The translations under genes were made by a program, and so were the position numbers. Below the pieces are notes generated by a model. It ran no database searches, was not told the origin of the DNA, and saw nothing but the letters and a program-made list of their open reading frames with translations. Source: Myxococcales bacterium (lineage in GTDB: Bacteria; Myxococcota_A; Polyangia; Polyangiales; Polyangiaceae). From it: DNA of 64,000 nt. Positions 1-64,000 of the stretch are shown one piece after another; positions within the stretch are counted from its first letter, which is position 1; the number at the start of each line of letters is the position of its first letter. Where the stretch lies: positions 1-64,000 of the forward strand of contig CAHJWM010000013.1 in assembly GCA_903642325.1 (NCBI GenBank), read 5' to 3'.

Positions 1-1
1 C

Positions 2-64
2 GCCGGCGTGGCCGGTGCGGCCGCCGCCGCCGCCGCCGCGGCGACCGCCGAAGCCAACAAATGA
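2..64 (+). CDS. C-terminal end of an upstream protein (partial)
   Basis: One frame is open from the window edge to TGA at 62-64 and encodes an alanine-rich tail ending TAEANK. It lies 73 bases before the DUF1385 gene. In related genomes ribosomal protein L31 or rho often precedes this operon, but nothing in the 20 visible residues identifies the gene. The tail could also be chance reading of a GCC-repeat stretch. Confidence 0.3.
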   Translation, partial: AGVAGAAAAAAAAATAEANK

Positions 65-137
65 AGTAGCGCTCGGAATCACTCCGCGTTCGCTGAAAAC
101 CGGGGCTGCGCGCTGGTTGATGGTTATACTAAGCACG

Positions 138-1280
138 ATGTCGAACCAACCAGCCGTGCTCGGCCCCGATGGCGTGGCTCGCCCTTACATCGGTGGTCAG
201 GCGCTGATCGAGGGCGTGATGATGCGCTCACCACATTGCTTTTCTGCGGTGGTGCGGCGCAAAGACGGCGCGCTGGTCGTTCGCGAAACCCCGATGCTGG
301 ACCCGAGAAGCGGCAAGCTCACCTGGCCGCTGGTGCGCGGGGTGGCGGCGCTGGTGGAAGCGTTGAAGCTCGGCAGCGCCGCGCTTCGGTTCTCGGCCGA
401 TCAGTTCGAGCAAGATTTAGGCGGGCCGGAGAACCCCAATCAAGCTCCGCGAAACGTAGGCCCGAGCACGTTGGCGTTGATCTCGTTACCCATCCTCGCG
501 CTTTTAACGGCCTCGCCACGCGACCTGGAACCGGGCTTCAGGCCCGGCCAGGCGGAGCCCAAGAAGAGCTTTTTGGGCGTGCTGTCTGCTGTGTTTGCCA
601 TAGGCGTGTTCGTCGCGTTACCGCAGGCCTTTGCCGCGGGCGCTAGCAGCTTGCTCCGCCTCGACTTGGACGTGCGTGACGTCCGCTTCCAGCTGCTGAC
701 CGCCGCCGCCAAGCTCACGATTTTAGTGGGCTACATGCTGCTGATCCGACGCTTGCCCGAGATCTACCGGGTGTTCCAATATCATGGGGCCGAGCACAAA
801 TCGATTTACACCTATGAGTCGGGCTTAGCCCTCACCGTCGACAATGCGCGTCCGAAGAGCACGCTCCACCCCCGCTGTGGCACGACATTCATCGTAATGG
901 TGGCGCTTGTTTCTATCTTCGTGTTCAGCGCGCTCGGCCCGCTCTTACCGCACCTAGGCGCGGGCAAGCTTGCCGACAATGTTTTGTTCTTCGCCTTCAA
1001 GCTACCGTTTCTGCCCTTCATTGCCGCGCTCACGTTCGAGCTTCAACGGCTGCTGGCCAAGCACGCCACGCGCGGCCCGCTTCAAGCTTTGCTTTGGCCG
1101 GGCTTCTTGGTGCAGAAAATCACCACCATCGAGCCGGACGATCGCCAGCTCGAGGTAGCGCTGTCTGCGCTGATGGTGACGCTCGAGCGCGAGCGTGCGG
1201 GGAGCGCGCCGGAGCTATCCAACGAGCGCCGGTTCGAGGACTTCTCGACTCTGACGCGCGGCGCTCCTGCAGTTACATGA
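138..1280 (+). CDS. DUF1385 (YqhQ-like) multipass membrane protein
   Basis: A 380-residue membrane protein of the DUF1385/YqhQ family, whose molecular role is not established. The family signature is clear: GGQALIEGVMMR near the N-terminus, YHGAEHKSIYTYE in the middle and HPRCGTTF after it, with hydrophobic segments at roughly 135-165, 185-210 and 285-340. I chose ATG 138 because the family begins just before the GGQALIEG motif; the open frame extends to base 15 but that part is proline-rich and unlike the family. Its TGA overlaps the prfA ATG (ATGA), so the two are translationally coupled. DUF1385 upstream of prfA is a recurring gene order. No Shine-Dalgarno is visible; a TATACT hexamer sits at 125-130. 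Confidence 0.9.
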   Translation: MSNQPAVLGPDGVARPYIGGQALIEGVMMRSPHCFSAVVRRKDGALVVRETPMLDPRSGKLTWPLVRGVAALVEALKLGSAALRFSADQFEQDLGGPENPNQAPRNVGPSTLALISLPILALLTASPRDLEPGFRPGQAEPKKSFLGVLSAVFAIGVFVALPQAFAAGASSLLRLDLDVRDVRFQLLTAAAKLTILVGYMLLIRRLPEIYRVFQYHGAEHKSIYTYESGLALTVDNARPKSTLHPRCGTTFIVMVALVSIFVFSALGPLLPHLGAGKLADNVLFFAFKLPFLPFIAALTFELQRLLAKHATRGPLQALLWPGFLVQKITTIEPDDRQLEVALSALMVTLERERAGSAPELSNERRFEDFSTLTRGAPAVT

Positions 1281-2371
1281 TTCCGGTCGGCAAGCTCGAG
1301 TCCATGGTTCGGCGTTACGCCGAGCTCGATCAACTCCTGTGCGATCCAAAGGTGTTCGGCGATCAGCAAAAGCTGAACGCGCTGAACCGCGAACGCAGCA
1401 ATATCTCGAACATCGTCGATGCGTTCAATGAATGGCGCACGGTCGACAAGCATGTTGCGGAAGACCGGGAGGCGTTGAGCGATCCGGAGCTCGGGCCACT
1501 CGTCAAACAGGAGCTGCCCGAGCTCGAAGAAAAGCTCGCCCTGCTCGAGCAGCGCATTTTCGTTCTGCTGTTGCCGAAGGATCCGAACGACGAAAAGAAC
1601 ACGCTGCTCGAAATCCGCGCCGGCACGGGCGGGGAAGAAGCGGCCCTGTTCGCCGCGGATCTATTGCGCATGTACACCCGTTACGCCGAGACGCGCGGCT
1701 GGAAGATCGAGCTTTTGTCGAGCAGCGACGCGGCCGCTGGTGGCGTCAAAGAGGCGATCTTATTGGTCACGGGCACCCGCGTATTTTCGAGCTTGAAGTT
1801 CGAGGGCGGCGTGCATCGGGTCCAGCGCGTGCCCGCGACGGAAGCGCAGGGTCGCATTCACACTTCGACCGCCACGATCGCCGTGCTGCCAGAAGCCGAT
1901 GAAGTGGAGCTCGTGATTGACGATAAGGATCTCCGCTTCGACATCGCCGCCTCGGGCGGCCCGGGCGGCCAGGGCGTGAACACCACGAATAGCTCGGTGC
2001 AAATCACCCATCTGCCCACGGGCATGATCGTGCGCTGCCAGGACGAGCGCAGTCAAATCAAGAACAAGGCCAAAGGCCTCAAGATCTTGCGCAGTCGCTT
2101 GCTGGAAATCGAGCAGGAAAAGCACGATTCGGCAATTCGCGACGAGCGACGCGGCATGGTCAAGAGCGGAGACCGCTCCGATAAGATTCGAACCTACAAC
2201 TTCCCTCAAAACCGTTTGACCGACCACCGCGTCGGTCTCACCTTGTACAAGCTCGACCGCGTCATGGATGGAGATCTGACCGAGCTGCTGGACGCCGTCG
2301 GCTCGTATCATCAGGCCGCTCTCTTGCAGGCCAATCAAACCTCCGAGCACGGCAGCCCGGGCGGGCCGTGA
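1277..2371 (+). CDS. prfA: Peptide chain release factor 1
   Basis: Class I release factor that reads UAA and UAG in the ribosomal A site and triggers hydrolysis of peptidyl-tRNA. The 364-residue length is normal. The catalytic GGQ lies at residues 230-232 within SGGPGGQGVNTTNS, and the RF1-type codon-recognition tripeptide PAT is at 186-188 (RF2 would have SPF), so this is RF1. The start overlaps the DUF1385 stop by four bases and the stop overlaps the next gene's GTG, giving a three-gene coupled operon. The usual partner prmC, which methylates the GGQ glutamine, is not beside it. Confidence 0.97.
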   Translation: MIPVGKLESMVRRYAELDQLLCDPKVFGDQQKLNALNRERSNISNIVDAFNEWRTVDKHVAEDREALSDPELGPLVKQELPELEEKLALLEQRIFVLLLPKDPNDEKNTLLEIRAGTGGEEAALFAADLLRMYTRYAETRGWKIELLSSSDAAAGGVKEAILLVTGTRVFSSLKFEGGVHRVQRVPATEAQGRIHTSTATIAVLPEADEVELVIDDKDLRFDIAASGGPGGQGVNTTNSSVQITHLPTGMIVRCQDERSQIKNKAKGLKILRSRLLEIEQEKHDSAIRDERRGMVKSGDRSDKIRTYNFPQNRLTDHRVGLTLYKLDRVMDGDLTELLDAVGSYHQAALLQANQTSEHGSPGGP

Positions 2372-2838
2372 GCGGCGTCTCGGGCGGTGGCCCGAGCCCG
2401 CGCGTCGATCTCGATGCGCTGCTCTGCGCGCTCACGCTGGTTCCGACCGCGTTCGCCCGCAATCGCTTCTTCAATTTGTTCGAAAATGCGGCGGCGCTCA
2501 AGGTGCGCCGCCGCGCTTCACGCGTGCGCGGCATCATTCGTCAGTTGTGCGGTACGGGGCGCGTCAAAGCCGAAATCCTCGGCGAGCAGGTGCTCGATGA
2601 CGGCCAAGTGCTGCTGCGCTACCGAGTGGAGGAGATCGGGTTTTCACGCACCGCCGCGCTCTCCCGACTGGAAGCGGCCACGCTGAGATTCGCGCTTTTT
2701 CGCGCGGGAGTCGGCAACGTCGAGGCCGCAGACCGAGAGCTCGTGGAAAGTGCCCTCGAGCGTCTGAGCAAAAATCTAGCCCTGCCCGAAGGCCTCTTGG
2801 TGCCCGTGCAGGACTCCGCACTCGACTCTCGAGACTGA
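2368..2838 (+). CDS. Conserved-looking protein of unknown function downstream of prfA
   Basis: A 156-residue soluble protein that I do not recognise. It starts with GTG overlapping the prfA stop (GTGA), which strongly supports translation. The sequence looks globular: a helical N-terminus with FARNRFFNLFENAAALKVRRRASRVRGIIRQL, a central beta-rich part (VLLRYRVEEIGFSRTAALS) and a helical C-terminus. No signal peptide, membrane segment or cysteine cluster is visible. It occupies the slot where prmC usually lies, but it has no NPPY methyltransferase motif, so it is not prmC. Function unknown. Confidence 0.7.
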   Translation: MSGVSGGGPSPRVDLDALLCALTLVPTAFARNRFFNLFENAAALKVRRRASRVRGIIRQLCGTGRVKAEILGEQVLDDGQVLLRYRVEEIGFSRTAALSRLEAATLRFALFRAGVGNVEAADRELVESALERLSKNLALPEGLLVPVQDSALDSRD

Positions 2839-2906
2839 GTCGTGGCGTTCCACGCCGTGCCCAGCGCAGACCGTCTGTCGGGGCTGCTTCCGGTCGCCGG
2901 CGGACG

Positions 2907-4967
2907 TCACGGGGCGCAAAGGCTGCGCTTGACCCGCTCGAAGGCGGCCCGTTCGCTGCTAGTCGGCGCCGGATCGCGCTCCCAGGAGAATGGCTGGGTG
3001 CGTACGGGCGCAGCGTCGATCGGCTGGGCCGCGAGGGTCACGCGTCGGATCTCCCCGATCGCGCCTTGCGTCCCGGCAAACAGCGCGAGTAGGTCGGGCC
3101 CCGTGGCGCGGCGCGGCGCGGCGTGCACGCGTACCTGCACACCGCTCGCACTTGCTTCGAAGCCCGTTACGCGAGCGGCGACCGGATCTGACCACGCGTC
3201 GCGAGCGCCCGGGTAACCCGCGCCCACCCAATCGCGGATCGACCGGGACCAGTCCACGCTCGACGCGAGTCCGAGCGTCAGACCCGTGCGTGAAAGAAAG
3301 CCTTCCACTGCTCCCAGCGCAAGCCCTGCGTCGACCTCGGCGAGCCTCGACTTTTCATCGAGGGCGAATGCAGGCCTCCCCTCGTCCGGGCGGAGGCCCG
3401 GCAAAACGCCGAGCGCTTTCAGTGCCCCCGGGTTGAACAGGTTTGCCGGATCCCAAGCCCTGCGCAACCGTCGCAGCAGCTCGGTACCTTGCCCAAGCTC
3501 GGCTGCCAGCCGCGCCGCCTTGCTACGACCGACACCATGATGGTGGCTCAAGCTAGCGCCGGCCGAAAGCGCCGCGCTCAAACCGGCGCGCCACGCGGCA
3601 TCGTAGCGGGCCGTCGCGTCAGCGGCGCCGCCTAGGGCTGCGAACGTAAAGTACAAGCCACACCCGTCTGGGTAAGCGTGACTGAGGTGAGCCATGACCA
3701 GTGCGTGCTCCGAAAGCGCTCGGCGCACGGCATCGTACACGGCTTGGAGCTTCGACCAAGGAGCCGCCACTTCCATCGTGTCCGTGAATGCACCCAGGCG
3801 AAATGACGAAGATTGGCGGAAGCTCACCGCGTAGCGATGGGCAAGCCAGCGGCGCGCCGGCCCTTCCCCAAGTGAGCGTGCTCCGGCCCGCGCACACACC
3901 ACTTGGGCGCGCGCCGCATCTTGCTCAACCTCTTCCGCCGCGCCTTCGAAGATCAAAAGTAACGTTGCGCCCCCCAGCAGATTGCCCTCCAATGCCTCGA
4001 CTGCGCGCTGGAAGGCACGGGGCTTGGCCAACGCCAGGCGCGCGGCCAAGCCCCACCAGTGCCCCCCGCGCTCGCTGCGCTTTTTCGGTGATTTGGCGCC
4101 GTTCGAGCTTTGCGCCAGCAGGACCGAGTCGATCGGATCATAGAGCCGAGCGACTTCGGGTCGAAGCCCGGCTTGCATGAGTGTTCGCAGCACGTCGAAG
4201 CCGCTCTCGATGTTCGAGCACGAGTAAGCCAAGAAGCGCCGCACCCGCGGCGCAGGGTGGAGACGCAACGTGACGCGGGTGATGAAGCCGAGCGTGCCCT
4301 CGCTACCCGTGACCAACGGCACCAAATCCGGACCAGAGCGACGGCGCTGCATGGCGACGAAATCGCCCGTACCGAGCACGCAATCGACGGCCGCAACCAT
4401 GTCTTCGATTTTGCCGTAACGGCTCGAGCACTGGCCCGCGCCGCGTGCCGCAACCCAGCCGCCAACGGTGGAGCAGATGATGCTCGACGGAAAGTGGCCG
4501 GCTGTATAACCGAGCTTCGCAAGCCGGTCCTCGAGCGTCACGCCGAGGAGGCCTGCGCCTGCGTGCACGACGGGCGCATCCGGATCGACGTTGAATTCGA
4601 GCAAACGTTTCGAATCTACGACGATGGTGCGGTCATCAGGTAAGACCGCACCGCACACCCCACTGCCGGCTCCGAACGGCACGACGGAAAAACCCTCGGC
4701 ACGTGCCACTTCGATCAACTGGCAGATCTGCTCGGCGTGCTCGGGCCAAACTACCGCCGCCGGACGATTCGACGGCAAGTGACCGCTTTGAATGTCGACC
4801 AAAGCGCGTGGCCACAAGTCTCGAGCGGCCGCCGCAAGATCCGCGCTCGAGCCGCTGACTCGCACGCCAGGTAGACGGAGAGCGAGAGCCGACGCGAGGT
4901 CCACGGAGGGGCTTGTAGCGCGCGTACGCAGAGACGTATACGTGGACGGCGTGAGCCTTCCTGTCAT
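2907..4967 (-). CDS. FAD-linked oxidase, alkyl-dihydroxyacetonephosphate synthase-like, with a degenerate second FAD half-domain
   Basis: A 686-residue protein of the FAD_binding_4 / FAD-oxidase_C family. The FAD part (about 65-240) has VVPFGAGSGVCG, the HFPSSIICSTVGGWVAARGAGQ stretch and GSEGTLGFITRVTLRLHP. The C-terminal oxidase part ends at LFNPG (about 510-514), and HHHG at 475-478 matches the histidine loop of alkyl-DHAP synthase (AGPS). AGPS exchanges the acyl chain of acyl-DHAP for an alkyl ether, and myxobacteria make ether lipids, so this is the likeliest role; a glycolate- or lactate-oxidase type remains possible. Normal enzymes end near LFNPG, but here about 170 residues follow, and residues 533-649 resemble residues 114-239. 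ATG 4967 lies only 7 bp from the divergent lipoprotein start, so one of the two starts is probably misplaced (GTG 4904 is an alternative here). Confidence 0.88.
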   Translation of the reverse strand: MTGRLTPSTYTSLRTRATSPSVDLASALALRLPGVRVSGSSADLAAAARDLWPRALVDIQSGHLPSNRPAAVVWPEHAEQICQLIEVARAEGFSVVPFGAGSGVCGAVLPDDRTIVVDSKRLLEFNVDPDAPVVHAGAGLLGVTLEDRLAKLGYTAGHFPSSIICSTVGGWVAARGAGQCSSRYGKIEDMVAAVDCVLGTGDFVAMQRRRSGPDLVPLVTGSEGTLGFITRVTLRLHPAPRVRRFLAYSCSNIESGFDVLRTLMQAGLRPEVARLYDPIDSVLLAQSSNGAKSPKKRSERGGHWWGLAARLALAKPRAFQRAVEALEGNLLGGATLLLIFEGAAEEVEQDAARAQVVCARAGARSLGEGPARRWLAHRYAVSFRQSSSFRLGAFTDTMEVAAPWSKLQAVYDAVRRALSEHALVMAHLSHAYPDGCGLYFTFAALGGAADATARYDAAWRAGLSAALSAGASLSHHHGVGRSKAARLAAELGQGTELLRRLRRAWDPANLFNPGALKALGVLPGLRPDEGRPAFALDEKSRLAEVDAGLALGAVEGFLSRTGLTLGLASSVDWSRSIRDWVGAGYPGARDAWSDPVAARVTGFEASASGVQVRVHAAPRRATGPDLLALFAGTQGAIGEIRRVTLAAQPIDAAPVRTQPFSWERDPAPTSSERAAFERVKRSLCAP

Positions 4968-4974
4968 TCGCTCG

Positions 4975-5403
4975 ATGCGAGCTTGGGCCCCGCCTCGCGG
5001 AGCGCGGGCTCGCGGCGCGTGGAAAAAAGGGTACGGCCTCGCCTTGGCGAGCCTTTCGTGTGCTTCACTCGTGGGCTGCGGCGGTTCCCCGAGCGCGCCG
5101 AATACAGCCGACGCCGCCGCGCATGCCGAGCCGCCGACCCGCGCCGAAGGGAGCGACGAGAGCGAACCGGCCGCACGAGCAACGCCTAGCGCTGCGACCT
5201 GTGACGACGGCACGTGCGGCGTGTGCGGCAGCGGCCTGTGCCCCACCGGCTGGTACTGCGACGAGTCCGCGCCCGGCGGCCCTGCTTGCGGCTGGCTGCC
5301 GCAATGCGCGCAAAAGCCGAGCTGCGAGTGCTTGAGCCGTACCTTCGGACAAGACTGCGCATGCGGCGAACGAGCCGGCGGCCTGCACCTGAGCTGCAAG
5401 TAG
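4975..5403 (+). CDS. Small cysteine-rich lipoprotein
   Basis: A predicted exported lipoprotein of up to 142 residues. After a basic N-region ending WKKGYG comes a hydrophobic stretch and the lipobox LVGC, followed by a low-complexity Ala/Pro/Glu linker and a Cys-rich C-terminal module of about 65 residues (CDDGTCGVCGSGLCPTGWYC, then further C residues to HLSCK). Such Cys-rich lipoproteins are common in Polyangia and their functions are mostly unknown. ATG 4975 gives an unusually long n-region and has no clear ribosome site; it also lies almost back to back with the divergent oxidase start, so the true start may differ. The gene ends 7 bases before the convergent methyltransferase stop. Confidence 0.65.
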   Translation: MRAWAPPRGARARGAWKKGYGLALASLSCASLVGCGGSPSAPNTADAAAHAEPPTRAEGSDESEPAARATPSAATCDDGTCGVCGSGLCPTGWYCDESAPGGPACGWLPQCAQKPSCECLSRTFGQDCACGERAGGLHLSCK

Positions 5404-5410
5404 AAAAGGG

Positions 5411-7342
5411 CTACGGGCGCTGCGCCAAGATGATGATTCGGGGCGAATTCGGGCCGAAAAACACGCCCGGGGTCGCAAGATGGCCGCTCGCCTCGGTCAC
5501 CCGAAAACCGACTTCGTGGAGCAGCTTGCCGAGCTCGTGCAGTGAGTAAAGGCGCAGAGAAAACAGCGACTCCTTGGTGCGCCCGTCGTCGAGAATGATC
5601 GAGCGTTTGACCCGTAGTCGACTCGAAATGTAGTCGACGCTCATGTCGTCCATGCACACGCACGAATCGCCTTCGTACCAGACCGTGCACGGCGCCGAGG
5701 CGGCCGCGAAATCTCGGTTCAGCACGTCGATCAAAAACATTCCGCCGGGGCGCAACGCCTTGAATACGCGCTGGGCCACCGCCAGATTCTTGTCCTCTTC
5801 GAAGTAACCGAAGCTCGTGTTCCAGCAGAACACGCCATCGAACATCTCTTCGAAGGCCATCTCGCGCATGTCGCCCTGCAAGAAATTGATCTTCTGACTC
5901 CGCTCTTGGGCAACGTCGGCCGCGAGCGCCAACTGATACAATGAAAGGTCATAGCCGACGACCCCGTAGCCACGGCTGGCGAGCTCGACCGCGTGGTGGC
6001 CGGCGCCACAGCCCAAATCGAGCACGACTCCGCCCGCGGCAACGCCCAGTGAATCTTCGATGAACGTGACCTCGCGACGGACCTGTGCGTCCGATACGCG
6101 CGAGCTTGCGCGCATGAAATCTTCATTGAACAGGTCCTCCCACCAAGGCGCGCGCGTGCTCTTCCGCTGCGCGGCTTTGGCGGCAGCGAGGTCGGGCGTC
6201 GGGGCGACGCTGCCAATGCTCCCGGGCTCGGGCGTAAGGGGTGTTGCTGGCGGAGCTCCGGCGGCCCGCTTGGGCGGAGGCGGCGGCTTGCCGGGATCGG
6301 ATTTGGCGTCGATTTGAAGCGCGGACAGCTCTTCGGGAGGCACCGAGATCGCTTCGGGCCGTTCCGGCTCATCCACCTCGGCGTTCGCGGCTTCCTTCGC
6401 TTGCGAATCGGGTGAGACGTCGTCATCCGACAGCTCTTCCGCTCCCTCGTCGTGCGGCAAAGCCACGGCCAACGGCGATGAGTTTGGACGCGAGGCTTGC
6501 TCGGGAGCAAGGCTCGCGGGTCTGGCGGAAAGCGGAATATCGGGAGGCTCGAGCGCAAGCGGGCCGTCCGGCGGCGCGTCGGGGACCCGCACCGAGGCCA
6601 TCTTCGGTCGCGAGCTTCGTCGCACACCAGTGCCAAGGCGCAAGGGATACGCTTCCGGATCGCTATCTGCGGCAAGCTCACTCGTAACCGGCGCCGGGTG
6701 GCTCGGATCGCCCACGGCGATGATGCGCATCGCAAAAATCGCTGTGGACGACGGAGGCGTCGCCGACGGCGAAACTGCGCGCGCCAAAGCCCCTGCGGGC
6801 GGAGGGTCGACAGCGCCGTGCGAGCGCTCGGACGGCGCGCGATCCATCACGGACGTGATCTCGGTTTCTTCGCCCGGCGCGGGGCTCGAACGAAGCGGTG
6901 GCAGAGGCGGCGACGAGCTCGACGCAGATGTCGGATTGGCCAGCGTGGATGAGGGCGCATCGATTGCCGCGCGGCTCGTCGGGGCCACATCGGCCAAGCC
7001 GGAATACGATATGTTGGGCGTGAGTGGCGATTTCAGCGCGCTTGAGAACGCGAGCGGATCACCGAGCTCGCCAGCGGGGCCGGCTGGGGGCGGGCGCGAG
7101 GCAACGCCCGATTCGCGGCGCGGCTTCGGCGGCGGAGCCAACCTACGCGACAGCGGCGGCGACGAATCGCTGAGCGGGTCAGCGGCGTGCGGTTCGTGCG
7201 TAGCGGCGAACACGGGCGGCTCGACGTCGATCCGGATCATCGGATCGGTCGACTCCTCGGGCGCGGAAGCGCGCTCCGGGGCTTGCACCTCTGCCGGATC
7301 CTCTCCGCTCGCTGGCTTGGCTTCCCGGTCGTTGCTATTCAT
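5411..7342 (-). CDS. SAM-dependent methyltransferase with a ~400-residue disordered N-terminal extension
   Basis: A 643-residue protein. The last ~245 residues are a complete class I methyltransferase: motif I VVLDLGCGAGHHAVELA (about 440-456), an acidic motif II at GYDLS, QGDMREM, FDGVFCWNTSFGYF and LRPGGMFLIDVLN. Residues 1-397 are low-complexity Pro/Ala/Ser/Glu sequence with no recognisable domain. The ATG overlaps the psd stop by four bases, so the two are co-translated. The placement suggests a phospholipid-related substrate, for example N-methylation of phosphatidylethanolamine, but this is inference; the catalytic domain alone does not fix the substrate. Confidence 0.85.
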   Translation of the reverse strand: MNSNDREAKPASGEDPAEVQAPERASAPEESTDPMIRIDVEPPVFAATHEPHAADPLSDSSPPLSRRLAPPPKPRRESGVASRPPPAGPAGELGDPLAFSSALKSPLTPNISYSGLADVAPTSRAAIDAPSSTLANPTSASSSSPPLPPLRSSPAPGEETEITSVMDRAPSERSHGAVDPPPAGALARAVSPSATPPSSTAIFAMRIIAVGDPSHPAPVTSELAADSDPEAYPLRLGTGVRRSSRPKMASVRVPDAPPDGPLALEPPDIPLSARPASLAPEQASRPNSSPLAVALPHDEGAEELSDDDVSPDSQAKEAANAEVDEPERPEAISVPPEELSALQIDAKSDPGKPPPPPKRAAGAPPATPLTPEPGSIGSVAPTPDLAAAKAAQRKSTRAPWWEDLFNEDFMRASSRVSDAQVRREVTFIEDSLGVAAGGVVLDLGCGAGHHAVELASRGYGVVGYDLSLYQLALAADVAQERSQKINFLQGDMREMAFEEMFDGVFCWNTSFGYFEEDKNLAVAQRVFKALRPGGMFLIDVLNRDFAAASAPCTVWYEGDSCVCMDDMSVDYISSRLRVKRSIILDDGRTKESLFSLRLYSLHELGKLLHEVGFRVTEASGHLATPGVFFGPNSPRIIILAQRP

Positions 7343-8166
7343 CCGGCGCTCAACAGAGATTCACCGAAGCGCACCGTGCCGAGCGGCCGCCCCACACTGA
7401 CGCCAGGCTCGAGCAGCACGACCGCCGTCGAGCCCAGATGAAACATCCCGATTTCCTGGCCTTTCGCCACGCGCTCGGCAGGATTGACCGGATGCAGCCC
7501 TGGCTCGGCCGCGTTTCGACCGGGCAATGCCGAGATCGTAATCCGGCCGACGATGACCGCCCCAACCATGACCACCGTAACACGGCCCAGGCCGCGCGTA
7601 TCGATGACGATCGCCGCGCGATGGTTGCGCACGAAGAGCTGCGGAATGTGCCGCTCGCCGATCGAGTTGACCGGAAACAGATCCCCCGGCATGCCTCGCA
7701 CGAGCGTGACTTCGCCATCCACCGGTGAGTGCACGCGGTGGTAGTCGCCGGGCGCGAGGTAAACGACCGCGAACTCACCTCCGCTGTAGCGCGCCGCATC
7801 GCGCGCGTCGCCGATCAGCTCGCCCACGTCGTAGTGCTGGCCTTTGACGAAAATCCGAGAGCCCGAATCGACCCGACCGCACGAGGACAATCTGCCGTCC
7901 GCGGGCGCGACGAGCGCATCCAAGCTGATCTGCCGCGCGCCCTCTTTCAACGGCCGCGTGAAGAACGCGTCGAAGCTCGCGTACGGTCCGGGCTCGGGCA
8001 CGGCCTCGGCCATGTTTACGCGATACGCGCGCGCGTAGACGCCCATGATCGCGCGCGAGATGGGCGGCGAGAGCGGGAGCTCGCATAGTTGCCCAACGGC
8101 CCGACTGATTCGGACGCGCGGGAGCGCGCGCAAGAGCTGAGCTGCAGCGTACGTTGCCAGACCCAC
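7339..8166 (-). CDS. psd: Phosphatidylserine decarboxylase proenzyme
   Basis: Decarboxylates phosphatidylserine to phosphatidylethanolamine at the inner membrane. The 275-residue proenzyme carries the self-cleavage motif LGST at 244-247, where Ser246 becomes the pyruvoyl group of the alpha chain, and the GDYHRVHSP motif with the conserved histidines. Start is GTG 8166, preceded at good spacing by AAAGGA on the minus strand. Its stop overlaps the start of the methyltransferase gene. The substrate-making enzyme pssA is not in the window. Confidence 0.96.
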   Translation of the reverse strand: MGLATYAAAQLLRALPRVRISRAVGQLCELPLSPPISRAIMGVYARAYRVNMAEAVPEPGPYASFDAFFTRPLKEGARQISLDALVAPADGRLSSCGRVDSGSRIFVKGQHYDVGELIGDARDAARYSGGEFAVVYLAPGDYHRVHSPVDGEVTLVRGMPGDLFPVNSIGERHIPQLFVRNHRAAIVIDTRGLGRVTVVMVGAVIVGRITISALPGRNAAEPGLHPVNPAERVAKGQEIGMFHLGSTAVVLLEPGVSVGRPLGTVRFGESLLSAG

Positions 8167-8230
8167 GAGAAATCCTTTAAACTTCGCAAAGATTCGCGCT
8201 GATTATCCTAGGCGCCCGGGGCCGCTGCGG

Positions 8231-9796
8231 TCAATCACGCGGCACGCTTCGCGCTGCTTTACAGAGATCGCGCCAAGGGGCACGTGTGGGCAAGGGTGGT
8301 TCTGTCACGCCGCCGTCGAGGCCGTTGATTCGAGGCCGCGCGCCGGGGGCTCCCTCGCATGCCACGACGTCGGAGAGCGGATCGGCTGATAGCCCGAGGG
8401 TGAAGGCCCGCTCCGCATCACTCGGCCGGCCACGTCGAGCGAAGCCTCGGCCGGCCAGCGCGAACCAGGGTCCGTATAAACCGTCAATTTCCGCCTCTGT
8501 ACCGAGCGCGCGCTCCGCACCCTGGTCGTCACCGGCAGCGTACAGCCCGGCCGCGACGCGCTCCCGGATTTGCGGCAAGCGTGCGAGCGTAGCGAGCAAC
8601 GGCTCGACCTCAGCCGCTGACGCCCGACCATGACCGCGGCCAGCAAGCAAGTCCGCAAGCCGAGCCCGCCGACCTGCATCGGCCTGAGCATGTACCGGCG
8701 GCGAGGCGCGATTGGCGGCATCGGGCGAAGGCTCGAGCGGCGTCCGCAAAAACCGCTGCCAGCGAGCGTTCCATGCTGGCAGTCCGTAGCCAGTAACGCT
8801 GATCAGGGCCGCGTCGGCACCGGCGGAGCCATTGCCACGCAGGTCGGCGAGCAGTAGTCGGAGCGCTGGCTCCCCATTTTTATCGATGAAAAAGTGCATG
8901 AAGCTCGTGACCTCGGCGAAGGCTACGCCCGCTGCTTCGGGCGTGGGCAACATGGCAATAGACGGCCCGAGCTTGTCGATGCCCACCGAGCGCCCGTCGA
9001 GCGCGGCGTTGCGGGCGGCGGTGTCGGCCCACTCCGGGTGATCGAAGGGCCGTACCGGACGCCAACGCACTTCGAAGCGCTTGGCCAAACCTTCTTGCAT
9101 CCAGAGCGGGGCAAAATCGCGCGTGGCGCGCGTGACCAGCAGATGAGTGATCTCGTGCGCCAGGGTATCTTGCCATGGGTAGCCCTGAACCGGCGCGCGC
9201 GGAGAGAGCATGATCACGCGCCCCCAGCGCGCGACGGCCAACGTGCCGGTCGTCTCGGCCGCTTTCAGCGGTAGCCCGGACACGGCAGACAGCGAAAACA
9301 AATCCCGAACCAGGTCGATGCGTAGCGGGCGCGGTAAATCGATGCCGACTTCTTTCGAGACAGTGTCGCGCGCTTGCGCCGCGACTTCGAAGATGAAGGG
9401 CGCGAGCGCGCGATCGGAATCGTCCTGAAGGCGTAGCCAGATCCCGCGCAGTGGATCTTCCATGACGAACCCGGCCGCCGTGGCCCGCGCGCAGCTCTTG
9501 GCGAGCTCTGCGAGTGAGCCGCCTTCATGCGACTCGGTCAGCGCGGGGTTCGATAAAATGGCCTCGGCTCGGTCGCATTCGCCCAGGTAAACGGCCAGCC
9601 GCGCGCGCTCCAATGTCAAAGCCAGCGAGTCGGAATGCGTGTGCTCCAGAAGCTCGGTGGCGCGCCGCGTGTCGATTTCGGTGATGGCGTTGGCGACCTG
9701 CTCGACGGGATTGCCTAGCCCGAAATCGAACGCGGCCGCCGCTCCCACCAGCGCGCCGCTGCACGCCGCGATCGCAACCAATGCTCCGAGCTTCAT
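8231..9796 (-). CDS. Membrane-anchored gluzincin metallopeptidase (peptidase MA-like)
   Basis: A 521-residue protein with an N-terminal hydrophobic segment (residues 5-25) that acts as signal or anchor, so the rest is probably periplasmic. The zinc-peptidase motif is intact: HEITH at 214-218 and a third ligand or catalytic glutamate in MQEGLAKRFE (Glu235), as in the Peptidase_MA-like gluzincins. The flanking halves look helical and TPR-like (YLGECDRAEAIL; RGRPSDAERAFTLGLSADP). The start codon overlaps the upstream DUF4175-like gene stop by four bases, so the peptidase is translationally coupled to that large membrane protein. Substrate unknown. Confidence 0.85.
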   Translation of the reverse strand: MKLGALVAIAACSGALVGAAAAFDFGLGNPVEQVANAITEIDTRRATELLEHTHSDSLALTLERARLAVYLGECDRAEAILSNPALTESHEGGSLAELAKSCARATAAGFVMEDPLRGIWLRLQDDSDRALAPFIFEVAAQARDTVSKEVGIDLPRPLRIDLVRDLFSLSAVSGLPLKAAETTGTLAVARWGRVIMLSPRAPVQGYPWQDTLAHEITHLLVTRATRDFAPLWMQEGLAKRFEVRWRPVRPFDHPEWADTAARNAALDGRSVGIDKLGPSIAMLPTPEAAGVAFAEVTSFMHFFIDKNGEPALRLLLADLRGNGSAGADAALISVTGYGLPAWNARWQRFLRTPLEPSPDAANRASPPVHAQADAGRRARLADLLAGRGHGRASAAEVEPLLATLARLPQIRERVAAGLYAAGDDQGAERALGTEAEIDGLYGPWFALAGRGFARRGRPSDAERAFTLGLSADPLSDVVACEGAPGARPRINGLDGGVTEPPLPTRAPWRDLCKAARSVPRD

Positions 9797-12651
9797 TGCA
9801 ACAGCCCCTCCGCGTAGCGGCGCACGGCCTCCGACAGGCGCCCGCTCTTCTGCTTGCTCAAGCCATCTAAGACTCGACGCCGGAAATCATCGGCGTGATT
9901 GCTAGCGTCCGCTTTCGGCACATCCGCGTCAGTGCGCATCTGCTTGCCTTTGGAGCTCGACGAGTCGTTCGGCGCTTGCTGGTGCGATTGCTCTTTCCCA
10001 TCACTCTCACCCGAGCCGCTCTGGCCGCTGTTCGTCTGCTCCAACAGACGCTGCGCGTCCCTCTGCAGCATCAGACCCTGCTCCCCGTGGCCTGCGCCGA
10101 GCTCCTTGGCGGCGTCGCGCATCAAGCCCTCGGCCTTGCCGAGCGCGTCGGCCAAATCCTGCGGCAGGGCAATTTCGCCGTGGTTGCCACGACCGGCTAA
10201 GTTGGCGGCGCGTTCTGCAAGCCCGCGCTCACGGCCCGATGACTCTTGCAGCCCGGCCTGGGCTTTTTCGGCGGCGCTCTTTTGCGCCCGAGCAAGGCTT
10301 TGCTCGGCCCAAGCCAGCTCGCGCTCCAGCTCCCCGCGAGCGGCCGAAAGCGCAGCGTCATCGAGCCCCTCGAAATTGGCGCTCGCGCGTTTGGCGGCTT
10401 CCGTCAGCTCCGAGCGCGCGTGCCGACCACTTGCAACAGCGTCCGCTAGAGCCATGCGACCCAAGCTTTGGGCCATGGACTCCGAGTGCTCCCGGGCCAG
10501 CGCGGCGCCGGCGCGGGCCGAATTCGGATCGTCGGAGAACTGCGGCAGCGGCGCGATCTTCTCCCGTAACGCCGCGGCACGCTCGGCGGCCTCTTGCTTC
10601 AAGTCGCCGAGGTCAACGGACTTTTGCGATTCGGCCAAGTTGTGATCGACGCGGTCGAGCTCTTGCTGATGCTCTTCGGCCAGCCGCTCGAGCTCGCCCA
10701 CCAGCTCATCGAACTTTTTGTCGGCATCAGAAGGCTGGCCGTTTTCCGCGCCCTGCGAACCGGCGCCCGACTCGACCGCCCCGCCGCCGGCGCTGCTGAA
10801 GGAAGCGTTGGGGCGCCGCAAGCGAGCAGCCAAGTGGCGCGCCGCGAGCTCGGTCGCCAGCAGGTTTCCGCTGTCCCGCGCCCGTTTGACGCGCCGGACT
10901 TCCGCTAGGGCGACACTGCCGACATCGCGCCCGAGTGGTCCCAAAACCTGCAAGTGTGCCGCACCGGGATCCAGCACGGCAAGCGCTTCCTCGATCCGGC
11001 GCATGCCTGCTTGTCGGCGCTCGCTTTCGAGCGCCTCTTTGGCGCCTTCGGCGACCTCCTCGGCCGCGTCACCCAGGTGCTTCGCGACCGATTCAGCGTC
11101 GCGATTGCCGAGACCTCGGAGCGCGGCATCAAGGGCGAGCAGCACGTCCTCGGTGCGACGCATCGAGGACGCCGGCGTGGGCAAGCGCCGCTCCAGCACG
11201 CGCGCCTGCCCGCCCAAAAACGCTTTGAGGCCCGGAGTCATGGTGAGCCCCGCAAAGCGCTGCTCCAAGACCGCGTGCAGCCGCTGCGCGACCAGAGCCG
11301 TGCCGGCAGCATCGCCCTTGTGGCGCTCACCGTCTTTGTCATCGCCCTCGCGTGCGAGCTCGTCCGAAAGTAAGTCTGTCAGCGCGTCCCGCACCACGAG
11401 CAGCGCGCCGTAACGCTCCGCTTCCGGCTCCCCCACCGGCACGGGCAGCAGGGTGAATGCCGCGCTTCTCCCCCATTTCACCCCGGCTGTAGCGTCGTTA
11501 TCACGGGCTTCGACGACGACCTCGACCGGCAGAAACGTGCGCCGCAGGAATGGATCGCTCGATTCGATGGCGTAGGCGCCGCGCTCGAGCTTGGAGTCGC
11601 CATCGAGCCTGGTCAGGGCACGGCGGTCCTCTCGGCCACCGGCGCGAAGCACGAGATCGATTTCTCGGAGGCCATGGTCGTCGCTGGCTTCATAGCGCAG
11701 CTCACGTCGGTCGAAGTCACGCAGCGCGATGCGTTGGGGGGCCCCTTCGAGCAACACCTCGGGCGCGGAGTCCGGTACCGCTTCGAGCCTCACGATCTCT
11801 GATTCGGGGATAATCACGTCGCCGAAGCGCGCCGCCACGCGCAGCTCGGCGTTCTGGGTCAAGGCATAGCGTGCAACCACACCGCCCGAGCCGTCGTCCA
11901 CGAACGGCACTTCACGCGTGCCGTCACTCAGCACCAAGCGTCGGCCATTCGCGAGCGGCACGCCGCGCACCGAGACGATGCTGCCCTGCGCTTCTACGCT
12001 GCCGAGACCAGGGAAAATGGCCCGATCAGCGGCGCGCAGATACGCCGGCGGCTGCACCGTCACCCGCACTAGATCAAGCCAGGACATGGTCACCGGCGCA
12101 ACGCCGCGCCGCGCGAAGAGCACGTCCGCGCCCTCCGACACCCGCGCCGGGTCGCGCAACGTAGCCAGACCGGCGCCGAGCACCAGCAGAAAAGCGAGCC
12201 AGCGCAAGCCGCGGGCGCGCCGGACCGCGTGACGTTCTACGTCGGCGAGCGGCACCCGCTCTAGTTGACGCTGAAAGTGCAGCCGGGCGAGCTCCGGCGA
12301 GCCCACGAGCGAGTCGTGCTCGGCGCGCTCCGCTAAATCTGCCGCGCGCAGCGCCCGCTCCCCCAAGCCGCGATCGACCGGCAGCAGCACGCGGCGAATG
12401 GTACGCCGCGGATCACGGAAATCACGATTGTCGCGAAGTCGCAGCGCGAACAGTTGCAACAGTGCCAATAGAGCAAGCAGCGCGGCTGCCGAGCGCGCCC
12501 AGGGCGTGCCGGAACGGGCCAGGAGGCCCGCGCCGATCAGGCACGCAAACAACACCCAAAAGGACAACCAGCGCGCGGGCGAGCGTCGGTGCTTCTGGAA
12601 CGCCACGGATAAGCGTTCGGTCGAAAGCGGCGCGGCTGCCAAGGTCGGCAA
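9793..12651 (-). CDS. DUF4175-like large membrane protein
   Basis: Up to 952 residues. Two hydrophobic segments lie near the N-terminus (about 28-65) and a third at about 150-165; beta-rich extracytoplasmic sequence follows (roughly 190-430), then a long charged, Ala/Glu-rich region with strong coiled-coil character (about 600-870) and a Gln/Ser-rich tail. This architecture matches the DUF4175 family of bacterial membrane proteins, whose function is unknown. The C-terminal coupling to a metallopeptidase suggests a shared cell-envelope role. The first possible start is TTG 12651; GTG 12606 is a plausible alternative, since the family begins shortly before the first membrane segment. Confidence 0.75.
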   Translation of the reverse strand: MPTLAAAPLSTERLSVAFQKHRRSPARWLSFWVLFACLIGAGLLARSGTPWARSAAALLALLALLQLFALRLRDNRDFRDPRRTIRRVLLPVDRGLGERALRAADLAERAEHDSLVGSPELARLHFQRQLERVPLADVERHAVRRARGLRWLAFLLVLGAGLATLRDPARVSEGADVLFARRGVAPVTMSWLDLVRVTVQPPAYLRAADRAIFPGLGSVEAQGSIVSVRGVPLANGRRLVLSDGTREVPFVDDGSGGVVARYALTQNAELRVAARFGDVIIPESEIVRLEAVPDSAPEVLLEGAPQRIALRDFDRRELRYEASDDHGLREIDLVLRAGGREDRRALTRLDGDSKLERGAYAIESSDPFLRRTFLPVEVVVEARDNDATAGVKWGRSAAFTLLPVPVGEPEAERYGALLVVRDALTDLLSDELAREGDDKDGERHKGDAAGTALVAQRLHAVLEQRFAGLTMTPGLKAFLGGQARVLERRLPTPASSMRRTEDVLLALDAALRGLGNRDAESVAKHLGDAAEEVAEGAKEALESERRQAGMRRIEEALAVLDPGAAHLQVLGPLGRDVGSVALAEVRRVKRARDSGNLLATELAARHLAARLRRPNASFSSAGGGAVESGAGSQGAENGQPSDADKKFDELVGELERLAEEHQQELDRVDHNLAESQKSVDLGDLKQEAAERAAALREKIAPLPQFSDDPNSARAGAALAREHSESMAQSLGRMALADAVASGRHARSELTEAAKRASANFEGLDDAALSAARGELERELAWAEQSLARAQKSAAEKAQAGLQESSGRERGLAERAANLAGRGNHGEIALPQDLADALGKAEGLMRDAAKELGAGHGEQGLMLQRDAQRLLEQTNSGQSGSGESDGKEQSHQQAPNDSSSSKGKQMRTDADVPKADASNHADDFRRRVLDGLSKQKSGRLSEAVRRYAEGLLQ

Positions 12652-12746
12652 AGCTTAGCAGCGCCCGGCCGCCAAACGGTCTCCCAGCTCGTGACAAACC
12701 GAAAAATGTGCCCCATCCTTGCAAGTAACGGAGCAGGAGCGCGCGC

Positions 12747-13517
12747 ATGCAGGTCGAACGGCTCAAGCGAGTTCTGTTGTCGCTGCCCGATCTCGCGCTG
12801 CGCACCAGCTGGCTGCGGGATTTCCTTGCTACGCATTCGTCGCCCGAAAGCGCAAATGTGCTCAACGCCCTGTGCGAGGACAACGAGCGCGGCGACCCGC
12901 AAGCGCGTGAAGCCATTTTGGTGGTGGCCGTCTTACTCGCCGCCTCGGGCGAGTCGGACCTGCTCGAGCGCTTGCGCGAAGAGTCAGACGCGAGGCATCT
13001 GCTCAGCTTGTCGCGTCTGGTGCGGCGCGCCCCGCCGTCTCTGGTTCATGACCGACCCGCGCACGAGCTGCCCGTGCCGGACTACGGCACGGGCCGCGAG
13101 CTCAGCGTCGGTGAACGAAAAAGCCTGGCTCGCCGCCCCAACCGGCGTGCCTTCGAAAAGCTGCTCGGAGATCCGCATCCGCTGGTGATCGCTCAGTTGC
13201 TCGAAAATCCGCGGCTGACCGAGGACGACGTCGTGCGCATGACCGCGCGCCGCCCGGCCCGGCTGGAGGTCTTGACGGCTATCGCGCGACAGGGTCGCTG
13301 GCTGAGCCGGCCACGCGTTCGCCTGACCCTTCTGTTCAATCCCGGCTCCCCATCCGCAATCGCGATGCCGCTCCTGGCCGTCTGCACGCGAAGCGAGCTC
13401 TCGGCGGTGTTACACCATTCGGAGTCCTCACCCGTGCTGCGCAGCGCCGCGCTCGAGCTCTTGGAACGCTTGCCGCCGCTGCGTGAATCGCAGGCGCCCA
13501 GCCCTACGCTCCAGTGA
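12747..13517 (+). CDS. Helical-repeat protein of unknown function
   Basis: A 256-residue soluble protein that I cannot assign. It consists almost entirely of amphipathic helices with HEAT/leucine-rich-variant-like spacing: ANVLNALCEDNERGDPQAREAIL, GDPHPLVIAQLLENPRLTEDDVVRMTARRP and SSPVLRSAALELLERLPPL. Such repeats usually mediate protein binding. ATG 12747 is supported by the GGAGCAGGAG sequence upstream. The gene is divergent from the DUF4175 gene, with a shared region of about 95 bp. Confidence 0.75.
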   Translation: MQVERLKRVLLSLPDLALRTSWLRDFLATHSSPESANVLNALCEDNERGDPQAREAILVVAVLLAASGESDLLERLREESDARHLLSLSRLVRRAPPSLVHDRPAHELPVPDYGTGRELSVGERKSLARRPNRRAFEKLLGDPHPLVIAQLLENPRLTEDDVVRMTARRPARLEVLTAIARQGRWLSRPRVRLTLLFNPGSPSAIAMPLLAVCTRSELSAVLHHSESSPVLRSAALELLERLPPLRESQAPSPTLQ

Positions 13518-13541
13518 TGGGAGCTTCGAATCAAGCCGGTC

Positions 13542-13811
13542 TCAGCCCTCTTCTTCTTCGCTTTCCCACTTCAGCACCGCGCCAACGCTGATGCGCAGGG
13601 CGCAGCTTTCACACAACGGTGGCTCCTCGAAACGGTATTCATCGCCGCGGGACCACAGAAATAAGCCCGAGCCTGCGGGCGCCCCTTCGAAGTGTTGCTC
13701 GCAAAAGTCGCAGTCGAAGCCTTGCAAACGCCGAACCTCGCCGGGCGATGGCGGACTGTGCTCAGCCTCGGATTCGGCTCGAACTTGGGTCTCTGTGGGC
13801 TTGATGGCCAT
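13542..13811 (-). CDS. Small zinc-ribbon-like protein
   Basis: An 89-residue acidic protein with two CxxC knuckles, CDFC and CESC, about 33 residues apart, as in a treble-clef or zinc-ribbon fold. The N-terminus is hydrophilic and the C-terminus ends in a run of glutamates. I chose ATG 13811 rather than the in-frame upstream start at 13826. It is convergent with the helical-repeat gene and lies downstream of the Fe-S gene; no partner is evident. Confidence 0.6.
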   Translation of the reverse strand: MAIKPTETQVRAESEAEHSPPSPGEVRRLQGFDCDFCEQHFEGAPAGSGLFLWSRGDEYRFEEPPLCESCALRISVGAVLKWESEEEEG

Positions 13812-13849
13812 TCGTGCTGGGAGCATAGCACTTCGATGCCCGCCTGACC

Positions 13850-16183
13850 CTACTCGGCCGCCGCCGCAGTAGCGTCACCGGCCGGGGTGCCGGGCGTGTC
13901 GGAAACGCCGCACGAAATCGCCAGCATTTCCACCACGTCCATATTTTTGACGAGCTCTTCCTTCGACTGCGATTTCACGCCGTCGGTCAACATGGTCATG
14001 CAGAACGGGCACGCGCTCGCGATGGTGGTGGCTCCCGTATCGAGCAACTGCAGCGTGCGTTTCACATTCACGCGCTGGTTGTTCTGCTCCTCCATCCACA
14101 TTTGCGCCCCGCCCGCTCCGCAACACAGGCCCTTCTTGCCGCTCGCGCCCTCGACCTCGACCAGCTCGACGCCCGGGATACCCTTCAAAATGCGACGCGG
14201 TGACTCGTAGATATCATTGTAACGCCCGAGGTAGCAGGAGTCGTGATAGGCGACCTTCGCGCGCACGGGCTTGCTCGGCGTGAGCTTTTTCAGCGCCACC
14301 AGCTCGAGCATGTAGTCCGTGTGATGCACGACCTCGAACTTCGCACCGAAGTCGGGATATTCGTTCTTCAGCGTGTTGAAGCAATGGGGGCAGGTGGTGA
14401 TGATCTTCTTTACGCCGCCCTTTTCCTTGTAACCGTTCAACGTGGCGACGTTGGTCTCCGCCAACATCATGAACAGGTACTCGTTGCCGGCTCGGCGCGC
14501 AGGGTCGCCGGTGCACGTCTCTTCCTCGGCCAAAATGGCAAAGTCCACGCCGGCCGCGAGCAGCAGTTGCGCCGTACTGCGGGCAATCTTCTTGGCTCGG
14601 TCGTCATAGCTCGCCGCGCAGCCGACCCAAAATAAAACCTCCGCGTCGGGCTTTTCGGCGCAGCTCTTCACGCCGAGACCCTCCGACCAGCTGCCGCGGT
14701 CGACACGCGCGAGGTTCCACGGATTGCCGTTGCCCTCCATGCCCTCGAAGGGCTTGCCGAGCTGGCTCGGGAACTCGCCCTTGATCACCACCAAGTTCCG
14801 CCGCATCTGCACGATTTTATCGACGTACGTGATGTTCACCGGGCATTGCTCTTCGCAGGCGCGGCACGTCGTGCAGCCCCACAGCACGTCCTCGTGGATC
14901 ACGCCGGGCACTAGATCAATGGGGCGATAGACGGCAGATTGCGCCGCCGGCGGCGCAATGGCGGCCTCGCTCGCGCTTTTTGCGCCTTGCGGGTCGGCTT
15001 CTGGGGGTGCCTCCGTAGGCTCGGCGCGTGGCTCGCTCGGGGCGGGCGCGGTTGCGTGCTGCACGGCCGTCGGACCCACGGCCAATAACTCCTCTTGCCG
15101 ACCGTACAAGTGATTGCGCAAATCGAGCGTGAATTGCTTGGGGCTGAGGACTTTGCCGGTCGTGAACGCGGGGCAATTGTCCGAGCAACGGCCGCACTCC
15201 GTGCAGGTGTAAAAATCGAGCATGTCCTTCCACGTGAAGTGCTCGATGCGCGCGTAACCGATGCGCGCGCTCAACAGGTCCTCGCTTTCGGTGGCCTTCT
15301 CGACCGCCGCCATCAGCGCCTCGGTCGAGGGGGCGAGCGGGCGCAGACGGCCGCGCGGGGTGGTGTCGCCCAAGAACACGTTCGGGATCGCGGTGATGAT
15401 GTGAAAGTGCTTCGTATAAGGAAGCAGATTGAGGAACACCAAGACCAGCGTCGAGTGCGTCCAAAAACCGATGTGAGCCAGGACCACGAGCACGCTCGAG
15501 CCGAGACCAGACAGCAGCAGCGCCGACAGCGACCCGGCCGGCTCCGCCAGGTGCCAACTGAGCGCGCCTGCGCTGGTTGCGAGCGGAGCGACCAAGGTAG
15601 CCATGGCGCGGCACGGAAACTCCCCGGCGCCCGCTTTGCACTCGCGGCCAAAGCGGCTGAGCAAAACCAAGCTCGCACCGTCGTACGTGAGGTCGGCGAG
15701 CATCATCGTGGCGATGATGCCCAAAATGACCAGCCCCTCGACCCCGAGCGTCATACGCTTTTGCGGACGAACGACGCGGTAATAGACGAATACCGCAACT
15801 CCCAGCAGCACCAAGCTCGCAAATACGTCCTTCAGAAAGCCGTAGATTGCACCGAATGGCACGCTGAGCACGGGCTCTGGGCCGAGGACGAACAGGTTGA
15901 AGCTCGGGGAAAAACCGCGCCCCCACAGCACGAGCGTGCGCAGGAGCAACACCACGAAGCCCAGAAAGATGAATTGATGCGCGAGGCCCGCGGCCAGGTA
16001 ATAGCGCATTTTCTTTTGATAAAACGCGAACACCCAGACCAAGCCCAGCCGCCGTGGGATGTCCGTGAGCCGGCTTTCCCACGTTCCCGTGCCCACCCGG
16101 AGCAGGTTGAAGCGGCGCCAAGCGCTGACCGCAAACACCGCGTTTAGACTGACGATGATGAGGGCCATGACCACGGGATTCAT
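13850..16183 (-). CDS. Membrane-bound iron-sulfur oxidoreductase, HdrD/GlpC-like
   Basis: A 777-residue redox protein. About the first 265 residues are multipass membrane sequence resembling a NarI-type cytochrome b subunit. Then come two ferredoxin-type cluster motifs, CTECGRCSDNCP and CTTCRACEEQCP, separated by an unusual 60-residue Pro/Ala-rich linker. Two Cys-rich CCG domains follow (VGCAASYDD ... TCPHCFNTLKNEYP; DSCYLGR ... CCGAGG), as in heterodisulfide reductase D and the GlpC/lactate-oxidation LutA families. Proteins with this layout are thought to pass electrons between a soluble dehydrogenase and membrane quinone; the donor here is unknown. ATG 16183 starts at the first membrane helix. 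Confidence 0.88.
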   Translation of the reverse strand: MNPVVMALIIVSLNAVFAVSAWRRFNLLRVGTGTWESRLTDIPRRLGLVWVFAFYQKKMRYYLAAGLAHQFIFLGFVVLLLRTLVLWGRGFSPSFNLFVLGPEPVLSVPFGAIYGFLKDVFASLVLLGVAVFVYYRVVRPQKRMTLGVEGLVILGIIATMMLADLTYDGASLVLLSRFGRECKAGAGEFPCRAMATLVAPLATSAGALSWHLAEPAGSLSALLLSGLGSSVLVVLAHIGFWTHSTLVLVFLNLLPYTKHFHIITAIPNVFLGDTTPRGRLRPLAPSTEALMAAVEKATESEDLLSARIGYARIEHFTWKDMLDFYTCTECGRCSDNCPAFTTGKVLSPKQFTLDLRNHLYGRQEELLAVGPTAVQHATAPAPSEPRAEPTEAPPEADPQGAKSASEAAIAPPAAQSAVYRPIDLVPGVIHEDVLWGCTTCRACEEQCPVNITYVDKIVQMRRNLVVIKGEFPSQLGKPFEGMEGNGNPWNLARVDRGSWSEGLGVKSCAEKPDAEVLFWVGCAASYDDRAKKIARSTAQLLLAAGVDFAILAEEETCTGDPARRAGNEYLFMMLAETNVATLNGYKEKGGVKKIITTCPHCFNTLKNEYPDFGAKFEVVHHTDYMLELVALKKLTPSKPVRAKVAYHDSCYLGRYNDIYESPRRILKGIPGVELVEVEGASGKKGLCCGAGGAQMWMEEQNNQRVNVKRTLQLLDTGATTIASACPFCMTMLTDGVKSQSKEELVKNMDVVEMLAISCGVSDTPGTPAGDATAAAAE

Positions 16184-16188
16184 GGCGC

Positions 16189-16791
16189 TTAACCTAGCCC
16201 ACGAAGCCAGCGAAATGCGAGCAATGCGAGCGCTCCGAGCAGCGCCACGACGAGCCACAGATTGAGCCAGGGCGCTCGCCTTGCGCGCGCCGAGATCGAA
16301 TGCAGTGACAGGGCGATGCGACGCGCCAGCGTCGTTGCTGGAGGCAGCACACGCGCGACGCCGGCGTCGGCGGTTTCGGCTGGATCGACGCGCAGCAAGA
16401 GCAAGCCGCGCGGGAGGAGCTGCTCGCTCGCGGGCGGAAACCCGCCTTGTTCAGGAATGCGGATCACGACGCCGCGTGCGATGCCGTCGGGCTCTTTGCC
16501 GCGCGCCGGCAAGGTCATGCACACGATTTCGGCCAGCTCGTCCCGCTCCCGCAAAGTGATGGCACCGGCTCGCTGACACGAATCGCAGCCGCCCCCCTCG
16601 CATGCCGCACAGGTCAGGTGGCGCGGCAAGGTGAGCTCCAGAGCCGCTCCGCATTCGAGCCAGGCCCGCGGCACGCGGATGCGGTGCACCACATCCACGC
16701 CGCGCGGGACGTCTAGAGTGCGCGGCGTGACTCGAGCCAGGATTTCGGACACTGCTCGATAGACTAGCGCGAAATAAGCCCGAGGCGGCAC
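16189..16791 (-). CDS. Tail-anchored protein with a DnaJ-like zinc motif
   Basis: About 200 residues. The first half resembles the substrate-binding part of DnaJ (RGVDVVHRIRVPRAWLECGAALELTLPRHLTC), followed by CAACEGGGCDSCQ, one half of a DnaJ-type zinc centre, and beta-rich sequence with VVIRIPEQGG. There is no J domain. The C-terminus is a membrane helix (WLNLWLVVALLGALALLAF) followed by a short basic tail. The gene ends 5 bases before the Fe-S oxidoreductase start, so the two form an operon, and a role in assembling that complex is possible. The start is uncertain: GTG 16791 is my choice, and TTG 16869 would overlap the dedA ribosome site. Confidence 0.65.
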   Translation of the reverse strand: MPPRAYFALVYRAVSEILARVTPRTLDVPRGVDVVHRIRVPRAWLECGAALELTLPRHLTCAACEGGGCDSCQRAGAITLRERDELAEIVCMTLPARGKEPDGIARGVVIRIPEQGGFPPASEQLLPRGLLLLRVDPAETADAGVARVLPPATTLARRIALSLHSISARARRAPWLNLWLVVALLGALALLAFRWLRGLG

Positions 16792-16867
16792 GTGCCTCGC
16801 GACTGGCTTGCTCCAAGACCGGTTACACCGTACCCATCCGGGCCGGTCTGGGCACGTAGGGTTGCCC

Positions 16868-16873
16868 AAGGAG
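16868..16873 (+). promoter_or_regulatory. Ribosome binding site that decides a TTG start
   Basis: AAGGAG lies 7 bases before TTG 16881 and fixes the start of the DedA gene; no ATG or GTG in frame offers a better context. Confidence 0.7.
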
Positions 16874-16880
16874 TGCTTGC

Positions 16881-17540
16881 TTGGAACAGTTGCTTGGCCT
16901 TTGGCAAATCATCACTCACCTCGATACGCACCTGGCCAGTTGGGCCGCCTCGATGGGGCCGTGGGTGTACGTCATCTTGTTCGCAATCATCTTCTGCGAA
17001 ACGGGACTCGTCTTTTTGCCTATCCTACCGGGCGACACGTTGTTGTTCGCGGTCGGCGCCCTATGTCCCGGTCATGTGCTCGATTTCAAGCTCTCCGTAA
17101 CGTTGTTGCTGGTGGCCGCGGTGTTGGGCGACGCGCTGAATTACTCGGTAGGTCGCGCGGTGGGCCCCAAGGTGTTCGTTAGTCAAACCTCCAAGCTGTT
17201 GAATCGTAAGCACCTGCTGCGCACCCAGGACTTCTACGACCGCTACGGCGGTAAGACGATCATCATCGCGCGCTTCATTCCGATCGTGCGCACCTTCGCG
17301 CCCTTCGTCGCCGGCGTCGGCAAAATGCAGTACCGGCGCTTTTTGTCCTTCAACTTGGTCGGCGCCGTCGCTTGGATCTTGCTGACCATCGGCGCCGGTT
17401 ACCTGTTTGGCAACATCGCTTTCGTGCACAAGCACTTCGAGCTCGTCGTGCTGGCCATCGTCGCGCTCAGCCTGCTGCCCGCCGTGATCGAGTACTTGCG
17501 CCAACGCGCTAGACTGCAGCGCGCCAAAGCCGCCAGCTGA
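16881..17540 (+). CDS. DedA family membrane protein
   Basis: A 219-residue inner-membrane protein of the DedA/SNARE-associated family (VTT domain), whose members include lipid carriers such as undecaprenyl-phosphate flippases. Family motifs are present: FCETGLVFLPILPGDTLLF, GDALNYSVGRAVGPK, FYDRYGGKTIIIARFIPIVRTFAPFVAGVGKM. Four to five membrane segments are visible. The start is TTG 16881, preceded by a perfect AAGGAG at 16868-16873 with 7-base spacing, so the non-ATG start is well supported. Confidence 0.93.
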   Translation: MEQLLGLWQIITHLDTHLASWAASMGPWVYVILFAIIFCETGLVFLPILPGDTLLFAVGALCPGHVLDFKLSVTLLLVAAVLGDALNYSVGRAVGPKVFVSQTSKLLNRKHLLRTQDFYDRYGGKTIIIARFIPIVRTFAPFVAGVGKMQYRRFLSFNLVGAVAWILLTIGAGYLFGNIAFVHKHFELVVLAIVALSLLPAVIEYLRQRARLQRAKAAS

Positions 17541-17620
17541 ACAGAGACGACCGCTTCTCTGACGCTCAGAGCGCGGCGGATTCAAACAGCTGCGCGCCCT
17601 CGTATACGTGCGTGTTCGGG

Positions 17621-18219
17621 TCACGGGTTTTTGGCGGCGTTGATCGTGGCGTGAGCGACTTGTTGCGCGTTGATGGCGCGGTAGCGAGCGGGCAGGAGCG
17701 GCTGGATTGCACCGAGCACTACTGCGGCGAGCTTCTCGCTGCGGCGCGGCCGCGCGCGCGCTCCGGTCAAGAGCGAGGGGCAAAAGATCTTGACGCCACC
17801 GGGGCACGGCAGCCGGCGCAGCTCGTCTTCGAGCTCGCCTTTGACGCGGCTGTAGAAGATCGCGCTCTTCGCGTTCGAGCCGAGGGCCGTGATGACGAGG
17901 AACTGCTTGGCCCCAACCGCCAAGTTTTCTTGGCGATCGAAAGTGGGATCTGTTGGTCCACGCGGCGAAAAGCTGCCTGCGAGCCGGCTTGCTTGATGGT
18001 CGTTCCCAGACAGTAGAATACGTCGTCGACCGCCAGTTGACTGCGGTAGCTGGCTGCCTAGTCGTAATCGACAACGACCATTTGCACCTTCGCCGATGGC
18101 GCGCTCGCAGGGCGGCGTATCAATGACGTCACTCGTTCATACTCGGTGTCGCCCGCCAAGCGCTCGAGCAGTGCCGCGCCCACCAAACCCGTCGCCCCGA
18201 GTAACAGTGCCGTTCGCAT
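17621..18219 (-). pseudogene. Decayed NAD(P)-binding oxidoreductase (HTATIP2/NAD(P)H-binding type)
   Basis: Reading from ATG 18219 gives a Rossmann N-terminus, MRTALLLGATGLVGAALLERL, then VVVDYD and an in-frame TAG at 18058-18060. Past the stop, the same frame continues with family-like sequence (SQLAVDDVFYCLGTTIKQAGS, FRRVDQQIPLSIAKK). Near 17925-17940 the homology shifts to a second frame, which carries VGAKQFLVITALGSNAKSAIFYSRVKGELE and the conserved C-terminus with FCPSLLTGAR. So one nonsense mutation and one frameshift break an otherwise recognisable gene of about 200-215 codons. Sequencing error could explain one lesion but less easily both. Confidence 0.8.
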
Positions 18220-18448
18220 GGGCCGCATTCTAGCCAAGCGGCGGTCGCGCACGGTGCGGCGCGCGACGTCGAGCCGTAGGCTCGGCGGCAAACTCTGATG
18301 CTGGCGGTCGCGACGCCGAAGGCTGGGTGCTCTCGGTCCACTGTCTGCGACCATCAACCCAGGTCATCTCTATCTTGGCGCCGCGCGCTCACGGAAGAGC
18401 TCGAAGACGCGGTCGAGGAGGCAGTCTTGCGAACGGGCGGCGCGACGC

Positions 18449-18477
18449 AAAAAGGCCGGTCGACTCGACCGGCCTTT
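18449..18477 (-). terminator. Rho-independent terminator (bidirectional in form)
   Basis: A near-perfect inverted repeat, AAAAGGCCGGTCGA with its complement around a one-base centre, so at least a 12-bp stem flanked by A and T runs. It lies 28 bases past the tatA stop and most likely ends tatA transcription. Confidence 0.85.
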
Positions 18478-18505
18478 TGCCGCAGCTCGGATGACGCGAC
18501 GAAGA

Positions 18506-18718
18506 TCAGCCGCTGCGGTTCTCCGGCAGGTGCTTGGTTTCTTCCGCAACTTTCGGCGCGGTGGGAGGATGCTCGTCCGCGTCTTCGTTCAGGCCTTTCT
18601 TGAAGGAGCGGATGCCCTCGCCCAAGCCTTTGCCGACGCCGGCAAGCCGGCCCGGGCCGAACAGCAAAAGGACGATGATTAGAACGATGACCCAATGAAC
18701 GGGGCTGAAAGATCCCAT
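18506..18718 (-). CDS. tatA: Twin-arginine translocase subunit TatA
   Basis: A 70-residue TatA/E family protein: short periplasmic N-terminus, one membrane helix ([13 protein letters not shown]), the FGPGRL hinge, an amphipathic helix ([17 protein letters not shown]) and an acidic tail. TatA forms the pore for export of folded proteins bearing twin-arginine signals. It stands alone here; tatB and tatC are not in the window. A strong terminator follows. Confidence 0.95.
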
Positions 18719-18822
18719 GGCTTTGCTCGATTTCGTGCCGCGGCTACTGCGGCAGAGTCACCCCAGTACAATAGCACTGGCGCTAGGGCAAGCCAGCGCG
18801 TGGGCCCGGAAACGCGGCGCTT

Positions 18823-19413
18823 TCATAAGCGAAAGACGAGCTCCTGCTCCGCCTCGGGCGCCGCGAGCGATACGGCGAGAGCATAGGTTTTTGGCCCGAC
18901 GCGCGCTCCGAATGACACGTGAATGGGCGGATTCTCTCCCCCGAGCGCCTCCAACCGAATGCGCACGCGGTATTCCCCCCGCAGCGGATCCCCATCGCTC
19001 AAGTATACGTTTTCGAGATTTTGCCCGTGACAGTCGTTATTTCGACCGGGGCAGTCGCGCTCTTTGACCAATCCGCTGCGAGCTGGGCGCCCCACTTCCA
19101 CGAGCTCGCCGCTCGGGTCGAAGACGCGCAGATCCACGTCGGACTTGGCTTCGTCCCAGGCAATCGCGAACTGCACCAAACCCGTCCGTAACCCGCAACC
19201 TTCGTCGATGATACCGTTGCAGTTGTCGTCGGTCGCATTGAAGCACAGCTCGGGTCCGCTCGGCGCACACGCCTGACGAGCCACGAACGGGGGAACGGTG
19301 CCGAGCACATCGACCCCCGCTGTCTCGTCCACCGCGACCGGCAACGGACGAGCGCAAGCGCCGAGCCCAGCCAGAGCTAGCGCCAGTAGAGACGGGCGCA
19401 GGGGCGCGGCCAC
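18823..19413 (-). CDS. Lipoprotein with a MopE-type motif and a DUF2135-like domain
   Basis: A 196-residue predicted lipoprotein. The signal peptide ends in the lipobox LGAC (Cys20). A short module, CFNATDDNCNGIIDEGCG, matches the DxDxNG/D-rich repeats of MopE-like myxobacterial surface proteins, which resemble calcium-binding loops. The C-terminal half (FAIAWDEAKSDVDLRVFDPSGELV ... GEYRVRI) resembles the YfaP/DUF2135 beta-sandwich. The start is GTG 19413, 7 bases after the HEAT-protein stop, so both are likely in one transcript. Function unknown; probably cell-surface or periplasmic. Confidence 0.8.
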   Translation of the reverse strand: MAAPLRPSLLALALAGLGACARPLPVAVDETAGVDVLGTVPPFVARQACAPSGPELCFNATDDNCNGIIDEGCGLRTGLVQFAIAWDEAKSDVDLRVFDPSGELVEVGRPARSGLVKERDCPGRNNDCHGQNLENVYLSDGDPLRGEYRVRIRLEALGGENPPIHVSFGARVGPKTYALAVSLAAPEAEQELVFRL

Positions 19414-19420
19414 TCGACGC

Positions 19421-22051
19421 TCACTTCTTCTGATCGTCAGGGATGTTCACACCCGAAACCGACTTCGGGTTCAAGAGCTCGAAGTAGGCATCGCGAGCCT
19501 GCTGGCCCGCCGGACCACTTTCATCGCGCAACGCCAGCAGGACGCCCTGTTCGGACATGAATTTGAGCGCGCGAATGGCACCCGCGCGCTTCTGCGCGTC
19601 ATCGCCTTTGGCCATCGCATAAAGCCGCGAGCGCAGCACCACGCGCGTGAACGAATGCGGGCCGTTGTCGAAGATCAAGTTGTCGAACTGCTTCATCAGC
19701 ATGACCCGGGCCCAGTCTTGCGTGGTCTTGTTGACCGTGAGCTGCCCGATGGCCTCGGCGTTGTCCACGTACTTGAAGAGTAAGCCAGACTCGAGGTCTT
19801 CCTGCGACCAGTAGCCAAAGCTTTGGTACCAGAGGTCACCGAGCTCTTGGAGCGCGTCCTTGCGCTTATTTGCGTACATGGCCACCGTGCGCTTGGCCGT
19901 CTCGGGTGAGCCGCCCAGGATGAGCGCGAGCGCCGCGTCGTTCATCATCGCCTCGTCGCTCATCAGGGCGAAGAGCTGAGTCTCCACGCTCGAATCGAAG
20001 CCGCCCTTGGCGATCGCGCGGGCTACTTGATGCCGAGTTTCGACTGCAGATTGTGGAGTCATGAGCGAGATCAGCGCGCCGGCGGTGCCCGGTACCGGGC
20101 GTTGGATCAGTGCCTCGAGCAGGCACGCGCGGCGAACTTCGTCGGGCTTATCGTTGCCTTTGTATTCGGAAATTTTGCGTGCGATCTGCAAAAAATCGTC
20201 CTTTTCGGCGACCCAAGCCAGAGCCGCGCACGCGCTGCCCCGCGATTGCTCGTTGTTCTTCGGATCCTCGATGTAATCGAGCAGCGGCTTGAATGCTTTC
20301 TGATCCCGCCACTCGGAAAGTCCATCGGCCGCCCCCACGCCGATGGCGCGGAGGCTCATACCCAAGATCGCGACGCCGCCCTGCAAGAGGCCTTCCATCG
20401 TGACGTCCTCGTCCTTGGGACGGCGCGTGAGCGACTTGATGAGCACGCCCCAAGAGGGCTGATCTTTGAGCCAACCTACGTAGCGGAGCGCACTCTGCGC
20501 CACCACCCACTCTTCGGGCATCGGCGGCTGTTGTCCTTCTTTGGGCAACGGCTCGTTCGGGTTCGACCATCTACGCAAAGCGCCGATGTCCTTCACCGAC
20601 TCCATGGCAGCCAGCGCGCGCAGGCCGTTCGCGTGCGGTGACGGCATCTCGTGGATCCAGAAGATCACGCCGTCTTCGGCTTGCGTTGCAATGACTCGGC
20701 GCTTGTCTGGGTTCAATACGGCGAGATCGGCGATCATGCGGGCCGACACGACACGCTCGTTGTCGTCGCGCTTGAGCATCATCTCCCAGTCGTTTTGATC
20801 CGTGTATAGCTTCAGCGGATCCATGCGCAGTCGTTTAGCAAGGGTCGGAACACCGCGAATATCGCCGATTTGCGCGAGCGCGACGGCCGCGCGCGTTTGA
20901 AAATGCATGTGCGGCTTACTCGACAGGTACTCGAACAGCGCATTGCCGCCGCGCGGATCATTGAGCTTGTCGATCATGTCGAAGATTTGCTTCTTCTGGT
21001 AAAAAGCAAGCGTCGGATCTTCGGTCACGATGGAGCTCAGGGCGAGCACCAAGCCGTCGGTGCCAATACCGTCGCGGAGCGCCTCCAAAAATTTATTGCG
21101 ACTGTCTTTGTCGGCCGTCTTCAGCGCCGCGACGAGTGGCTCGCGCGCGCGAGGCTCGCCGATTTTGCCCAGGCCGGGCGCCGCTTGCCGGGCCACTTCC
21201 GGATCTTTGTCTTGGACCAGCTTGATCAGCGTGTCTGTCCACTTGGGCTCGGCATTTTGTGACAGAACCGTGGCGACGAGCTGTCGCACCGCCGGGCTCG
21301 CGTCGCCAGCCATACTGGCAAGCTTGTCGAGGCTGACGAGCTGAACGATGCGATTGGGATCGAAGGCCGCGCCCCCGTTCAAGCGCTGCACCTGGGACAG
21401 ATCACCGGCGCGGTATAGGACCATGATGTCGTCGAAAGCGCGCGGTTCGCCGAGCACGACGAGCGCCCACGCAATTTGCGGTTTAGCGCCGGGCCCGGCC
21501 TTCTTCAGCGCAGCCAGCAGGGCCTCGCGAGCGGGCTCACCGAGCGGGCGCCCGTACTCGGCAAGTGCGAGTGCGGCCATGCCTTGTAACGGCTCGGACG
21601 GTACGGCGAGCGCGTCGGCGGCCAACTTGACGCCTTCGGGATCCTTGGCGAACGCCAATTGCCTCAAGGCTTCGGCGCGGACCTCTTCGCTCTTGTCGCT
21701 CGCCGCCCACTCGCGCCACTTGGGCACCTGCTCTTGCTTGGGCAACACGAAGATGGCCTTCTTCGTGTCCTCGCCTTGCTCTATCGTGAGCTTGCCGGCC
21801 TCTTGCTTGCCCCCGATCAACATGAACGCCGCGAAGCCCGCCACTGCGAGCACTCCCACCAATATTGCCATCGGCGCGAAGCGGCCCTTTTTGAAGTTGC
21901 CATCGCCCGAATCGAAGCCCGCGGGGACGCCACCACCGGGCGCGCGCGGAGCCGCGGGCATGTCGTCGGGTGGCCACTTGGCGGCCATGACGACCGGCAG
22001 GGGCGGGGGCTTGGGCGCCGGGGATATCTTCGAAGGGTTCGAATCGAGCAT
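19421..22051 (-). CDS. Membrane-anchored HEAT-repeat protein
   Basis: An 876-residue protein. A Pro/Ala-rich cytoplasmic segment is followed by one membrane helix (APMAILVGVLAVAGFAAFMLIGG, about 60-82) and about 780 residues of HEAT-type helical repeats, for example KSEEVRAEALRQLAFAKDPEGVKLA, DKDPEVARQAAPGLGKIGEPRAREPLVAAL and FQTRAAVALAQIGDIRGVPTLAKRL. Such solenoids act as large binding scaffolds, here probably in the periplasm. ATG 22051 has an excellent ribosome site (GGGAGGATCC before ATG). The downstream lipoprotein may be its partner. No enzymatic motif is seen. Confidence 0.85.
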   Translation of the reverse strand: MLDSNPSKISPAPKPPPLPVVMAAKWPPDDMPAAPRAPGGGVPAGFDSGDGNFKKGRFAPMAILVGVLAVAGFAAFMLIGGKQEAGKLTIEQGEDTKKAIFVLPKQEQVPKWREWAASDKSEEVRAEALRQLAFAKDPEGVKLAADALAVPSEPLQGMAALALAEYGRPLGEPAREALLAALKKAGPGAKPQIAWALVVLGEPRAFDDIMVLYRAGDLSQVQRLNGGAAFDPNRIVQLVSLDKLASMAGDASPAVRQLVATVLSQNAEPKWTDTLIKLVQDKDPEVARQAAPGLGKIGEPRAREPLVAALKTADKDSRNKFLEALRDGIGTDGLVLALSSIVTEDPTLAFYQKKQIFDMIDKLNDPRGGNALFEYLSSKPHMHFQTRAAVALAQIGDIRGVPTLAKRLRMDPLKLYTDQNDWEMMLKRDDNERVVSARMIADLAVLNPDKRRVIATQAEDGVIFWIHEMPSPHANGLRALAAMESVKDIGALRRWSNPNEPLPKEGQQPPMPEEWVVAQSALRYVGWLKDQPSWGVLIKSLTRRPKDEDVTMEGLLQGGVAILGMSLRAIGVGAADGLSEWRDQKAFKPLLDYIEDPKNNEQSRGSACAALAWVAEKDDFLQIARKISEYKGNDKPDEVRRACLLEALIQRPVPGTAGALISLMTPQSAVETRHQVARAIAKGGFDSSVETQLFALMSDEAMMNDAALALILGGSPETAKRTVAMYANKRKDALQELGDLWYQSFGYWSQEDLESGLLFKYVDNAEAIGQLTVNKTTQDWARVMLMKQFDNLIFDNGPHSFTRVVLRSRLYAMAKGDDAQKRAGAIRALKFMSEQGVLLALRDESGPAGQQARDAYFELLNPKSVSGVNIPDDQKK

Positions 22052-22279
22052 GGATCCTCCCGCTAAACGCGGTGCTAGTGAGCGCGACCGCCCTAGGGCA
22101 CGATCGGTGCAATTGCAGCAGCCCGCGAACTTAGCCCAAGCGGAAAAAAGGGGGGAGAGATCCGAATGCCGAGTCCGCGCGCGCGGTTCGAATCGCACTG
22201 GAAACTTGCGTCAAAGCTTTGATTTGCGCGCCCTCCGCCATCGAAACCGGCGCCCAGTTGCGGCGGGGCGCGCCATTTG

Positions 22280-22999
22280 ATGCGGGGGACGAGCGCCCTG
22301 CCTCGACGCTCGGCGTGGCTGCTACCGGTGGCGGTCACGGTCGGCACCACGCTGGTCGTCGCGCTGCTGTCGCGTTTGCCGGACAGCATCTCGGCCAGCG
22401 CGGTGGGCTTCGGCTTTTTGGCCGTCACCTACGGGCTCGTGCTGCGCAAGGACGATGACGCGTACACCGCGCACTACGGGTTGTCCTTCGGGGGCCTGTT
22501 CGATCCGGAACCGCTGTCGCTCACTCGCATGCTGCGCGAGAGCGCGCTCGCACTGCTCTGGGCGCTCGGCATGGCGGCGATTTTTCTGCCGCCATTCTGG
22601 CGCGGTTTCACGTGGTGGTGGCACGTGCGCACGCCATTTCATGGCGCGCGACTCGCTTCTTTGAGCACGGAATTTTCAGGGCAGTTGCTGGTCATCGCGC
22701 TGCCGGAAGAAGCATTTTTTCGAGGCTACCTGCAGTCGGCCCTCGACGACGCCTGGCCTCCGCGCTGGCGCGTGCTCGGCGCTCAGCTAGGCCCGAGCAT
22801 TTTGCTGACGAGCGCGTTGTTTGCGGCAGGTCATCTATGCACTGAGCTCGACGCCGGTAGACTGGCGGTATTCTTTCCGTCCTTGGTCTTTGGTTGGCTC
22901 CGCGCGCGCACGCGTGGCGTGGGCGCAGGCATCGTATTTCATGCGCTGTGTAACCTCTTTGCTTCGTACCTCGGCCAGAGCTACGGTTTTCCGCGGTGA
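22280..22999 (+). CDS. CPBP-family intramembrane glutamic protease
   Basis: A 239-residue multipass protein of the CPBP/Abi family. The catalytic motif EExxxR is at 143-148 (PEEAFFRGYLQ), followed by FAAGH and FHALCNL on later helices, as in active members. Some myxobacterial relatives (myxosortases) process surface proteins with a MYXO-CTERM tail; the motif fits, but nothing here proves that specificity. ATG 22280 is preferred to the adjacent TTG 22277. The stop overlaps the nadC GTG, placing the protease first in a coupled three-gene operon. Confidence 0.88.
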   Translation: MRGTSALPRRSAWLLPVAVTVGTTLVVALLSRLPDSISASAVGFGFLAVTYGLVLRKDDDAYTAHYGLSFGGLFDPEPLSLTRMLRESALALLWALGMAAIFLPPFWRGFTWWWHVRTPFHGARLASLSTEFSGQLLVIALPEEAFFRGYLQSALDDAWPPRWRVLGAQLGPSILLTSALFAAGHLCTELDAGRLAVFFPSLVFGWLRARTRGVGAGIVFHALCNLFASYLGQSYGFPR

Positions 23000-23838
23000 T
23001 ACCTTCTTATCTGATCGATCAACTGGTCGAGCTCGCGCTGAACGAGGACTTAGCCGGGGGCGACATCACGAGCGAAGCCACGGTGGCGACGAGTGACCGC
23101 GCGATCGCCCGTGCCATTGCCCATTCTCCGCTCACGGTGTGCGGCGGCGACGTGTTCGCGCGCGTGTTTTATCGGGTAGACCCGGGCGTTCGGGTCGAAC
23201 GACGCGCGTTGGACGGCGAGCGCGCCCGACCGGGCGACGTACTTTGGATCGTCGAGGGCGCCACCCGCTCGCTGCTGATGGCGGAGCGCACGGCCTTGAA
23301 TTTCGCCCAGCGTATGAGCGGCACGGCGACGCTTACCCGCCGTTACGTGGACGCGCTGCCGGCCAATTCGCGGACGCGCATCGTCGATACCCGCAAAACC
23401 ACACCCGGACTGCGCTTTCTCGAGCGCTACGCGGTGCGTACGGGCGGTGGTTTCAATCATCGAAATGATCTCGGCTCAGCCGTGCTGATCAAGGACAACC
23501 ACATCGTGGCGGCTGGCGGCGTGCGTGAGGCCATCGAGCGCGCTTTCGCCCACGCCCCGCACTCGAGCCGCATCGAGATCGAGGTCGAGTCTCTGGAAAT
23601 GCTGGACGAAGCTCTGGAAGCGGGCGCTCACGTGGTGATGCTGGATAATTTCGCGTCCAGCCAGATCGCCGCGGCCGTCGAGCGCGCCCATGGCCGAGCC
23701 GTGGTCGAGGTTTCGGGAGGCGTCGGTCTGGACCGCGTTCACGCCTTGGCCGAGGCCGGGGTGGATGTGATCAGCGTTGGAGCCTTGACCCACTCGGCTC
23801 CGGCGGCCGACATCGGGCTCGACCTCGAAAGCATCTGA
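22996..23838 (+). CDS. nadC: Quinolinate phosphoribosyltransferase (nicotinate-nucleotide pyrophosphorylase)
   Basis: Converts quinolinate and PRPP to nicotinate mononucleotide, CO2 and pyrophosphate in de novo NAD synthesis. The 280-residue length is typical. Visible motifs are NEDLAGGDIT, the core RTALNFAQRMSGTATLTR, DTRKTTPGLR and RTGGGFNHR, and the C-terminal EVSGGV. It starts with GTG overlapping the protease stop and shares one base with birA (TGATG). nadA and nadB are not in the window. Confidence 0.96.
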   Translation: MIPSYLIDQLVELALNEDLAGGDITSEATVATSDRAIARAIAHSPLTVCGGDVFARVFYRVDPGVRVERRALDGERARPGDVLWIVEGATRSLLMAERTALNFAQRMSGTATLTRRYVDALPANSRTRIVDTRKTTPGLRFLERYAVRTGGGFNHRNDLGSAVLIKDNHIVAAGGVREAIERAFAHAPHSSRIEIEVESLEMLDEALEAGAHVVMLDNFASSQIAAAVERAHGRAVVEVSGGVGLDRVHALAEAGVDVISVGALTHSAPAADIGLDLESI

Positions 23839-24611
23839 TGGCCTTCGACGTCGAACGCTTCCGCGCGCGAGCCAGCGCTCGCAAGTCGAAGCTCGGTCAG
23901 CCCATCGTCTGGCAGGACGTGACCGGTTCCACCAACGACGATGCGCTGGCGGCCGCGCGGGCGGGGGCGCCGCACGGCGCCGTGTTCGTAGCCGACGTTC
24001 AAACTGCCGGGCGCGGGCGGCGTGGTCATGCCTGGCTCGCGCGGCCCGGCGAAGGCCTGCTGTTCTCGGTATTACTCAGACCCGCGCTCGACCTCGCCCA
24101 GACCAGCGCGCTGACGCTCGCAATTGGGCTCGCGCTGCGAGACGCAATCGCGCCCATCATCAGCTCTGCCGCCTCGATCAAGTGGCCCAATGATGTGCTC
24201 GTGGCCGGCAAAAAGCTGGCCGGCGTCTTGGTGGAATCGCAGCTGCAAGGCGACCGCTTGCAAGCGGTCGTAGTGGGCGTGGGCCTGAACGTGTCCAGTC
24301 GAGAATTCCCCGAAGAAATCGCGGCACGCGCGACGTCGCTGGCACTGCTCGGTGCGACGAGACTCGAGCGCGAAACGCTGCTCGGGGATGTTCTGGACGC
24401 GATCTCGACGCGCGTCCTTGGCTACGAAGCGGGCGGCATCGCCGCAATCTTGCCGGAGCTCAACGCCGCGGACGCGCTGCGCGATAAGCGCGTCCGTGTC
24501 GACGCCGTGACCGGCGCCGCGCGCGGCCTCGATGAGCACGGGCGGCTGCGGCTCGAGGACGACGCCGGTGAGATGCACGCGCTCTCGTCGGGAACCGTCG
24601 AGCTGGTTTGA
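23838..24611 (+). CDS. birA: Biotin--[acetyl-CoA-carboxylase] ligase
   Basis: Forms biotinyl-AMP and attaches biotin to the carrier lysine of acetyl-CoA carboxylase. It has the ligase motif GRGRRGHAW with the upstream TGSTNDDA and the SIKWPNDV motif of this family. The 257-residue protein has no N-terminal winged helix, so it is a monofunctional ligase that cannot act as a biotin repressor. It overlaps nadC by one base. Confidence 0.95.
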   Translation: MAFDVERFRARASARKSKLGQPIVWQDVTGSTNDDALAAARAGAPHGAVFVADVQTAGRGRRGHAWLARPGEGLLFSVLLRPALDLAQTSALTLAIGLALRDAIAPIISSAASIKWPNDVLVAGKKLAGVLVESQLQGDRLQAVVVGVGLNVSSREFPEEIAARATSLALLGATRLERETLLGDVLDAISTRVLGYEAGGIAAILPELNAADALRDKRVRVDAVTGAARGLDEHGRLRLEDDAGEMHALSSGTVELV

Positions 24612-24723
24612 ACAGCATACTGGCAATGTCCTCGTCGGCCTTGCCGCGGGCGCGGGCGGTGGACGGGACCGGAGAGGCGAGACTTGCGCTCCGACGACGG
24701 ACACCTGTCGGATCGAGCTCCGA

Positions 24724-25275
24724 CTACGCCGCTCGGGGCAGCGGCGCGCGCTCAGCCAGCGCCTCCGCCAACAGACGGCGGCCCCGAAACAGCCGGCTCA
24801 TCACCGTGCCCACCGGTACCGAAAGCTCGACCGCTGTGTCCTTGTAACTGCGTTCTTCCAAATCAACCAGGCGCACGACGGCCGAGAACTGGGCGGGCAG
24901 CGCGTCGAGCGCGCAGCTCACGGGGCGAGTCAGCGATTGCCTCAGTGGCGGGGCGTCGCGCAGCGTCCACGCGCACGGGTCGCAGGCCAGAGCGTCCAGG
25001 GCACGACGCTCGCGGCTCGATTTACGGCAGCGTGTGATGAAAACGCTGAACATGATCTGCTGCAGCCAGCCGCGCAGATTGGTGTCGCATTGATAGCCGG
25101 ACTCGAAGCACAACGCACGCAACACCGTGTCTTGCACGAGGTCGTTGGCGTCGCTCCGGCGCTTGCACAGCGACAAGGCTCGGGCATTGAGCCCTGGCAA
25201 AAGCGCGGGTAATTTGCGCCGCAGCTCCGCGGTAAATGCTTCGTTTTGTGTATCGACGGTTGGTAGCTCTGACAT
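24724..25275 (-). CDS. ECF-type RNA polymerase sigma factor
   Basis: A 183-residue sigma-70 family protein with region 2 (SDANDLVQDTVLRAL; GWLQQIMFSVFITRCRKSSRERR) and region 4 (LVDLEERSYKDTAVELSVPVGTVMSRLFRGRRLL). ATG 25275 has a good ribosome site (GTGGAGGCCAC before ATG). It is transcribed towards birA, and no anti-sigma factor or zinc-binding regulator lies beside it, so its control is not evident. There is no long C-terminal extension. Confidence 0.9.
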   Translation of the reverse strand: MSELPTVDTQNEAFTAELRRKLPALLPGLNARALSLCKRRSDANDLVQDTVLRALCFESGYQCDTNLRGWLQQIMFSVFITRCRKSSRERRALDALACDPCAWTLRDAPPLRQSLTRPVSCALDALPAQFSAVVRLVDLEERSYKDTAVELSVPVGTVMSRLFRGRRLLAEALAERAPLPRAA

Positions 25276-25413
25276 GTGGCCTCCACGAACGGCATGCATC
25301 GCAAGCCATGTGCCAAGCTCGTGCGACCGGCAAATCTCCGCGTTTCGTGGTCTCTTCACCAGCGGCAAGCCGCGCTCCCGCCTGTCAAACTGGCATTGAC
25401 GCCGCTCGGCCTG

Positions 25414-26940
25414 TCAGGGCGACAAACGCAGCGCGCCAATCGCGAGCGGAACTTCATCCGCAATCTCGTGGGCCAAGACTCCGCGATCGACGCCTTGCGC
25501 CGAGCGCCGTTCGCCTGCGCTGCCGTGCACGTAGGCGGCAGTGTAGGCAGCGCGGCGCGCAGTGAGCTGGGTACCAAACGCAGCCAGCATGCCGGTGAGC
25601 ACGTCCCCCGAGCCGCCCGTGGCCAGCGCGCTCCCCCCCGTCGGGTTGACCGCGACGCGCTCGTCGGGAGCGCCGATCAAGGTGCGGTGCCCTTTGAGCA
25701 GCACCACGCTGCCGGTCAGCGCGACGGCGCGGGCGACGGCGGCAAAGCGGTCGGCTTCGACCTCGGCTGCGGTGCCCGAGAGGATGCGTGCCATTTCTCC
25801 CGAATGCGGAGTGAGGACGACCGCACCGGGCACGCCTCGCAGCTGTTCCGCGCGCCCCGAGAAGTGCGTGATCGCATCCGCATCGACCACCTTGAGCTTT
25901 TCAGCGTGCAGCACCACATGGTCGACGATACGCCGCGCCTGATCCCCGAGGCCGAGACCGGGGCCGATGGCCACGGCGTCGGCACGCTCCAGCAGTTGAT
26001 CGAGTGATTCTTCGATTTTATCTGGATCGATGCGGGCGGTCATGATCTCGAGCACCCGCTGGTCCAACAAGGCGGTGGTCTCTGGAAACCCGGCTATCGT
26101 CACCAAGCCGGCCCCGGCGCGGAGCGCGCCACGCGCCGCCAAGAGCGCGGCGCCGATTTTGCCCGGCGAGCCCGCGATCACGAGCACTCGCCCGGCCGAC
26201 ACCTTGTGCGTTTTCACGCCGCGCGTGCCGATCGCGCCGCGCACGTCGCTGGCCTCGACGATCTCGGCGTGATGGCCGACTCGCGCGACTTCCTGATTGG
26301 GCACGCCGATGTCGACGACCTCGACTTTGCCTGCGTGCTCTAGCCCCGACGGCGTCCAAAGGCCCAGCTTGGGATGCGCAAAGGTGATGGTGGTGTGTGC
26401 GCGAATGGCCACGCCGAGCACGGCGCCGGTGTCGGCATCGATGCCCGAGGGAACATCGAGCGCGATTATTCGACCGCGCGCGCCATTGATCAGCTCGATT
26501 GCCTGTCGAAAAAAGCCGGTGATTTCCCGATCTAGCCCCGTGCCAAAGATCGCATCCACAACGGCTTCGGCAGCGTCTAGGCCTGCGCCTAGCTCGTGTG
26601 CCTGGCTCGGTTCGACCTCCACTACGCTCCCGCCCACGCCCACGAACGAGCGCTGGTTGGCGAGCGCGTCGCCCGTCAGGCGATCGCGCGGCACCAACGA
26701 GTACACGCGCGGATCGCAGCCGAGCGTCAGCAGGCGACGCGCGACGACGAAACCGTCTCCGCCGTTGTTGCCGGCTCCGCACACGACCGCGACGCGTGCC
26801 CCGCGTTCGAGCCGCGCCGCGATCAGATCGGCAGCGCCACGCCCGGCGTTCTCCATGAGGAGCAGGCTCGGAACCTGGCAGGCCGCGCTGGCGTGCGCAT
26901 CGAAGGCGCGCATTTCTGCGCGCGACAACACCGGAATCAT
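25414..26940 (-). CDS. nnr: Bifunctional NAD(P)H-hydrate epimerase / ADP-dependent dehydratase
   Basis: A 508-residue repair enzyme for damaged (hydrated) NAD(P)H. The N-terminal half is the epimerase (YjeF_N): LLMENAGRGAADLI, CGAGNNGGDGFVVARRL and DAIFGTGLDREI. The C-terminal half is the ADP-dependent dehydratase (carbohydrate-kinase fold): GPGLGLG, TPHSGEMARI, KGHRTLIG and NPTGGSALATGGSGDVLTG. It starts at ATG 26940, 19 bases after the acpS stop, and ends the SUMF1-like/pdxJ/acpS/nnr operon. Confidence 0.95.
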   Translation of the reverse strand: MIPVLSRAEMRAFDAHASAACQVPSLLLMENAGRGAADLIAARLERGARVAVVCGAGNNGGDGFVVARRLLTLGCDPRVYSLVPRDRLTGDALANQRSFVGVGGSVVEVEPSQAHELGAGLDAAEAVVDAIFGTGLDREITGFFRQAIELINGARGRIIALDVPSGIDADTGAVLGVAIRAHTTITFAHPKLGLWTPSGLEHAGKVEVVDIGVPNQEVARVGHHAEIVEASDVRGAIGTRGVKTHKVSAGRVLVIAGSPGKIGAALLAARGALRAGAGLVTIAGFPETTALLDQRVLEIMTARIDPDKIEESLDQLLERADAVAIGPGLGLGDQARRIVDHVVLHAEKLKVVDADAITHFSGRAEQLRGVPGAVVLTPHSGEMARILSGTAAEVEADRFAAVARAVALTGSVVLLKGHRTLIGAPDERVAVNPTGGSALATGGSGDVLTGMLAAFGTQLTARRAAYTAAYVHGSAGERRSAQGVDRGVLAHEIADEVPLAIGALRLSP

Positions 26941-26959
26941 TCGCTCAGCATACTGCCAA

Positions 26960-27340
26960 TCACGGGTACTCGCCGTCGAGTACGACGACGGCGGCGGCCA
27001 CGCCTGCGTCGTGGGTGATCGAGACCAAAATGCGACGCACGCCCAAGCGCTCGGCGTGGGCCCGACCGGCGCCCAAAAACTCGAGCTGCGGAGCGCCCCG
27101 CGCATCCGGAAGAATTTCAACGTGTTGCCACCACACGTCCGGCTGTCCACCCAGCGCCTTTGCCGCCGCTTCTTTGGCCGCAAAGCGACCCGCGAGCACC
27201 AACGCGCGATCCGCTCGGCTGGCCAGATCAGCGCGCTCATTTTCGGTCAAAACGCGCTCCCAAAGGCGATCCCCGAAGCGCTCGAGCGCGTGCCGAATGC
27301 GCTCGACCGACGCCACGTCGATGCCCAGGCCGACGATCAT
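26960..27340 (-). CDS. acpS: Holo-[acyl-carrier-protein] synthase
   Basis: Transfers 4'-phosphopantetheine from CoA to a serine of acyl carrier proteins. The 126-residue protein has GLGIDVASVERI at the N-terminus, LAGRFAAKEAAAKALGG with the conserved metal-binding glutamate, and the C-terminal SITHDAGVAAAVVV. It lies 7 bases after pdxJ, a common pairing. It could also prime the ACP domain of the acyltransferase fusion about 4 kb away, but that is inference. Confidence 0.95.
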   Translation of the reverse strand: MIVGLGIDVASVERIRHALERFGDRLWERVLTENERADLASRADRALVLAGRFAAKEAAAKALGGQPDVWWQHVEILPDARGAPQLEFLGAGRAHAERLGVRRILVSITHDAGVAAAVVVLDGEYP

Positions 27341-27347
27341 CGGCCGT

Positions 27348-28088
27348 TCAAGCCCGGGGCCGCCGCTCTGCCAATCCGCGGTGAACGGCGGCGCGCAGAT
27401 CGCGCACGGCGCGATCCATACCGACGAGCACGGCGTCACCGATCACCGAGTGGCCGATATTCAGCTCGACGAGCTCCGGGATGGCCGCAATCTCGAGCAC
27501 GTTGAAACGTGTCAGACCATGCCCCGCGGCGACTTCCAAGCCTAGACCGTGGGCGAGGGCAGCGGCGCGCTGCAGACGAACGAGCTCTGCCGCGCGTTCG
27601 CTGCCGCTCTTGTGGCAGTACTCACCGGTGTGAAATTCGACCTGAGCCGCGCCTAGCTCCGACGCCAAGCGAACCTGCGGTTCGTCCGGCCCGATGAAGA
27701 AACTGAGCTTGATGCTGCGGCGCTGGCAGACACGAGAAATCTTTTCGATGGCGACGCGCGTGGCCATGAGATCCAGGCCACCCTCGGTCGTGAGCTCGGC
27801 GCGGCGCTCGGGTACGAGCGTCACCACGTCGGGACCGACGCGATCGGCGATACCGCACATCTCGTCCGTGGCGGCCATTTCGAGGTTGAGCACCGTAGTC
27901 AGGGCGGCCCGCAGCCTCGAAATGTCGTCGTCCTTGATGTGACGGCGGTCCTCGCGCAAATGCGCAGTGATGCCGTCCGCTCCGGCGAGCTCACACAACG
28001 CGGCAGCGGTGACGGGATCCGGATAGAGCGTGCCCCTCGCGTTACGAAGCGTGGCAACGTGATCGATGTTGATGTTGAGGCGAATCAT
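27348..28088 (-). CDS. pdxJ: Pyridoxine 5'-phosphate synthase
   Basis: Condenses 1-deoxy-D-xylulose 5-phosphate with 3-amino-2-oxopropyl phosphate to pyridoxine 5'-phosphate in DXP-dependent vitamin B6 synthesis. The 246-residue protein begins LNINIDHVATLRNARGT and has GADGITAHLREDRRHI, the LVPERRAELTTEGGLD segment and AAGHGLTRFNV, all family hallmarks. Its ATG overlaps the stop of the upstream SUMF1-like gene by four bases. Confidence 0.97.
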   Translation of the reverse strand: MIRLNINIDHVATLRNARGTLYPDPVTAAALCELAGADGITAHLREDRRHIKDDDISRLRAALTTVLNLEMAATDEMCGIADRVGPDVVTLVPERRAELTTEGGLDLMATRVAIEKISRVCQRRSIKLSFFIGPDEPQVRLASELGAAQVEFHTGEYCHKSGSERAAELVRLQRAAALAHGLGLEVAAGHGLTRFNVLEIAAIPELVELNIGHSVIGDAVLVGMDRAVRDLRAAVHRGLAERRPRA

Positions 28089-29236
28089 GGGGTCCCACCA
28101 TCGCGGCCTGGCGCCCCGCTTGGTGCGATATCTTTACAACAGCGGAAGCCCAGATGGTAGTTGCGGTGGCTATCGGGCGCGCGGATCGGCCCGGCGTGCC
28201 ACATCAGCGCGCGCCAGCGACAGTCGTCTGGATGCACGGCCTCGCTGGCGAAGATGAACCAGCTGCCCTTCATCTCCGTCTCACCGACCCCCCCGTTTTT
28301 ACCTAGCTGTTCGGGCTTGACTGGCAAATTCATATGCTCAGCGGCATTGCCGTGTTGATCGAACACGCCAAGCGAGCTGACGCATTCCGGGAAAGCGCCG
28401 GCCGGATAAGTGTTGGACCCGCAGATGCCCCAATCCGGCGTGTAGCACTCGGCGCTCTTGTGTCCCATGGTCGCGCATTTCCGCTCGTCCACCTTGGGCC
28501 CATACGCCCAGACCAGCTCACGCGTCTTGTTGTGCAGGTACTCCTGCATGATGCGGCGCTCGCCCCAGGTGTAATCCACCTCTGGCGTGTGCAAAGCGCC
28601 CGCGCAGGCGCCCTCCCACTCATGGGCATCGCAGAGGCGCTTGCCCTCTGCGGCACACAGATCGTACGCCTCGCTCGATCGCACCCAGGTGACCGGATAC
28701 TCGCAGGGGATGTTCGGGAATTCGAATTGATCCATGCACACGGCGGCCGAGGCCGCGCTTTCGCCGCGGGCTGGGTCGAACAGTGGCACCATATTGGGCG
28801 CCCCGCAGCGAGCGTCAGCGGGATGCGAGTCTGGGTGCGCGTCGCGAATCGCGCGACACTCGGCTCGAGTCATGGGGTGCTTCGTGATCTTCGGCTCACC
28901 TTGGCCCAAGTGATCGGACGCAGCAAAAATCGTCTCGATCATGTCCAGCACCCCCGCGGGTAGATCCAGCTGGTTTTGCATGTTGGTGAACAGCGCGCTT
29001 CGCTGTTCGGCCAAGGTCAGAGCCACGGTGTCCAGATAGGGCGGCGGGTCGCGTCGCTCTGGTGCCGGCGTCACTGGCGGAGCGGGTGCGCTCGGCGCCG
29101 ACGTCGCTGGGGCATTAGTCGAGGGCCGCACCACTGGCGACGAGGGGCGCGGTTCGGGGGAGCGAAGCAACATGACGACAGCGATCACTGCAGCCACACC
29201 CACCACCACCCCGGTGACCAGACGGAGTTGCTTCAT
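28085..29236 (-). CDS. Membrane-anchored SUMF1/FGE-sulfatase-domain protein
   Basis: A 383-residue protein with an N-terminal membrane helix (LVTGVVVGVAAVIAVVMLL), a Pro/Ala/Ser linker and a formylglycine-generating-enzyme-like fold: VCMDQFEFPN, PVTWVRSSEAYDLCAAEGKRLC, HEWEGACAG, FDQHGNAAEH and YHLGFRCCKD. The fold is often used for binding or noncatalytic roles in myxobacteria; the CxPxR-binding chemistry of true FGE cannot be confirmed. It is probably periplasmic. Its stop overlaps the pdxJ start, so it leads that operon, an unexpected neighbour for vitamin B6 synthesis. Confidence 0.82.
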   Translation of the reverse strand: MKQLRLVTGVVVGVAAVIAVVMLLRSPEPRPSSPVVRPSTNAPATSAPSAPAPPVTPAPERRDPPPYLDTVALTLAEQRSALFTNMQNQLDLPAGVLDMIETIFAASDHLGQGEPKITKHPMTRAECRAIRDAHPDSHPADARCGAPNMVPLFDPARGESAASAAVCMDQFEFPNIPCEYPVTWVRSSEAYDLCAAEGKRLCDAHEWEGACAGALHTPEVDYTWGERRIMQEYLHNKTRELVWAYGPKVDERKCATMGHKSAECYTPDWGICGSNTYPAGAFPECVSSLGVFDQHGNAAEHMNLPVKPEQLGKNGGVGETEMKGSWFIFASEAVHPDDCRWRALMWHAGPIRAPDSHRNYHLGFRCCKDIAPSGAPGRDGGTP

Positions 29237-29253
29237 GCTAAGCCTGTCGCGCG

Positions 29254-30387
29254 TTGAAACTGGCTGCCTGCTCGCATCGCCCGCCGTGTCCGGGTTGCCC
29301 ACGCTTTGCCGAGCCGGGCATCGCGCCCCTCGCCGCGCGCCGCTTGCAAGATTTGGCCGCCGCCCACGATCTGCCCGGTGTATCGATGATCGCGGGTGAA
29401 ATGAGCGGCTTTCGCCAGCGGGCGAGGCTCGCCATTCGGGGCCGGTTGGGCTCGCCCAAGCTCGGGCTGTTCGAGCTTGGCACGCACCGTGTCGTGCATA
29501 TTCCGGCGTGCGTGGTGCACCACCCGCTGATCAACCGCGTGGCTTCGGTCGTTCGTCGGGCACTGGTGGACACCGAGCTCACCTGCTACTCCGACGCCGC
29601 CCACGCTGGGCTCGCTCGCTACTTGCAGGTGGTAGTCGAGCGCACCTCGCAAACCGCGCAGGTCGTCCTGATCGCCAATAGCTCGAGCTCGGAGCCCTTC
29701 TCGACCTGCTTCGAGCTGATCCGTGAGCGGCTCGGGAATGATCTGCATAGCCTGTGGTGGAACGGCAACCGCGAGCGCTCGAATACCATTTTGGGTGACG
29801 CTTGGCAGCACGTATACGGTCCGAAGAGTGTGGTCGAGCATTTCGGCGGGGCGGCCGTCCACTATCCGCCGGGCGCGTTCGGGCAAAACAACTTGAATAT
29901 CGCGGAGCGCATCATCGAACATGTGCGCGCGGAAGTTCCGCTGGGCGCGCGCGTTTGCGAGTTTTACGCCGGCGTGGGCGCCATCGGTTTGTCGATTCAC
30001 GAGCGTTCGAGCGCACTCTGCCTGAACGAGGTCAGCCCGCAATCCTTGGCCGGGCTCGAGCTCGGTTTGGCTGAGCTCGACGAGGTCGACCGCGCCAAGA
30101 TCTCGGTCGCGCGCGCTACCGCTGGCGAAGCTCGTGAACGCGCTCGGGGCGCGCACGTCGTGATCGCCGACCCGCCGCGCCGGGGTCTCGACCGCGCACT
30201 GACGGATTATTTGATCGCGAACCCGCCGGAGCGCTTTGTGTACGTGAGCTGTGGGCTCGATTCGTTTTTGAGTGACGCGCAGCGGCTCACCGCCAGCGGC
30301 GTATTGCGCCTTCGTGGTTTGAGCGCGTTCAACCTGCTTCCGTTCACCGAACACGTCGAAACGGTTGCGCGCTTCGACCGCGCGTGA
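29254..30387 (+). CDS. RNA (uracil-C5) methyltransferase, RumA/TrmA-like
   Basis: A 377-residue SAM-dependent enzyme predicted to make 5-methyluridine in rRNA or tRNA. Seen: an N-terminal cysteine cluster C6-x5-C12-x2-C15 typical of the [4Fe-4S] site, GAFGQNN, motif I FYAGVGAIGLSI, IADPPRRGLDRAL, the catalytic cysteine in YVSCGLDSF (about Cys333) and the general-base region LLPFTEHVETVA. The TRAM RNA-binding domain that normally precedes the cysteines is absent. Start is TTG 29254, only 17 bp from the divergent SUMF1-like gene, so the start is less certain than the function. Confidence 0.88.
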   Translation: MKLAACSHRPPCPGCPRFAEPGIAPLAARRLQDLAAAHDLPGVSMIAGEMSGFRQRARLAIRGRLGSPKLGLFELGTHRVVHIPACVVHHPLINRVASVVRRALVDTELTCYSDAAHAGLARYLQVVVERTSQTAQVVLIANSSSSEPFSTCFELIRERLGNDLHSLWWNGNRERSNTILGDAWQHVYGPKSVVEHFGGAAVHYPPGAFGQNNLNIAERIIEHVRAEVPLGARVCEFYAGVGAIGLSIHERSSALCLNEVSPQSLAGLELGLAELDEVDRAKISVARATAGEARERARGAHVVIADPPRRGLDRALTDYLIANPPERFVYVSCGLDSFLSDAQRLTASGVLRLRGLSAFNLLPFTEHVETVARFDRA

Positions 30388-30389
30388 CG

Positions 30390-30710
30390 TCACTCGAATG
30401 AGCACACGTATTCGGCGATACCGCTCGCGACGCTGATGTCGAATCCGGATTTGCCGGGTACCGCGAAGGATGTTCCCGCCTCGTACTCCTGCCAACCGTC
30501 CGCGCCGGAGAGCCGCACGCGGCACCGGCCGGCGACGATGTCCATGCGTTCCGGAGCATCCGTGCCGAAGTGAAATTCGCCAGGATAGATCAGCCCGAGC
30601 GTCTTCTTCCGGCCGCCCGCGAGCAAAATCGTATGGCTCACGACTTTGCCGTCGAAGTAGACGTTGGCTTTGGCGACCGCTTTCACATTCGCAAACTCGA
30701 GCTCAGACAT
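30390..30710 (-). CDS. ppnP: Pyrimidine/purine nucleoside phosphorylase
   Basis: A 106-residue cupin-fold protein of the PpnP (formerly DUF1255/YaiE) family, which splits nucleosides with phosphate into base and ribose 1-phosphate. Visible family features are [38 protein letters not shown] and the C-terminal [11 protein letters not shown]. It converges on the RNA methyltransferase gene with two bases between the stop codons. Confidence 0.92.
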
Positions 30711-30883
30711 GGCGCGGATACTGTCACCATTCGCAGGTCAATCAAGCCCGAGATGACTTCCCGACGCGGCGACGCTCCCACCTGGGCTCAGGCAGTTTCC
30801 CGCACGTTCAGGCGGGCACACGGGCCATGCTCACACCGATGCGGCGCGACCCCAGTTTCTACCATTCGAGTGAAAGCCAAGGC

Positions 30884-31675
30884 TCAAGCGACTGCGAGCT
30901 GAGCGCGCGACGCGGCAACGACACGAACTAGCTCACCGACCGTCTGCGTCGATTTGATTTCCTGCTCGCTCAGCGCCAGCCCGTACGCCTCTTCGACTGC
31001 CAGCACGATTTTGAGAGAGCCGAGTGAATCCCATTCACGGATCTGCAGCGGTCCGTCATCGGGGCCGGGCGGCGTCGACAGACCGAGCACGCTCATGATG
31101 AGCTTCGGGACTTCGCTCGCTTCCTCGTCGATTGCGCCGACCTCGGGCGAGGCGCGAAGGGCGCGCGCTGGCACGCCGCCAACCACCGAGCCTGCCGCCA
31201 CTCGGCCTGACACGACGCTGCCCCCCTGCACCACGGCGCCGGCGCCAATCACCGAACCGCGAAGCACCGTCACGCGCGCCCCCAGCTTTGCGCCAGCCTC
31301 TATGCTCACCGCGAGCGGCGCATCGATGGCCGAGCGATCGCCCACGACATGGTAATCGCTGTCCATGATGACGGCATAGGGGCCGATTGCCACGTCGTCA
31401 CCGAGCTTCACCTCGAGCCGTGCCGAGATCGCGGCGCCGTACGAGATGCGCACGCGATCACCAATCATGATCCGACCGCCCGCCGCCGCGATCAAATGCG
31501 ATGGCGCCGGACGCGCGCTGAACGAAAAATCGTCGCCGATTTCAAGCCGGCCTCCGTTCACGATGTTGGGCTGGCCGATGAGCTTCGGTGAACGGCCGAC
31601 GCGGTCCGCATCACGCAGCAGGAGATTCGTTCGAGCCGCCCGTAGCCGTTCCAAAATGCTCGAAAGCGACGACAT
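30884..31675 (-). CDS. Left-handed beta-helix acyltransferase fused to a C-terminal acyl carrier protein
   Basis: A 263-residue two-domain protein. Residues about 35-175 are hexapeptide repeats of an LbH acyltransferase (IGDRVRISYGAAISARLEV, IGPYAVIMDSDYH, GARVTVLRGSVIGAGAVV, GGVPARAL); Asp107-Tyr108-His109 sits where such enzymes have the catalytic histidine. Residues about 190-263 are an acyl carrier protein: EWDSLGSLKIVLAVEEAYG, with Ser217 as the expected phosphopantetheine site. Carrier and transferase are thus joined in one chain. The ATG shares one base with the stop of the FkbH gene (TGATG), so the two are coupled. The likely role is moving an ACP-bound acyl group to a sugar or similar acceptor; both the acyl group and the acceptor are unknown. 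Confidence 0.9.
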   Translation of the reverse strand: MSSLSSILERLRAARTNLLLRDADRVGRSPKLIGQPNIVNGGRLEIGDDFSFSARPAPSHLIAAAGGRIMIGDRVRISYGAAISARLEVKLGDDVAIGPYAVIMDSDYHVVGDRSAIDAPLAVSIEAGAKLGARVTVLRGSVIGAGAVVQGGSVVSGRVAAGSVVGGVPARALRASPEVGAIDEEASEVPKLIMSVLGLSTPPGPDDGPLQIREWDSLGSLKIVLAVEEAYGLALSEQEIKSTQTVGELVRVVAASRAQLAVA

Positions 31676-34023
31676 CAGCGATCCCAAATCAGCTCGACGA
31701 CATCCGGAAGCGCGTAGCCTACCGGACCGTCCCAGCGGAACAGCTCATCATCGTAGTTTTGAAAGCCGCTGCGGCAAAATGCGCTCAAACACGGCTTGTT
31801 CTTGGCCGTTTTCACGTACAGCGCTTCGACCTTTGTCGCGCCCGAGTCGAGCGCGCCCGTGACCGCCAAGTGGAGCAACGTCTCTTCGACTTTTCGACCC
31901 ATGACGCGGCAGCTCAGTACGTAGTCGACGATGCGGGCCGAGCCCCCTTCGCTCTCGATACTGACGATCCCAGTGAGACCCGCGTCGCCAAAGCGGTCGG
32001 ACACGCTCACTACCCACAACTTGTGGTTCGGCGCCGCGGCCCAGGCCGTCAGCTCGGCTTCGTTGAGGCGGCGCGTGGACAGGTTCAACTGGTTGGTCTT
32101 ATTCAAAAGCTGGGTCGCGCGCGGCAAGTTGGAGGGGCCGAGCTTCTCGGCGCGGACCTTGATGCCGAGGCTCATCAGCCATTCGTCAATCGACCCGACT
32201 TGCTTCTGCAGATCGTCCCGCTGGCGTTCCTCCGCGTACATGCGAGTGCGGTCGAGATCTTCCTGACTGATGGAAGGTGCATCGAAGCAGCGCAGCTGAC
32301 CGAATGCGCTGGCATAGAGCAACTTGTCCTCGGGCCATTCGGGAACGAACACCTCTGGCAGCGCTTCTCGGACCCGTGCCCGCTCCACCGGATTATCGTC
32401 GATGAAGACCACCGACTGCAGGCCCAAGTTCAGATCCTTGGCCAATTCCACGATATTTTGCGCCTTGTCCGACCAGTTGATCCGCCAGCCGACGAAGTCT
32501 TCTTCCTTGAGCACCATTTCGGGATGACTGCGGATGGCCTCGATTGCGACGGACTCTTCATTTTTGCTGACGAGCGCTAGGACCACGCCGCGCCGCTTCA
32601 AGTTCTTGATCGCGCGCTGAAAGTCGGCGAAGGACTCGCCCTGCGGGTCGGGCCCGCCCAGGCGAAGGTTTTCCCACCCTGCATCGCCCACGATGCCGCC
32701 CCACAGCGTATCGTCGAGATCGAGAACTAGAAGCTTCTTCGCGGCGCCGCGCAAGCCCATGAACGCTGCACGAATGTCGGCCGCGGCTTCGCGCATGACG
32801 CTTCGTGGCAGCGCGACCTTGCCGAGGTACCAGCCGCGCGGGTTATGACCCGTGCGCCCGGCGCCGAGCAGCCAGCGCTGGGCGTCCAACACGAAGACGT
32901 TCGGCGCCGCCTCGAGAGCTTCCATCAACTGCAGGTTCAAAGACGTCAGTACGCGTGTCACGCCGTTCGGACGACTGTCGGCCATGCCGCGACCGCGGAG
33001 CCAGCCGGGCTGAACCCAGGTGGGCACGAACACGGCCTTGTAACCAGCCGCTGCACGCAGAATCAAGGTTGCAAACTGCGCGAGCTCGGCGGCAAGCTCG
33101 GCCGGGTTCACGTCTTCGTACCCGATTACACGGGCAAAAGACGGGACCGAAACTTCGGGCCGCGTCCAAACAACCACGAAATCCGAAGCGTCATTGGCTG
33201 GCGGGTGCATCAGCGACTGCATGACCTGCCCATAAGGCGCGACCTCCGCGGCCAGCGGCGGTAGCCCGATGGGTGATAAAAGCTCGTCCACAAGCTCATC
33301 CACGGTGAAGTCGGAAATGAGCGTGCCGCGATGCGCAGGCAGCTCGACCGGCGCTGGTACGGCCGCTGCCGCGCCGGGGACGTGGCCGTTGCCCTGGGCG
33401 CCCGCATCAGAGTTTGCTGGCGGGCCATGCCCGTCCACCCAGCGCAGCACGCGCGCCGGGATACCGCCGGCCACCGCGTTGGCTGGGATATCGCTGCTGA
33501 CCACGCTGCCGGCCGTGATCACGGCACCAGCGCCGATCTTCACCCCCGGCGCCACGGTTACGCGACCGGCGAGCCACGCGTTGTCGCCGATCTCGATCGG
33601 CTGTGGTTCTGCGCCCACGCCCTCACCGGGTAGCGAAGTATCACTGATGATGCAGTGCTGACCGATCATCACGTGCGATCCAATCCGAACCGAGCGCGCC
33701 GCAGAAATGACGCTGCCGAAATTGATCCACACATCGTCCCCGAGCTCGATGCTGCCGCCGGGCGTGGTCAGGAGCTCCGTGGGCAAGTACCTGGCGAGCG
33801 CCGAAAACCCGCCCCCGATGCGAATTGCGCCGGCATTTTCCACGCGCAAAGATCCGTTGACGCGAGCGCCGGGCCCTACCTGCGTGCAAGTGCGGAGCGC
33901 GAGCTGGGCCGTCGCAGTTTCAGAGAGTAACGTGATGCCGCGCCTCACCCGAAGGTGAAGCGCTACGTCTTTGTCGCGCGACATGCCGCGCACGACTTTT
34001 TCGAATAAGCCAATAGCTGCCAT
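31675..34023 (-). CDS. LbH-FkbH fusion: HAD-IIIC acyl-loading enzyme with an N-terminal hexapeptide domain
   Basis: A 782-residue protein with several domains. Residues about 50-195 are hexapeptide repeats (GARVNGSLRVENAGAIRIGG ... GVKIGAGAVITAGSVVSSDIPANAVAGGIPARVL). In the loop after CIISDTS no His follows, so this helix may be noncatalytic. Residues about 235-430 form an FkbH-type N-terminal region, then the HAD-IIIC domain with DLDDT (Asp435, Asp437) and LWGGIVGDAGWENL, SKNEE and FIDDNPVERARV. The last ~200 residues are the FkbH C-terminal GNAT-like part. FkbH enzymes take 1,3-bisphosphoglycerate, dephosphorylate it and load glyceryl onto an ACP for methoxymalonyl units. Here no polyketide synthase is nearby and the ACP is in the next gene. 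Confidence 0.9.
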   Translation of the reverse strand: MAAIGLFEKVVRGMSRDKDVALHLRVRRGITLLSETATAQLALRTCTQVGPGARVNGSLRVENAGAIRIGGGFSALARYLPTELLTTPGGSIELGDDVWINFGSVISAARSVRIGSHVMIGQHCIISDTSLPGEGVGAEPQPIEIGDNAWLAGRVTVAPGVKIGAGAVITAGSVVSSDIPANAVAGGIPARVLRWVDGHGPPANSDAGAQGNGHVPGAAAAVPAPVELPAHRGTLISDFTVDELVDELLSPIGLPPLAAEVAPYGQVMQSLMHPPANDASDFVVVWTRPEVSVPSFARVIGYEDVNPAELAAELAQFATLILRAAAGYKAVFVPTWVQPGWLRGRGMADSRPNGVTRVLTSLNLQLMEALEAAPNVFVLDAQRWLLGAGRTGHNPRGWYLGKVALPRSVMREAAADIRAAFMGLRGAAKKLLVLDLDDTLWGGIVGDAGWENLRLGGPDPQGESFADFQRAIKNLKRRGVVLALVSKNEESVAIEAIRSHPEMVLKEEDFVGWRINWSDKAQNIVELAKDLNLGLQSVVFIDDNPVERARVREALPEVFVPEWPEDKLLYASAFGQLRCFDAPSISQEDLDRTRMYAEERQRDDLQKQVGSIDEWLMSLGIKVRAEKLGPSNLPRATQLLNKTNQLNLSTRRLNEAELTAWAAAPNHKLWVVSVSDRFGDAGLTGIVSIESEGGSARIVDYVLSCRVMGRKVEETLLHLAVTGALDSGATKVEALYVKTAKNKPCLSAFCRSGFQNYDDELFRWDGPVGYALPDVVELIWDR

Positions 34024-34110
34024 TCTCAGTACTTCTTACCCTGTTTGAGCTTTCGAGCAAAGCAGGGTCAGGCAACGCAAGCGCGCCCTCTCGCCCACCC
34101 GATTAGAAGC

Positions 34111-37100
34111 TCAGTCGCCGTCGCCCGAGATACTCCAATCCTCACTGGCGGACTCGCCCTTCGGGCTCGGCAGAGGTTCACCGCTCGGGCCGTCGCGGCG
34201 CACGATCATGGTCGTGCGGGTGGCGCTGTCATCGCTCTCACGGGCAACGACGGTGATCACGTTGATGCCTGGTTGAAGCTCGGTATCGATTGAGAACTTG
34301 AGCTTGGTCGGATCGGCGGCCTTGCGGTTCGACTGGTAAAAAACCTTGCGCGGACCCACGAAGATGAATGCATCGAGCACGCGGTCGCCGTCGGTGGCCT
34401 GTCCCTCGATATGCACTTTGTCCTCACGTGTGGCGAGCTTCGCCGGCGTCACTTCCAAGAGCGGTGGAGAGTGCGAAAGATGGGCGTGATAACCGACTTT
34501 GTCGGCGACCTGGGCGCTGTCTTTGACCGTGCGCGTTTCGACGAAACCAAAACGCTCCTCCCCCAGATTCACCTTGGTGAAGGCCCCGAACGTACCTAGC
34601 TTTTCGAGCAGGCTACCCTTGTCGACCTCTCCGACCACCGCGGCGGCAGCAAGTGGCTGACTGCGCACCGGCGCTGCCCCTGAAAACGAGACTTTGCCCT
34701 GCGCTTTGCTGATCGTTAGCGGGCTCTTGGCCAGCGGCAACGTGACCTTCTCGGTCGACACCACGCGTAGCTCGCGATCGGCGACACTGAGCTCGAAATT
34801 CACGTTACTTTCACTGAGCTGATCGAGAACGTCGAACGTGAAGGCGACATTCTTCACCTCATTGGGCTTCATATTGGAAATGTCGAACCGACCGTTGTGG
34901 ATCAATAGGCCGTCACCGGTCAGGTTGCGGATATTGGCCTGCGTGTCGTACGAGCGGCCCTTGCCTACGTTCTTCACGGCCAAATACACCGTGGCACCCT
35001 CGCCCTTGGCGAGCTGGCCGTCGCCATTGCCCGGACGATTGTCGACGATTTGGTAATTGTACGCAAAAATCGGCTGCGGCAGCGCGTTCAGGGTAGGACG
35101 TAGCTCGGCGTCGGGCGGCGCTTCGCCGCCTTCCGCGAAGAAGCGCACTTTCACCACGTCGGCGCGGGCGTCGGCTTCCAGCGGTACTTTGCACACGCGC
35201 TTGGCGTCGTTCGGCGTGGGGGCACTCGAGCCCGGTTTGTGCCCGTCGACGTCACAGAAGCCGAGCGGCGCGCTCGCCGTCTTGGTTTCACCTGGCAGGA
35301 TCTTGCCGAACGCGAACTCCTTCTCGTCGTAGTACGCGCCGTCACTCTTGGTGCTGGCGCGCACCTGATACGCCGGGCTCGAGCCCTTGTTCCTGACCGA
35401 GACTTTGAGCATCACTTGGTCGCCAGCGGCGAATGTGTCGCTCGGCTTGTCTGTGCCGACCTTGACCTCGTAATCGCTGGCCTTTGGCGGAGTCGCATAA
35501 TCCTTGGGCGGCGCCGTCCAATCGACACCGAGCTTGCCAAGGTCCGTGCCCACGGCCTCGACCTCGGTCTGCTGGAGCTTGTCCAAAAAGTCCTTGGCGC
35601 TGTGCACCTCGTCGAGGCGCTTGCCGGGGCTCAAACGACCGACCAAGTCGCGCGCGATCTTGATCGGAAAATCGAGCTCGAACTCGTCTTCCATATCTCC
35701 GCCGCGCTCGCGTATCTCGGCGCGCTCTTTCTCCGGCAGGTTGTAGCGCAAGCGCACGGTGGGCTGATCGTTCGCGCGAGTTGCGGTGTTGGACAAGCTC
35801 TTGGTCAAGTCGCGCTCGCGCAAACCATGGGCGTTGCGATAGAGATCCATCTCGACCGTATCGGCCGTCATCGGATCGAGCTCGATATCCGGCGCCACGC
35901 CAACCCCCTGAATCGACACGTCGCCTGGCGTCAGATATTGCGCGATCGTCAACTTCAGCGCCGCGTTCTCCGGCGTCACGTGTGGGAACACCAACTGCAC
36001 GCTGCCCTTTCCGAACGTGGTCTGACCCACAATCACCGCTCGATCCAAATTCTTGAGCGCGCCAGCCACGATCTCGCTGGCACTGGCCGAGGAGCCGTTG
36101 ACGAGCACGACGATCGGGTAGTTCGGCTCGGTGCCCTTGCGCACGGCACGCTTCTCCTCGCGGCCCTCGGACGCGCCGACCGTGGCCACGATCACGCCGT
36201 CGTCCAGAAATCGATCGGCGACGCGCGCCGCTTGATCGAGGAGGCCCCCGGGGTTGCCGCGCAAATCCAAGACCAAAGCCCTGAGCTTCTCTTTCTTGTG
36301 CAGATCAGCGAGGGCTTCGTCCAACTCGTCCGAGGTACTGGCTTGAAATTGCTTCAAGCGCACGTAGCCAACGCCGTTGCCTAGTCCCCGGTAGTCGACC
36401 GATTTGACTTGAATTTCTTCGCGTACGAGCTCGAACGGGCGGGACCCTGTCCAACCCTCCGCGGCGTCACGATGCACCCAAATCGTGACCTTCGAACCAG
36501 GATTACCGCGCAGACGGTTGACCGCGTCGTCTAGAGGCATATTCAGGGTCGACTCGTTGTTGATTTTGGTGATGCGGTCGAGCCGCTTCAAGTTGGCCCG
36601 CCCGGCGGGGGTGCCCGGCATGGGGCGCATCACCGTCAGCATCTGGTCGCGCACGGAGATCACGATGCCGAGACCACCGAAATGGCCGGACGTGGACAGG
36701 TTCATCTCTCGATACGCTTCGGGGCTCAGAAACGTGCTGTGCGGGTCGAGGGTGCGTAAGATCCCGTTGCACGCGGCGTACTCGACATCACGGAGGTCGA
36801 CCTCCGTGTCCTTGAGGTTCGCCTGCAAGAACGCAAATACTTCGCGCAGGCGCGCAGCTACATCCCAGGGGCCTTGCACGTTGTCGATATGAAATGAAGC
36901 CGATTCGGTGTCGACCTGCACCTTCACGGTGTTCGACTTGTCGTCGTGCAAGACGATCACTTGCGCGACTTCTTTCTGAATCTCGTTCACCGCGCTCAAG
37001 AACATCTGCCGGGGCTTGACGCGACTCGGGTCCACGTACTTGGTACGGATGGTGTTCAGCGTCTCGTTGACGGCGACGAGCTGCGTCAGATCATAGGGCG

Positions 37101-37248
37101 CCTTCGGCTGGCCAGGGCTAGTGACGGCGTGCGCCACTTCCAAACCGCGCCACAAACCCCCCGTGCCGAACTGCAGCGCAAAGTAGGACGCCAGCGCAAA
37201 CACGGACAGCACTACCAGCGCCCGACCAAGGCGCGGAAGAATTCGCAT
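34111..37248 (-). CDS. S41-family C-terminal processing protease with a large C-terminal extension
   Basis: A 1045-residue exported serine protease. The signal anchor is at about 10-28; the PDZ domain (FGGLGIVISVRDQMLTV) is at about 185-270; the S41 core follows with LRGNPGGLLDQA, NGSSASASEIV (catalytic Ser389) and GQTTFGKGSVQ (Lys414). CtpA/Prc-type enzymes usually stop near 450-700 residues. The remaining ~550 residues hold beta-sandwich-like segments (KNKGSSPAYQVRASTKSDG; KNVGKGRSYDTQANIRNLTG) and an SH3-like segment (VGEVDKGSLLEKLGTFGAFTKV), probably for substrate or envelope binding. ATG 37248 was chosen because the signal anchor begins there. Confidence 0.9.
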   Translation of the reverse strand: MRILPRLGRALVVLSVFALASYFALQFGTGGLWRGLEVAHAVTSPGQPKAPYDLTQLVAVNETLNTIRTKYVDPSRVKPRQMFLSAVNEIQKEVAQVIVLHDDKSNTVKVQVDTESASFHIDNVQGPWDVAARLREVFAFLQANLKDTEVDLRDVEYAACNGILRTLDPHSTFLSPEAYREMNLSTSGHFGGLGIVISVRDQMLTVMRPMPGTPAGRANLKRLDRITKINNESTLNMPLDDAVNRLRGNPGSKVTIWVHRDAAEGWTGSRPFELVREEIQVKSVDYRGLGNGVGYVRLKQFQASTSDELDEALADLHKKEKLRALVLDLRGNPGGLLDQAARVADRFLDDGVIVATVGASEGREEKRAVRKGTEPNYPIVVLVNGSSASASEIVAGALKNLDRAVIVGQTTFGKGSVQLVFPHVTPENAALKLTIAQYLTPGDVSIQGVGVAPDIELDPMTADTVEMDLYRNAHGLRERDLTKSLSNTATRANDQPTVRLRYNLPEKERAEIRERGGDMEDEFELDFPIKIARDLVGRLSPGKRLDEVHSAKDFLDKLQQTEVEAVGTDLGKLGVDWTAPPKDYATPPKASDYEVKVGTDKPSDTFAAGDQVMLKVSVRNKGSSPAYQVRASTKSDGAYYDEKEFAFGKILPGETKTASAPLGFCDVDGHKPGSSAPTPNDAKRVCKVPLEADARADVVKVRFFAEGGEAPPDAELRPTLNALPQPIFAYNYQIVDNRPGNGDGQLAKGEGATVYLAVKNVGKGRSYDTQANIRNLTGDGLLIHNGRFDISNMKPNEVKNVAFTFDVLDQLSESNVNFELSVADRELRVVSTEKVTLPLAKSPLTISKAQGKVSFSGAAPVRSQPLAAAAVVGEVDKGSLLEKLGTFGAFTKVNLGEERFGFVETRTVKDSAQVADKVGYHAHLSHSPPLLEVTPAKLATREDKVHIEGQATDGDRVLDAFIFVGPRKVFYQSNRKAADPTKLKFSIDTELQPGINVITVVARESDDSATRTTMIVRRDGPSGEPLPSPKGESASEDWSISGDGD

Positions 37249-37417
37249 GCCGCCAGTATAGCTCGCCGTTCGGCCTATTTCAGCGTTCGCTGGCGGCCAC
37301 ACGTCGTTCCGCTCGACGGTGCTTTATTCCCAGATTTGCTTGGTTATCCAGTCGTTCCCGGCGCCGTCGCCTTTTCAGGCCTAGCGCGACAATTTCCGAT
37401 TTATCGCTGGCAGCTCT

Positions 37418-37442
37418 CGATCATTCCTTTGATCGATGATCG
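37418..37442. repeat. Inverted repeat CGATCAT-N11-ATGATCG
   Basis: A perfect 7-bp dyad with an 11-base centre between the recJ stop and the S41 protease start. It is not followed by a T run on either strand. It may be a weak hairpin at the recJ end or an operator about 170 bp upstream of the protease. Confidence 0.35.
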
Positions 37443-37466
37443 CTACTCGGGCCCGCCCGTTCGCGT

Positions 37467-39215
37467 TCACGGACCGAAACGCAGGATCTTTTCGAGCTTG
37501 AGCTCGATCGCGGTGCCGCCACGATAACGATCGGGCCTGAGCTTACCGAGCACGGTGATCTTGCCGGCGAGGGCCGCCGCATGCTCGCCCATGGCGATGC
37601 CGAATGCGCCGAGGCGCGTTCCACCTTCGAGCTCCAGCTCGAGCTTCAAGTGACCGCCATTGACCTGGCGCGCAGACAGCACTTTCGCTTCCACGGCCAA
37701 ACTGGCTGATTCGTTGCCGGCGCCGCACGGTTCGAGGAGGTAGAGCTCGCTCAGCACGCGTGAAGGGTCGTCCCCCGTTGCAAGCCAAGATACGGTAAGG
37801 CCTGCCTCTGCTTCACTTGGTGCTGGTTGTGGGAGCTGAGCTGCGCAGGCAGCTTCGAGGCAAGCCCGCAGCTCCGCCAGGCGCAGGATCTGTACTTCCG
37901 CCCCCGCTGCGGCCTGGTGGCCACCGAAACGGATCAAAATGTGCTTCGCCGCGCTCAGCACGTCGAATAAGCGTGAGCCCGCCGGACCGCGCACGGATGC
38001 CCGCCCATGCCCATTGCTGAAACCGATGGCAACGATCGGGCGCTTGAAACGGTCCGCGAGGCGCCCGGCCACGATGCCCACGATGCCGTGGTTCCAACCC
38101 TCACGACCGATCACGATCGCAGGGCGTTCCGCCCAGCCTTCGCTCTCTATTTCGGCCAAGGCCTCCTCGATCATGCGCTCCTGGATCAGCTTTCGTTCGC
38201 TGGATCTCTGCTCGATTTCCGCGGCCAGCGCGGACGCTTCTTCGTAAGTCTTGGCCATTAGCAGCCGGACCGCGATCTCGGCGGAGCCCAAACGGCCTGG
38301 CGCGTTCAGGCGGGGGGCGATGCGAAACGCAACGTCTTCGGCCGTAATTGGCGTGTGTCCGTCGAGCTTCGCGAGCTCGAACAGCGCGCGAATGCCGGGG
38401 CGCCGAGCTTCGCCCAGCACGCGCAGCCCCGCGCGCACGAGCGCGCGGTTGTCGCCGTCGAGGGGTGCTACGTCGGCGATCGTGCCGATGGCCACCAGAT
38501 CGAGCCAACGCCGCAAATCGAGCTCGCGGCCAAGCGCACCGCGCAGCGCGGCACCGATCGACAAGGCCAAGCCACAAGAGGCCATGCCCTTGTACGGAAA
38601 GCCGCACTCTGGACGATGGGGATTCAAAAATGCCAGGGCCGGTAGGGCCTCTTCCGGGACCAAATGATGGTCGATGACCACGCAGTCGACGCCCGCATCA
38701 CGAAAACGAGCAAGTGACGAATGGTCGGACGAGCCGCAGTCGCAGGTCACCAGCAGCTCTGCGCCACTGGCCAGGATTTTCTCTACCGCTTCCGAAGAAA
38801 CTCCATAACCGCCCTCGAAACGGCTGGCGATGAAGGTCTCCACCGTTCCCCCCAACGCCTCGATGATCTCACTCATGATGGCGGCCGAGGTCATGCCGTC
38901 GCAATCGTAGTCGCCGAATACCGCAATGCGCTCGCCAGCGCGAATGGCCGTCGCCAAGCGTTCCGCGGCCAAGGACCGGTCGGCCATGGCATGCGGTGCG
39001 GTGAGCTCCGATAGTCGCGGATTGAGGAACCGGCGCGTGAGCTCGATGTCGCGGTGCCCACGCCGCTCCAGCAGCTCACCCATCGTGACGGAGACGCCGA
39101 GGCCTAGCGCGAGCTCGCGGGCGCGGGCGCTGGGCAGCGAGCGAACGTGCACGCTCTCTGATTCGGTCGAGTGCGCGTGCGATGCAGTCAAGGCACGACT
39201 TCCAACATGGCTCAT
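37467..39215 (-). CDS. recJ: Single-stranded-DNA-specific exonuclease RecJ
   Basis: A 582-residue DHH-family 5'-3' exonuclease acting in RecF recombination and mismatch repair. The motifs are in order: VFGDYDCDGMTSAAI, TCDCGSSDH, VIDHHLVP, NPHRPECGFPYKGMASCGLA, the GTIADVAPL segment, then the DHHA1 part with GWNHGIVGIVAGRL and GHGRASVRG. The C-terminal OB-like domain ends near LEKILRFGP. I chose ATG 39215 because sequence before it is not family-like; a start nearer SLPSARAREL would also be possible. Confidence 0.95.
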   Translation of the reverse strand: MSHVGSRALTASHAHSTESESVHVRSLPSARARELALGLGVSVTMGELLERRGHRDIELTRRFLNPRLSELTAPHAMADRSLAAERLATAIRAGERIAVFGDYDCDGMTSAAIMSEIIEALGGTVETFIASRFEGGYGVSSEAVEKILASGAELLVTCDCGSSDHSSLARFRDAGVDCVVIDHHLVPEEALPALAFLNPHRPECGFPYKGMASCGLALSIGAALRGALGRELDLRRWLDLVAIGTIADVAPLDGDNRALVRAGLRVLGEARRPGIRALFELAKLDGHTPITAEDVAFRIAPRLNAPGRLGSAEIAVRLLMAKTYEEASALAAEIEQRSSERKLIQERMIEEALAEIESEGWAERPAIVIGREGWNHGIVGIVAGRLADRFKRPIVAIGFSNGHGRASVRGPAGSRLFDVLSAAKHILIRFGGHQAAAGAEVQILRLAELRACLEAACAAQLPQPAPSEAEAGLTVSWLATGDDPSRVLSELYLLEPCGAGNESASLAVEAKVLSARQVNGGHLKLELELEGGTRLGAFGIAMGEHAAALAGKITVLGKLRPDRYRGGTAIELKLEKILRFGP

Positions 39216-39325
39216 GAAAGCTGTCAATCCATGCCCAGCGTAGCCTCCTGCCCCACCAGGAAATGTCCGCCCAGACGCCGACCCCTGCGCGGCGGGGGCG
39301 CCCCGCATGCGCTCGCACAAATAAC

Positions 39326-39352
39326 AAAACGCCTCCGGTGAGGAGGCGTTTT
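39326..39352 (-). terminator. Rho-independent terminator
   Basis: AAAACGCCTCC, a 5-base loop and GGAGGCGTTTT form a perfect stem flanked by A and T runs. It lies about 46 bases past the stop of the 39399-39800 gene and separates it from recJ; it could work on both strands. Confidence 0.85.
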
Positions 39353-39398
39353 AAGGTGCGGCCCGTAAGTCAGAGCTGCAGCCGCGGCCAGCGCGGCG

Positions 39399-39800
39399 TC
39401 AGTTCAGGCTTTCCGAAGCCACGTCTGGTGGGTCGAGCGGGCGCGCCACGAACAACCATTGGATGCGCCCATTCGGCCCAACGAAACGAACGTGCTCATC
39501 CGGCATGGCGCGCAGGTGGAAGCGAGGCCCATCATCCGACTCTTCGGTGGTAACGAGAGCCATGGCGTCAAGCACGTGGAGGCCACCGAGCACGTCCTCG
39601 GGCTCCGCTTCCAAGCGTTCCGCCAGGTCGGTCAAGTCGAGATCGCGGTCGCCCGCGAAGGCCGCCAAGACGCGCTGGGCGTTCAGGCAGCGAGCTTGCT
39701 GATCCGGAGCAATCTTCGACCAAAGCTCCTCGGGGATGGTGAGGGGTAAACCATTCACCGGGGGCAAAGCAGCCATCTGGGACTTCAATGCGGCAAACAT
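39399..39800 (-). CDS. Small winged-helix-like protein of unknown function
   Basis: A soluble protein of about 133 residues that I do not recognise by name. The middle (LNAQRVLAAFAGDRDLDLTDLAERLEAEPEDVLGGLHVLDAMALV) has the helix pattern of a winged helix-turn-helix, and the end (HVRFVGPNGRIQWLFVARPLDPPD) is beta-rich. Starts at ATG 39776, 39800 or 39821 are all possible, and none has a strong ribosome site. It is a single gene bounded by a terminator and secF. Regulatory or structural role unknown. Confidence 0.6.
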   Translation of the reverse strand: MFAALKSQMAALPPVNGLPLTIPEELWSKIAPDQQARCLNAQRVLAAFAGDRDLDLTDLAERLEAEPEDVLGGLHVLDAMALVTTEESDDGPRFHLRAMPDEHVRFVGPNGRIQWLFVARPLDPPDVASESLN

Positions 39801-39909
39801 GAGAAGAACATAAGGACGCAACCAGGGGTGTCAACCACGGCGGCCGGACCGGGCCACTTCGATCCCCCTAAACACGCCGGCGCGGGCCTGTGCCGCTCAG
39901 GCCTGATTC

Positions 39910-41124
39910 TCAGACCGCGGCCGGCTTGGGCGCGCCGACCGGCTTTTTCACGCCAACTTTGGAAAAGAGCGTGTGATCGAGCCACTCGGTCAGGGGCAAG
40001 GCGACGTAAATCGACGAGTACGTCCCCAGTATGACGCCGATCACCAGGGCGAGTGAAAAGTCTTTCAGCTCGCCCGTGCCCCAAATGAAGAAGCCGAGCA
40101 AGGCGATCACCACCGTGCTGCTCGTGAGCAGGGTGCGGCCGAGCATTTCCGAGGTGCTGATATTGATCAACTGGAAGAAGCTCGTGCCGCGAAGCTTGCC
40201 CAAATTTTCGCGCACGCGGTCGTACACGATCACCGTGTCGTTGACGGAGTAGCCCACGATGGTGAGCGCGGCGGCGATGGTCGTCAAATTGATCTCCTTG
40301 CCGAGGCAGATCAAGATACCGATCGTTCCGAGCGCGTCGTGAGTGAGCGCAACGACTCCGCCGGGAGCAAAGCGAAGGTCGAAGCGGAACGCGATGTAGA
40401 CCATGATGAACACGATCGAGATGGCGATGCTCTTCACGGCGCTGTCGCGAAGCTGAGCGCCCGCGCGCGGGCCGATCCATTCCGTTCGCAAGGCGGAGTC
40501 CGGCACGAAGTCTGCGCCTAGCCCCTGGCGCAGGCCCGTCATGAGCTGGTCGCCCTTGCTCATCAGCTGGATCTCGACCTTGTTGTCACGCGCGTTCTGA
40601 AGTATCGGGTTGTGGGCACCGGGGCGGAGCAGAATGCCCTTTACGGCCGAGACGCGCTCCTTGATCGCATCGAGGTCAGGAGAGTTTCGGTAGCGCACGC
40701 TGATCTTGTCACCCCCGGGGCTGAACTTGACCTCCGTCGCCTGCCGATCCGCCGGACAAGCATCGGTGGCTGGACCCGCGCTCAAGCAAAGCGACTTCTC
40801 GATCTCGGCTTGCTCTGCGCTCGAGATGGTCGACACTTCTTCGACCCGTATCAAGTAACGATTCGGGTTCTTCGGATCATCGACGCGGATAACGCCCGGC
40901 TCCTGAAAGCCTGCCTTTTCTACGGCGGCGCGCAGATTACCGGCGCTGACCGGCTTCTTGAAGGCGATCTCGACTTCCGTACCGCCGGTGAAATCGGTCC
41001 CGAGCCGGGCCTTTCCCATGAGCAGCAAGACGGCCGCGCCGAAGGTCAGGAACAAGCTCAGTCCGATGAAGTACCACCGAACCGACATGAAGTTGTAGAT
41101 TTTGCCGGACTTGAACAGATGCAT
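39910..41124 (-). CDS. secF: Protein-export membrane protein SecF
   Basis: A 404-residue subunit of SecDF, which uses proton motive force to pull exported proteins through SecYEG. The first membrane helix is at about 15-35, followed by the DFTGGTEVEIAF motif, the P1 head domain and five further helices with GYSVNDTVIVYDRVREN, the family signature. The gene lies 3 bases after secD in a yajC-secD-secF operon. Confidence 0.97.
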   Translation of the reverse strand: MHLFKSGKIYNFMSVRWYFIGLSLFLTFGAAVLLLMGKARLGTDFTGGTEVEIAFKKPVSAGNLRAAVEKAGFQEPGVIRVDDPKNPNRYLIRVEEVSTISSAEQAEIEKSLCLSAGPATDACPADRQATEVKFSPGGDKISVRYRNSPDLDAIKERVSAVKGILLRPGAHNPILQNARDNKVEIQLMSKGDQLMTGLRQGLGADFVPDSALRTEWIGPRAGAQLRDSAVKSIAISIVFIMVYIAFRFDLRFAPGGVVALTHDALGTIGILICLGKEINLTTIAAALTIVGYSVNDTVIVYDRVRENLGKLRGTSFFQLINISTSEMLGRTLLTSSTVVIALLGFFIWGTGELKDFSLALVIGVILGTYSSIYVALPLTEWLDHTLFSKVGVKKPVGAPKPAAV

Positions 41125-41127
41125 GGC

Positions 41128-43233
41128 TCAACCCAAATCTAGCTGGGCGCCGCGCCCCAGATTCTTGACCCACCAGTCGACCATGAGCCGGCTGACGATG
41201 ACGCCCGTGAAGATGTTGCAGATCACGCCCACCATTAGCGTGACGGCGAAGCCCTTGAGCGGCCCCGTCCCGTACTGCGCCAGTACCAGACCAGCGATGA
41301 CCGTCGTCACGTGGCCGTCGATAATGGCGTTCAATGCGCGCCGATAACCGACTTCCACCGCTGCGCGCGGGCTCTTGCCGAGCCCGAGCTCCTCACGGAT
41401 GCGCTCGTTGATGATGATGTTGCTGTCTACCGCCATGCCGACGGTGAGGGCCAACCCAGCGATGCCGGGCAGCGTCATCGACGCGCCGAACGAGGACAAG
41501 ATGGCGAGCTGGAGGAACAAGTTCATGATCACCGCGATATCCGCGATGAACCCGGCCCGCTGGTAATAAACCATCATGAACAGGAGCACGAGGGCGATGC
41601 CGCCGAGCGCGCCTTGAATGCCGAGCTTGATTGCGTCTTGACCGAGCGAGGGCCCGATGCGCTGCTCATTGGAAGGAGAAATGGGCGCAGGCAGTGCGCC
41701 GGAGCGCAGCACGAGCTCGAGGTTTTTAGAGTCCCTGAGTTGCGCTTCTGGGTCTCCCGAGCCCATCGTGATCTGACCATGGCCGCCCGCGATACGGCTC
41801 TGGATGACCGGCGCGCTACTGATCCGTCCGTCCAAAATAATGGCAAAACGACGCTTGATGTTGGCGCCCGTAATACGCTCGAAGATGCGACCGCCCGCAT
41901 CCGTAAACGTAATCGACACGTGCCATCCGCCCATTCCGCCCGAGCTTTGTTCGGGCTGAGCCACGGCTTCGCGGATCATGTCACCGGTGATTTCGGCGCG
42001 GCTCTTGAGGAAGTAGGTGCGCACACCCACTTCTTCTTCCTTCAGCGTAACCTCGTCCACCACGCGCGATTCAACGTGAAAGCCGACCTCTCGGTCTGCC
42101 GGCACGTCCAAGGTGCTCACCCACTCGCGCATCCGTTGCAGGCACTGCGTGGTCGTCTCTTTAGGCAGCTTGCGCAAGAGGGCGTAGGTGTTCTGCTTGC
42201 TGCGGTTTTCCCCCTCGGCGTCCTTGCCAACCGGAGCGTTCTCGGCTTGAAACTCCAAACCGTCCGGCAAGCTGGCGTCTTTGGCGGCCTTTTGTACTTC
42301 ACCGAAAAAATCCGTGTCGTCGTCGAGCAACTTGAACTCGAGGCGAGCGGTCTGACTGATGATTTCGCGAATGGTCGAGAAGCTCTTTTCGTCCTCGCCC
42401 GGCACTTCGACGATGATGTCTTCGTCCCGCGACGAAACGGCCGCCTCACGCAGGCCGAGCTCATCGACGCGCCGGCCGATGATGTCCTTGGCCTGGCTCA
42501 CCGCGCGCTCTCGGATCTGTGAGCCGACCGTGGAGCGCATCTTGAAGACGAGCGTGCGTTGATCCGGACTGCGCGTGAACGACATCTCGGTCCGAAATTT
42601 CTCGAGGAAACGTTCGTCGAGCTTGCTCGGGTCGGTGGCCTCTTTGACCTGCACGCGAATTTCGTCGACGGGCCTGCGCGGCGATTCGACGACGACCTTG
42701 TCGCGAAGCTTTTGAAAGACCTCTTCGCCAGGGAGCTCGTCTCCCGTGTGCAGGCCGAAGATCTTGGCCAGCTCGAGGCGCATGTCCTCGTAGTAATGGT
42801 CCCGCTTGTCTTTGATCGCTTCGTCGACGTCCACCGTATAGACGAGCCGTAGACCGCCGCGGAGGTCGAGACCTGCGATCAAGCGGAACGAGACGTGATC
42901 ACGGATGTACGCCGGACAGCCGATCTTCGAGCTCCAGGTGGGCAGCGTGGGCCACAACACCAAAAACCCGAAGAGACAGGCGCTGACCGTGAGCCCGGCA
43001 CGCGCGCGCCAACCCACATCCATCACGTCCACCGATGCGAACGCGACGCACAAGCTCAGCACGCCGACCAGGACCATGGGCCAGAATGCGTCGTTGTGAG
43101 CGGCGGCGGCAGCTCCAGCGGCAAACAGAGCGGCCGCCCACAGCGACCATCGTTCGGCCCTGAAAGCGAAGCCGCACAGCACGAACAGCGCGGTCAGCCC
43201 GCCAAAAATCGAGGTTAAAACGGTATTGACCAC
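41128..43233 (-). CDS. secD: Protein-export membrane protein SecD
   Basis: A 701-residue SecD. The usual first helix is preceded by three additional hydrophobic segments (residues about 1-95), so the N-terminus is longer than in E. coli. GLDLRGGLRLVYTVDVDEA, the P1 domain, GDPEAQLRDSKNLELVLRSGALPAPI, SLGQDAIKLGIQGALGG and GMAVDSNIIINERIREE are clear. The start is GTG 43233, 15 bases after the yajC stop. Confidence 0.97.
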   Translation of the reverse strand: MVNTVLTSIFGGLTALFVLCGFAFRAERWSLWAAALFAAGAAAAAHNDAFWPMVLVGVLSLCVAFASVDVMDVGWRARAGLTVSACLFGFLVLWPTLPTWSSKIGCPAYIRDHVSFRLIAGLDLRGGLRLVYTVDVDEAIKDKRDHYYEDMRLELAKIFGLHTGDELPGEEVFQKLRDKVVVESPRRPVDEIRVQVKEATDPSKLDERFLEKFRTEMSFTRSPDQRTLVFKMRSTVGSQIRERAVSQAKDIIGRRVDELGLREAAVSSRDEDIIVEVPGEDEKSFSTIREIISQTARLEFKLLDDDTDFFGEVQKAAKDASLPDGLEFQAENAPVGKDAEGENRSKQNTYALLRKLPKETTTQCLQRMREWVSTLDVPADREVGFHVESRVVDEVTLKEEEVGVRTYFLKSRAEITGDMIREAVAQPEQSSGGMGGWHVSITFTDAGGRIFERITGANIKRRFAIILDGRISSAPVIQSRIAGGHGQITMGSGDPEAQLRDSKNLELVLRSGALPAPISPSNEQRIGPSLGQDAIKLGIQGALGGIALVLLFMMVYYQRAGFIADIAVIMNLFLQLAILSSFGASMTLPGIAGLALTVGMAVDSNIIINERIREELGLGKSPRAAVEVGYRRALNAIIDGHVTTVIAGLVLAQYGTGPLKGFAVTLMVGVICNIFTGVIVSRLMVDWWVKNLGRGAQLDLG

Positions 43234-43248
43234 GGCTCTGGCGCGCTT

Positions 43249-43716
43249 TCACTTTTTCTCGGCCAGGGCGGCCGTCTCGGCGTCGTCCTTACCGAGAATG
43301 CCGGACTTCAGCACGTCGATCTTCATGCCGGGCGCAAGCTCGACCTTGGCGACGCGATCACCCACCTCGAGCAGCTTGCCCATGAGCCCGCCGGACAGGA
43401 TGACCTTGTCGCCCTTTTGCAGGGACGCGAGGACTTTTCCCTGCTTCTTTGCTTGCGAGCGGTTGGTGAAGACCATCAGCAGGACTAGCGGCACCACCAT
43501 GAGCAACATGGGCGCGATACCGGCCAAGCCACCAGGACTTTCGGGCTTCGCCCCAACTGCTGGCGACGTGCCTGGCGTCGAAGGGGCAACCGTAGTGGCA
43601 CTGGTTTCCCGGCCCGGAGCCGGAGGGACATTCTGAAAGGACAACAACGCGAGCAAGGGGTCCTCCGCGGACGGGGTGGCTCGTGAATCGAGAGCCCCAC
43701 AGGGCGCCTGGGTCAT
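43249..43716 (-). CDS. yajC: Preprotein translocase subunit YajC
   Basis: A small (about 155 residues) accessory of SecDF. The core has one membrane helix (APMLLMVVPLVLLMVFTNRSQAKKQ) and the conserved KVLASLQKGDKVILSGGLMGKLLEV segment. An N-terminal extension of about 50 residues rich in Pro/Ala/Thr precedes the helix, which is longer than usual. ATG 43716 was chosen; a start further upstream would add an unlikely segment. First gene of yajC-secD-secF. Confidence 0.9.
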   Translation of the reverse strand: MTQAPCGALDSRATPSAEDPLLALLSFQNVPPAPGRETSATTVAPSTPGTSPAVGAKPESPGGLAGIAPMLLMVVPLVLLMVFTNRSQAKKQGKVLASLQKGDKVILSGGLMGKLLEVGDRVAKVELAPGMKIDVLKSGILGKDDAETAALAEKK

Positions 43717-43850
43717 GCCGTGAAAACGGCGGCCCGCAGCGTCGAGAGGGCCGGGCCTATACCCAGATTCCATACCCCGCGCAACCAACACCGGATTTGA
43801 CTGGCGTGCGGCGTTCGAGCGCGCGATACAGCCTGGCTCGGACCTGCGCC

Positions 43851-43879
43851 TTGACAGCCCGGTTAGCGAGTTGTAGTGG
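43851..43879 (+). promoter_or_regulatory. Candidate sigma-70-type promoter for tRNA-Val
   Basis: A perfect -35 hexamer TTGACA at 43851-43856 is followed by a weak -10 region around TGTAGT/TAGTGG (43872-43879). It lies about 70 bases before the tRNA. The -35 match is strong and the -10 poor. Confidence 0.4.
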
Positions 43880-43946
43880 GGGTCTGCCCTGATTTTGGAG
43901 AGTCGGAAAACACAGTTTGCCGGTGAAGCCCGCTTCATCGAACCAG

Positions 43947-44018
<72 letters not shown>

Positions 44019-44091
44019 CAAACGCAGTCGAACCCGCTCAAACCGCTGGCCTGGCCTCGCTCGTCGGTCGACCGACGACGGCATAACGTCC

Positions 44092-46086
44092 ATGACGGAG
44101 CCCGCGCGCCAGACGCCGGGTGAGCTTCTCAAGCAACGCGGAGAGCTCGCCGACGACGTGATTGCCGTCCGTACCGGGGGGCGAATCGTGGATTTGCTCA
44201 CGCCGGTCGAGAGCGACGCGGTCCTCGAGCCAGTGCGCGCCAGTGAGCCTGACGGCCTGCACGTGATTCGTCACTCTGCCGCCCACGTGATGGCGGACGC
44301 CGTGCAGCGCCTGTTCCCCGGCACGCAGGTCACCATCGGTCCCGCGATCGAGTCGGGATTCTATTACGACTTCGCCCGGCCGGAGGGCGAGCGCTTCTCC
44401 GACAAGGACCTGCAGGCCATCGAAAAAGAGATGCGCCGCATCATCAAGGACAAGCGGCCTTTCACACGGGAAGAAGTCACGCGCCAGCAAGCGCGCGAGC
44501 TGTTCGAAAAGCTGGGCGAGACGTTCAAGCTCCAAATCTTGGATTCGCTACCGCCGGGCGATGTCATCTCCTTGTATCGCCATGGCCATGCCAAGAGTCC
44601 GCAGGGAACCTGGGTGGATTTGTGCCGCGGGCCGCACGTGCCGAATTCGAAGGTCATCGGCGCGATCAAGCTCACCAGCGTGGCGGGGGCGTATTGGCGC
44701 GGTGACGAGAAAAACCCGATGCTGCAACGGGTTTACGGCACGGCGTTCCGCAACGAAGAAGAGCTAGCGGAGCACCTCCGGCTTTTAGAGGAAGCGCGAG
44801 CTCGTGACCACAGAAAGCTCGGCAAGGAGCTCGAGCTCTTCATGTTCCACGAGTACGCGCCAGCGATGCCGTTCTTTTTACCGCGCGGCGCGAGCGTGTA
44901 TCACCGCCTGGTCGAGTACATCCGCGGCTTGTATCTCGAATACGGTTACGAGGAGGTCATCACTCCGCAGATTTTCGATAAGCGCTTGTTCGAAACCAGC
45001 GGCCACTTGGCAAACTATCGCGAGAACATGTTTTTTGCGACTACGGAAGATCGGGTCGACGCCATCGACCTTCCAACGCCGGAGCAAGATCGGGCGGCGT
45101 ACTTGGCAGACGTGCACGAGAAGGTCGAGCACACCTGCTCCAAGCCCATGAACTGCCCGAGTCATTGCTTGATCTTCGCGCACCGCCGCCGCAGCTACCG
45201 TGAGCTGCCCTGGCGTATGGCCGACTTTGGTCGCTTGCACCGTCACGAGCGCGCCGGCGTGGTGCATGGGCTTGCTCGGGTGCGGAGCTTCAGCCAAGAC
45301 GACGCGCACATTTTCTGCACCGAGGATCAGGTCGAGCAGGAGATCTTGAACTTCAACCGCCTGCTCTTCGAGGTGTACGCGGCGTTCGACTTCAAGGACG
45401 TAGCCGTCAAGCTCGCGCTGCGCCCGGAGAAGCGCATCGGCTCGGACGAGCTATGGGACCGCGCTGAAGGTGCCTTGCGCCGCGCGCTCCAAGCGAGCGA
45501 GGTGGCCTTCCAAGAATTGCCGGGCGAAGGCGCGTTCTACGGTCCTAAGCTCGAGTTCCACGTGGTGGATGCGCTCAAGCGCAGTTGGCAGCTGGGCACG
45601 ATACAGTTGGATTACGGCCTGCCGGAGCGCTTCGATCTGGAATATACCGGCAAGGACGGCATCAATCACCGGCCGGTCATGCTCCACCGCGCGATTTTGG
45701 GCTCCGTCGAACGGTTTTACGGCATTTACCTAGAGCATTGCGCGGGCAAGTTTCCAGTCTGGATCGCGCCGGAGCAAGCCATTTTGGTCACCGTGACCGA
45801 GAGTCAAACCGCGTTCGTCGAAGGGCTCCAGGCCGCGCTCAAAGCGCGCGGTCTGCGCGTGCACGTGGATCTGAGCGCCGACAAATTGGGCGCCAAGATC
45901 CGCAACGCTCGAAACCTCCGCTACCCCTACATCGGCGTGGTGGGCGAGGCAGAGGCGGCCGCCAACACGCTGAGCGTGCGATCGAGCACCGGTGGCGAGC
46001 TCGGCTCGATGAGCGTGGCAGACTTCAGCGAGCGGCTGTTCGAAGAAGCCAAGCCGCCGCGCCTAGAGCGCGCAACCCAACACTGA
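44092..46086 (+). CDS. thrS: Threonyl-tRNA synthetase
   Basis: Charges tRNA-Thr with threonine. The 664-residue protein has an N-terminal TGS domain, the editing domain with VIRHSAAHVMADAVQRLFPG and the class II core: FFLPRGASVYHRLVEYIRG (motif 1), MNCPSHC with a zinc-binding cysteine, ELPWRMADFGRLHRHER (motif 2) and MLHRAILGSVERF (motif 3), then the anticodon-binding domain. It is followed closely by infC, as in many bacteria. Confidence 0.97.
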   Translation: MTEPARQTPGELLKQRGELADDVIAVRTGGRIVDLLTPVESDAVLEPVRASEPDGLHVIRHSAAHVMADAVQRLFPGTQVTIGPAIESGFYYDFARPEGERFSDKDLQAIEKEMRRIIKDKRPFTREEVTRQQARELFEKLGETFKLQILDSLPPGDVISLYRHGHAKSPQGTWVDLCRGPHVPNSKVIGAIKLTSVAGAYWRGDEKNPMLQRVYGTAFRNEEELAEHLRLLEEARARDHRKLGKELELFMFHEYAPAMPFFLPRGASVYHRLVEYIRGLYLEYGYEEVITPQIFDKRLFETSGHLANYRENMFFATTEDRVDAIDLPTPEQDRAAYLADVHEKVEHTCSKPMNCPSHCLIFAHRRRSYRELPWRMADFGRLHRHERAGVVHGLARVRSFSQDDAHIFCTEDQVEQEILNFNRLLFEVYAAFDFKDVAVKLALRPEKRIGSDELWDRAEGALRRALQASEVAFQELPGEGAFYGPKLEFHVVDALKRSWQLGTIQLDYGLPERFDLEYTGKDGINHRPVMLHRAILGSVERFYGIYLEHCAGKFPVWIAPEQAILVTVTESQTAFVEGLQAALKARGLRVHVDLSADKLGAKIRNARNLRYPYIGVVGEAEAAANTLSVRSSTGGELGSMSVADFSERLFEEAKPPRLERATQH

Positions 46087-46123
46087 TTACGGACGAAACA
46101 AGATCCCAAAGGAGCACGAAAAA

Positions 46124-46144
46124 GTGAAAATTACATGGCATTAG
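46124..46144 (+). other. Six-codon reading frame overlapping the infC start
   Basis: AAAGGAG at 46108-46114 lies 9 bases before GTG 46124, which reads V-K-I-T-W-H and stops at TAG 46142-46144, overlapping infC ATG 46135. The infC ATG itself is 20 bases from that ribosome site, too far for normal use. Could be a leader frame or a chance arrangement. Confidence 0.3.
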
Positions 46145-47103
46145 GCGGCGGTCGGCGCTTCAGCAGGGAGCCGCGCGGCCCCCAGATTCGAATCAACCAC
46201 CGGATTCGCGTGCCCGAGGTGCGCGTGGTCGCGGAGGACGGCTCGAATTTGGGCGTCTTGACGACGGACCAAGCTTTGCGCCGCGCCCGCGAGGTCGGAC
46301 TCGACCTAGTCGAGGTCAATCCGAAGAGCAATCCGCCAGTATGCAAGATCCTCGACTTCGGCAAATACAAGTACGAGGAAAAGAAGAAGCAGGGCGAAGC
46401 CAAGCGCAAGCAGACCGTGGTCGAGGTCAAAGAGATCAAGATCCGCCCGAAGACGGATGACCACGACATTGCCGTTAAGATTCGCGCCATCCGTCGCTTC
46501 ATCGAGTCTGGAAATAAGGTCAAGGTCACGTGCCGCTTTCGTGGGCGAGAGATCATGCACCCGCAGCGCGCGCAGATGCAGCTCGAGCTGATCGTCTCGA
46601 AAATCGATGATCTGGCCAACGTCGAGCAGCGCCCCGCGATGGAGGCCCGCACTATGGCGCTGCTGGTGGCACCAAAGCCGGTCGTCTTTCAGCGCTTGGC
46701 CGCCTTGCAACGCGACAAGAAGCCGGACGACCGTGGCGACGTGCACTCGACGCAGAATCTCAACTTCGAAGAAGAGGCCTTGCACGAGCCGGACGACGAT
46801 GACGATGACGACGATGACGATGACGACGCGGAGGGCGAGGTCCAAGCTCCTGAGGCCGGCGAGCCCGCCGTCGAAAGCAAGCCTGCCATCGAAAGTAAGC
46901 CTGCCATCGAAAGTAAGCCTGCCATCGAGAGTAAGCCCGCCGTCGAAAGCAAGCCCGCCGAAAGCAAGCCCGTCGAAAGCAAGCCCGCCGTCGAAAGTAA
47001 GCCCGCCATCGAAAGCAAGCCCGGCGCTGTAGCCAAAGCCACCGAGGCCAAGGCCCCGAGCGCCAAGTCTGCCGACAAGAAATCGACTGGCGGAAAGGCC
47101 TAG
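46135..47103 (+). CDS. infC: Translation initiation factor IF-3 with a long repetitive C-terminal tail (Dsg-like)
   Basis: IF-3 binds the 30S subunit and ensures correct start-codon selection. Residues 1 to about 185 are a complete IF-3: IRINHRIRVPEVRVV, the N-domain, the helical linker (ILDFGKYKYEEKKKQGEAKRKQ) and KIRAIRRFIESGNKVKVTCRFRGREI. About 135 extra residues follow: an acidic run of 12 aspartates, then nine units of the PAIESK/PAVESK type (residues 244-295) and a lysine-rich end. In M. xanthus the Dsg protein is an IF-3 with a shorter C-terminal tail needed for development, so this tail probably has a regulatory or ribosome-binding role. rpmI and rplT, which usually follow, are absent here. 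Confidence 0.95.
   Translation: MALGGGRRFSREPRGPQIRINHRIRVPEVRVVAEDGSNLGVLTTDQALRRAREVGLDLVEVNPKSNPPVCKILDFGKYKYEEKKKQGEAKRKQTVVEVKEIKIRPKTDDHDIAVKIRAIRRFIESGNKVKVTCRFRGREIMHPQRAQMQLELIVSKIDDLANVEQRPAMEARTMALLVAPKPVVFQRLAALQRDKKPDDRGDVHSTQNLNFEEEALHEPDDDDDDDDDDDDAEGEVQAPEAGEPAVESKPAIESKPAIESKPAIESKPAVESKPAESKPVESKPAVESKPAIESKPGAVAKATEAKAPSAKSADKKSTGGKA
46864..47019 (+). repeat. Short-unit coding repeat (PAIESK type) in infC
   Basis: Nine 15- or 18-base units encode PA(I/V)ESK, with two shortened units (PAESK, PVESK). Codon choice varies slightly between units, so the array has been under some selection or drift rather than being newly expanded. Confidence 0.85.
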
Positions 47104-47115
47104 CGCCTCGCCGCT

Positions 47116-47131
47116 GACGCGCCGGCGCGTC
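47116..47131. repeat. 16-base perfect palindrome between convergent genes
   Basis: GACGCGCCGGCGCGTC lies between the infC stop and the kinase stop on the other strand. With no T run it is a poor terminator, though its stem could slow polymerase. In such GC-rich sequence a chance origin is possible. Confidence 0.3.
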
Positions 47132-47159
47132 GTACTGGGCGGCGCGCGGGGCGCGTCGC

Positions 47160-48596
47160 TCAGTGTGGAATGATGCCGCCGATGTAAGCGCTAATGGCAC
47201 CGGCGACGACGACCAGCAGCACGACCACCGCGATCAAGCCGTTCTTGTTTGCACCCGTTGGGTATTGTTCTTCGGCGATCGCGGGCCCCGATGGCTGCGG
47301 GCGCGTAGCAAGCGGGTCGAGTCGCGGGGTGGCGATTGGCGTGCTCGAAGTCGCGGCTGGAAACTCCGAACGGTGTCGCCCGGAGAGCGAGTCATCTTCG
47401 AGCGCCGCTAAGTTACCGAGCTCGAAGGAGTCGCCCGAAGGCGCGCTTTGAGCCGCGCCCTTTCCCAGCTCGCCGAAGTCGTCGGCCCAGCCTTGTACAC
47501 TTTGAAAAGACCCGAGGTGGAGCGGCGCGGACCCCTGGCCCGGCGTGGAGGCTAGCCCGGACGCGGCAGCGGCCGCCGCTGCCTCTTCCTCCAGTGAGGT
47601 GAACTCGAACAGCGCTTGGTCGATCAGCAAGCCGATGATCGACCCGCGATCGTAGGTGACACGGCGCTTTTTGTCCTCTCGTTCGAGCCGGATCGGCTCG
47701 ACGAGCTGCGCGATGTCGAAGGACGAAACGGCGCGGCCAGTATGGAACAGCATATTGTTCAAATCCCGGCCGAAGTCGCGGGCGGTCTGATAACGAGCCG
47801 CCGGGTCGCCGGCCAAGGAACGCAAGAGCACTCGTTCGAGCTCGGTCGACACTTTCGGATTGATCTGACGAATCGAGGGCACCTTGGCCTGCTGAACCAT
47901 GCGCACCGTCTCGAGATCGGTGTCGCCCATGAACAAGCGACGGCCAGCGAGGAGCTCCCACAAGATGATGCCGACGGCGAAGATGTCGGTCTTGGCGTCG
48001 ACCGGCAGGCCTTGCGCCGCCTCCGGAGACAAGTAACTGAATTTGCCCTTGATGATGCCCGGCTCGCTCTTCTCGAGCTGGCTGTTGGCTTTCGCCAACC
48101 CGAAGTCCACGATCTTGACTTCGCCGAAGCGCGTGATGAGCACGTTGGGCGGCGACATGTCGCGGTGCACGATATGCAGGCTGTCGCCATTGTTGTCAGT
48201 GAGCTCGTGCGCGTACGAGAGCCCCTCGCAGATGCGCACGCAAATTAGGCAAGCTTCTTCGACAGGAAAGGGCGTGCCCGACTTTTTGCGATGCTCGATG
48301 ACGCCCTTCAAATCGGCGCCGTCGACGTACTCCATGACGATGAAGTAGGTGTTGTCACCGACGCCGATATCGAAGACTTGCACGCAGTTCGAATGAGAAA
48401 GCTGAGCACTGACTCGGGCCTCGTCCAAAAACATGCCGATGAATTGCTTCTTCTCGGACAAATGCGGGAGAACGCGCTTGATGGCGACGGTCTTCTTGAA
48501 CCCCTCGAGCCCGGCGCTTTCGGCGCGAAAGACCTCGGCCATACCGCCGGAGGCAATTTTCTCGAGCACTCTGTAGCGCTGCTGTTGCTGAGCCAT
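47160..48596 (-). CDS. Membrane-anchored Ser/Thr protein kinase
   Basis: A 478-residue Hanks-type kinase. The glycine loop is ASGGMAEVF, Lys40 is in VAIKRV, the catalytic loop is HRDMSPPNVL (Asp146, Asn151), with the lysine of the usual HRDLKPEN replaced by serine as is frequent in myxobacteria, and DFGLAK starts at Asp164. The activation segment (GIIKGKFSYLSPEAAQG) and kinase C-lobe look intact. A Pro/Ala/Ser-rich linker leads to a C-terminal membrane helix (NGLIAVVVLLVVVAGAISAYIGG), so the kinase is tail-anchored facing the cytoplasm. Targets unknown. Confidence 0.93.
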   Translation of the reverse strand: MAQQQQRYRVLEKIASGGMAEVFRAESAGLEGFKKTVAIKRVLPHLSEKKQFIGMFLDEARVSAQLSHSNCVQVFDIGVGDNTYFIVMEYVDGADLKGVIEHRKKSGTPFPVEEACLICVRICEGLSYAHELTDNNGDSLHIVHRDMSPPNVLITRFGEVKIVDFGLAKANSQLEKSEPGIIKGKFSYLSPEAAQGLPVDAKTDIFAVGIILWELLAGRRLFMGDTDLETVRMVQQAKVPSIRQINPKVSTELERVLLRSLAGDPAARYQTARDFGRDLNNMLFHTGRAVSSFDIAQLVEPIRLEREDKKRRVTYDRGSIIGLLIDQALFEFTSLEEEAAAAAAASGLASTPGQGSAPLHLGSFQSVQGWADDFGELGKGAAQSAPSGDSFELGNLAALEDDSLSGRHRSEFPAATSSTPIATPRLDPLATRPQPSGPAIAEEQYPTGANKNGLIAVVVLLVVVAGAISAYIGGIIPH

Positions 48597-48704
48597 GCGG
48601 GTCCAAGTGACAATACTAGCTCGGGGCCGAGCCCCCAAACTTCACGCTTGCCCGCGCTGGCGCGCTCGCTTGCTTCGCGCCAAAAAGCACGACATAAGCG
48701 GCCA

Positions 48705-48992
48705 ATGAGCGGTCACGGTCACGACGATGCGGACGGGGATCACGGCAGTCACGACTTGCACGAGCCGGAGACGACCTCGGACGACTTCCCAGACGACGAG
48801 CCCAGGTCGCCCGGATGGCTGCCGCTCTTGGGTGGCGCCTTGTTTTTGGCTGCAATCTTCGTCCTCGTAGTGTTCGGCGGCGAGAGTGGCTCTGGGGAAA
48901 CAGGCGGGGGGAATCCTCCTGCTGCCGCGGCCTCAGGCAACCGGTTCGACCCGGCCGGGCGGCCCGCTCTTCAAGTGCCGTCGGCCGATTGA
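48705..48992 (+). CDS. Small single-pass membrane protein with a His/Asp-rich N-terminus
   Basis: A 95-residue protein. The N-terminus is rich in His, Asp and Glu (SGHGHDDADGDHGSHDLHEPE) and could bind metal ions. One membrane helix follows (WLPLLGGALFLAAIFVLVVFG), then a Gly/Ser/Pro/Ala tail. It is divergent from the kinase gene with about 108 bp between starts. There is only a weak ribosome site. No family recognised; the membrane topology and composition support a real gene more than sequence motifs do. Confidence 0.55.
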   Translation: MSGHGHDDADGDHGSHDLHEPETTSDDFPDDEPRSPGWLPLLGGALFLAAIFVLVVFGGESGSGETGGGNPPAAAASGNRFDPAGRPALQVPSAD

Positions 48993-49006
48993 GCGCGAAA
49001 GCGCTC
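48991..49006 (+). terminator. Hairpin with GAAA loop overlapping the stop of the small membrane protein gene
   Basis: GAGCGC-GAAA-GCGCTC is a perfect 6-bp stem with a GNRA tetraloop at the gene end. There is no T run after it, so intrinsic termination is doubtful; it could stabilise the mRNA end instead. Confidence 0.3.
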
Positions 49007-49045
49007 GCCAGCACACAAGTTTATGTGTAAGTACCCGCACCTCCC

Positions 49046-49118
49046 GGGGCCGTAGCTCAGCTGGGAGAGCGCCTGACTGGCAGTCAGGAGGTCACCGGTT
49101 CGATCCCGGTCGGCTCCA
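49046..49118 (+). tRNA. tRNA-Ala (anticodon GGC)
   Basis: A 73-base cloverleaf: acceptor GGGGCCG/CGGCTCC with one G-T pair, D arm GCTC/GAGC, anticodon stem CCTGA/TCAGG with loop CTGGCAG (GGC), T arm CCGGTTCGATCCCGG. Discriminator A; CCA is not encoded. Confidence 0.96.
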
Positions 49119-49131
49119 CGAAGATCGAACC

Positions 49132-49159
49132 TCGACGGCTGCTTGCGAGCGGCCGTCGA
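49132..49159 (+). terminator. Possible hairpin after tRNA-Ala
   Basis: TCGACGGC and GCCGTCGA form an 8-bp stem with a 12-base loop 14 bases after the tRNA, followed by a short GTTT. A weak terminator or processing structure. Confidence 0.35.
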
Positions 49160-49347
49160 CGTTTGCGCTCAGCCAATCAAATCCGTCCGGCGCCTTGGGG
49201 AGAAGCCAGGTCATACACGGCCAGCGCGCACGAACGTTCCGGCAGGGTGCGCCGCCGTCGACGGTGAGACGTTGCCGCAGAGCGCTCATGCACGACATAG
49301 ACGGGCGCGCCAAGCGACGCTAAACGTGCGGCTCCTCGAAGAGCTCC

Positions 49348-49815
49348 ATGAACGACTCGAACATCAGTGTATCTAGGCTGGCTCGGGCAGAAGCAGCGCG
49401 GCGCGAGACCCGTCGCTTTTTCAAGTTTCTGGTCGTCGGCGGCGTGGGATTCGTGATTGACACGGGTTGTCTGAGCCTGCTGGTATTCGCCTTTTCCTTC
49501 GATCGCGTGTTGGCGAAGGGCATCGCATTCTCGATCGCCGTGGTGAACAATTTCCTATGGAACCGGTTTTGGACGTATCCAGAATCGAGGTCACGGCCAG
49601 CGCTCGCACAGGTGGCGCTGTTCGTGTTGGTGAGCCTCGTAGGGCTTGCCATCAATTTACTCGTTTTCGGTCGAGCCGATCGACTCGCGCGCCCTTTTGT
49701 TTCGCCCGCCGTCGCGCTGTATTTCGCCCAGGCCACCGCTGTCGGCGTAGCGTTGTTTTGGAACTACGCGGCCAACCGACTCGTCACCTACCGTCACGTC
49801 GGTCTCGGTCGTTAA
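49348..49815 (+). CDS. GtrA-family membrane protein
   Basis: A 155-residue, four-helix membrane protein of the GtrA family (FKFLVVGGVGFVIDTG, AVVNNFLWNRFWTY, YFAQATAVGVALFWNYAANRLVTY). GtrA-like proteins are linked to moving polyprenyl-phosphate-bound sugars across the membrane for surface polysaccharides. It opens the polysaccharide locus, about 150 bases upstream of galE and on the same strand. Confidence 0.9.
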   Translation: MNDSNISVSRLARAEAARRETRRFFKFLVVGGVGFVIDTGCLSLLVFAFSFDRVLAKGIAFSIAVVNNFLWNRFWTYPESRSRPALAQVALFVLVSLVGLAINLLVFGRADRLARPFVSPAVALYFAQATAVGVALFWNYAANRLVTYRHVGLGR

Positions 49816-49969
49816 TTCCCGCCGTCGCCGAGACGCGCGCAGGCGCCAAGCTCCGGCGCGGCTCGCCCCGGCCTTGCGCAGGTGCGGCGCGCCCGCCCCG
49901 TTGACGGCTTACGTGGCTGCGCGCAAAGTTCGTTGCGTCTGGCTGCAACTGGGAAAAGGAGATTGATTC

Positions 49970-50965
49970 ATGAACGTGCTCGTCACGGGAGCTTGCGGAT
50001 ACATCGGCTCGCACGCGGTGCGCTGCCTGCTGAAGGCGGGGCATCGCCCAATCGCGCTCGATAACCTGAGCCGCGGACATCATGAATCACTTCCGGCTGG
50101 AGTTCCTTTCGTGAAGCTCGACATTCGGGACACCGACGCACTGGCGGATGCCCTCAAGCAGCACTCCATCGAATGCGTGATGCACTTCGCAGCCTTCGCC
50201 TACGTCGGCGAGTCGGTCGAACAGCCGCTGGTCTATTACGACAACAACACACGCGGTACGCTGAGCTTGTTGCAGGCGCTGGACCGGGTGGGCGTTCGAC
50301 GCCTCGTGTTCAGCTCCACCTGCGCGACGTACGGCGAACCCGAGACCATGCCGATTCACGAGCAGACTGCACAGCAGCCGATCAACCCATACGGCTGGTC
50401 CAAGCTCTTTTCGGAACGCATGTTGTTCGACTATGCCGCTTCGAAACCAACGTTTGCATTCGCCGCACTGCGCTACTTCAACGTTGCGGGCTGCTCGGCA
50501 GACGGCGCCATCGGCGAAGATCACCACCCGGAGACTCATTTGATCCCGGTTATTCTGCAGACGAAGCTGGGCCTACGGGAAAAGGTCACCATCTTCGGCG
50601 AAGACTACCCAACGGACGACGGGACCTGCGTCCGCGACTACATACACGTCGAAGACTTGGTGGAAGCGCACGTGCAAGTCGCGGCTGTGCTCGAGCCGGG
50701 AGCAAAGCTCGTGTACAACCTCGGCATTGGGCGAGGCTATAGTGTCAAGCAGATCGTGGAAGTCGCACGGAGCGTCATCGGTGAGTTCCGCGTAGATTCC
50801 GGGCCCCGACGCCCGGGGGATCCACCCAAGCTTTACGCAGACGCTAGCAAGATCGAGCGCGATGTCGGATGGGTCGCTCAACGCACCGACATCAGAGCCA
50901 TGATCGAAAGCGCGTGGCGCTGGTTCGAGCACCACCCTCGTGGGTACGCGGCGCGCGGCGCGTGA
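49970..50965 (+). CDS. galE: UDP-glucose 4-epimerase
   Basis: Interconverts UDP-glucose and UDP-galactose. The 331-residue SDR has the NAD motif TGACGYIGS, the CVMHFAAFAYVGESV segment, SSTCATYG and the catalytic YGWSK (Tyr/Lys), and VRDYIHVEDL. A strong ribosome site (AAAAGGAG) precedes ATG 49970. A TTGACG at 49901-49906 with a weak -10 17 bases on may be its promoter. Confidence 0.95.
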   Translation: MNVLVTGACGYIGSHAVRCLLKAGHRPIALDNLSRGHHESLPAGVPFVKLDIRDTDALADALKQHSIECVMHFAAFAYVGESVEQPLVYYDNNTRGTLSLLQALDRVGVRRLVFSSTCATYGEPETMPIHEQTAQQPINPYGWSKLFSERMLFDYAASKPTFAFAALRYFNVAGCSADGAIGEDHHPETHLIPVILQTKLGLREKVTIFGEDYPTDDGTCVRDYIHVEDLVEAHVQVAAVLEPGAKLVYNLGIGRGYSVKQIVEVARSVIGEFRVDSGPRRPGDPPKLYADASKIERDVGWVAQRTDIRAMIESAWRWFEHHPRGYAARGA

Positions 50966-51148
50966 AGGCCCTCGCTGAGAGCACGCTCGCCTTACGTAAC
51001 GGTTAGCGGACTCCTGCTCGCCTCGCTGAAATGCTTCTGAAATGCTCGTCTTCGAGCAACACACGCCGGCGCTCGATCGAGCAAAGGACTTCGGCCGCAG
51101 TTTGACGGCGCACTCGCTTGTGTTGTACTGGCTATAGAAGCGGCCTTC

Positions 51149-52090
51149 ATGACCAATAAAATCCTAGTCACTGGCGGCGCAGGCTTCATCGGTTCTCATC
51201 TATGTGAACGCCTCGTGAACGCCGGCCAAGATGTCTTGTGCGTAGACAACTACTTCACCGGCTCGAAGAAGAACGTCGCACATCTACTCGACAATCCACT
51301 GTTCGAGGTCGTGCGTCACGACGTGACGATCCCGTTGTACGTCGAGGTTCAACGCATCTTCAATCTGGCATGCCCGGCGTCTCCCGTGCATTACCAGTTC
51401 GATCCCGTTCAGACGACCAAGACCAGCGTCCACGGCGCGATCAACATGCTCGGCTTGGCCAAGCGCGTCAAAGCGCGCATCCTGCAAGCATCTACTTCCG
51501 AAGTTTACGGGGACCCTGAGGTTCACCCGCAGCCGGAGTCGTACTGGGGCAAGGTCAATCCAATCGGCATCCGCAGCTGCTACGACGAGGGCAAACGCTG
51601 CGCCGAGACCCTATTTTTCGACTACAATCGTCAGCACCAAGTCGACATCAAAGTGATGCGCATTTTCAACACGTATGGTCCGCGCATGAATCCGAACGAC
51701 GGGCGCGTAGTTTCGAACTTCATCGTGCAAGCCATTCGTGGCGAAGACATCACCATCTATGGCGATGGCAAGCAGACTCGTTCGTTCTGCTACGTCGACG
51801 ACCTCGTCGAAGGCATGCTGCGGTTGATGGATACCGAAAGCGGGTTCACGGGCCCGGTGAACATCGGTAATCCAGGTGAGTTTACGATGCTGGAGCTGGC
51901 CGAGAAGGTGATTCAGTTCGTCGACACCAAATCCAAAATCGTGCATCGGCCTCTGCCTCAAGATGATCCGCGTCAGCGGAAGCCCGACATTGGGCTCGCG
52001 CAATCGAAGCTCGGCTGGCAGCCGCAGGTCCAGTTGGACGACGGACTGAAAGAGACGATTTCGTATTTCCGGCGCGTCCTCGCGGCGTGA
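51149..52090 (+). CDS. UDP-glucuronate decarboxylase (UDP-xylose synthase)
   Basis: An SDR of 313 residues that converts UDP-glucuronate to UDP-xylose. It matches the UXS subfamily: [67 protein letters not shown] with Tyr/Lys, and [18 protein letters not shown]. Its substrate is supplied by the UDP-glucose dehydrogenase that follows it by 66 bases, so xylose is a probable component of the polysaccharide. Confidence 0.93.
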
Positions 52091-52120
52091 AGCGACCGTC
52101 CCTCTCCCGATTGAGCATTG

Positions 52121-52151
52121 TTGCAATCCGAATGAGAGTCCGGTAATTAAT
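52121..52151 (+). promoter_or_regulatory. Candidate promoter in an AT-rich patch before the UDP-glucose dehydrogenase gene
   Basis: TTGCAA at 52121-52126 and an AT-rich stretch GTAATTAATTTAG ending just before ATG 52157 stand out in GC-rich sequence. The hexamer matches are only partial and the 5' leader would be very short. Confidence 0.25.
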
Positions 52152-52156
52152 TTAGC

Positions 52157-53479
52157 ATGAGGTTGGTAGCGTTCGGAGTCGGCTACGTGGGTTTGGTTAC
52201 CGGTACGGGGCTGAGTGAGCTCGGCCACGATGTCCTGTGTGTAGACGTGAACGCTCAGCGCGTTGCGGATCTCCATAAGGGGAAGATTCCGATCTACGAG
52301 CCAGGTCTGTCCGACCTGGTGCGTCGCAACGTGACGAGCAAACGGCTCACGTTCGAGACCCAAGTCGACGCGCCGTACAACGAAGCCGACGTTTATTTCA
52401 TCGCCGTCGGAACGCCGCCGGGCGAGGACGGCTCAGCGGACGTCAGCGCCGTCTTCGCCGTCGCGAACAAGATAGTCGAGATAGCAAAGCGTCCCGCTTT
52501 AGTTGCCATGAAGAGCACGGTACCGGTCGGCACCTGCGACAAAGTGCAAGCGATCTTGGATAACGCCAAAGTGCGGCTAGAAGTCGTGTCCAACCCCGAG
52601 TTCTTGAAAGAGGGCACGGCGGTGGAAGACTTTTTCAAGCCGGACCGCATCGTCGTCGGCGCGCGCAGTGAAGAAGCCAAGCAAAAGCTGCGCGAGCTGT
52701 ACGCGCCGCTCCAGCTTTCCGGGGACCGCATGGTGATCACCGACCCTCGCTCCAGTGAGCTCATCAAGTATGCCTCCAACACGGCCTTGGCCATGCGCGT
52801 GTCGTTCATGAACGAGCTATCGCGCCTGTGTCACGCGACCGGCGCGGATATCCATGCTGTGCGCTCTGGGATGGGCTCCGACTCACGCATCGGCCGCCGC
52901 TTTCTATATGCGGGCCCAGGTTACGGCGGTTCTTGCTTCCCGAAGGACGTGCAAGCGCTCGCCATGCTCGGGCGTTCGCATGGCGTCGAGATGGTGCTCG
53001 CCGAGTCCACCCACCGCGTAAACGAGGCCCAGGCTGTCTTTTTGATGTCGCTCGTCGAAGAAGGTCTGGGCGGCAATCTCGCCGGTCGCACCGTTGCGCT
53101 CTGGGGCCTTTCGTTCAAGCCGGAGACGGACGACGTGCGCGAATCACCGTCGATCAAGGTGACGGAAGCGCTGCTCTCCAAGGGCGCAAAGGTCGTCGGC
53201 CATGATCCCGAAGGCAGCGCAAACTTCGCCGCGCATTTTGGCGACCGAGTGAGGGTCACGGAGGCCGACTACGACGCCTTGGAAGGTGCCGACGCCTTGA
53301 TCCTATTGACGGAATGGCGCAGCTACCGCGCGCCGAACTTCGGTGAGATCAAGCGTCGCATGCGGTCCTCGGAGCAGCTACCCCTGCTCCTGGATTCGCG
53401 CAATATCTGGCGCCCGCAGGACATCGTCAAGGCAGGCATGCGTTATCAGGGCATTGGCATCCCGCCTTACCAAGCGTGA
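52157..53479 (+). CDS. ugd: UDP-glucose 6-dehydrogenase
   Basis: Oxidises UDP-glucose to UDP-glucuronate with two NAD+. The 440-residue protein has the N-terminal Rossmann motif GVGYVGLVTG, TPPGEDGSADVSAV, the SNPEFLKEGTAVEDFFKPDR segment, KYASNTALAMRVSFMNE and the catalytic cysteine in GPGYGGSCFPKDV. Its stop overlaps the GTG of the next gene. The product feeds the upstream UDP-xylose synthase. Confidence 0.96.
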   Translation: MRLVAFGVGYVGLVTGTGLSELGHDVLCVDVNAQRVADLHKGKIPIYEPGLSDLVRRNVTSKRLTFETQVDAPYNEADVYFIAVGTPPGEDGSADVSAVFAVANKIVEIAKRPALVAMKSTVPVGTCDKVQAILDNAKVRLEVVSNPEFLKEGTAVEDFFKPDRIVVGARSEEAKQKLRELYAPLQLSGDRMVITDPRSSELIKYASNTALAMRVSFMNELSRLCHATGADIHAVRSGMGSDSRIGRRFLYAGPGYGGSCFPKDVQALAMLGRSHGVEMVLAESTHRVNEAQAVFLMSLVEEGLGGNLAGRTVALWGLSFKPETDDVRESPSIKVTEALLSKGAKVVGHDPEGSANFAAHFGDRVRVTEADYDALEGADALILLTEWRSYRAPNFGEIKRRMRSSEQLPLLLDSRNIWRPQDIVKAGMRYQGIGIPPYQA

Positions 53480-54558
53480 GCGCCAAGGTCTGCTTCTTGA
53501 TGGAGCGCCAAGTGGGGATCGGGAGCGCCGCTGCGGCACTCGAGCCTTATCTGAAGGCCAAACCCGAGGTCACGTGGGCGGACATCACCTACGTCAAGGC
53601 TGGCGGTCTGATCGAAAAGATTCCGCTCCCCGGTCGAGTCGGAGGAACACTGCGCGGCTTTCTACAGTCGACCGCTGCTCTACGAAGCGGCCCATACGAC
53701 GCCTTGTTCTTTTTGACTCACAACCCTGCAGTACTGCAACAACGTGCGTTGGCCCGCACGCCAACGCTGCTCTGGACCGACGTTACGCCAGCGCTACTCG
53801 ACGCGCAGGCCGACCAGTATGCTCACGCCGTCGACAAGTCACGGCTAGCCCGTTTCGCGAAGCAGGGACTCGTCAAGCGCACCTTTCAGCGCGCCAAGCT
53901 CTGCGTTGGCTGGTCGGAGTGGGCTCGCGGTTCGTTCATCGAGCACTATGGCGTGCCGCGTGAACGAACGGCGGTCGTACCCCCGGGCATCGATCTTACT
54001 CGATGGCGAATCCCCGAGGACCGCGCTCGCCGCGGTTTGCCGCGGTTACTGTTCGTTGGCGGTGATTTCGAGCGCAAAGGCGGGAAGCTGCTGCTCAAAG
54101 TCTTCCGTGAGCACCTCCGGGACAAATGCGAGCTAGACGTCGTGACCCGAGATCCGCTTGCCGAAGAGCGAGGGGTCAAGGTTCACCGAGGCCTCATGGC
54201 GGGCGGCGCCGAGCTACTCTCGTTGTATTCGGGAGCAAGCGTGTTCGTGTTGCCGACGCGGGGAGACTGCTTTTCCATTGCCTCATTGGAGGCAATGGCG
54301 ATGGGCCTGCCTGTCGTCGTTTGCGACGTGGGGGGCATTTCCGAGATCGTCGAACAGAGTCAAACCGGATATCTGATCAAGCCCGATGACGGCGGCGCTT
54401 TACGGGAAGCGCTCGAGTCATTGATTGGAGACGACGAACGCCGCCTCGCGCTCGGCCAACGCGGGCGGCAGCGAGTCGAGCAACATTTCAACGCATCCTC
54501 CAACGCCAACGAGCTACTCGCACTATTGAATCAGATCGCTCGGGAAAACAGGCCCTAG
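53476..54558 (+). CDS. Family 4 glycosyltransferase
   Basis: A 360-residue GT-B enzyme, predicted retaining. The C-terminal domain has VVPPGIDLTRW, LLFVGGDFERKGGKLLLKVF, VFVLPTRGDCFSIASLEAMAMGLPVV and GGISEIVEQSQTGYLI, the donor-binding part of GT4 enzymes. GTG 53476 overlaps the dehydrogenase stop, so it is in one operon with ugd. It is a close paralogue of the gene at 56929-57969. Donor and acceptor unknown; UDP-xylose or UDP-glucuronate made here are natural candidates. Confidence 0.9.
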   Translation: MSAKVCFLMERQVGIGSAAAALEPYLKAKPEVTWADITYVKAGGLIEKIPLPGRVGGTLRGFLQSTAALRSGPYDALFFLTHNPAVLQQRALARTPTLLWTDVTPALLDAQADQYAHAVDKSRLARFAKQGLVKRTFQRAKLCVGWSEWARGSFIEHYGVPRERTAVVPPGIDLTRWRIPEDRARRGLPRLLFVGGDFERKGGKLLLKVFREHLRDKCELDVVTRDPLAEERGVKVHRGLMAGGAELLSLYSGASVFVLPTRGDCFSIASLEAMAMGLPVVVCDVGGISEIVEQSQTGYLIKPDDGGALREALESLIGDDERRLALGQRGRQRVEQHFNASSNANELLALLNQIARENRP

Positions 54559-54570
54559 CCGACCCGTCCG

Positions 54571-55764
54571 TCACTCGGATGGCCCTTCACGTTCCGTGCG
54601 AACCCAACTAGAGGTCGGGCGAGCGGGGCGTCGAAAGCGCAGTGTCGCCTTCCAACCGACGTAGGCCGGCGCGAGGCCAAGGTCGAGCAGGCCGCGTAGC
54701 CCGGTCCTGGATACGGTCCAACCGCGTAGAACGTACAGGATGACGGCCAAGACACAGAATGAAAAGGGGCCGGCCGCAGGGGCGAGTCGCTCGGACCAAA
54801 AGGACAACATCCCGGCACATAGTAGGCCCAGCACGGATAGAACGGCGACGCGCGACAGCGGCGGAATCAAAAGATCGAGCGCAAGGTCGATCAACACCCG
54901 ATCTCGATGCGCACACCCTTTGCGAAGCAAACGAGTAGCGTTCCCTCGCACGAGGGCTCTTCGGCCTTCTTCCCAGCGCCGACGTTGCGAAGTTGCGGCT
55001 GAGGCGCTCGACACCATTTCGCCGTAAACGTGGGCTTCGTCAGTATAAAAGACTCGCTCACCTGCTTCCCCCAAGCGCAGGCCGTATTCGACGTCTTCCA
55101 CGATCGAATAGGCCTCATGTGGAACTTTGGCTAAAAGCGAGGCGCTGAAGCACATACCGTTGCCCCGTAGGCCACAGGACAATGATAGGCGCTCGCGAGC
55201 CCTCGAGCGCACGATATGGAAAGACCCAAAGGCGATCGAGATGAGCCGTGTTCGCCAAGAAGCGTTGGGATTGCGGACGGCGTAGTCCGCTTGCACTGCG
55301 TTCGCTCCCAGGTCCCGCCGCGCGGCGAACGCGCGCACTAGGTTCGGGGAGATCAGCGTGTCGGCGTCGACTACGATTACCGCGTCCACCTCCGACGGAA
55401 GCGACGAAAAAGCGAGGTGCAGAGCATAGCCTTTGCCCCGTCGTTCGGCGTCCTTGCGCTCCATCACGATGGCTCCCGCCGAGCGGGCTCGCTCGGCGGT
55501 GTCGTCTTCACAGTTGTCGGCGACGACCACCACATCGAAGAGCGACCGAGGATAGTCGGCCTGAAGCAGACTTTGGACGGTCGCCGCGATGCAAACACTC
55601 TCGTTGTGCGCCGGAACCACGAAGCGAAAGCGCCGATGGAGGGGGGCCGACTCGACGGGTACCGGCAACTTCCCGGACAGCAAAGTAGCCAATAACAGAT
55701 AGCCTGTCATTAGCGTCACCGGAACGCTCAGCAGGAGCAAAATGTAGTTTAGAAAGACATTCAC
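54571..55764 (-). CDS. Family 2 glycosyltransferase, membrane-bound
   Basis: A 397-residue processive-type GT2. There is an N-terminal helix, then the GT-A domain with VVPAHNESVCIAATVQSLL, VVVADNCEDDTAERAR, VVDADTLISPNLV, EDVEYGLRLGEAG and QRRRWEEGRRALV, followed by C-terminal helices. Motifs resemble cellulose/N-acetylglucosaminyl transferases. The start is GTG 55764, which overlaps the stop of the phosphatase-family gene (GTGA), so the two are coupled on the minus strand. Its stop is 12 bases from the convergent GT4 stop. Confidence 0.9.
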   Translation of the reverse strand: MNVFLNYILLLLSVPVTLMTGYLLLATLLSGKLPVPVESAPLHRRFRFVVPAHNESVCIAATVQSLLQADYPRSLFDVVVVADNCEDDTAERARSAGAIVMERKDAERRGKGYALHLAFSSLPSEVDAVIVVDADTLISPNLVRAFAARRDLGANAVQADYAVRNPNASWRTRLISIAFGSFHIVRSRARERLSLSCGLRGNGMCFSASLLAKVPHEAYSIVEDVEYGLRLGEAGERVFYTDEAHVYGEMVSSASAATSQRRRWEEGRRALVRGNATRLLRKGCAHRDRVLIDLALDLLIPPLSRVAVLSVLGLLCAGMLSFWSERLAPAAGPFSFCVLAVILYVLRGWTVSRTGLRGLLDLGLAPAYVGWKATLRFRRPARPTSSWVRTEREGPSE

Positions 55765-56837
55765 TGCCGCACTCCGATATCAGCGACCACGCAAAGATGA
55801 TCAGAAACACCGGCGCAGCCGATTTGAAAGGATGCGAACCGGAGTTGATCACTAACTAAGATGCGGTCGAGACGTAGGAACGGATGGTCGCCCGGAAAAG
55901 TGTAGCCAAAACCCGAACTTGCGGCTTGAAACCCATCTTGATACTTGGAGAGCCACTTACGATAAACGGCACTCAAGCCCGGAAGATTAGTGTCGCCGGC
56001 GATTAGCACCGGGAGCTGTTCGCGGGCCGCGCCGCCCGCGGCCTCGGCGATCTGCAGCGAGCGAAGTGTGGCGTTGCTTCCGACTTCGGCTTCTGGATCG
56101 CCGGCCAACAGCTGCCCAGTACGAAGCTGATGGAACGCTTCCCGGAACCGATGCAAGTGAAGTACGCCTCGCGGGGAGAGCGGATGCACGCAGTAAACAG
56201 CCACGGAACCAAGCGGAGTCTCGAGCACGTAGCGCATGAACCGAGGCGACCGCACCCGACCGTAGAAAGGCACTCGATCCGGGTCGGTGACGGCAGCAAT
56301 GCGAAATTTGCTAGCGACGATGAACTGCGTAGACGCTTCGACGAACCGAAAGCGAGCTCGCAATAAATCCGGCAGCTCACCGCCCCATGGCGCCTCTTCC
56401 AAAAGTACGACGTCGGGCGAGAACCCCGTCACCTTCTCGAGGATCGCGCGCGCGCCGGAATATCCCGAATTCACGTTCAAGGTAAGGACGCGAATCGTGT
56501 GTCCGAGCGGCGCTGACGGCCACGGCGCGACGAACCCCATCAGCGGAAACACCACCAAGATCGCCGCCGCGACCTGCGTCCAAAGTAAACGATGCGGGCC
56601 GAATAACCAAAGCAGGCCGGCGAGGAAGGGCAGCGGCAGGGCCAGTGCGACGCGTGGGACGTAGAGAGCGGCGGCGGTGACCCACCAGCTTTCGCCAATG
56701 TAGTAAAGCGCGGCACACGAGACCGCGAGGAGGGTTAGGTAGAGGAACGCGCACGCGCTGACGGCCGAGCGAAGCCAGCGGCGTGACCAAGACGACGGCG
56801 CTCTCGAGGCCTGCTTCGGTAGTGCAGTTATAGACAT
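55761..56837 (-). CDS. Membrane protein with an endonuclease/exonuclease/phosphatase-family domain
   Basis: A 358-residue protein: three N-terminal hydrophobic segments (about 20-115) followed by an EEP-fold domain with VLTLNVNSG, PDVVLLEEAP, VYCVHPLSPRG, LIAGDTNLPG, FLRLDRILVSD and GVSDHLCVVADI, which include the Asn, Glu, His, Asp-x-Asn and C-terminal Asp-His catalytic positions of this fold. The domain is probably periplasmic. Coupling to a GT2 suggests hydrolysis of a phosphodiester on a lipid or sugar phosphate rather than DNA, but this is inference. Confidence 0.88.
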   Translation of the reverse strand: MSITALPKQASRAPSSWSRRWLRSAVSACAFLYLTLLAVSCAALYYIGESWWVTAAALYVPRVALALPLPFLAGLLWLFGPHRLLWTQVAAAILVVFPLMGFVAPWPSAPLGHTIRVLTLNVNSGYSGARAILEKVTGFSPDVVLLEEAPWGGELPDLLRARFRFVEASTQFIVASKFRIAAVTDPDRVPFYGRVRSPRFMRYVLETPLGSVAVYCVHPLSPRGVLHLHRFREAFHQLRTGQLLAGDPEAEVGSNATLRSLQIAEAAGGAAREQLPVLIAGDTNLPGLSAVYRKWLSKYQDGFQAASSGFGYTFPGDHPFLRLDRILVSDQLRFASFQIGCAGVSDHLCVVADIGVRQ

Positions 56838-56888
56838 GGTCGCCCGCTGGCGTGTTTGAGGAGCTGATCCTTGATGTGCGAGCCAGCG

Positions 56889-56907
56889 ACGGGTTAGCAT
56901 AACCCGT
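56889..56907. promoter_or_regulatory. Perfect 19-bp dyad ACGGGTTA-GCA-TAACCCGT in a divergent promoter region
   Basis: Two perfect 8-bp arms flank a 3-base centre, 21 bases before the GT4 start at 56929 and about 51 bases before the minus-strand operon start at 56837. Size and position suit an operator for a dimeric regulator acting on both directions. No second copy is obvious by eye in the window. There is no T run, so it is not a terminator. Confidence 0.6.
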
Positions 56908-56928
56908 GAATCTTCCCGACGTCGCCAA

Positions 56929-57969
56929 ATGAGCAACCGACCGATTGCCTACGTGATGGAGCAGACGCTCGGCAGCGTCACCCACTATAAAAACTTGCGA
57001 CGCGAAGATGACGTCGTGCCGAACGACCGTCCGCGTTGGCTACCGATCGAATATCGCCCGAGCAAAATGCCTTGGACCGTGACCGGAAGCGCGCTCGCAC
57101 GCCGTGCCTTGCGCCCGTTGCTCACGCAGATCGACGGCATTTTCGTGCACACGACCACACTGGCCCCGCTCTCGTTCGATTATTTTCGCCGTAAGCCGAC
57201 GGTTATTTCTAGCGATGGCACGCCGCTCAACAAGCGCATGATGCGCGAGGCCTACGGGCTGAAGCCAGAGGGCAGGCTCGCTCGGCAAGCCAAACAGCGT
57301 CTCTTTCGAGAGCTATTTGCGCCTTGCACCGGCTTCGTCGCCTGGTCCAGCTGGACAAAACAGTCATTCGTCGAAGATTACGGCTGTCGCGAAGAGGACG
57401 TGGCCGTCATTCCGCCCGGCATCGATCTGACCCAGTTCTCGGTTGGCGAGCGTGAGCACGAGATCCCTCGCATTCTATTCGTCGGGGGCGATTTTCGTCG
57501 CAAGGGTGGCGACCTCCTGCTCGACGTGTTTCGCCGTCGGCTCAAAGGGAAAGCCGAGCTCAGCCTGGTGACTCCGGCTGAAGTTGCCGATGAGCCCGGC
57601 GTTCGAGTGCATCGAAACTTGTCTTCGATATCACCTGAGCTTCACGAGCTGTACCGTACTTCCGACATTTTCGTGCTTCCCACCCGCGCGGACTGCTACG
57701 CGCTCGTCTGCATGGAGGCGCTAGCCGCCGGGCTCCCCTTAGTGACCACGCGTGTCGGCGGTCTCGCCGACATGGTTCGCGAAGGGGAGACAGGCTACTT
57801 GATGGACGTCGACGATGGAGACCGCTTGGGCGACAGCCTGGAAGCATTGATCGCGAACCCCGACTCGAGGCGCGCCATGAGCCAAAATTGCCGAGCTGAG
57901 GCATTGAAGCGTTTTTCGACTCGCGAGAACGCGAGGCAGCTCTTCGAGTTCGTGCGATCGCGCTGCTGA
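56929..57969 (+). CDS. Family 4 glycosyltransferase (paralogue of 53476-54558)
   Basis: A 346-residue GT-B enzyme with VIPPGIDLTQF, ILFVGGDFRRKGGDLLLDVF, VFVLPTRADCYALVCMEALAAGLPLV and GGLADMVREGETGYLM. The C-terminal half aligns without large gaps with the other GT4 here, so the two arose by duplication. It is divergent from the GT2/phosphatase pair and carries its own promoter region with the 19-bp dyad. Confidence 0.9.
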   Translation: MSNRPIAYVMEQTLGSVTHYKNLRREDDVVPNDRPRWLPIEYRPSKMPWTVTGSALARRALRPLLTQIDGIFVHTTTLAPLSFDYFRRKPTVISSDGTPLNKRMMREAYGLKPEGRLARQAKQRLFRELFAPCTGFVAWSSWTKQSFVEDYGCREEDVAVIPPGIDLTQFSVGEREHEIPRILFVGGDFRRKGGDLLLDVFRRRLKGKAELSLVTPAEVADEPGVRVHRNLSSISPELHELYRTSDIFVLPTRADCYALVCMEALAAGLPLVTTRVGGLADMVREGETGYLMDVDDGDRLGDSLEALIANPDSRRAMSQNCRAEALKRFSTRENARQLFEFVRSRC

Positions 57970-58222
57970 CGGCGCATGCGGTAAGGGCCCGCGGGTGGCT
58001 CGTCGGTCCAACGGTTCCCGCGCTCTTCTGGTTTCACGATATGGCTGAAAAAAGCGTTCGCGGTCTAGCCCTTGGTCTCGGTTCGCGCGGCGCCTCGCCA
58101 CCGTCGGCGCGGCCGCTTGCTCCGGATAGGGTGGCGGTAGTACGACTCATTTGGCTATCGGGGCCTGATCTGCTCGTGCTCAAACCTGCGACAAAGCAAA
58201 GCCGTGCGTTGCAAGCGGCGGA

Positions 58223-59626
58223 GTGGGCTCATTCAAGGCTCGGCCCGCAGAGCTCGACGAGCGCGCGGCATCAAGAACGAGTGGGCGCGTGATCCCAGTA
58301 GTCGGCCTCGTGCTGATAGGGAAGTTATTCGGTGACGTCACTCTCACCGTTGGCGATCGCGCGCAAGCCATCTACCAAGTGACCAACAATACGAACGCGC
58401 TGGATTTGGGCATTGCCGGCCTGATGCGTTTCGATGTGACTCGCAAACACTCGCGCTACTCGCTCGCTTACAGCCTGAGCTTCGGTTACTTCGACGTCTT
58501 TGGCGACCCCGCATTGATGCTCACGAACGCCGGCCGGGCGCAGGCGAGCTGGTTCGGAAAGCGTTGGTCGCTCACGCTCTCGGAAGACGCCTCGGTCGGT
58601 CGGCAGCGCGCGTTCGCCCTCGTGCCCACCCTAGGCACCAACGTGATGGACCGCGGAACCACTCCGGCTGGGACGGGCACTCCGGCTGGGACGGGCACTC
58701 CGGCTGGGACGGGCACTCCGGCTGGGACGGGCACTCCGGCTGGGACGGGCACTCCGGGGGGCGGTGGCACGAACGCCGGCCAGACCGCCTACGTCGCCAA
58801 CGCGACGTACGTGACTTACGTTACATCGCGAACGAGCCTCGGAGCGAGCTACCGCTTGACTCGAAGGGCGGCGGTGGGAGCCGCGGTCGGTTATCAAATC
58901 GCGGGCGGACTAGGCGCCGAGTCGAGGAACGTCACTCCGCTCACCCGTGGTCCCGACGCAACGCTACAGCTAACCTATGCCGCGACGCCACACGACCTAT
59001 TATCGAGTGGCGTGAACGGCTTTTACGCCAAAGTGACTCCGCCCGACTCCACCTTCACGCTCGTCGGTGCCCGTGAAGGTTGGGCTCATGCGTGGTCGGC
59101 TGCGACTCAAGGCGTAGCCGGTATCGGCGTTGCGTACCTGCGCACGCGCAATGCGGTCGCTGCCGAAAATAAGGGCTCGCTTTTGCCCACCGCGGACGCA
59201 AGTCTCATCCATACCATTCACTTGAACGACGGTGCCCTTCTCTCGCTGATTGCCGGCACGCGCTTGGGTGTACTTTACAACCCAGTGCTCGGGACCTACA
59301 CCGAGCAGCTCTCCGAGGCGGCTGGAGCAAACTGGTTGCGCGGGCGATTCAATGCTGGGGGCTTCGTGGGTGCGGCCCAGACACTTTCCGAAAGCGGCCC
59401 GAACGCCACTCGTGCGATTACCGCCAACGTCTTGGCCGGGTACGCGCCGAACAGGGCTCTACAACTGCAAGTCGGGGCACGCACTGCCGTCGAGACGCTA
59501 CCTCAAGCAAACGGCGGTAGTTATCCACTGCAATGGGGAGCCTTCGCCCTCGTTACCTTTACGGGGCCGGATTACAAGATATTTGGATCCCAAGCAAAGG
59601 CGAAAGCCAAAGCAAAGCCCAAGTAA
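58223..59626 (+). CDS. Probable outer-membrane beta-barrel protein with a TPAGTG tandem repeat
   Basis: Up to 467 residues. Alternating-hydrophobic strands and aromatic ends run through the protein (FDVTRKHSRYSLAYSLSFGYFDVFG, AYLRTRNAVAAEN, ALQLQVGARTAVETL, GAFALVTFTG), suggesting a beta-barrel. Near residue 147 lies a run of TPAGTG units. The C-terminus is a short Lys/Ala tail. The start is uncertain: GTG 58223 or GTG 58288 (just before a hydrophobic stretch IPVVGLVLIG). The 57970-58222 stretch before it holds no convincing gene. Its place in the polysaccharide locus suggests an export or adhesion role; not a canonical Wza. Confidence 0.65.
   Translation: MGSFKARPAELDERAASRTSGRVIPVVGLVLIGKLFGDVTLTVGDRAQAIYQVTNNTNALDLGIAGLMRFDVTRKHSRYSLAYSLSFGYFDVFGDPALMLTNAGRAQASWFGKRWSLTLSEDASVGRQRAFALVPTLGTNVMDRGTTPAGTGTPAGTGTPAGTGTPAGTGTPAGTGTPGGGGTNAGQTAYVANATYVTYVTSRTSLGASYRLTRRAAVGAAVGYQIAGGLGAESRNVTPLTRGPDATLQLTYAATPHDLLSSGVNGFYAKVTPPDSTFTLVGAREGWAHAWSAATQGVAGIGVAYLRTRNAVAAENKGSLLPTADASLIHTIHLNDGALLSLIAGTRLGVLYNPVLGTYTEQLSEAAGANWLRGRFNAGGFVGAAQTLSESGPNATRAITANVLAGYAPNRALQLQVGARTAVETLPQANGGSYPLQWGAFALVTFTGPDYKIFGSQAKAKAKAKPK
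58661..58750 (+). repeat. 18-bp tandem repeat, five perfect copies
   Basis: Five identical copies of ACTCCGGCTGGGACGGGC (58661-58750), followed by a partial sixth that degenerates into glycine codons. It encodes (TPAGTG)5 in a loop of the barrel-like protein; perfect identity implies recent expansion or gene conversion. Confidence 0.95.
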
Positions 59627-59669
59627 AGTGCAAGGCCGAATGGCCTGCGACGCGCGGCGTAGCCGAGCG

Positions 59670-60167
59670 TCAGACGCTGACCGGTAACATATCGGCTCGA
59701 AAGACCGCCGTGCCTAAAAAGTGTTCCTTGCCGATTTTCGTGACTGTCTCTCGCGCGCCCGCTGAGGACATGTGCTCGAGGAGCACGCACAGAACGGCAT
59801 AGTCTGCAGATTGTGCCAAGGAAATGCTGACCGTCGACTGGCTCACCGGCGCGAGCGCTAGCAGCACGAGGTCACCCTGTTCACGGTAGCGCTGTACCTC
59901 TTCCTTGAAACCTCGCACATTGGACAACTGAATTCGAGTCGCGTCCGCGACCTGGATCGGCGTGCCTAAGTGCGTCATGCCAGTGCGCGCCAGGGCAACC
60001 GCCACCGTGAGTGCAAAGTCGGGCGCTGACCCTGCCGCGGCTGGGCAAATGGCAAGGCAGTTCCAAGAACGTGCCTGCACGGCCAACCACAACTTTTGCC
60101 ACTCGGCGTCGCGCCACGGCTCGATGGGCGCTTGATCTCTCAGCGCAAGCGGGGCGGGGGCTTTCAT
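59670..60167 (-). CDS. Degenerate P-loop NTPase-like protein (BY-kinase/CpsD-like) lacking Walker A
   Basis: About 165 residues from ATG 60167 (upstream starts at 60215 and 60320 are possible). The order of elements recalls the BY-kinase/ParA fold of capsule regulators: WQKLWLAVQARSWNCLAICP as strand 1, a helix TVAVALARTGM where the helix after Walker A would be, then LVLLALAPVSQSTVSISLAQSADYAVL resembling the Walker A'/B region. But where GxGKST is expected there is AAAGSAPDF, so ATP binding is improbable. It is in the polysaccharide locus. A regulator or scaffold is more likely than a kinase. The family assignment is by pattern only. Confidence 0.55.
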   Translation of the reverse strand: MKAPAPLALRDQAPIEPWRDAEWQKLWLAVQARSWNCLAICPAAAGSAPDFALTVAVALARTGMTHLGTPIQVADATRIQLSNVRGFKEEVQRYREQGDLVLLALAPVSQSTVSISLAQSADYAVLCVLLEHMSSAGARETVTKIGKEHFLGTAVFRADMLPVSV

Positions 60168-60480
60168 CTGGCCGCGGGAATCAGTTCGGCGTTTTGGTGC
60201 ATGCTGTTGGCCCATACGACCGTTCCAAGCGTCGAACGATAGCCGATCGGTTGGGAATTTTTTTGATACGCAAGCGCTTGCTCCGAGTGTAACCCCGCAC
60301 CTCGTTCCCTCGCTGGCCAAGGCGCTACCGAAATAGCGAGCGCGCGTTTCGAGCTTGAGCCAAAAAGCCCGGGAACATTGATGATATCGTAGGTGACGGC
60401 CATCTTCTAAGCTGCGATCCGCTTCACAGTTGTGCGCAATAGCGTTATGAGGTTAGCTGAATTCCGTCCGAGGAGCGAAC
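60168..60480. other. Divergent intergenic region
   Basis: About 310 bases between the degenerate NTPase-like gene and the small gene at 60481. It contains a T7 run near 60250 and several AT-rich patches, where promoters for both directions must lie, but no hexamer pair, terminator or gene that I can support. Confidence 0.5.
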
Positions 60481-60723
60481 GTGCAACCCATCGTAAAAGG
60501 AATGGTTCAGGTCGCCGGCATTACCTACCGGATCGTGCGTCTCCGGCGCGGTCGTTACAGCGTAGTGCGTATCTTGGACGACGTGCAGGTTGGGGCTTTT
60601 TCAAATGGCCCGACGATCACCGTAACCCCCGATGGTGAGGACTCGGCCGTAGTGCAAGAGATCGCGCGCGTGGCAATTCAGGGAGCGAAAACGAGCTGGA
60701 TGGGACGATTGGGACTTGAGTAA
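60481..60723 (+). CDS. Small protein of unknown function upstream of the glycosylphosphotransferase
   Basis: An 80-residue basic protein with beta-hairpin character (VQVAGITYRIVRLRRGRYSVVRILDDVQVGAFSNGPTITVTPDG) and a C-terminal helix. A good ribosome site (CGAGGAGCGAAC) precedes GTG 60481. It ends 13 bases before the next gene, so the two probably share a transcript. No family recognised; the ribosome site and spacing support translation. Confidence 0.6.
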   Translation: MQPIVKGMVQVAGITYRIVRLRRGRYSVVRILDDVQVGAFSNGPTITVTPDGEDSAVVQEIARVAIQGAKTSWMGRLGLE

Positions 60724-60736
60724 TCGGCGCGTATGA

Positions 60737-62590
60737 ATGAGTCGGGAAAGTAAGCCGGGGTCGATTGCTAGCCCACCCGGGGGGGCTGGCAAACGCGCGC
60801 CTGCATTTTACAAGCGGCGTCGCAAACGTAACAACGAGATCGGTCAGGTGCTGATTCGGAACGGTATCATCACCCCCGAACAGCTTCGGCAGGCGCTGAG
60901 AATCCAGTCTGAAACAGGCGGTCACGTCGGCGAGATTCTGAGGCGGACGGGCGCCTGCGACGCACGAGCGATAGCTGACGCGCTCATCGAGCAAGTCAAC
61001 ATCGCCCGCCACAAGGGCGTGGGGCTGGCCCATCGCGCTCGGCAGAATCCCTCGATTGTCGGGCTCAAGGTTGCTTGCCGACCGGGGCTGACGCGCGCGC
61101 TGCTGCTTTTGACCGACCTTCTGACACTGGGTCTATCAGCGGCCATGGTCGGGCTGATCGTTGCCAATGACTCGTTATCGGGCGTTCAGCGCTTCAGTCT
61201 CCTCGCGCTAGTGCCAATGTGCATCGTTGCCCTGACCGCAGTGCAAATGTACGGCTTGACCCCGCCCAGCCCCTCGGAGGAAATCCGCCGCTGCACCCTC
61301 ATCATTTCGCTCGTCTACCTCGGGTCCTGGGTGGTCGCCGTGGCTCGCAGCGGCGCCTTCCACGACATGCCGCACGGGGCCTGGGTCGCGGGCTGGATTG
61401 CCTCCGTCGCGCTCGTTCCAATCGGCCGCGGTCTACTGCGAACCGAGCTTGCGACGCGCAGTTGGTGGGGTCAGCCAGTGGTCGTGTTCGGCGCCGGCAA
61501 GGTCGGGCGCGCCGTGGTCAGTACGTTGCAGCGAAGGCCCCAGCTCGGCCTGAAGCCGGTCGCCATTTTGGACGACGACCCGACGAAGCACGGTACCGTG
61601 CGGGCCACTTGGGGCGAGGACGACCTCATGGTCCAATCCGTTCGGCAAGGCCCCGACTCCAACTCCTTTGTCAAAGACGATCTCGAAACCCCGTCGGCTC
61701 GTTCGGCGCTGGAGCAGTTCGCCGAGGTCGATGGAGTACCGATCGTCGGCGGCCTAGAGCTCGCGCCCATCCTCGCGCAGAGGCTCGGCATACATTCCGC
61801 CGTGATTGCGATGCCGAAGCTCGATTCCGCAACGCTGCTCGGGGTCATCGAACGCTACGCCGAAGGTTATTCGAGCGTGCTGGTGATCCCAGATCTTTTC
61901 AATGTTGCCCATTTCGGCACGCCGACTCATAGCTTGGGCGGTGTTCTAGGCATCGAGGTCCGCCGGCAGCTGTTGCTTTCAGGCCCGCGCTTGGCAAAGC
62001 GTCTGATGGACGTCGTGCTCACCACGCTTGGCGGGCTTCCGATCCTGCCGTTCGTCGCGCTGGTCTGCCTCCTGATCAAGCTCGACTCCGAGGGCTCGGT
62101 TTTTTACCGACAGAAAAGGCTCGGACAAGACGGAGTCCGGTTCGTCGCCTATAAGTTTCGCACCATGTACGGCGACGGCGAGCATCGCCTCAAAGAGGTG
62201 CTCGAACGTGACCCGAAGCTGAGGGCTGAATACGAGGAATTTCACAAGCTCGCGGTGGATCCGCGCGTGACCCGAATCGGGCGCATTCTCCGCAAGTACA
62301 GTTTGGACGAGCTGCCGCAGATCTGGAGCGTATTGGTTGGAGATATGAGCTTAGTTGGGCCGAGGCCTTACCTCGAGCGGGAGATCCCGGAGATGGATGG
62401 GCAGGAGGCCGTTATCTTGCGCGTTCGACCCGGCATCACCGGCATCTGGCAAGTGACGGAAAGGAATGCGTCGACCTTCGAACAGCGGGTAAAGCTGGAC
62501 GTGGAGTACGTGCGAAGCTGGTCGCCCTGGCTGGATCTGTACGTGCTCGCGAGGACGGTGCCGGTCGTATTCGGAGGGACCGGCACGTGA
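60737..62590 (+). CDS. Polyprenyl glycosylphosphotransferase (exopolysaccharide initiation) with N-terminal MshEN-like domain
   Basis: A 617-residue inner-membrane enzyme that transfers a sugar phosphate to undecaprenyl phosphate to start a repeat unit. Four to five helices (about 115-250), a CoA_binding_3-like nucleotide fold ([20 protein letters not shown]) and the catalytic WbaP-type C-terminal domain: [60 protein letters not shown] and [10 protein letters not shown]. Residues 33-90 ([20 protein letters not shown] ... GEILRRTG) match the helical MshEN/GspE N-terminal fold, which binds c-di-GMP in MshE. That fusion is unusual. The stop overlaps the GTG of the next gene. Confidence 0.93.
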
Positions 62591-63351
62591 CCCGTGTGGG
62601 TTTGCCAGCGCGAATTTTCATCGGCTCGCTACCAGTCGACGTGATCGACATGCAGGCGGCGCTCGACCGGATCGACGACCTAGTGGTCGACAAGCGCGGT
62701 GGGCGGGTGTTTACGCCGAACGTAGACCACGTCGTCCAAGGCGAGCACGATGCGCGTCTCAGGGCGGCGTACTCGGACGTCAGCCTTTCGCTCGCAGACG
62801 GCATGCCGCTGTTGTGGGCCGCGCGCCTGCTCAAGACTCCGCTGCCCGAGAAAGTTTCAGGCTCGGATCTGATCTGGCCGCTGATGAGGCTCGCCGCCGA
62901 GCGTGGGCGCCGCGTGTACTTCCTCGGCGGAGCGCCCGGCTCCGCTGAGCTTGCCCGGCAGAAGCTGCAACAACAGCTACCGGCGCTCCAGGTGGTCGGC
63001 ACGGACTCGAGCCGAGTCGATATGAACGGCTCAGCCGAGATACAGAGGCCGATCCTCGAGCGAATCGCAGCGGCGCGTCCCGACCTGCTGATTGTGGCGC
63101 TCGGAGCGCCAAAGCAAGAAATCTGGAGCTCGGAGCATCGTGAGCAGCTGGGAACGGCGGTGGCCTTGGGCCTCGGGGCAAGCCTGGACTTCATCGCTGG
63201 CAGCCTGCGCCGCGCCCCCCGTTGGATGTCGAATGCGGGCCTGGAGTGGGCATACCGCTTGGCGCAGGATCCTCGCCGCCTAGCCCGTCGTTATTTGCTG
63301 CGCGATCCGCAATTTTTACGAATCATCGCCGGCCAGTTGCTCAAGAAATGA
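62587..63351 (+). CDS. WecG/TagA/CpsF-family glycosyltransferase
   Basis: A 254-residue GT26 enzyme that adds the second sugar to an undecaprenyl-pyrophosphate-linked sugar. Motifs: TPNVDHVVQGEHDARLRAAYSD, LADGMPLLWAARLLKTPLPEKVSGSDL, VYFLGGAPGSAELA and LGAPKQEIW. GTG 62587 overlaps the phosphotransferase stop (GTGA), so it likely acts directly after it. The exact donor is unknown. Confidence 0.93.
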   Translation: MTRVGLPARIFIGSLPVDVIDMQAALDRIDDLVVDKRGGRVFTPNVDHVVQGEHDARLRAAYSDVSLSLADGMPLLWAARLLKTPLPEKVSGSDLIWPLMRLAAERGRRVYFLGGAPGSAELARQKLQQQLPALQVVGTDSSRVDMNGSAEIQRPILERIAAARPDLLIVALGAPKQEIWSSEHREQLGTAVALGLGASLDFIAGSLRRAPRWMSNAGLEWAYRLAQDPRRLARRYLLRDPQFLRIIAGQLLKK

Positions 63352-63390
63352 ACGGGTGGCGCTTCGTTGAAATAGGCCGCCACGTTGACC

Positions 63391-63981
63391 TCAGGGTTGG
63401 CTCGCGCTCAAGACGCCCAACTTGACTGCTGGGTTTCCGCCTACTCGGGTATTATCTGCCACCGCTTTGTTGACGACTGACCCGGGTTCCACGACCGCGC
63501 CCGCGCCGACGTGCACCCCCGGTAGAACGACCGACCGCGCGCCAAGCCACGCGCCGGCCCCCAGCGACACCGGGGCGCGACTGAGAGCACCGGCTCGGTA
63601 ACGCGACCCGCCGAGCTCGTGGGTGCTCGTCAACAACATCGTCGCCGGTCCGAGCGTTACCTGGTTACCGATCGTGATTTGCTCCGCTAGATCGAATACG
63701 CAGTCAGCCTCGATTGAACAGCCGGCGCCGATGATCAGCCGCGCGAATAAGTCGCCGTCGCCGGTAATGCGGAGCCCGCTGGCGATCAGCGTGCCCTCTC
63801 CAACACTAAAACCCGCGAGCTGAAAGCACCGAGCGCGCATCGCCGATGAGGTTCGCCGCGGCAGTACCGCGGTCAAGCCTTGAAGAGCATGCAAACGCGG
63901 TTGAAGCGATGCCGTTTCCAGAAGGAACAGATCCTTGAGGCGTTGCCAGCGCCGGTACACGTCGGACTGTTTGATGCTCAT
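63391..63981 (-). CDS. Hexapeptide-repeat acyltransferase (WcaB/serine-acetyltransferase-like fold)
   Basis: A 196-residue protein with left-handed beta-helix repeats (IIGAGCSIEADCVFDLAEQITIGNQVTLGP ... LGAGAWLGARSVVLPGVHVGAGAVVEPGSVV) and a candidate active-site histidine in LLTSTHELG. It most likely O-acetylates a sugar of the polysaccharide. It is complete, with ATG 63981 near the window edge, and is convergent with the WecG-like gene. Confidence 0.9.
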   Translation of the reverse strand: MSIKQSDVYRRWQRLKDLFLLETASLQPRLHALQGLTAVLPRRTSSAMRARCFQLAGFSVGEGTLIASGLRITGDGDLFARLIIGAGCSIEADCVFDLAEQITIGNQVTLGPATMLLTSTHELGGSRYRAGALSRAPVSLGAGAWLGARSVVLPGVHVGAGAVVEPGSVVNKAVADNTRVGGNPAVKLGVLSASQP

Positions 63982-64000
63982 TGCAGAGGATTTAGTCTAC

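Follow-up and report, generated by a model that had tools for sequence, protein, structure and literature searches.

The locus lies in a stretch of 64,000 nucleotides (hereafter the window) and comprises two genes on the minus strand. Gene 1 (31675..34023, 782 aa) encodes a predicted FkbH-type glyceryl loader, and gene 2 (30884..31675, 263 aa) an LbH domain with a C-terminal acyl carrier protein (ACP). In agreement with the first-pass annotation, the two ORFs overlap, and both show a codon bias typical for genes of the window (GC3 0.77 for gene 1 and 0.74 for gene 2). The stop codon of gene 1 and the ATG of gene 2 (31675-31673) share one base inside a TGATG motif (31673..31677, minus strand), which couples the genes. 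Owing to this overlap, the ATG at 31675 is the most likely start of gene 2, in place of the TTG at 31687 that had been assigned before.

The gene 1 protein begins with an LbH domain (approximately residues 45-195) carrying hexapeptide repeats (PF00132, 8e-10), followed by a linker that is disordered in the AlphaFold model, an SGNH-like alpha/beta region (residues 231-425, PDB match 3slr), a HAD-IIIC domain (residues 428-580) and a GNAT-fold domain (residues 587-780), for which the PDB matches are GNAT enzymes. In a profile search, residues 428-756 matched the FkbH family TIGR01686 over profile positions 2-321 of 323; the score of 306 bits lies well above the curated cut-off of 146.65 and places the protein in this family. 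HAD motif I, DLDDT (residues 435-439; 32707..32721, minus strand), which includes the nucleophile Asp, is intact, and the fusion of LbH to an FkbH-type HAD-IIIC enzyme could thus be confirmed. The SGNH-like region and the C-terminal GNAT-fold domain are additions to the earlier description. In an alignment of 31 FkbH rows, including FkbH fused to NRPS or thioesterase modules, D435, D437, T439, S486, K487, D542 and D543 are invariant (31/31), as is the SCR motif of the GNAT-like domain (S704-C705-R706; 31906..31914, minus strand), and HAD motifs I-IV and SCR are all intact in gene 1. C705 is a possible acyl relay cysteine. The AlphaFold model of gene 1 is of modest confidence (mean pLDDT 68), with 3slr for the N-terminal part and GNAT enzymes as the best PDB matches. 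The structure 3slr is itself an FkbH homologue.

Gene 2 carries hexapeptide repeats (PF00132, 2e-9) in its LbH domain (31154..31597, minus strand) and a C-terminal PP-binding domain (PF00550, 21.9 bits against a cut-off of 20.8), in line with the previously proposed LbH-ACP fusion with a DSL serine. This carrier serine is Ser217 in WDSLG (263-aa numbering; 31025..31027, minus strand). W215-D216-S217-L218-G219 is invariant in alignment A4 (5 rows); the counterpart in locus L049 has T for D and reads WTSL (T-S-L) instead of WDSL (D-S-L). The AlphaFold model, again of modest confidence (mean pLDDT 62), consists of a beta-helix and an ACP helical bundle. Its best PDB matches are ACPs, and no LbH structure was found among the 50 best. 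For phosphopantetheinylation, the genome encodes an AcpS in the window and two further phosphopantetheinyl transferase (PPTase) candidates.

On one side of the window pair lies an MXAN_5808-type S41 protease, on the other a nucleoside phosphorylase; an RlmC/RlmD-like methyltransferase is a further neighbour. It sits among housekeeping genes, approximately 16 kb from the nearest polysaccharide gene. No polyketide genes were detected near the pair, no ketosynthase or FabH on the contig (C13), and no O-methyltransferase or dehydrogenases in the neighbourhood scanned. Matches to FabH in the genome are confined to contigs C7 and C34, those to ketosynthases to C7, C10, C19 and C53. The pair is accompanied neither by the two dehydrogenases and O-methyltransferase that form a methoxymalonyl-ACP operon with FkbH and ACP, nor by the FabH-like ring-forming enzyme and PKS of a tetronate glycerate-utilisation operon. 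The absence of a polyketide synthase, O-methyltransferase and dehydrogenase reported before therefore holds and extends to FabH. Domain profiles and gene content alike bear out the description of a stand-alone FkbH loader, a carrier and an acyltransferase in two coupled genes.

Exactly two FkbH proteins are encoded in the genome, both on C13. The second belongs to another copy of the pair, located 55 kb from the window pair and absent from the first-pass annotation. Here, the FkbH gene (L034:8331-10685 = C13:87831-90185) is 57% identical to gene 1 over its length, and the overlapping LbH-ACP gene (L034:10672-11454) is 39% identical to gene 2 and keeps both WDSLG and DYH. Directly downstream lies one of the two further PPTase candidates, of the Sfp type (L034:11451-12146). 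It is followed by a double alpha/beta hydrolase of 625 aa, whose two domains match exosortase-A hydrolases 1 and 2 with scores below the curated cut-offs. The paralogous pair is part of a Wzx/Wzy-type (Wzx/Wzy/EpsV) exopolysaccharide cluster whose genes encode two epimerases (one NAD-dependent, one of the GDP-Man-dehydratase type), a UDP-sugar dehydrogenase, several glycosyltransferases, a polyprenyl sugar transferase, a WecG-type enzyme, EpsX-like and EpsV-like proteins, an O-antigen ligase/Wzy domain, Wzx and GH44. As this cluster starts within the window (at ~49.97 kb), some 16 kb from the window pair, the window pair is its satellite.

A scan of named genomes for relatives yielded seven loci with 51-56% identity. 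LbH-FkbH fusions were found in two Pseudomonadota MAGs (L046, L047), an Anaeromyxobacter MAG (L048), a Deltaproteobacteria MAG (L049) and a member of the Sorangiineae (L052). In all five, the next gene encodes an LbH domain with an ACP-type tail (at 10099-10830 in L049), so that the two-gene arrangement recurs beyond the window in the paralogous pair and in five further loci of Myxococcota and Pseudomonadota. Their neighbours are Wzy (42%) and Wzx (38%) in L052, homologues of Wzy, GH44, EpsV and Wzx in L048, WecG and GT2 in L046 and L047, and a priming transferase and GH44 in L049. In the remaining two loci, from Dehalococcoidia (L050) and Omnitrophota (L051), an unfused FkbH follows a free ACP, and sugar genes are also present. 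A tree of FkbH groups the LbH-FkbH fusions in a single clade (99/99), which is nested in a clade of ten rows (100/100) and well separated from FkbH domains joined to NRPS or thioesterase modules. Homologues are thus not always found in polyketide clusters; had they been, this would have spoken against the initial proposal. Close LbH-FkbH fusions are rare: at 1e-120, 2 of the 318 genomes of the class have one. At 1e-90, matches to A1 occurred in 15 of the phylum's 379 genomes and mostly span the FkbH part only. The idea that the pair is common in Myxococcota was rejected on these counts.

In LbH acetyltransferases, the catalytic His and a Trp are contributed by adjacent subunits, and the conserved Trp has been described for acetyl-CoA users among LbH enzymes (PMC3046976). 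Alignment of the gene 1 LbH domain (33442..33876, minus strand) to maltose transacetylase 2ic7 revealed that Trp150 (DNAW) is kept and the loop His is absent (SDTSLP). Conversely, alignment of the gene 2 LbH domain to NeuO 3jqy showed that His109 of the D-Y-H motif is kept and the conserved Trp is absent (EAGAKLG). Both chains have the hexapeptide fold of NeuO/GAT-type acetyltransferases, and in neither are His and Trp found together. The same division, with a Trp-only LbH on the FkbH side and a His-only LbH on the ACP side, is present in all seven FkbH operons. The first-pass annotation had noticed that gene 1 lacks the His and gene 2 has DYH, which the alignments corroborate, and had proposed one structural and one catalytic helix. 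While the His is indeed restricted to gene 2, this proposal is less likely than two complementary halves, since the Trp that a neighbouring subunit supplies in known enzymes is retained in the His-less LbH and missing from the one with the His.

Unfused tandem LbH pairs also divide His and Trp between them (L035, L106, L038, L040, L109, L112, L138). In a survey of 116 LbH domains, both residues were present in 73, only the His in 27, only the Trp in 15 and neither in one; these proportions are not population frequencies, as the loci were drawn with profiles of these LbH domains. What matters is the absence of mixed pairs: of 17 same-strand neighbour pairs, 14 are complementary, three join two complete domains and none is mixed. 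A His-only neighbour lies beside 14 of the 15 Trp-only domains, and no LbH neighbour was detected for 13 of the 27 His-only domains. Complementary pairing differs from random pairing of the labels (p = 2e-7), also when only three tree groups and three controls are counted (p = 0.009).

In the LbH tree, the two halves of the FkbH-pair family form sister clades (16 rows, 98/96) beside complete enzymes with His and Trp, as expected if a duplication had preceded complementary losses. The tree places two other groups of split pairs elsewhere. Three origins of the split are, however, a feature of the best tree only, since a single origin could not be rejected for either the Trp halves (p-AU 0.08) or the His halves (p-AU 0.09). 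In FkbH with a Trp-half LbH, mean identity is 53% for this domain, 55% for the GNAT domain and 18% for the linker. The Trp-half is therefore conserved like the GNAT domain and is not a decaying passenger.

Two of the split pairs without FkbH (L035, L106) are preceded by an NAD-synthase-like gene, an amidotransferase (TIGR03108-like), an exosortase-type AMP ligase (TIGR03098, 1e-147, below the cut-off) and a small ACP with a VDSTG motif (99 aa in L035). In L035, an alpha/beta hydrolase follows the pair; in L138, an NAD synthase and an ACP lie close to it. Given these ACPs, a carrier-bound acyl donor appears to be common to several split pairs. Judged by gene order, the predicted loaders are exchangeable, FkbH being one of two seen at split pairs.

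FkbH enzymes load glyceryl from 1,3-bisphosphoglycerate and remove the phosphate (PMC7489565; PMC10099666). For the window pair, family membership and genomic context support predicted glyceryl loading and a glycan acceptor. Our tentative reading is that the two proteins form a complex that by itself loads and transfers acyl groups to decorate surface polysaccharides, with a composite His/Trp site shared by the two LbH domains. A PPTase would convert Ser217 of gene 2 into holo-ACP. The FkbH part would then take glyceryl, most likely from D-1,3-bisphosphoglycerate, remove the phosphate and load the phosphopantetheine of the gene 2 ACP. The two paralogous LbH domains are proposed to assemble together, such that the ACP arm could reach a shared interface at which His109 of gene 2 and Trp150 of gene 1 would together make up the composite site. 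In a trimer of two chain kinds, exactly one interface would pair His with Trp, as expected if the residues come from adjacent subunits, and would provide one site. There, the tethered ACP may donate its acyl group to a hydroxyl or amine on a sugar of the surface polysaccharide or of its precursor, as the genomic context suggests. Since each sister LbH has lost a different catalytic residue, the two probably must pair to build one working active site; we infer that the hetero-oligomer is obligate and that its active site is split. Several points weigh against this reading: the window pair stands apart from the polysaccharide genes, both AlphaFold models are of modest confidence, the survey loci were chosen with profiles of this family, a single origin of the split was not rejected, and L049 deviates at the carrier motif. 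More generally, it is plausible, though short of probable, that the split pairs represent a recurrent hetero-oligomeric LbH acyltransferase, whose paralogous subunits lost complementary halves of the active site and which needs both for activity; in the lineage of the window pair, one half is attached to the loader and the other to the carrier.

The main rival to this composite-site reading starts from LpxA and LpxD, which are ACP-dependent LbH acyltransferases without the Trp. As LbH enzymes using acyl-ACP need no Trp, the His-half could work alone as a homotrimer; gene 2 would then be an ordinary ACP-dependent enzyme of this kind and the gene 1 LbH a structural tether that docks FkbH, much as the first-pass annotation had it. 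The donor here is an ACP and the Trp is described for acetyl-CoA users, His-only singletons are common (the 13 of 27 mentioned above), and free ACPs lie near other split pairs, all of which would fit. We nevertheless consider a homotrimer less likely, because it leaves unexplained why the His-less partner retains the Trp in 14 of 14 pairs and why Trp-only domains occur beside His-only ones and practically nowhere else. The conservation of the Trp-half, on a par with that of the GNAT domain, also speaks against it.

Other readings keep a composite LbH site out of the transfer step or change the acyl group. Glyceryl-ACP might be made as proposed and its acyl group moved to the glycan by another enzyme, e.g., the alpha/beta hydrolase-like protein of the C13 cluster, with the LbH pair serving as a scaffold or using another donor. 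The double hydrolase does follow the paralogous pair, L081 has two ORFs of this kind close to a stand-alone FkbH, and downstream of the L035 pair there is an alpha/beta hydrolase. Yet this is rather improbable, as no homologue of the hydrolase lies beside the window pair or in L046, L047, L048, L049 or L052, and the two LbH domains together supply the canonical catalytic residues. That the module loads a small acid other than glycerate, owing to a changed FkbH substrate, would suit the divergence of the LbH-FkbH clade from NRPS-type FkbH, and the substrate is not readable from sequence; this too seems improbable, given that all HAD and GNAT residues invariant across the 31 FkbH rows are kept. 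A polyketide, methoxymalonyl-ACP or tetronate role is the best known for FkbH enzymes, but is very improbable here: it was rejected on gene content, with neither ketosynthase nor FabH on the contig and neither O-methyltransferase nor dehydrogenases in the neighbourhood scanned, and the relatives occur in a polysaccharide context.

FkbH-type glyceryl-ACP synthases of TIGR01686 are known from methoxymalonyl, tetronate and NRPS pathways (Mad7/Mad14, vioprolide and corramycin HAD domains) and share the HAD-IIIC and GNAT-like core with gene 1, which likewise keeps all catalytic positions; they also use an ACP. Unlike them, the family of gene 1 is fused to LbH and occurs in polysaccharide loci, without ketosynthase, FabH, dehydrogenase or methyltransferase. 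The homotrimeric LbH O-acetyltransferases NeuO, OatWY, GAT and MAT have the same fold and His/Trp positions and use glycan-type acceptors, as predicted for the window pair, but hold both residues in one chain, whereas in the window pair they are divided over two paralogous chains, one with a tethered ACP. The heteromeric gamma-carbonic anhydrases of complex I are LbH hetero-oligomers with partly degenerate subunits; they are metal-site proteins rather than acyltransferases, and their function is unrelated to that of the window pair. The exosortase-A-associated exopolysaccharide genes (TIGR03098 ligase, ACP, hydrolases 1/2) share features with the loci studied here: such a ligase and ACP stand beside the split pairs of L035 and L106, and the hydrolase 1/2 fusion, scoring below curated cut-offs, follows the paralogous pair. 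At the FkbH pairs, FkbH takes the place of the AMP ligase as loader.

In Campylobacter jejuni, the flagellin glycosylation locus contains the fkbH-domain gene cj1302 (PMC7099621), and pseudaminic acid carries di-O-methylglyceric acid (PMC3068675), to which cj1302 may be linked. Like gene 1, cj1302 is a stand-alone FkbH in a glycan locus; unlike at the window pair, no LbH fusion has been reported and the carrier arrangement differs. Glyceryl decoration by a stand-alone FkbH is therefore plausible and partly anticipated, and what is new here is the LbH fusion together with the proposed split active site. A literature search of limited coverage returned no paper on FkbH with O-antigen or lipopolysaccharide and none on heteromeric LbH acyltransferases, which is weak evidence in either case. 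Glyceric acid decorations of surface glycans are known, but no account of how the acid is loaded for them appeared in the literature searched.

The findings point to a likely role of FkbH beyond polyketide and peptide antibiotics, in bacterial surface glycans. If the proposed reading is true, two proteins would form a complete machine that loads, carries and transfers an acyl group to decorate sugars. Dividing His and Trp between paired genes would then be a new route by which a classic homotrimeric family turns obligately heteromeric, and the split would predict which gene pairs need joint expression.

In the window, the LbH-FkbH/LbH-ACP gene pair is directly preceded upstream, on the same strand, by an S41 peptidase of the MXAN_5808 family (34111-37302; TIGR03900, 1107 bits). 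The minus strand also carries, at a distance of 3 kb from this pair, pdxJ and the adjoining acpS (26960-28088), the latter encoding a housekeeping phosphopantetheinyl transferase. The source genome carries a large Wzx/Wzy exopolysaccharide cluster (window 49970-63351 and the further loci L033 and L034), which includes EpsX-like and EpsV-like proteins as well as a GH44 glycosidase and has relatives among myxobacterial EPS clusters.

Unfused split LbH pairs, comprising a His-half and a Trp-half, were observed in two comparison operons (L035:8165-15809 and L106:1696-8254). Both encode an NAD-synthase-like protein, an XrtA-type amidotransferase, an exosortase-type AMP ligase, an ACP and the two LbH halves, with an alpha/beta hydrolase as an additional gene in L035. 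These operons apparently represent a parallel pathway of acyl decoration. At L138:404-3601, from a distant Myxococcota genome, a split LbH pair has as its neighbours an NAD synthase and an ACP.

At L081:8863-16117, a stand-alone FkbH is adjoined by two ORFs that are relatives, at 33% and 30%, of the double hydrolase downstream of the paralogous LbH-FkbH/LbH-ACP pair. The His-half LbH at L109:2719-4044 bears a C-terminal extension that, as judged by eye, resembles a family 2 glycosyltransferase. At L088:2549-6631, FkbH, ACP, thioesterase and family 2 glycosyltransferase are joined in one protein of 1360 aa, and this fusion is one more pointer hinting at sugars as the destination of FkbH products.
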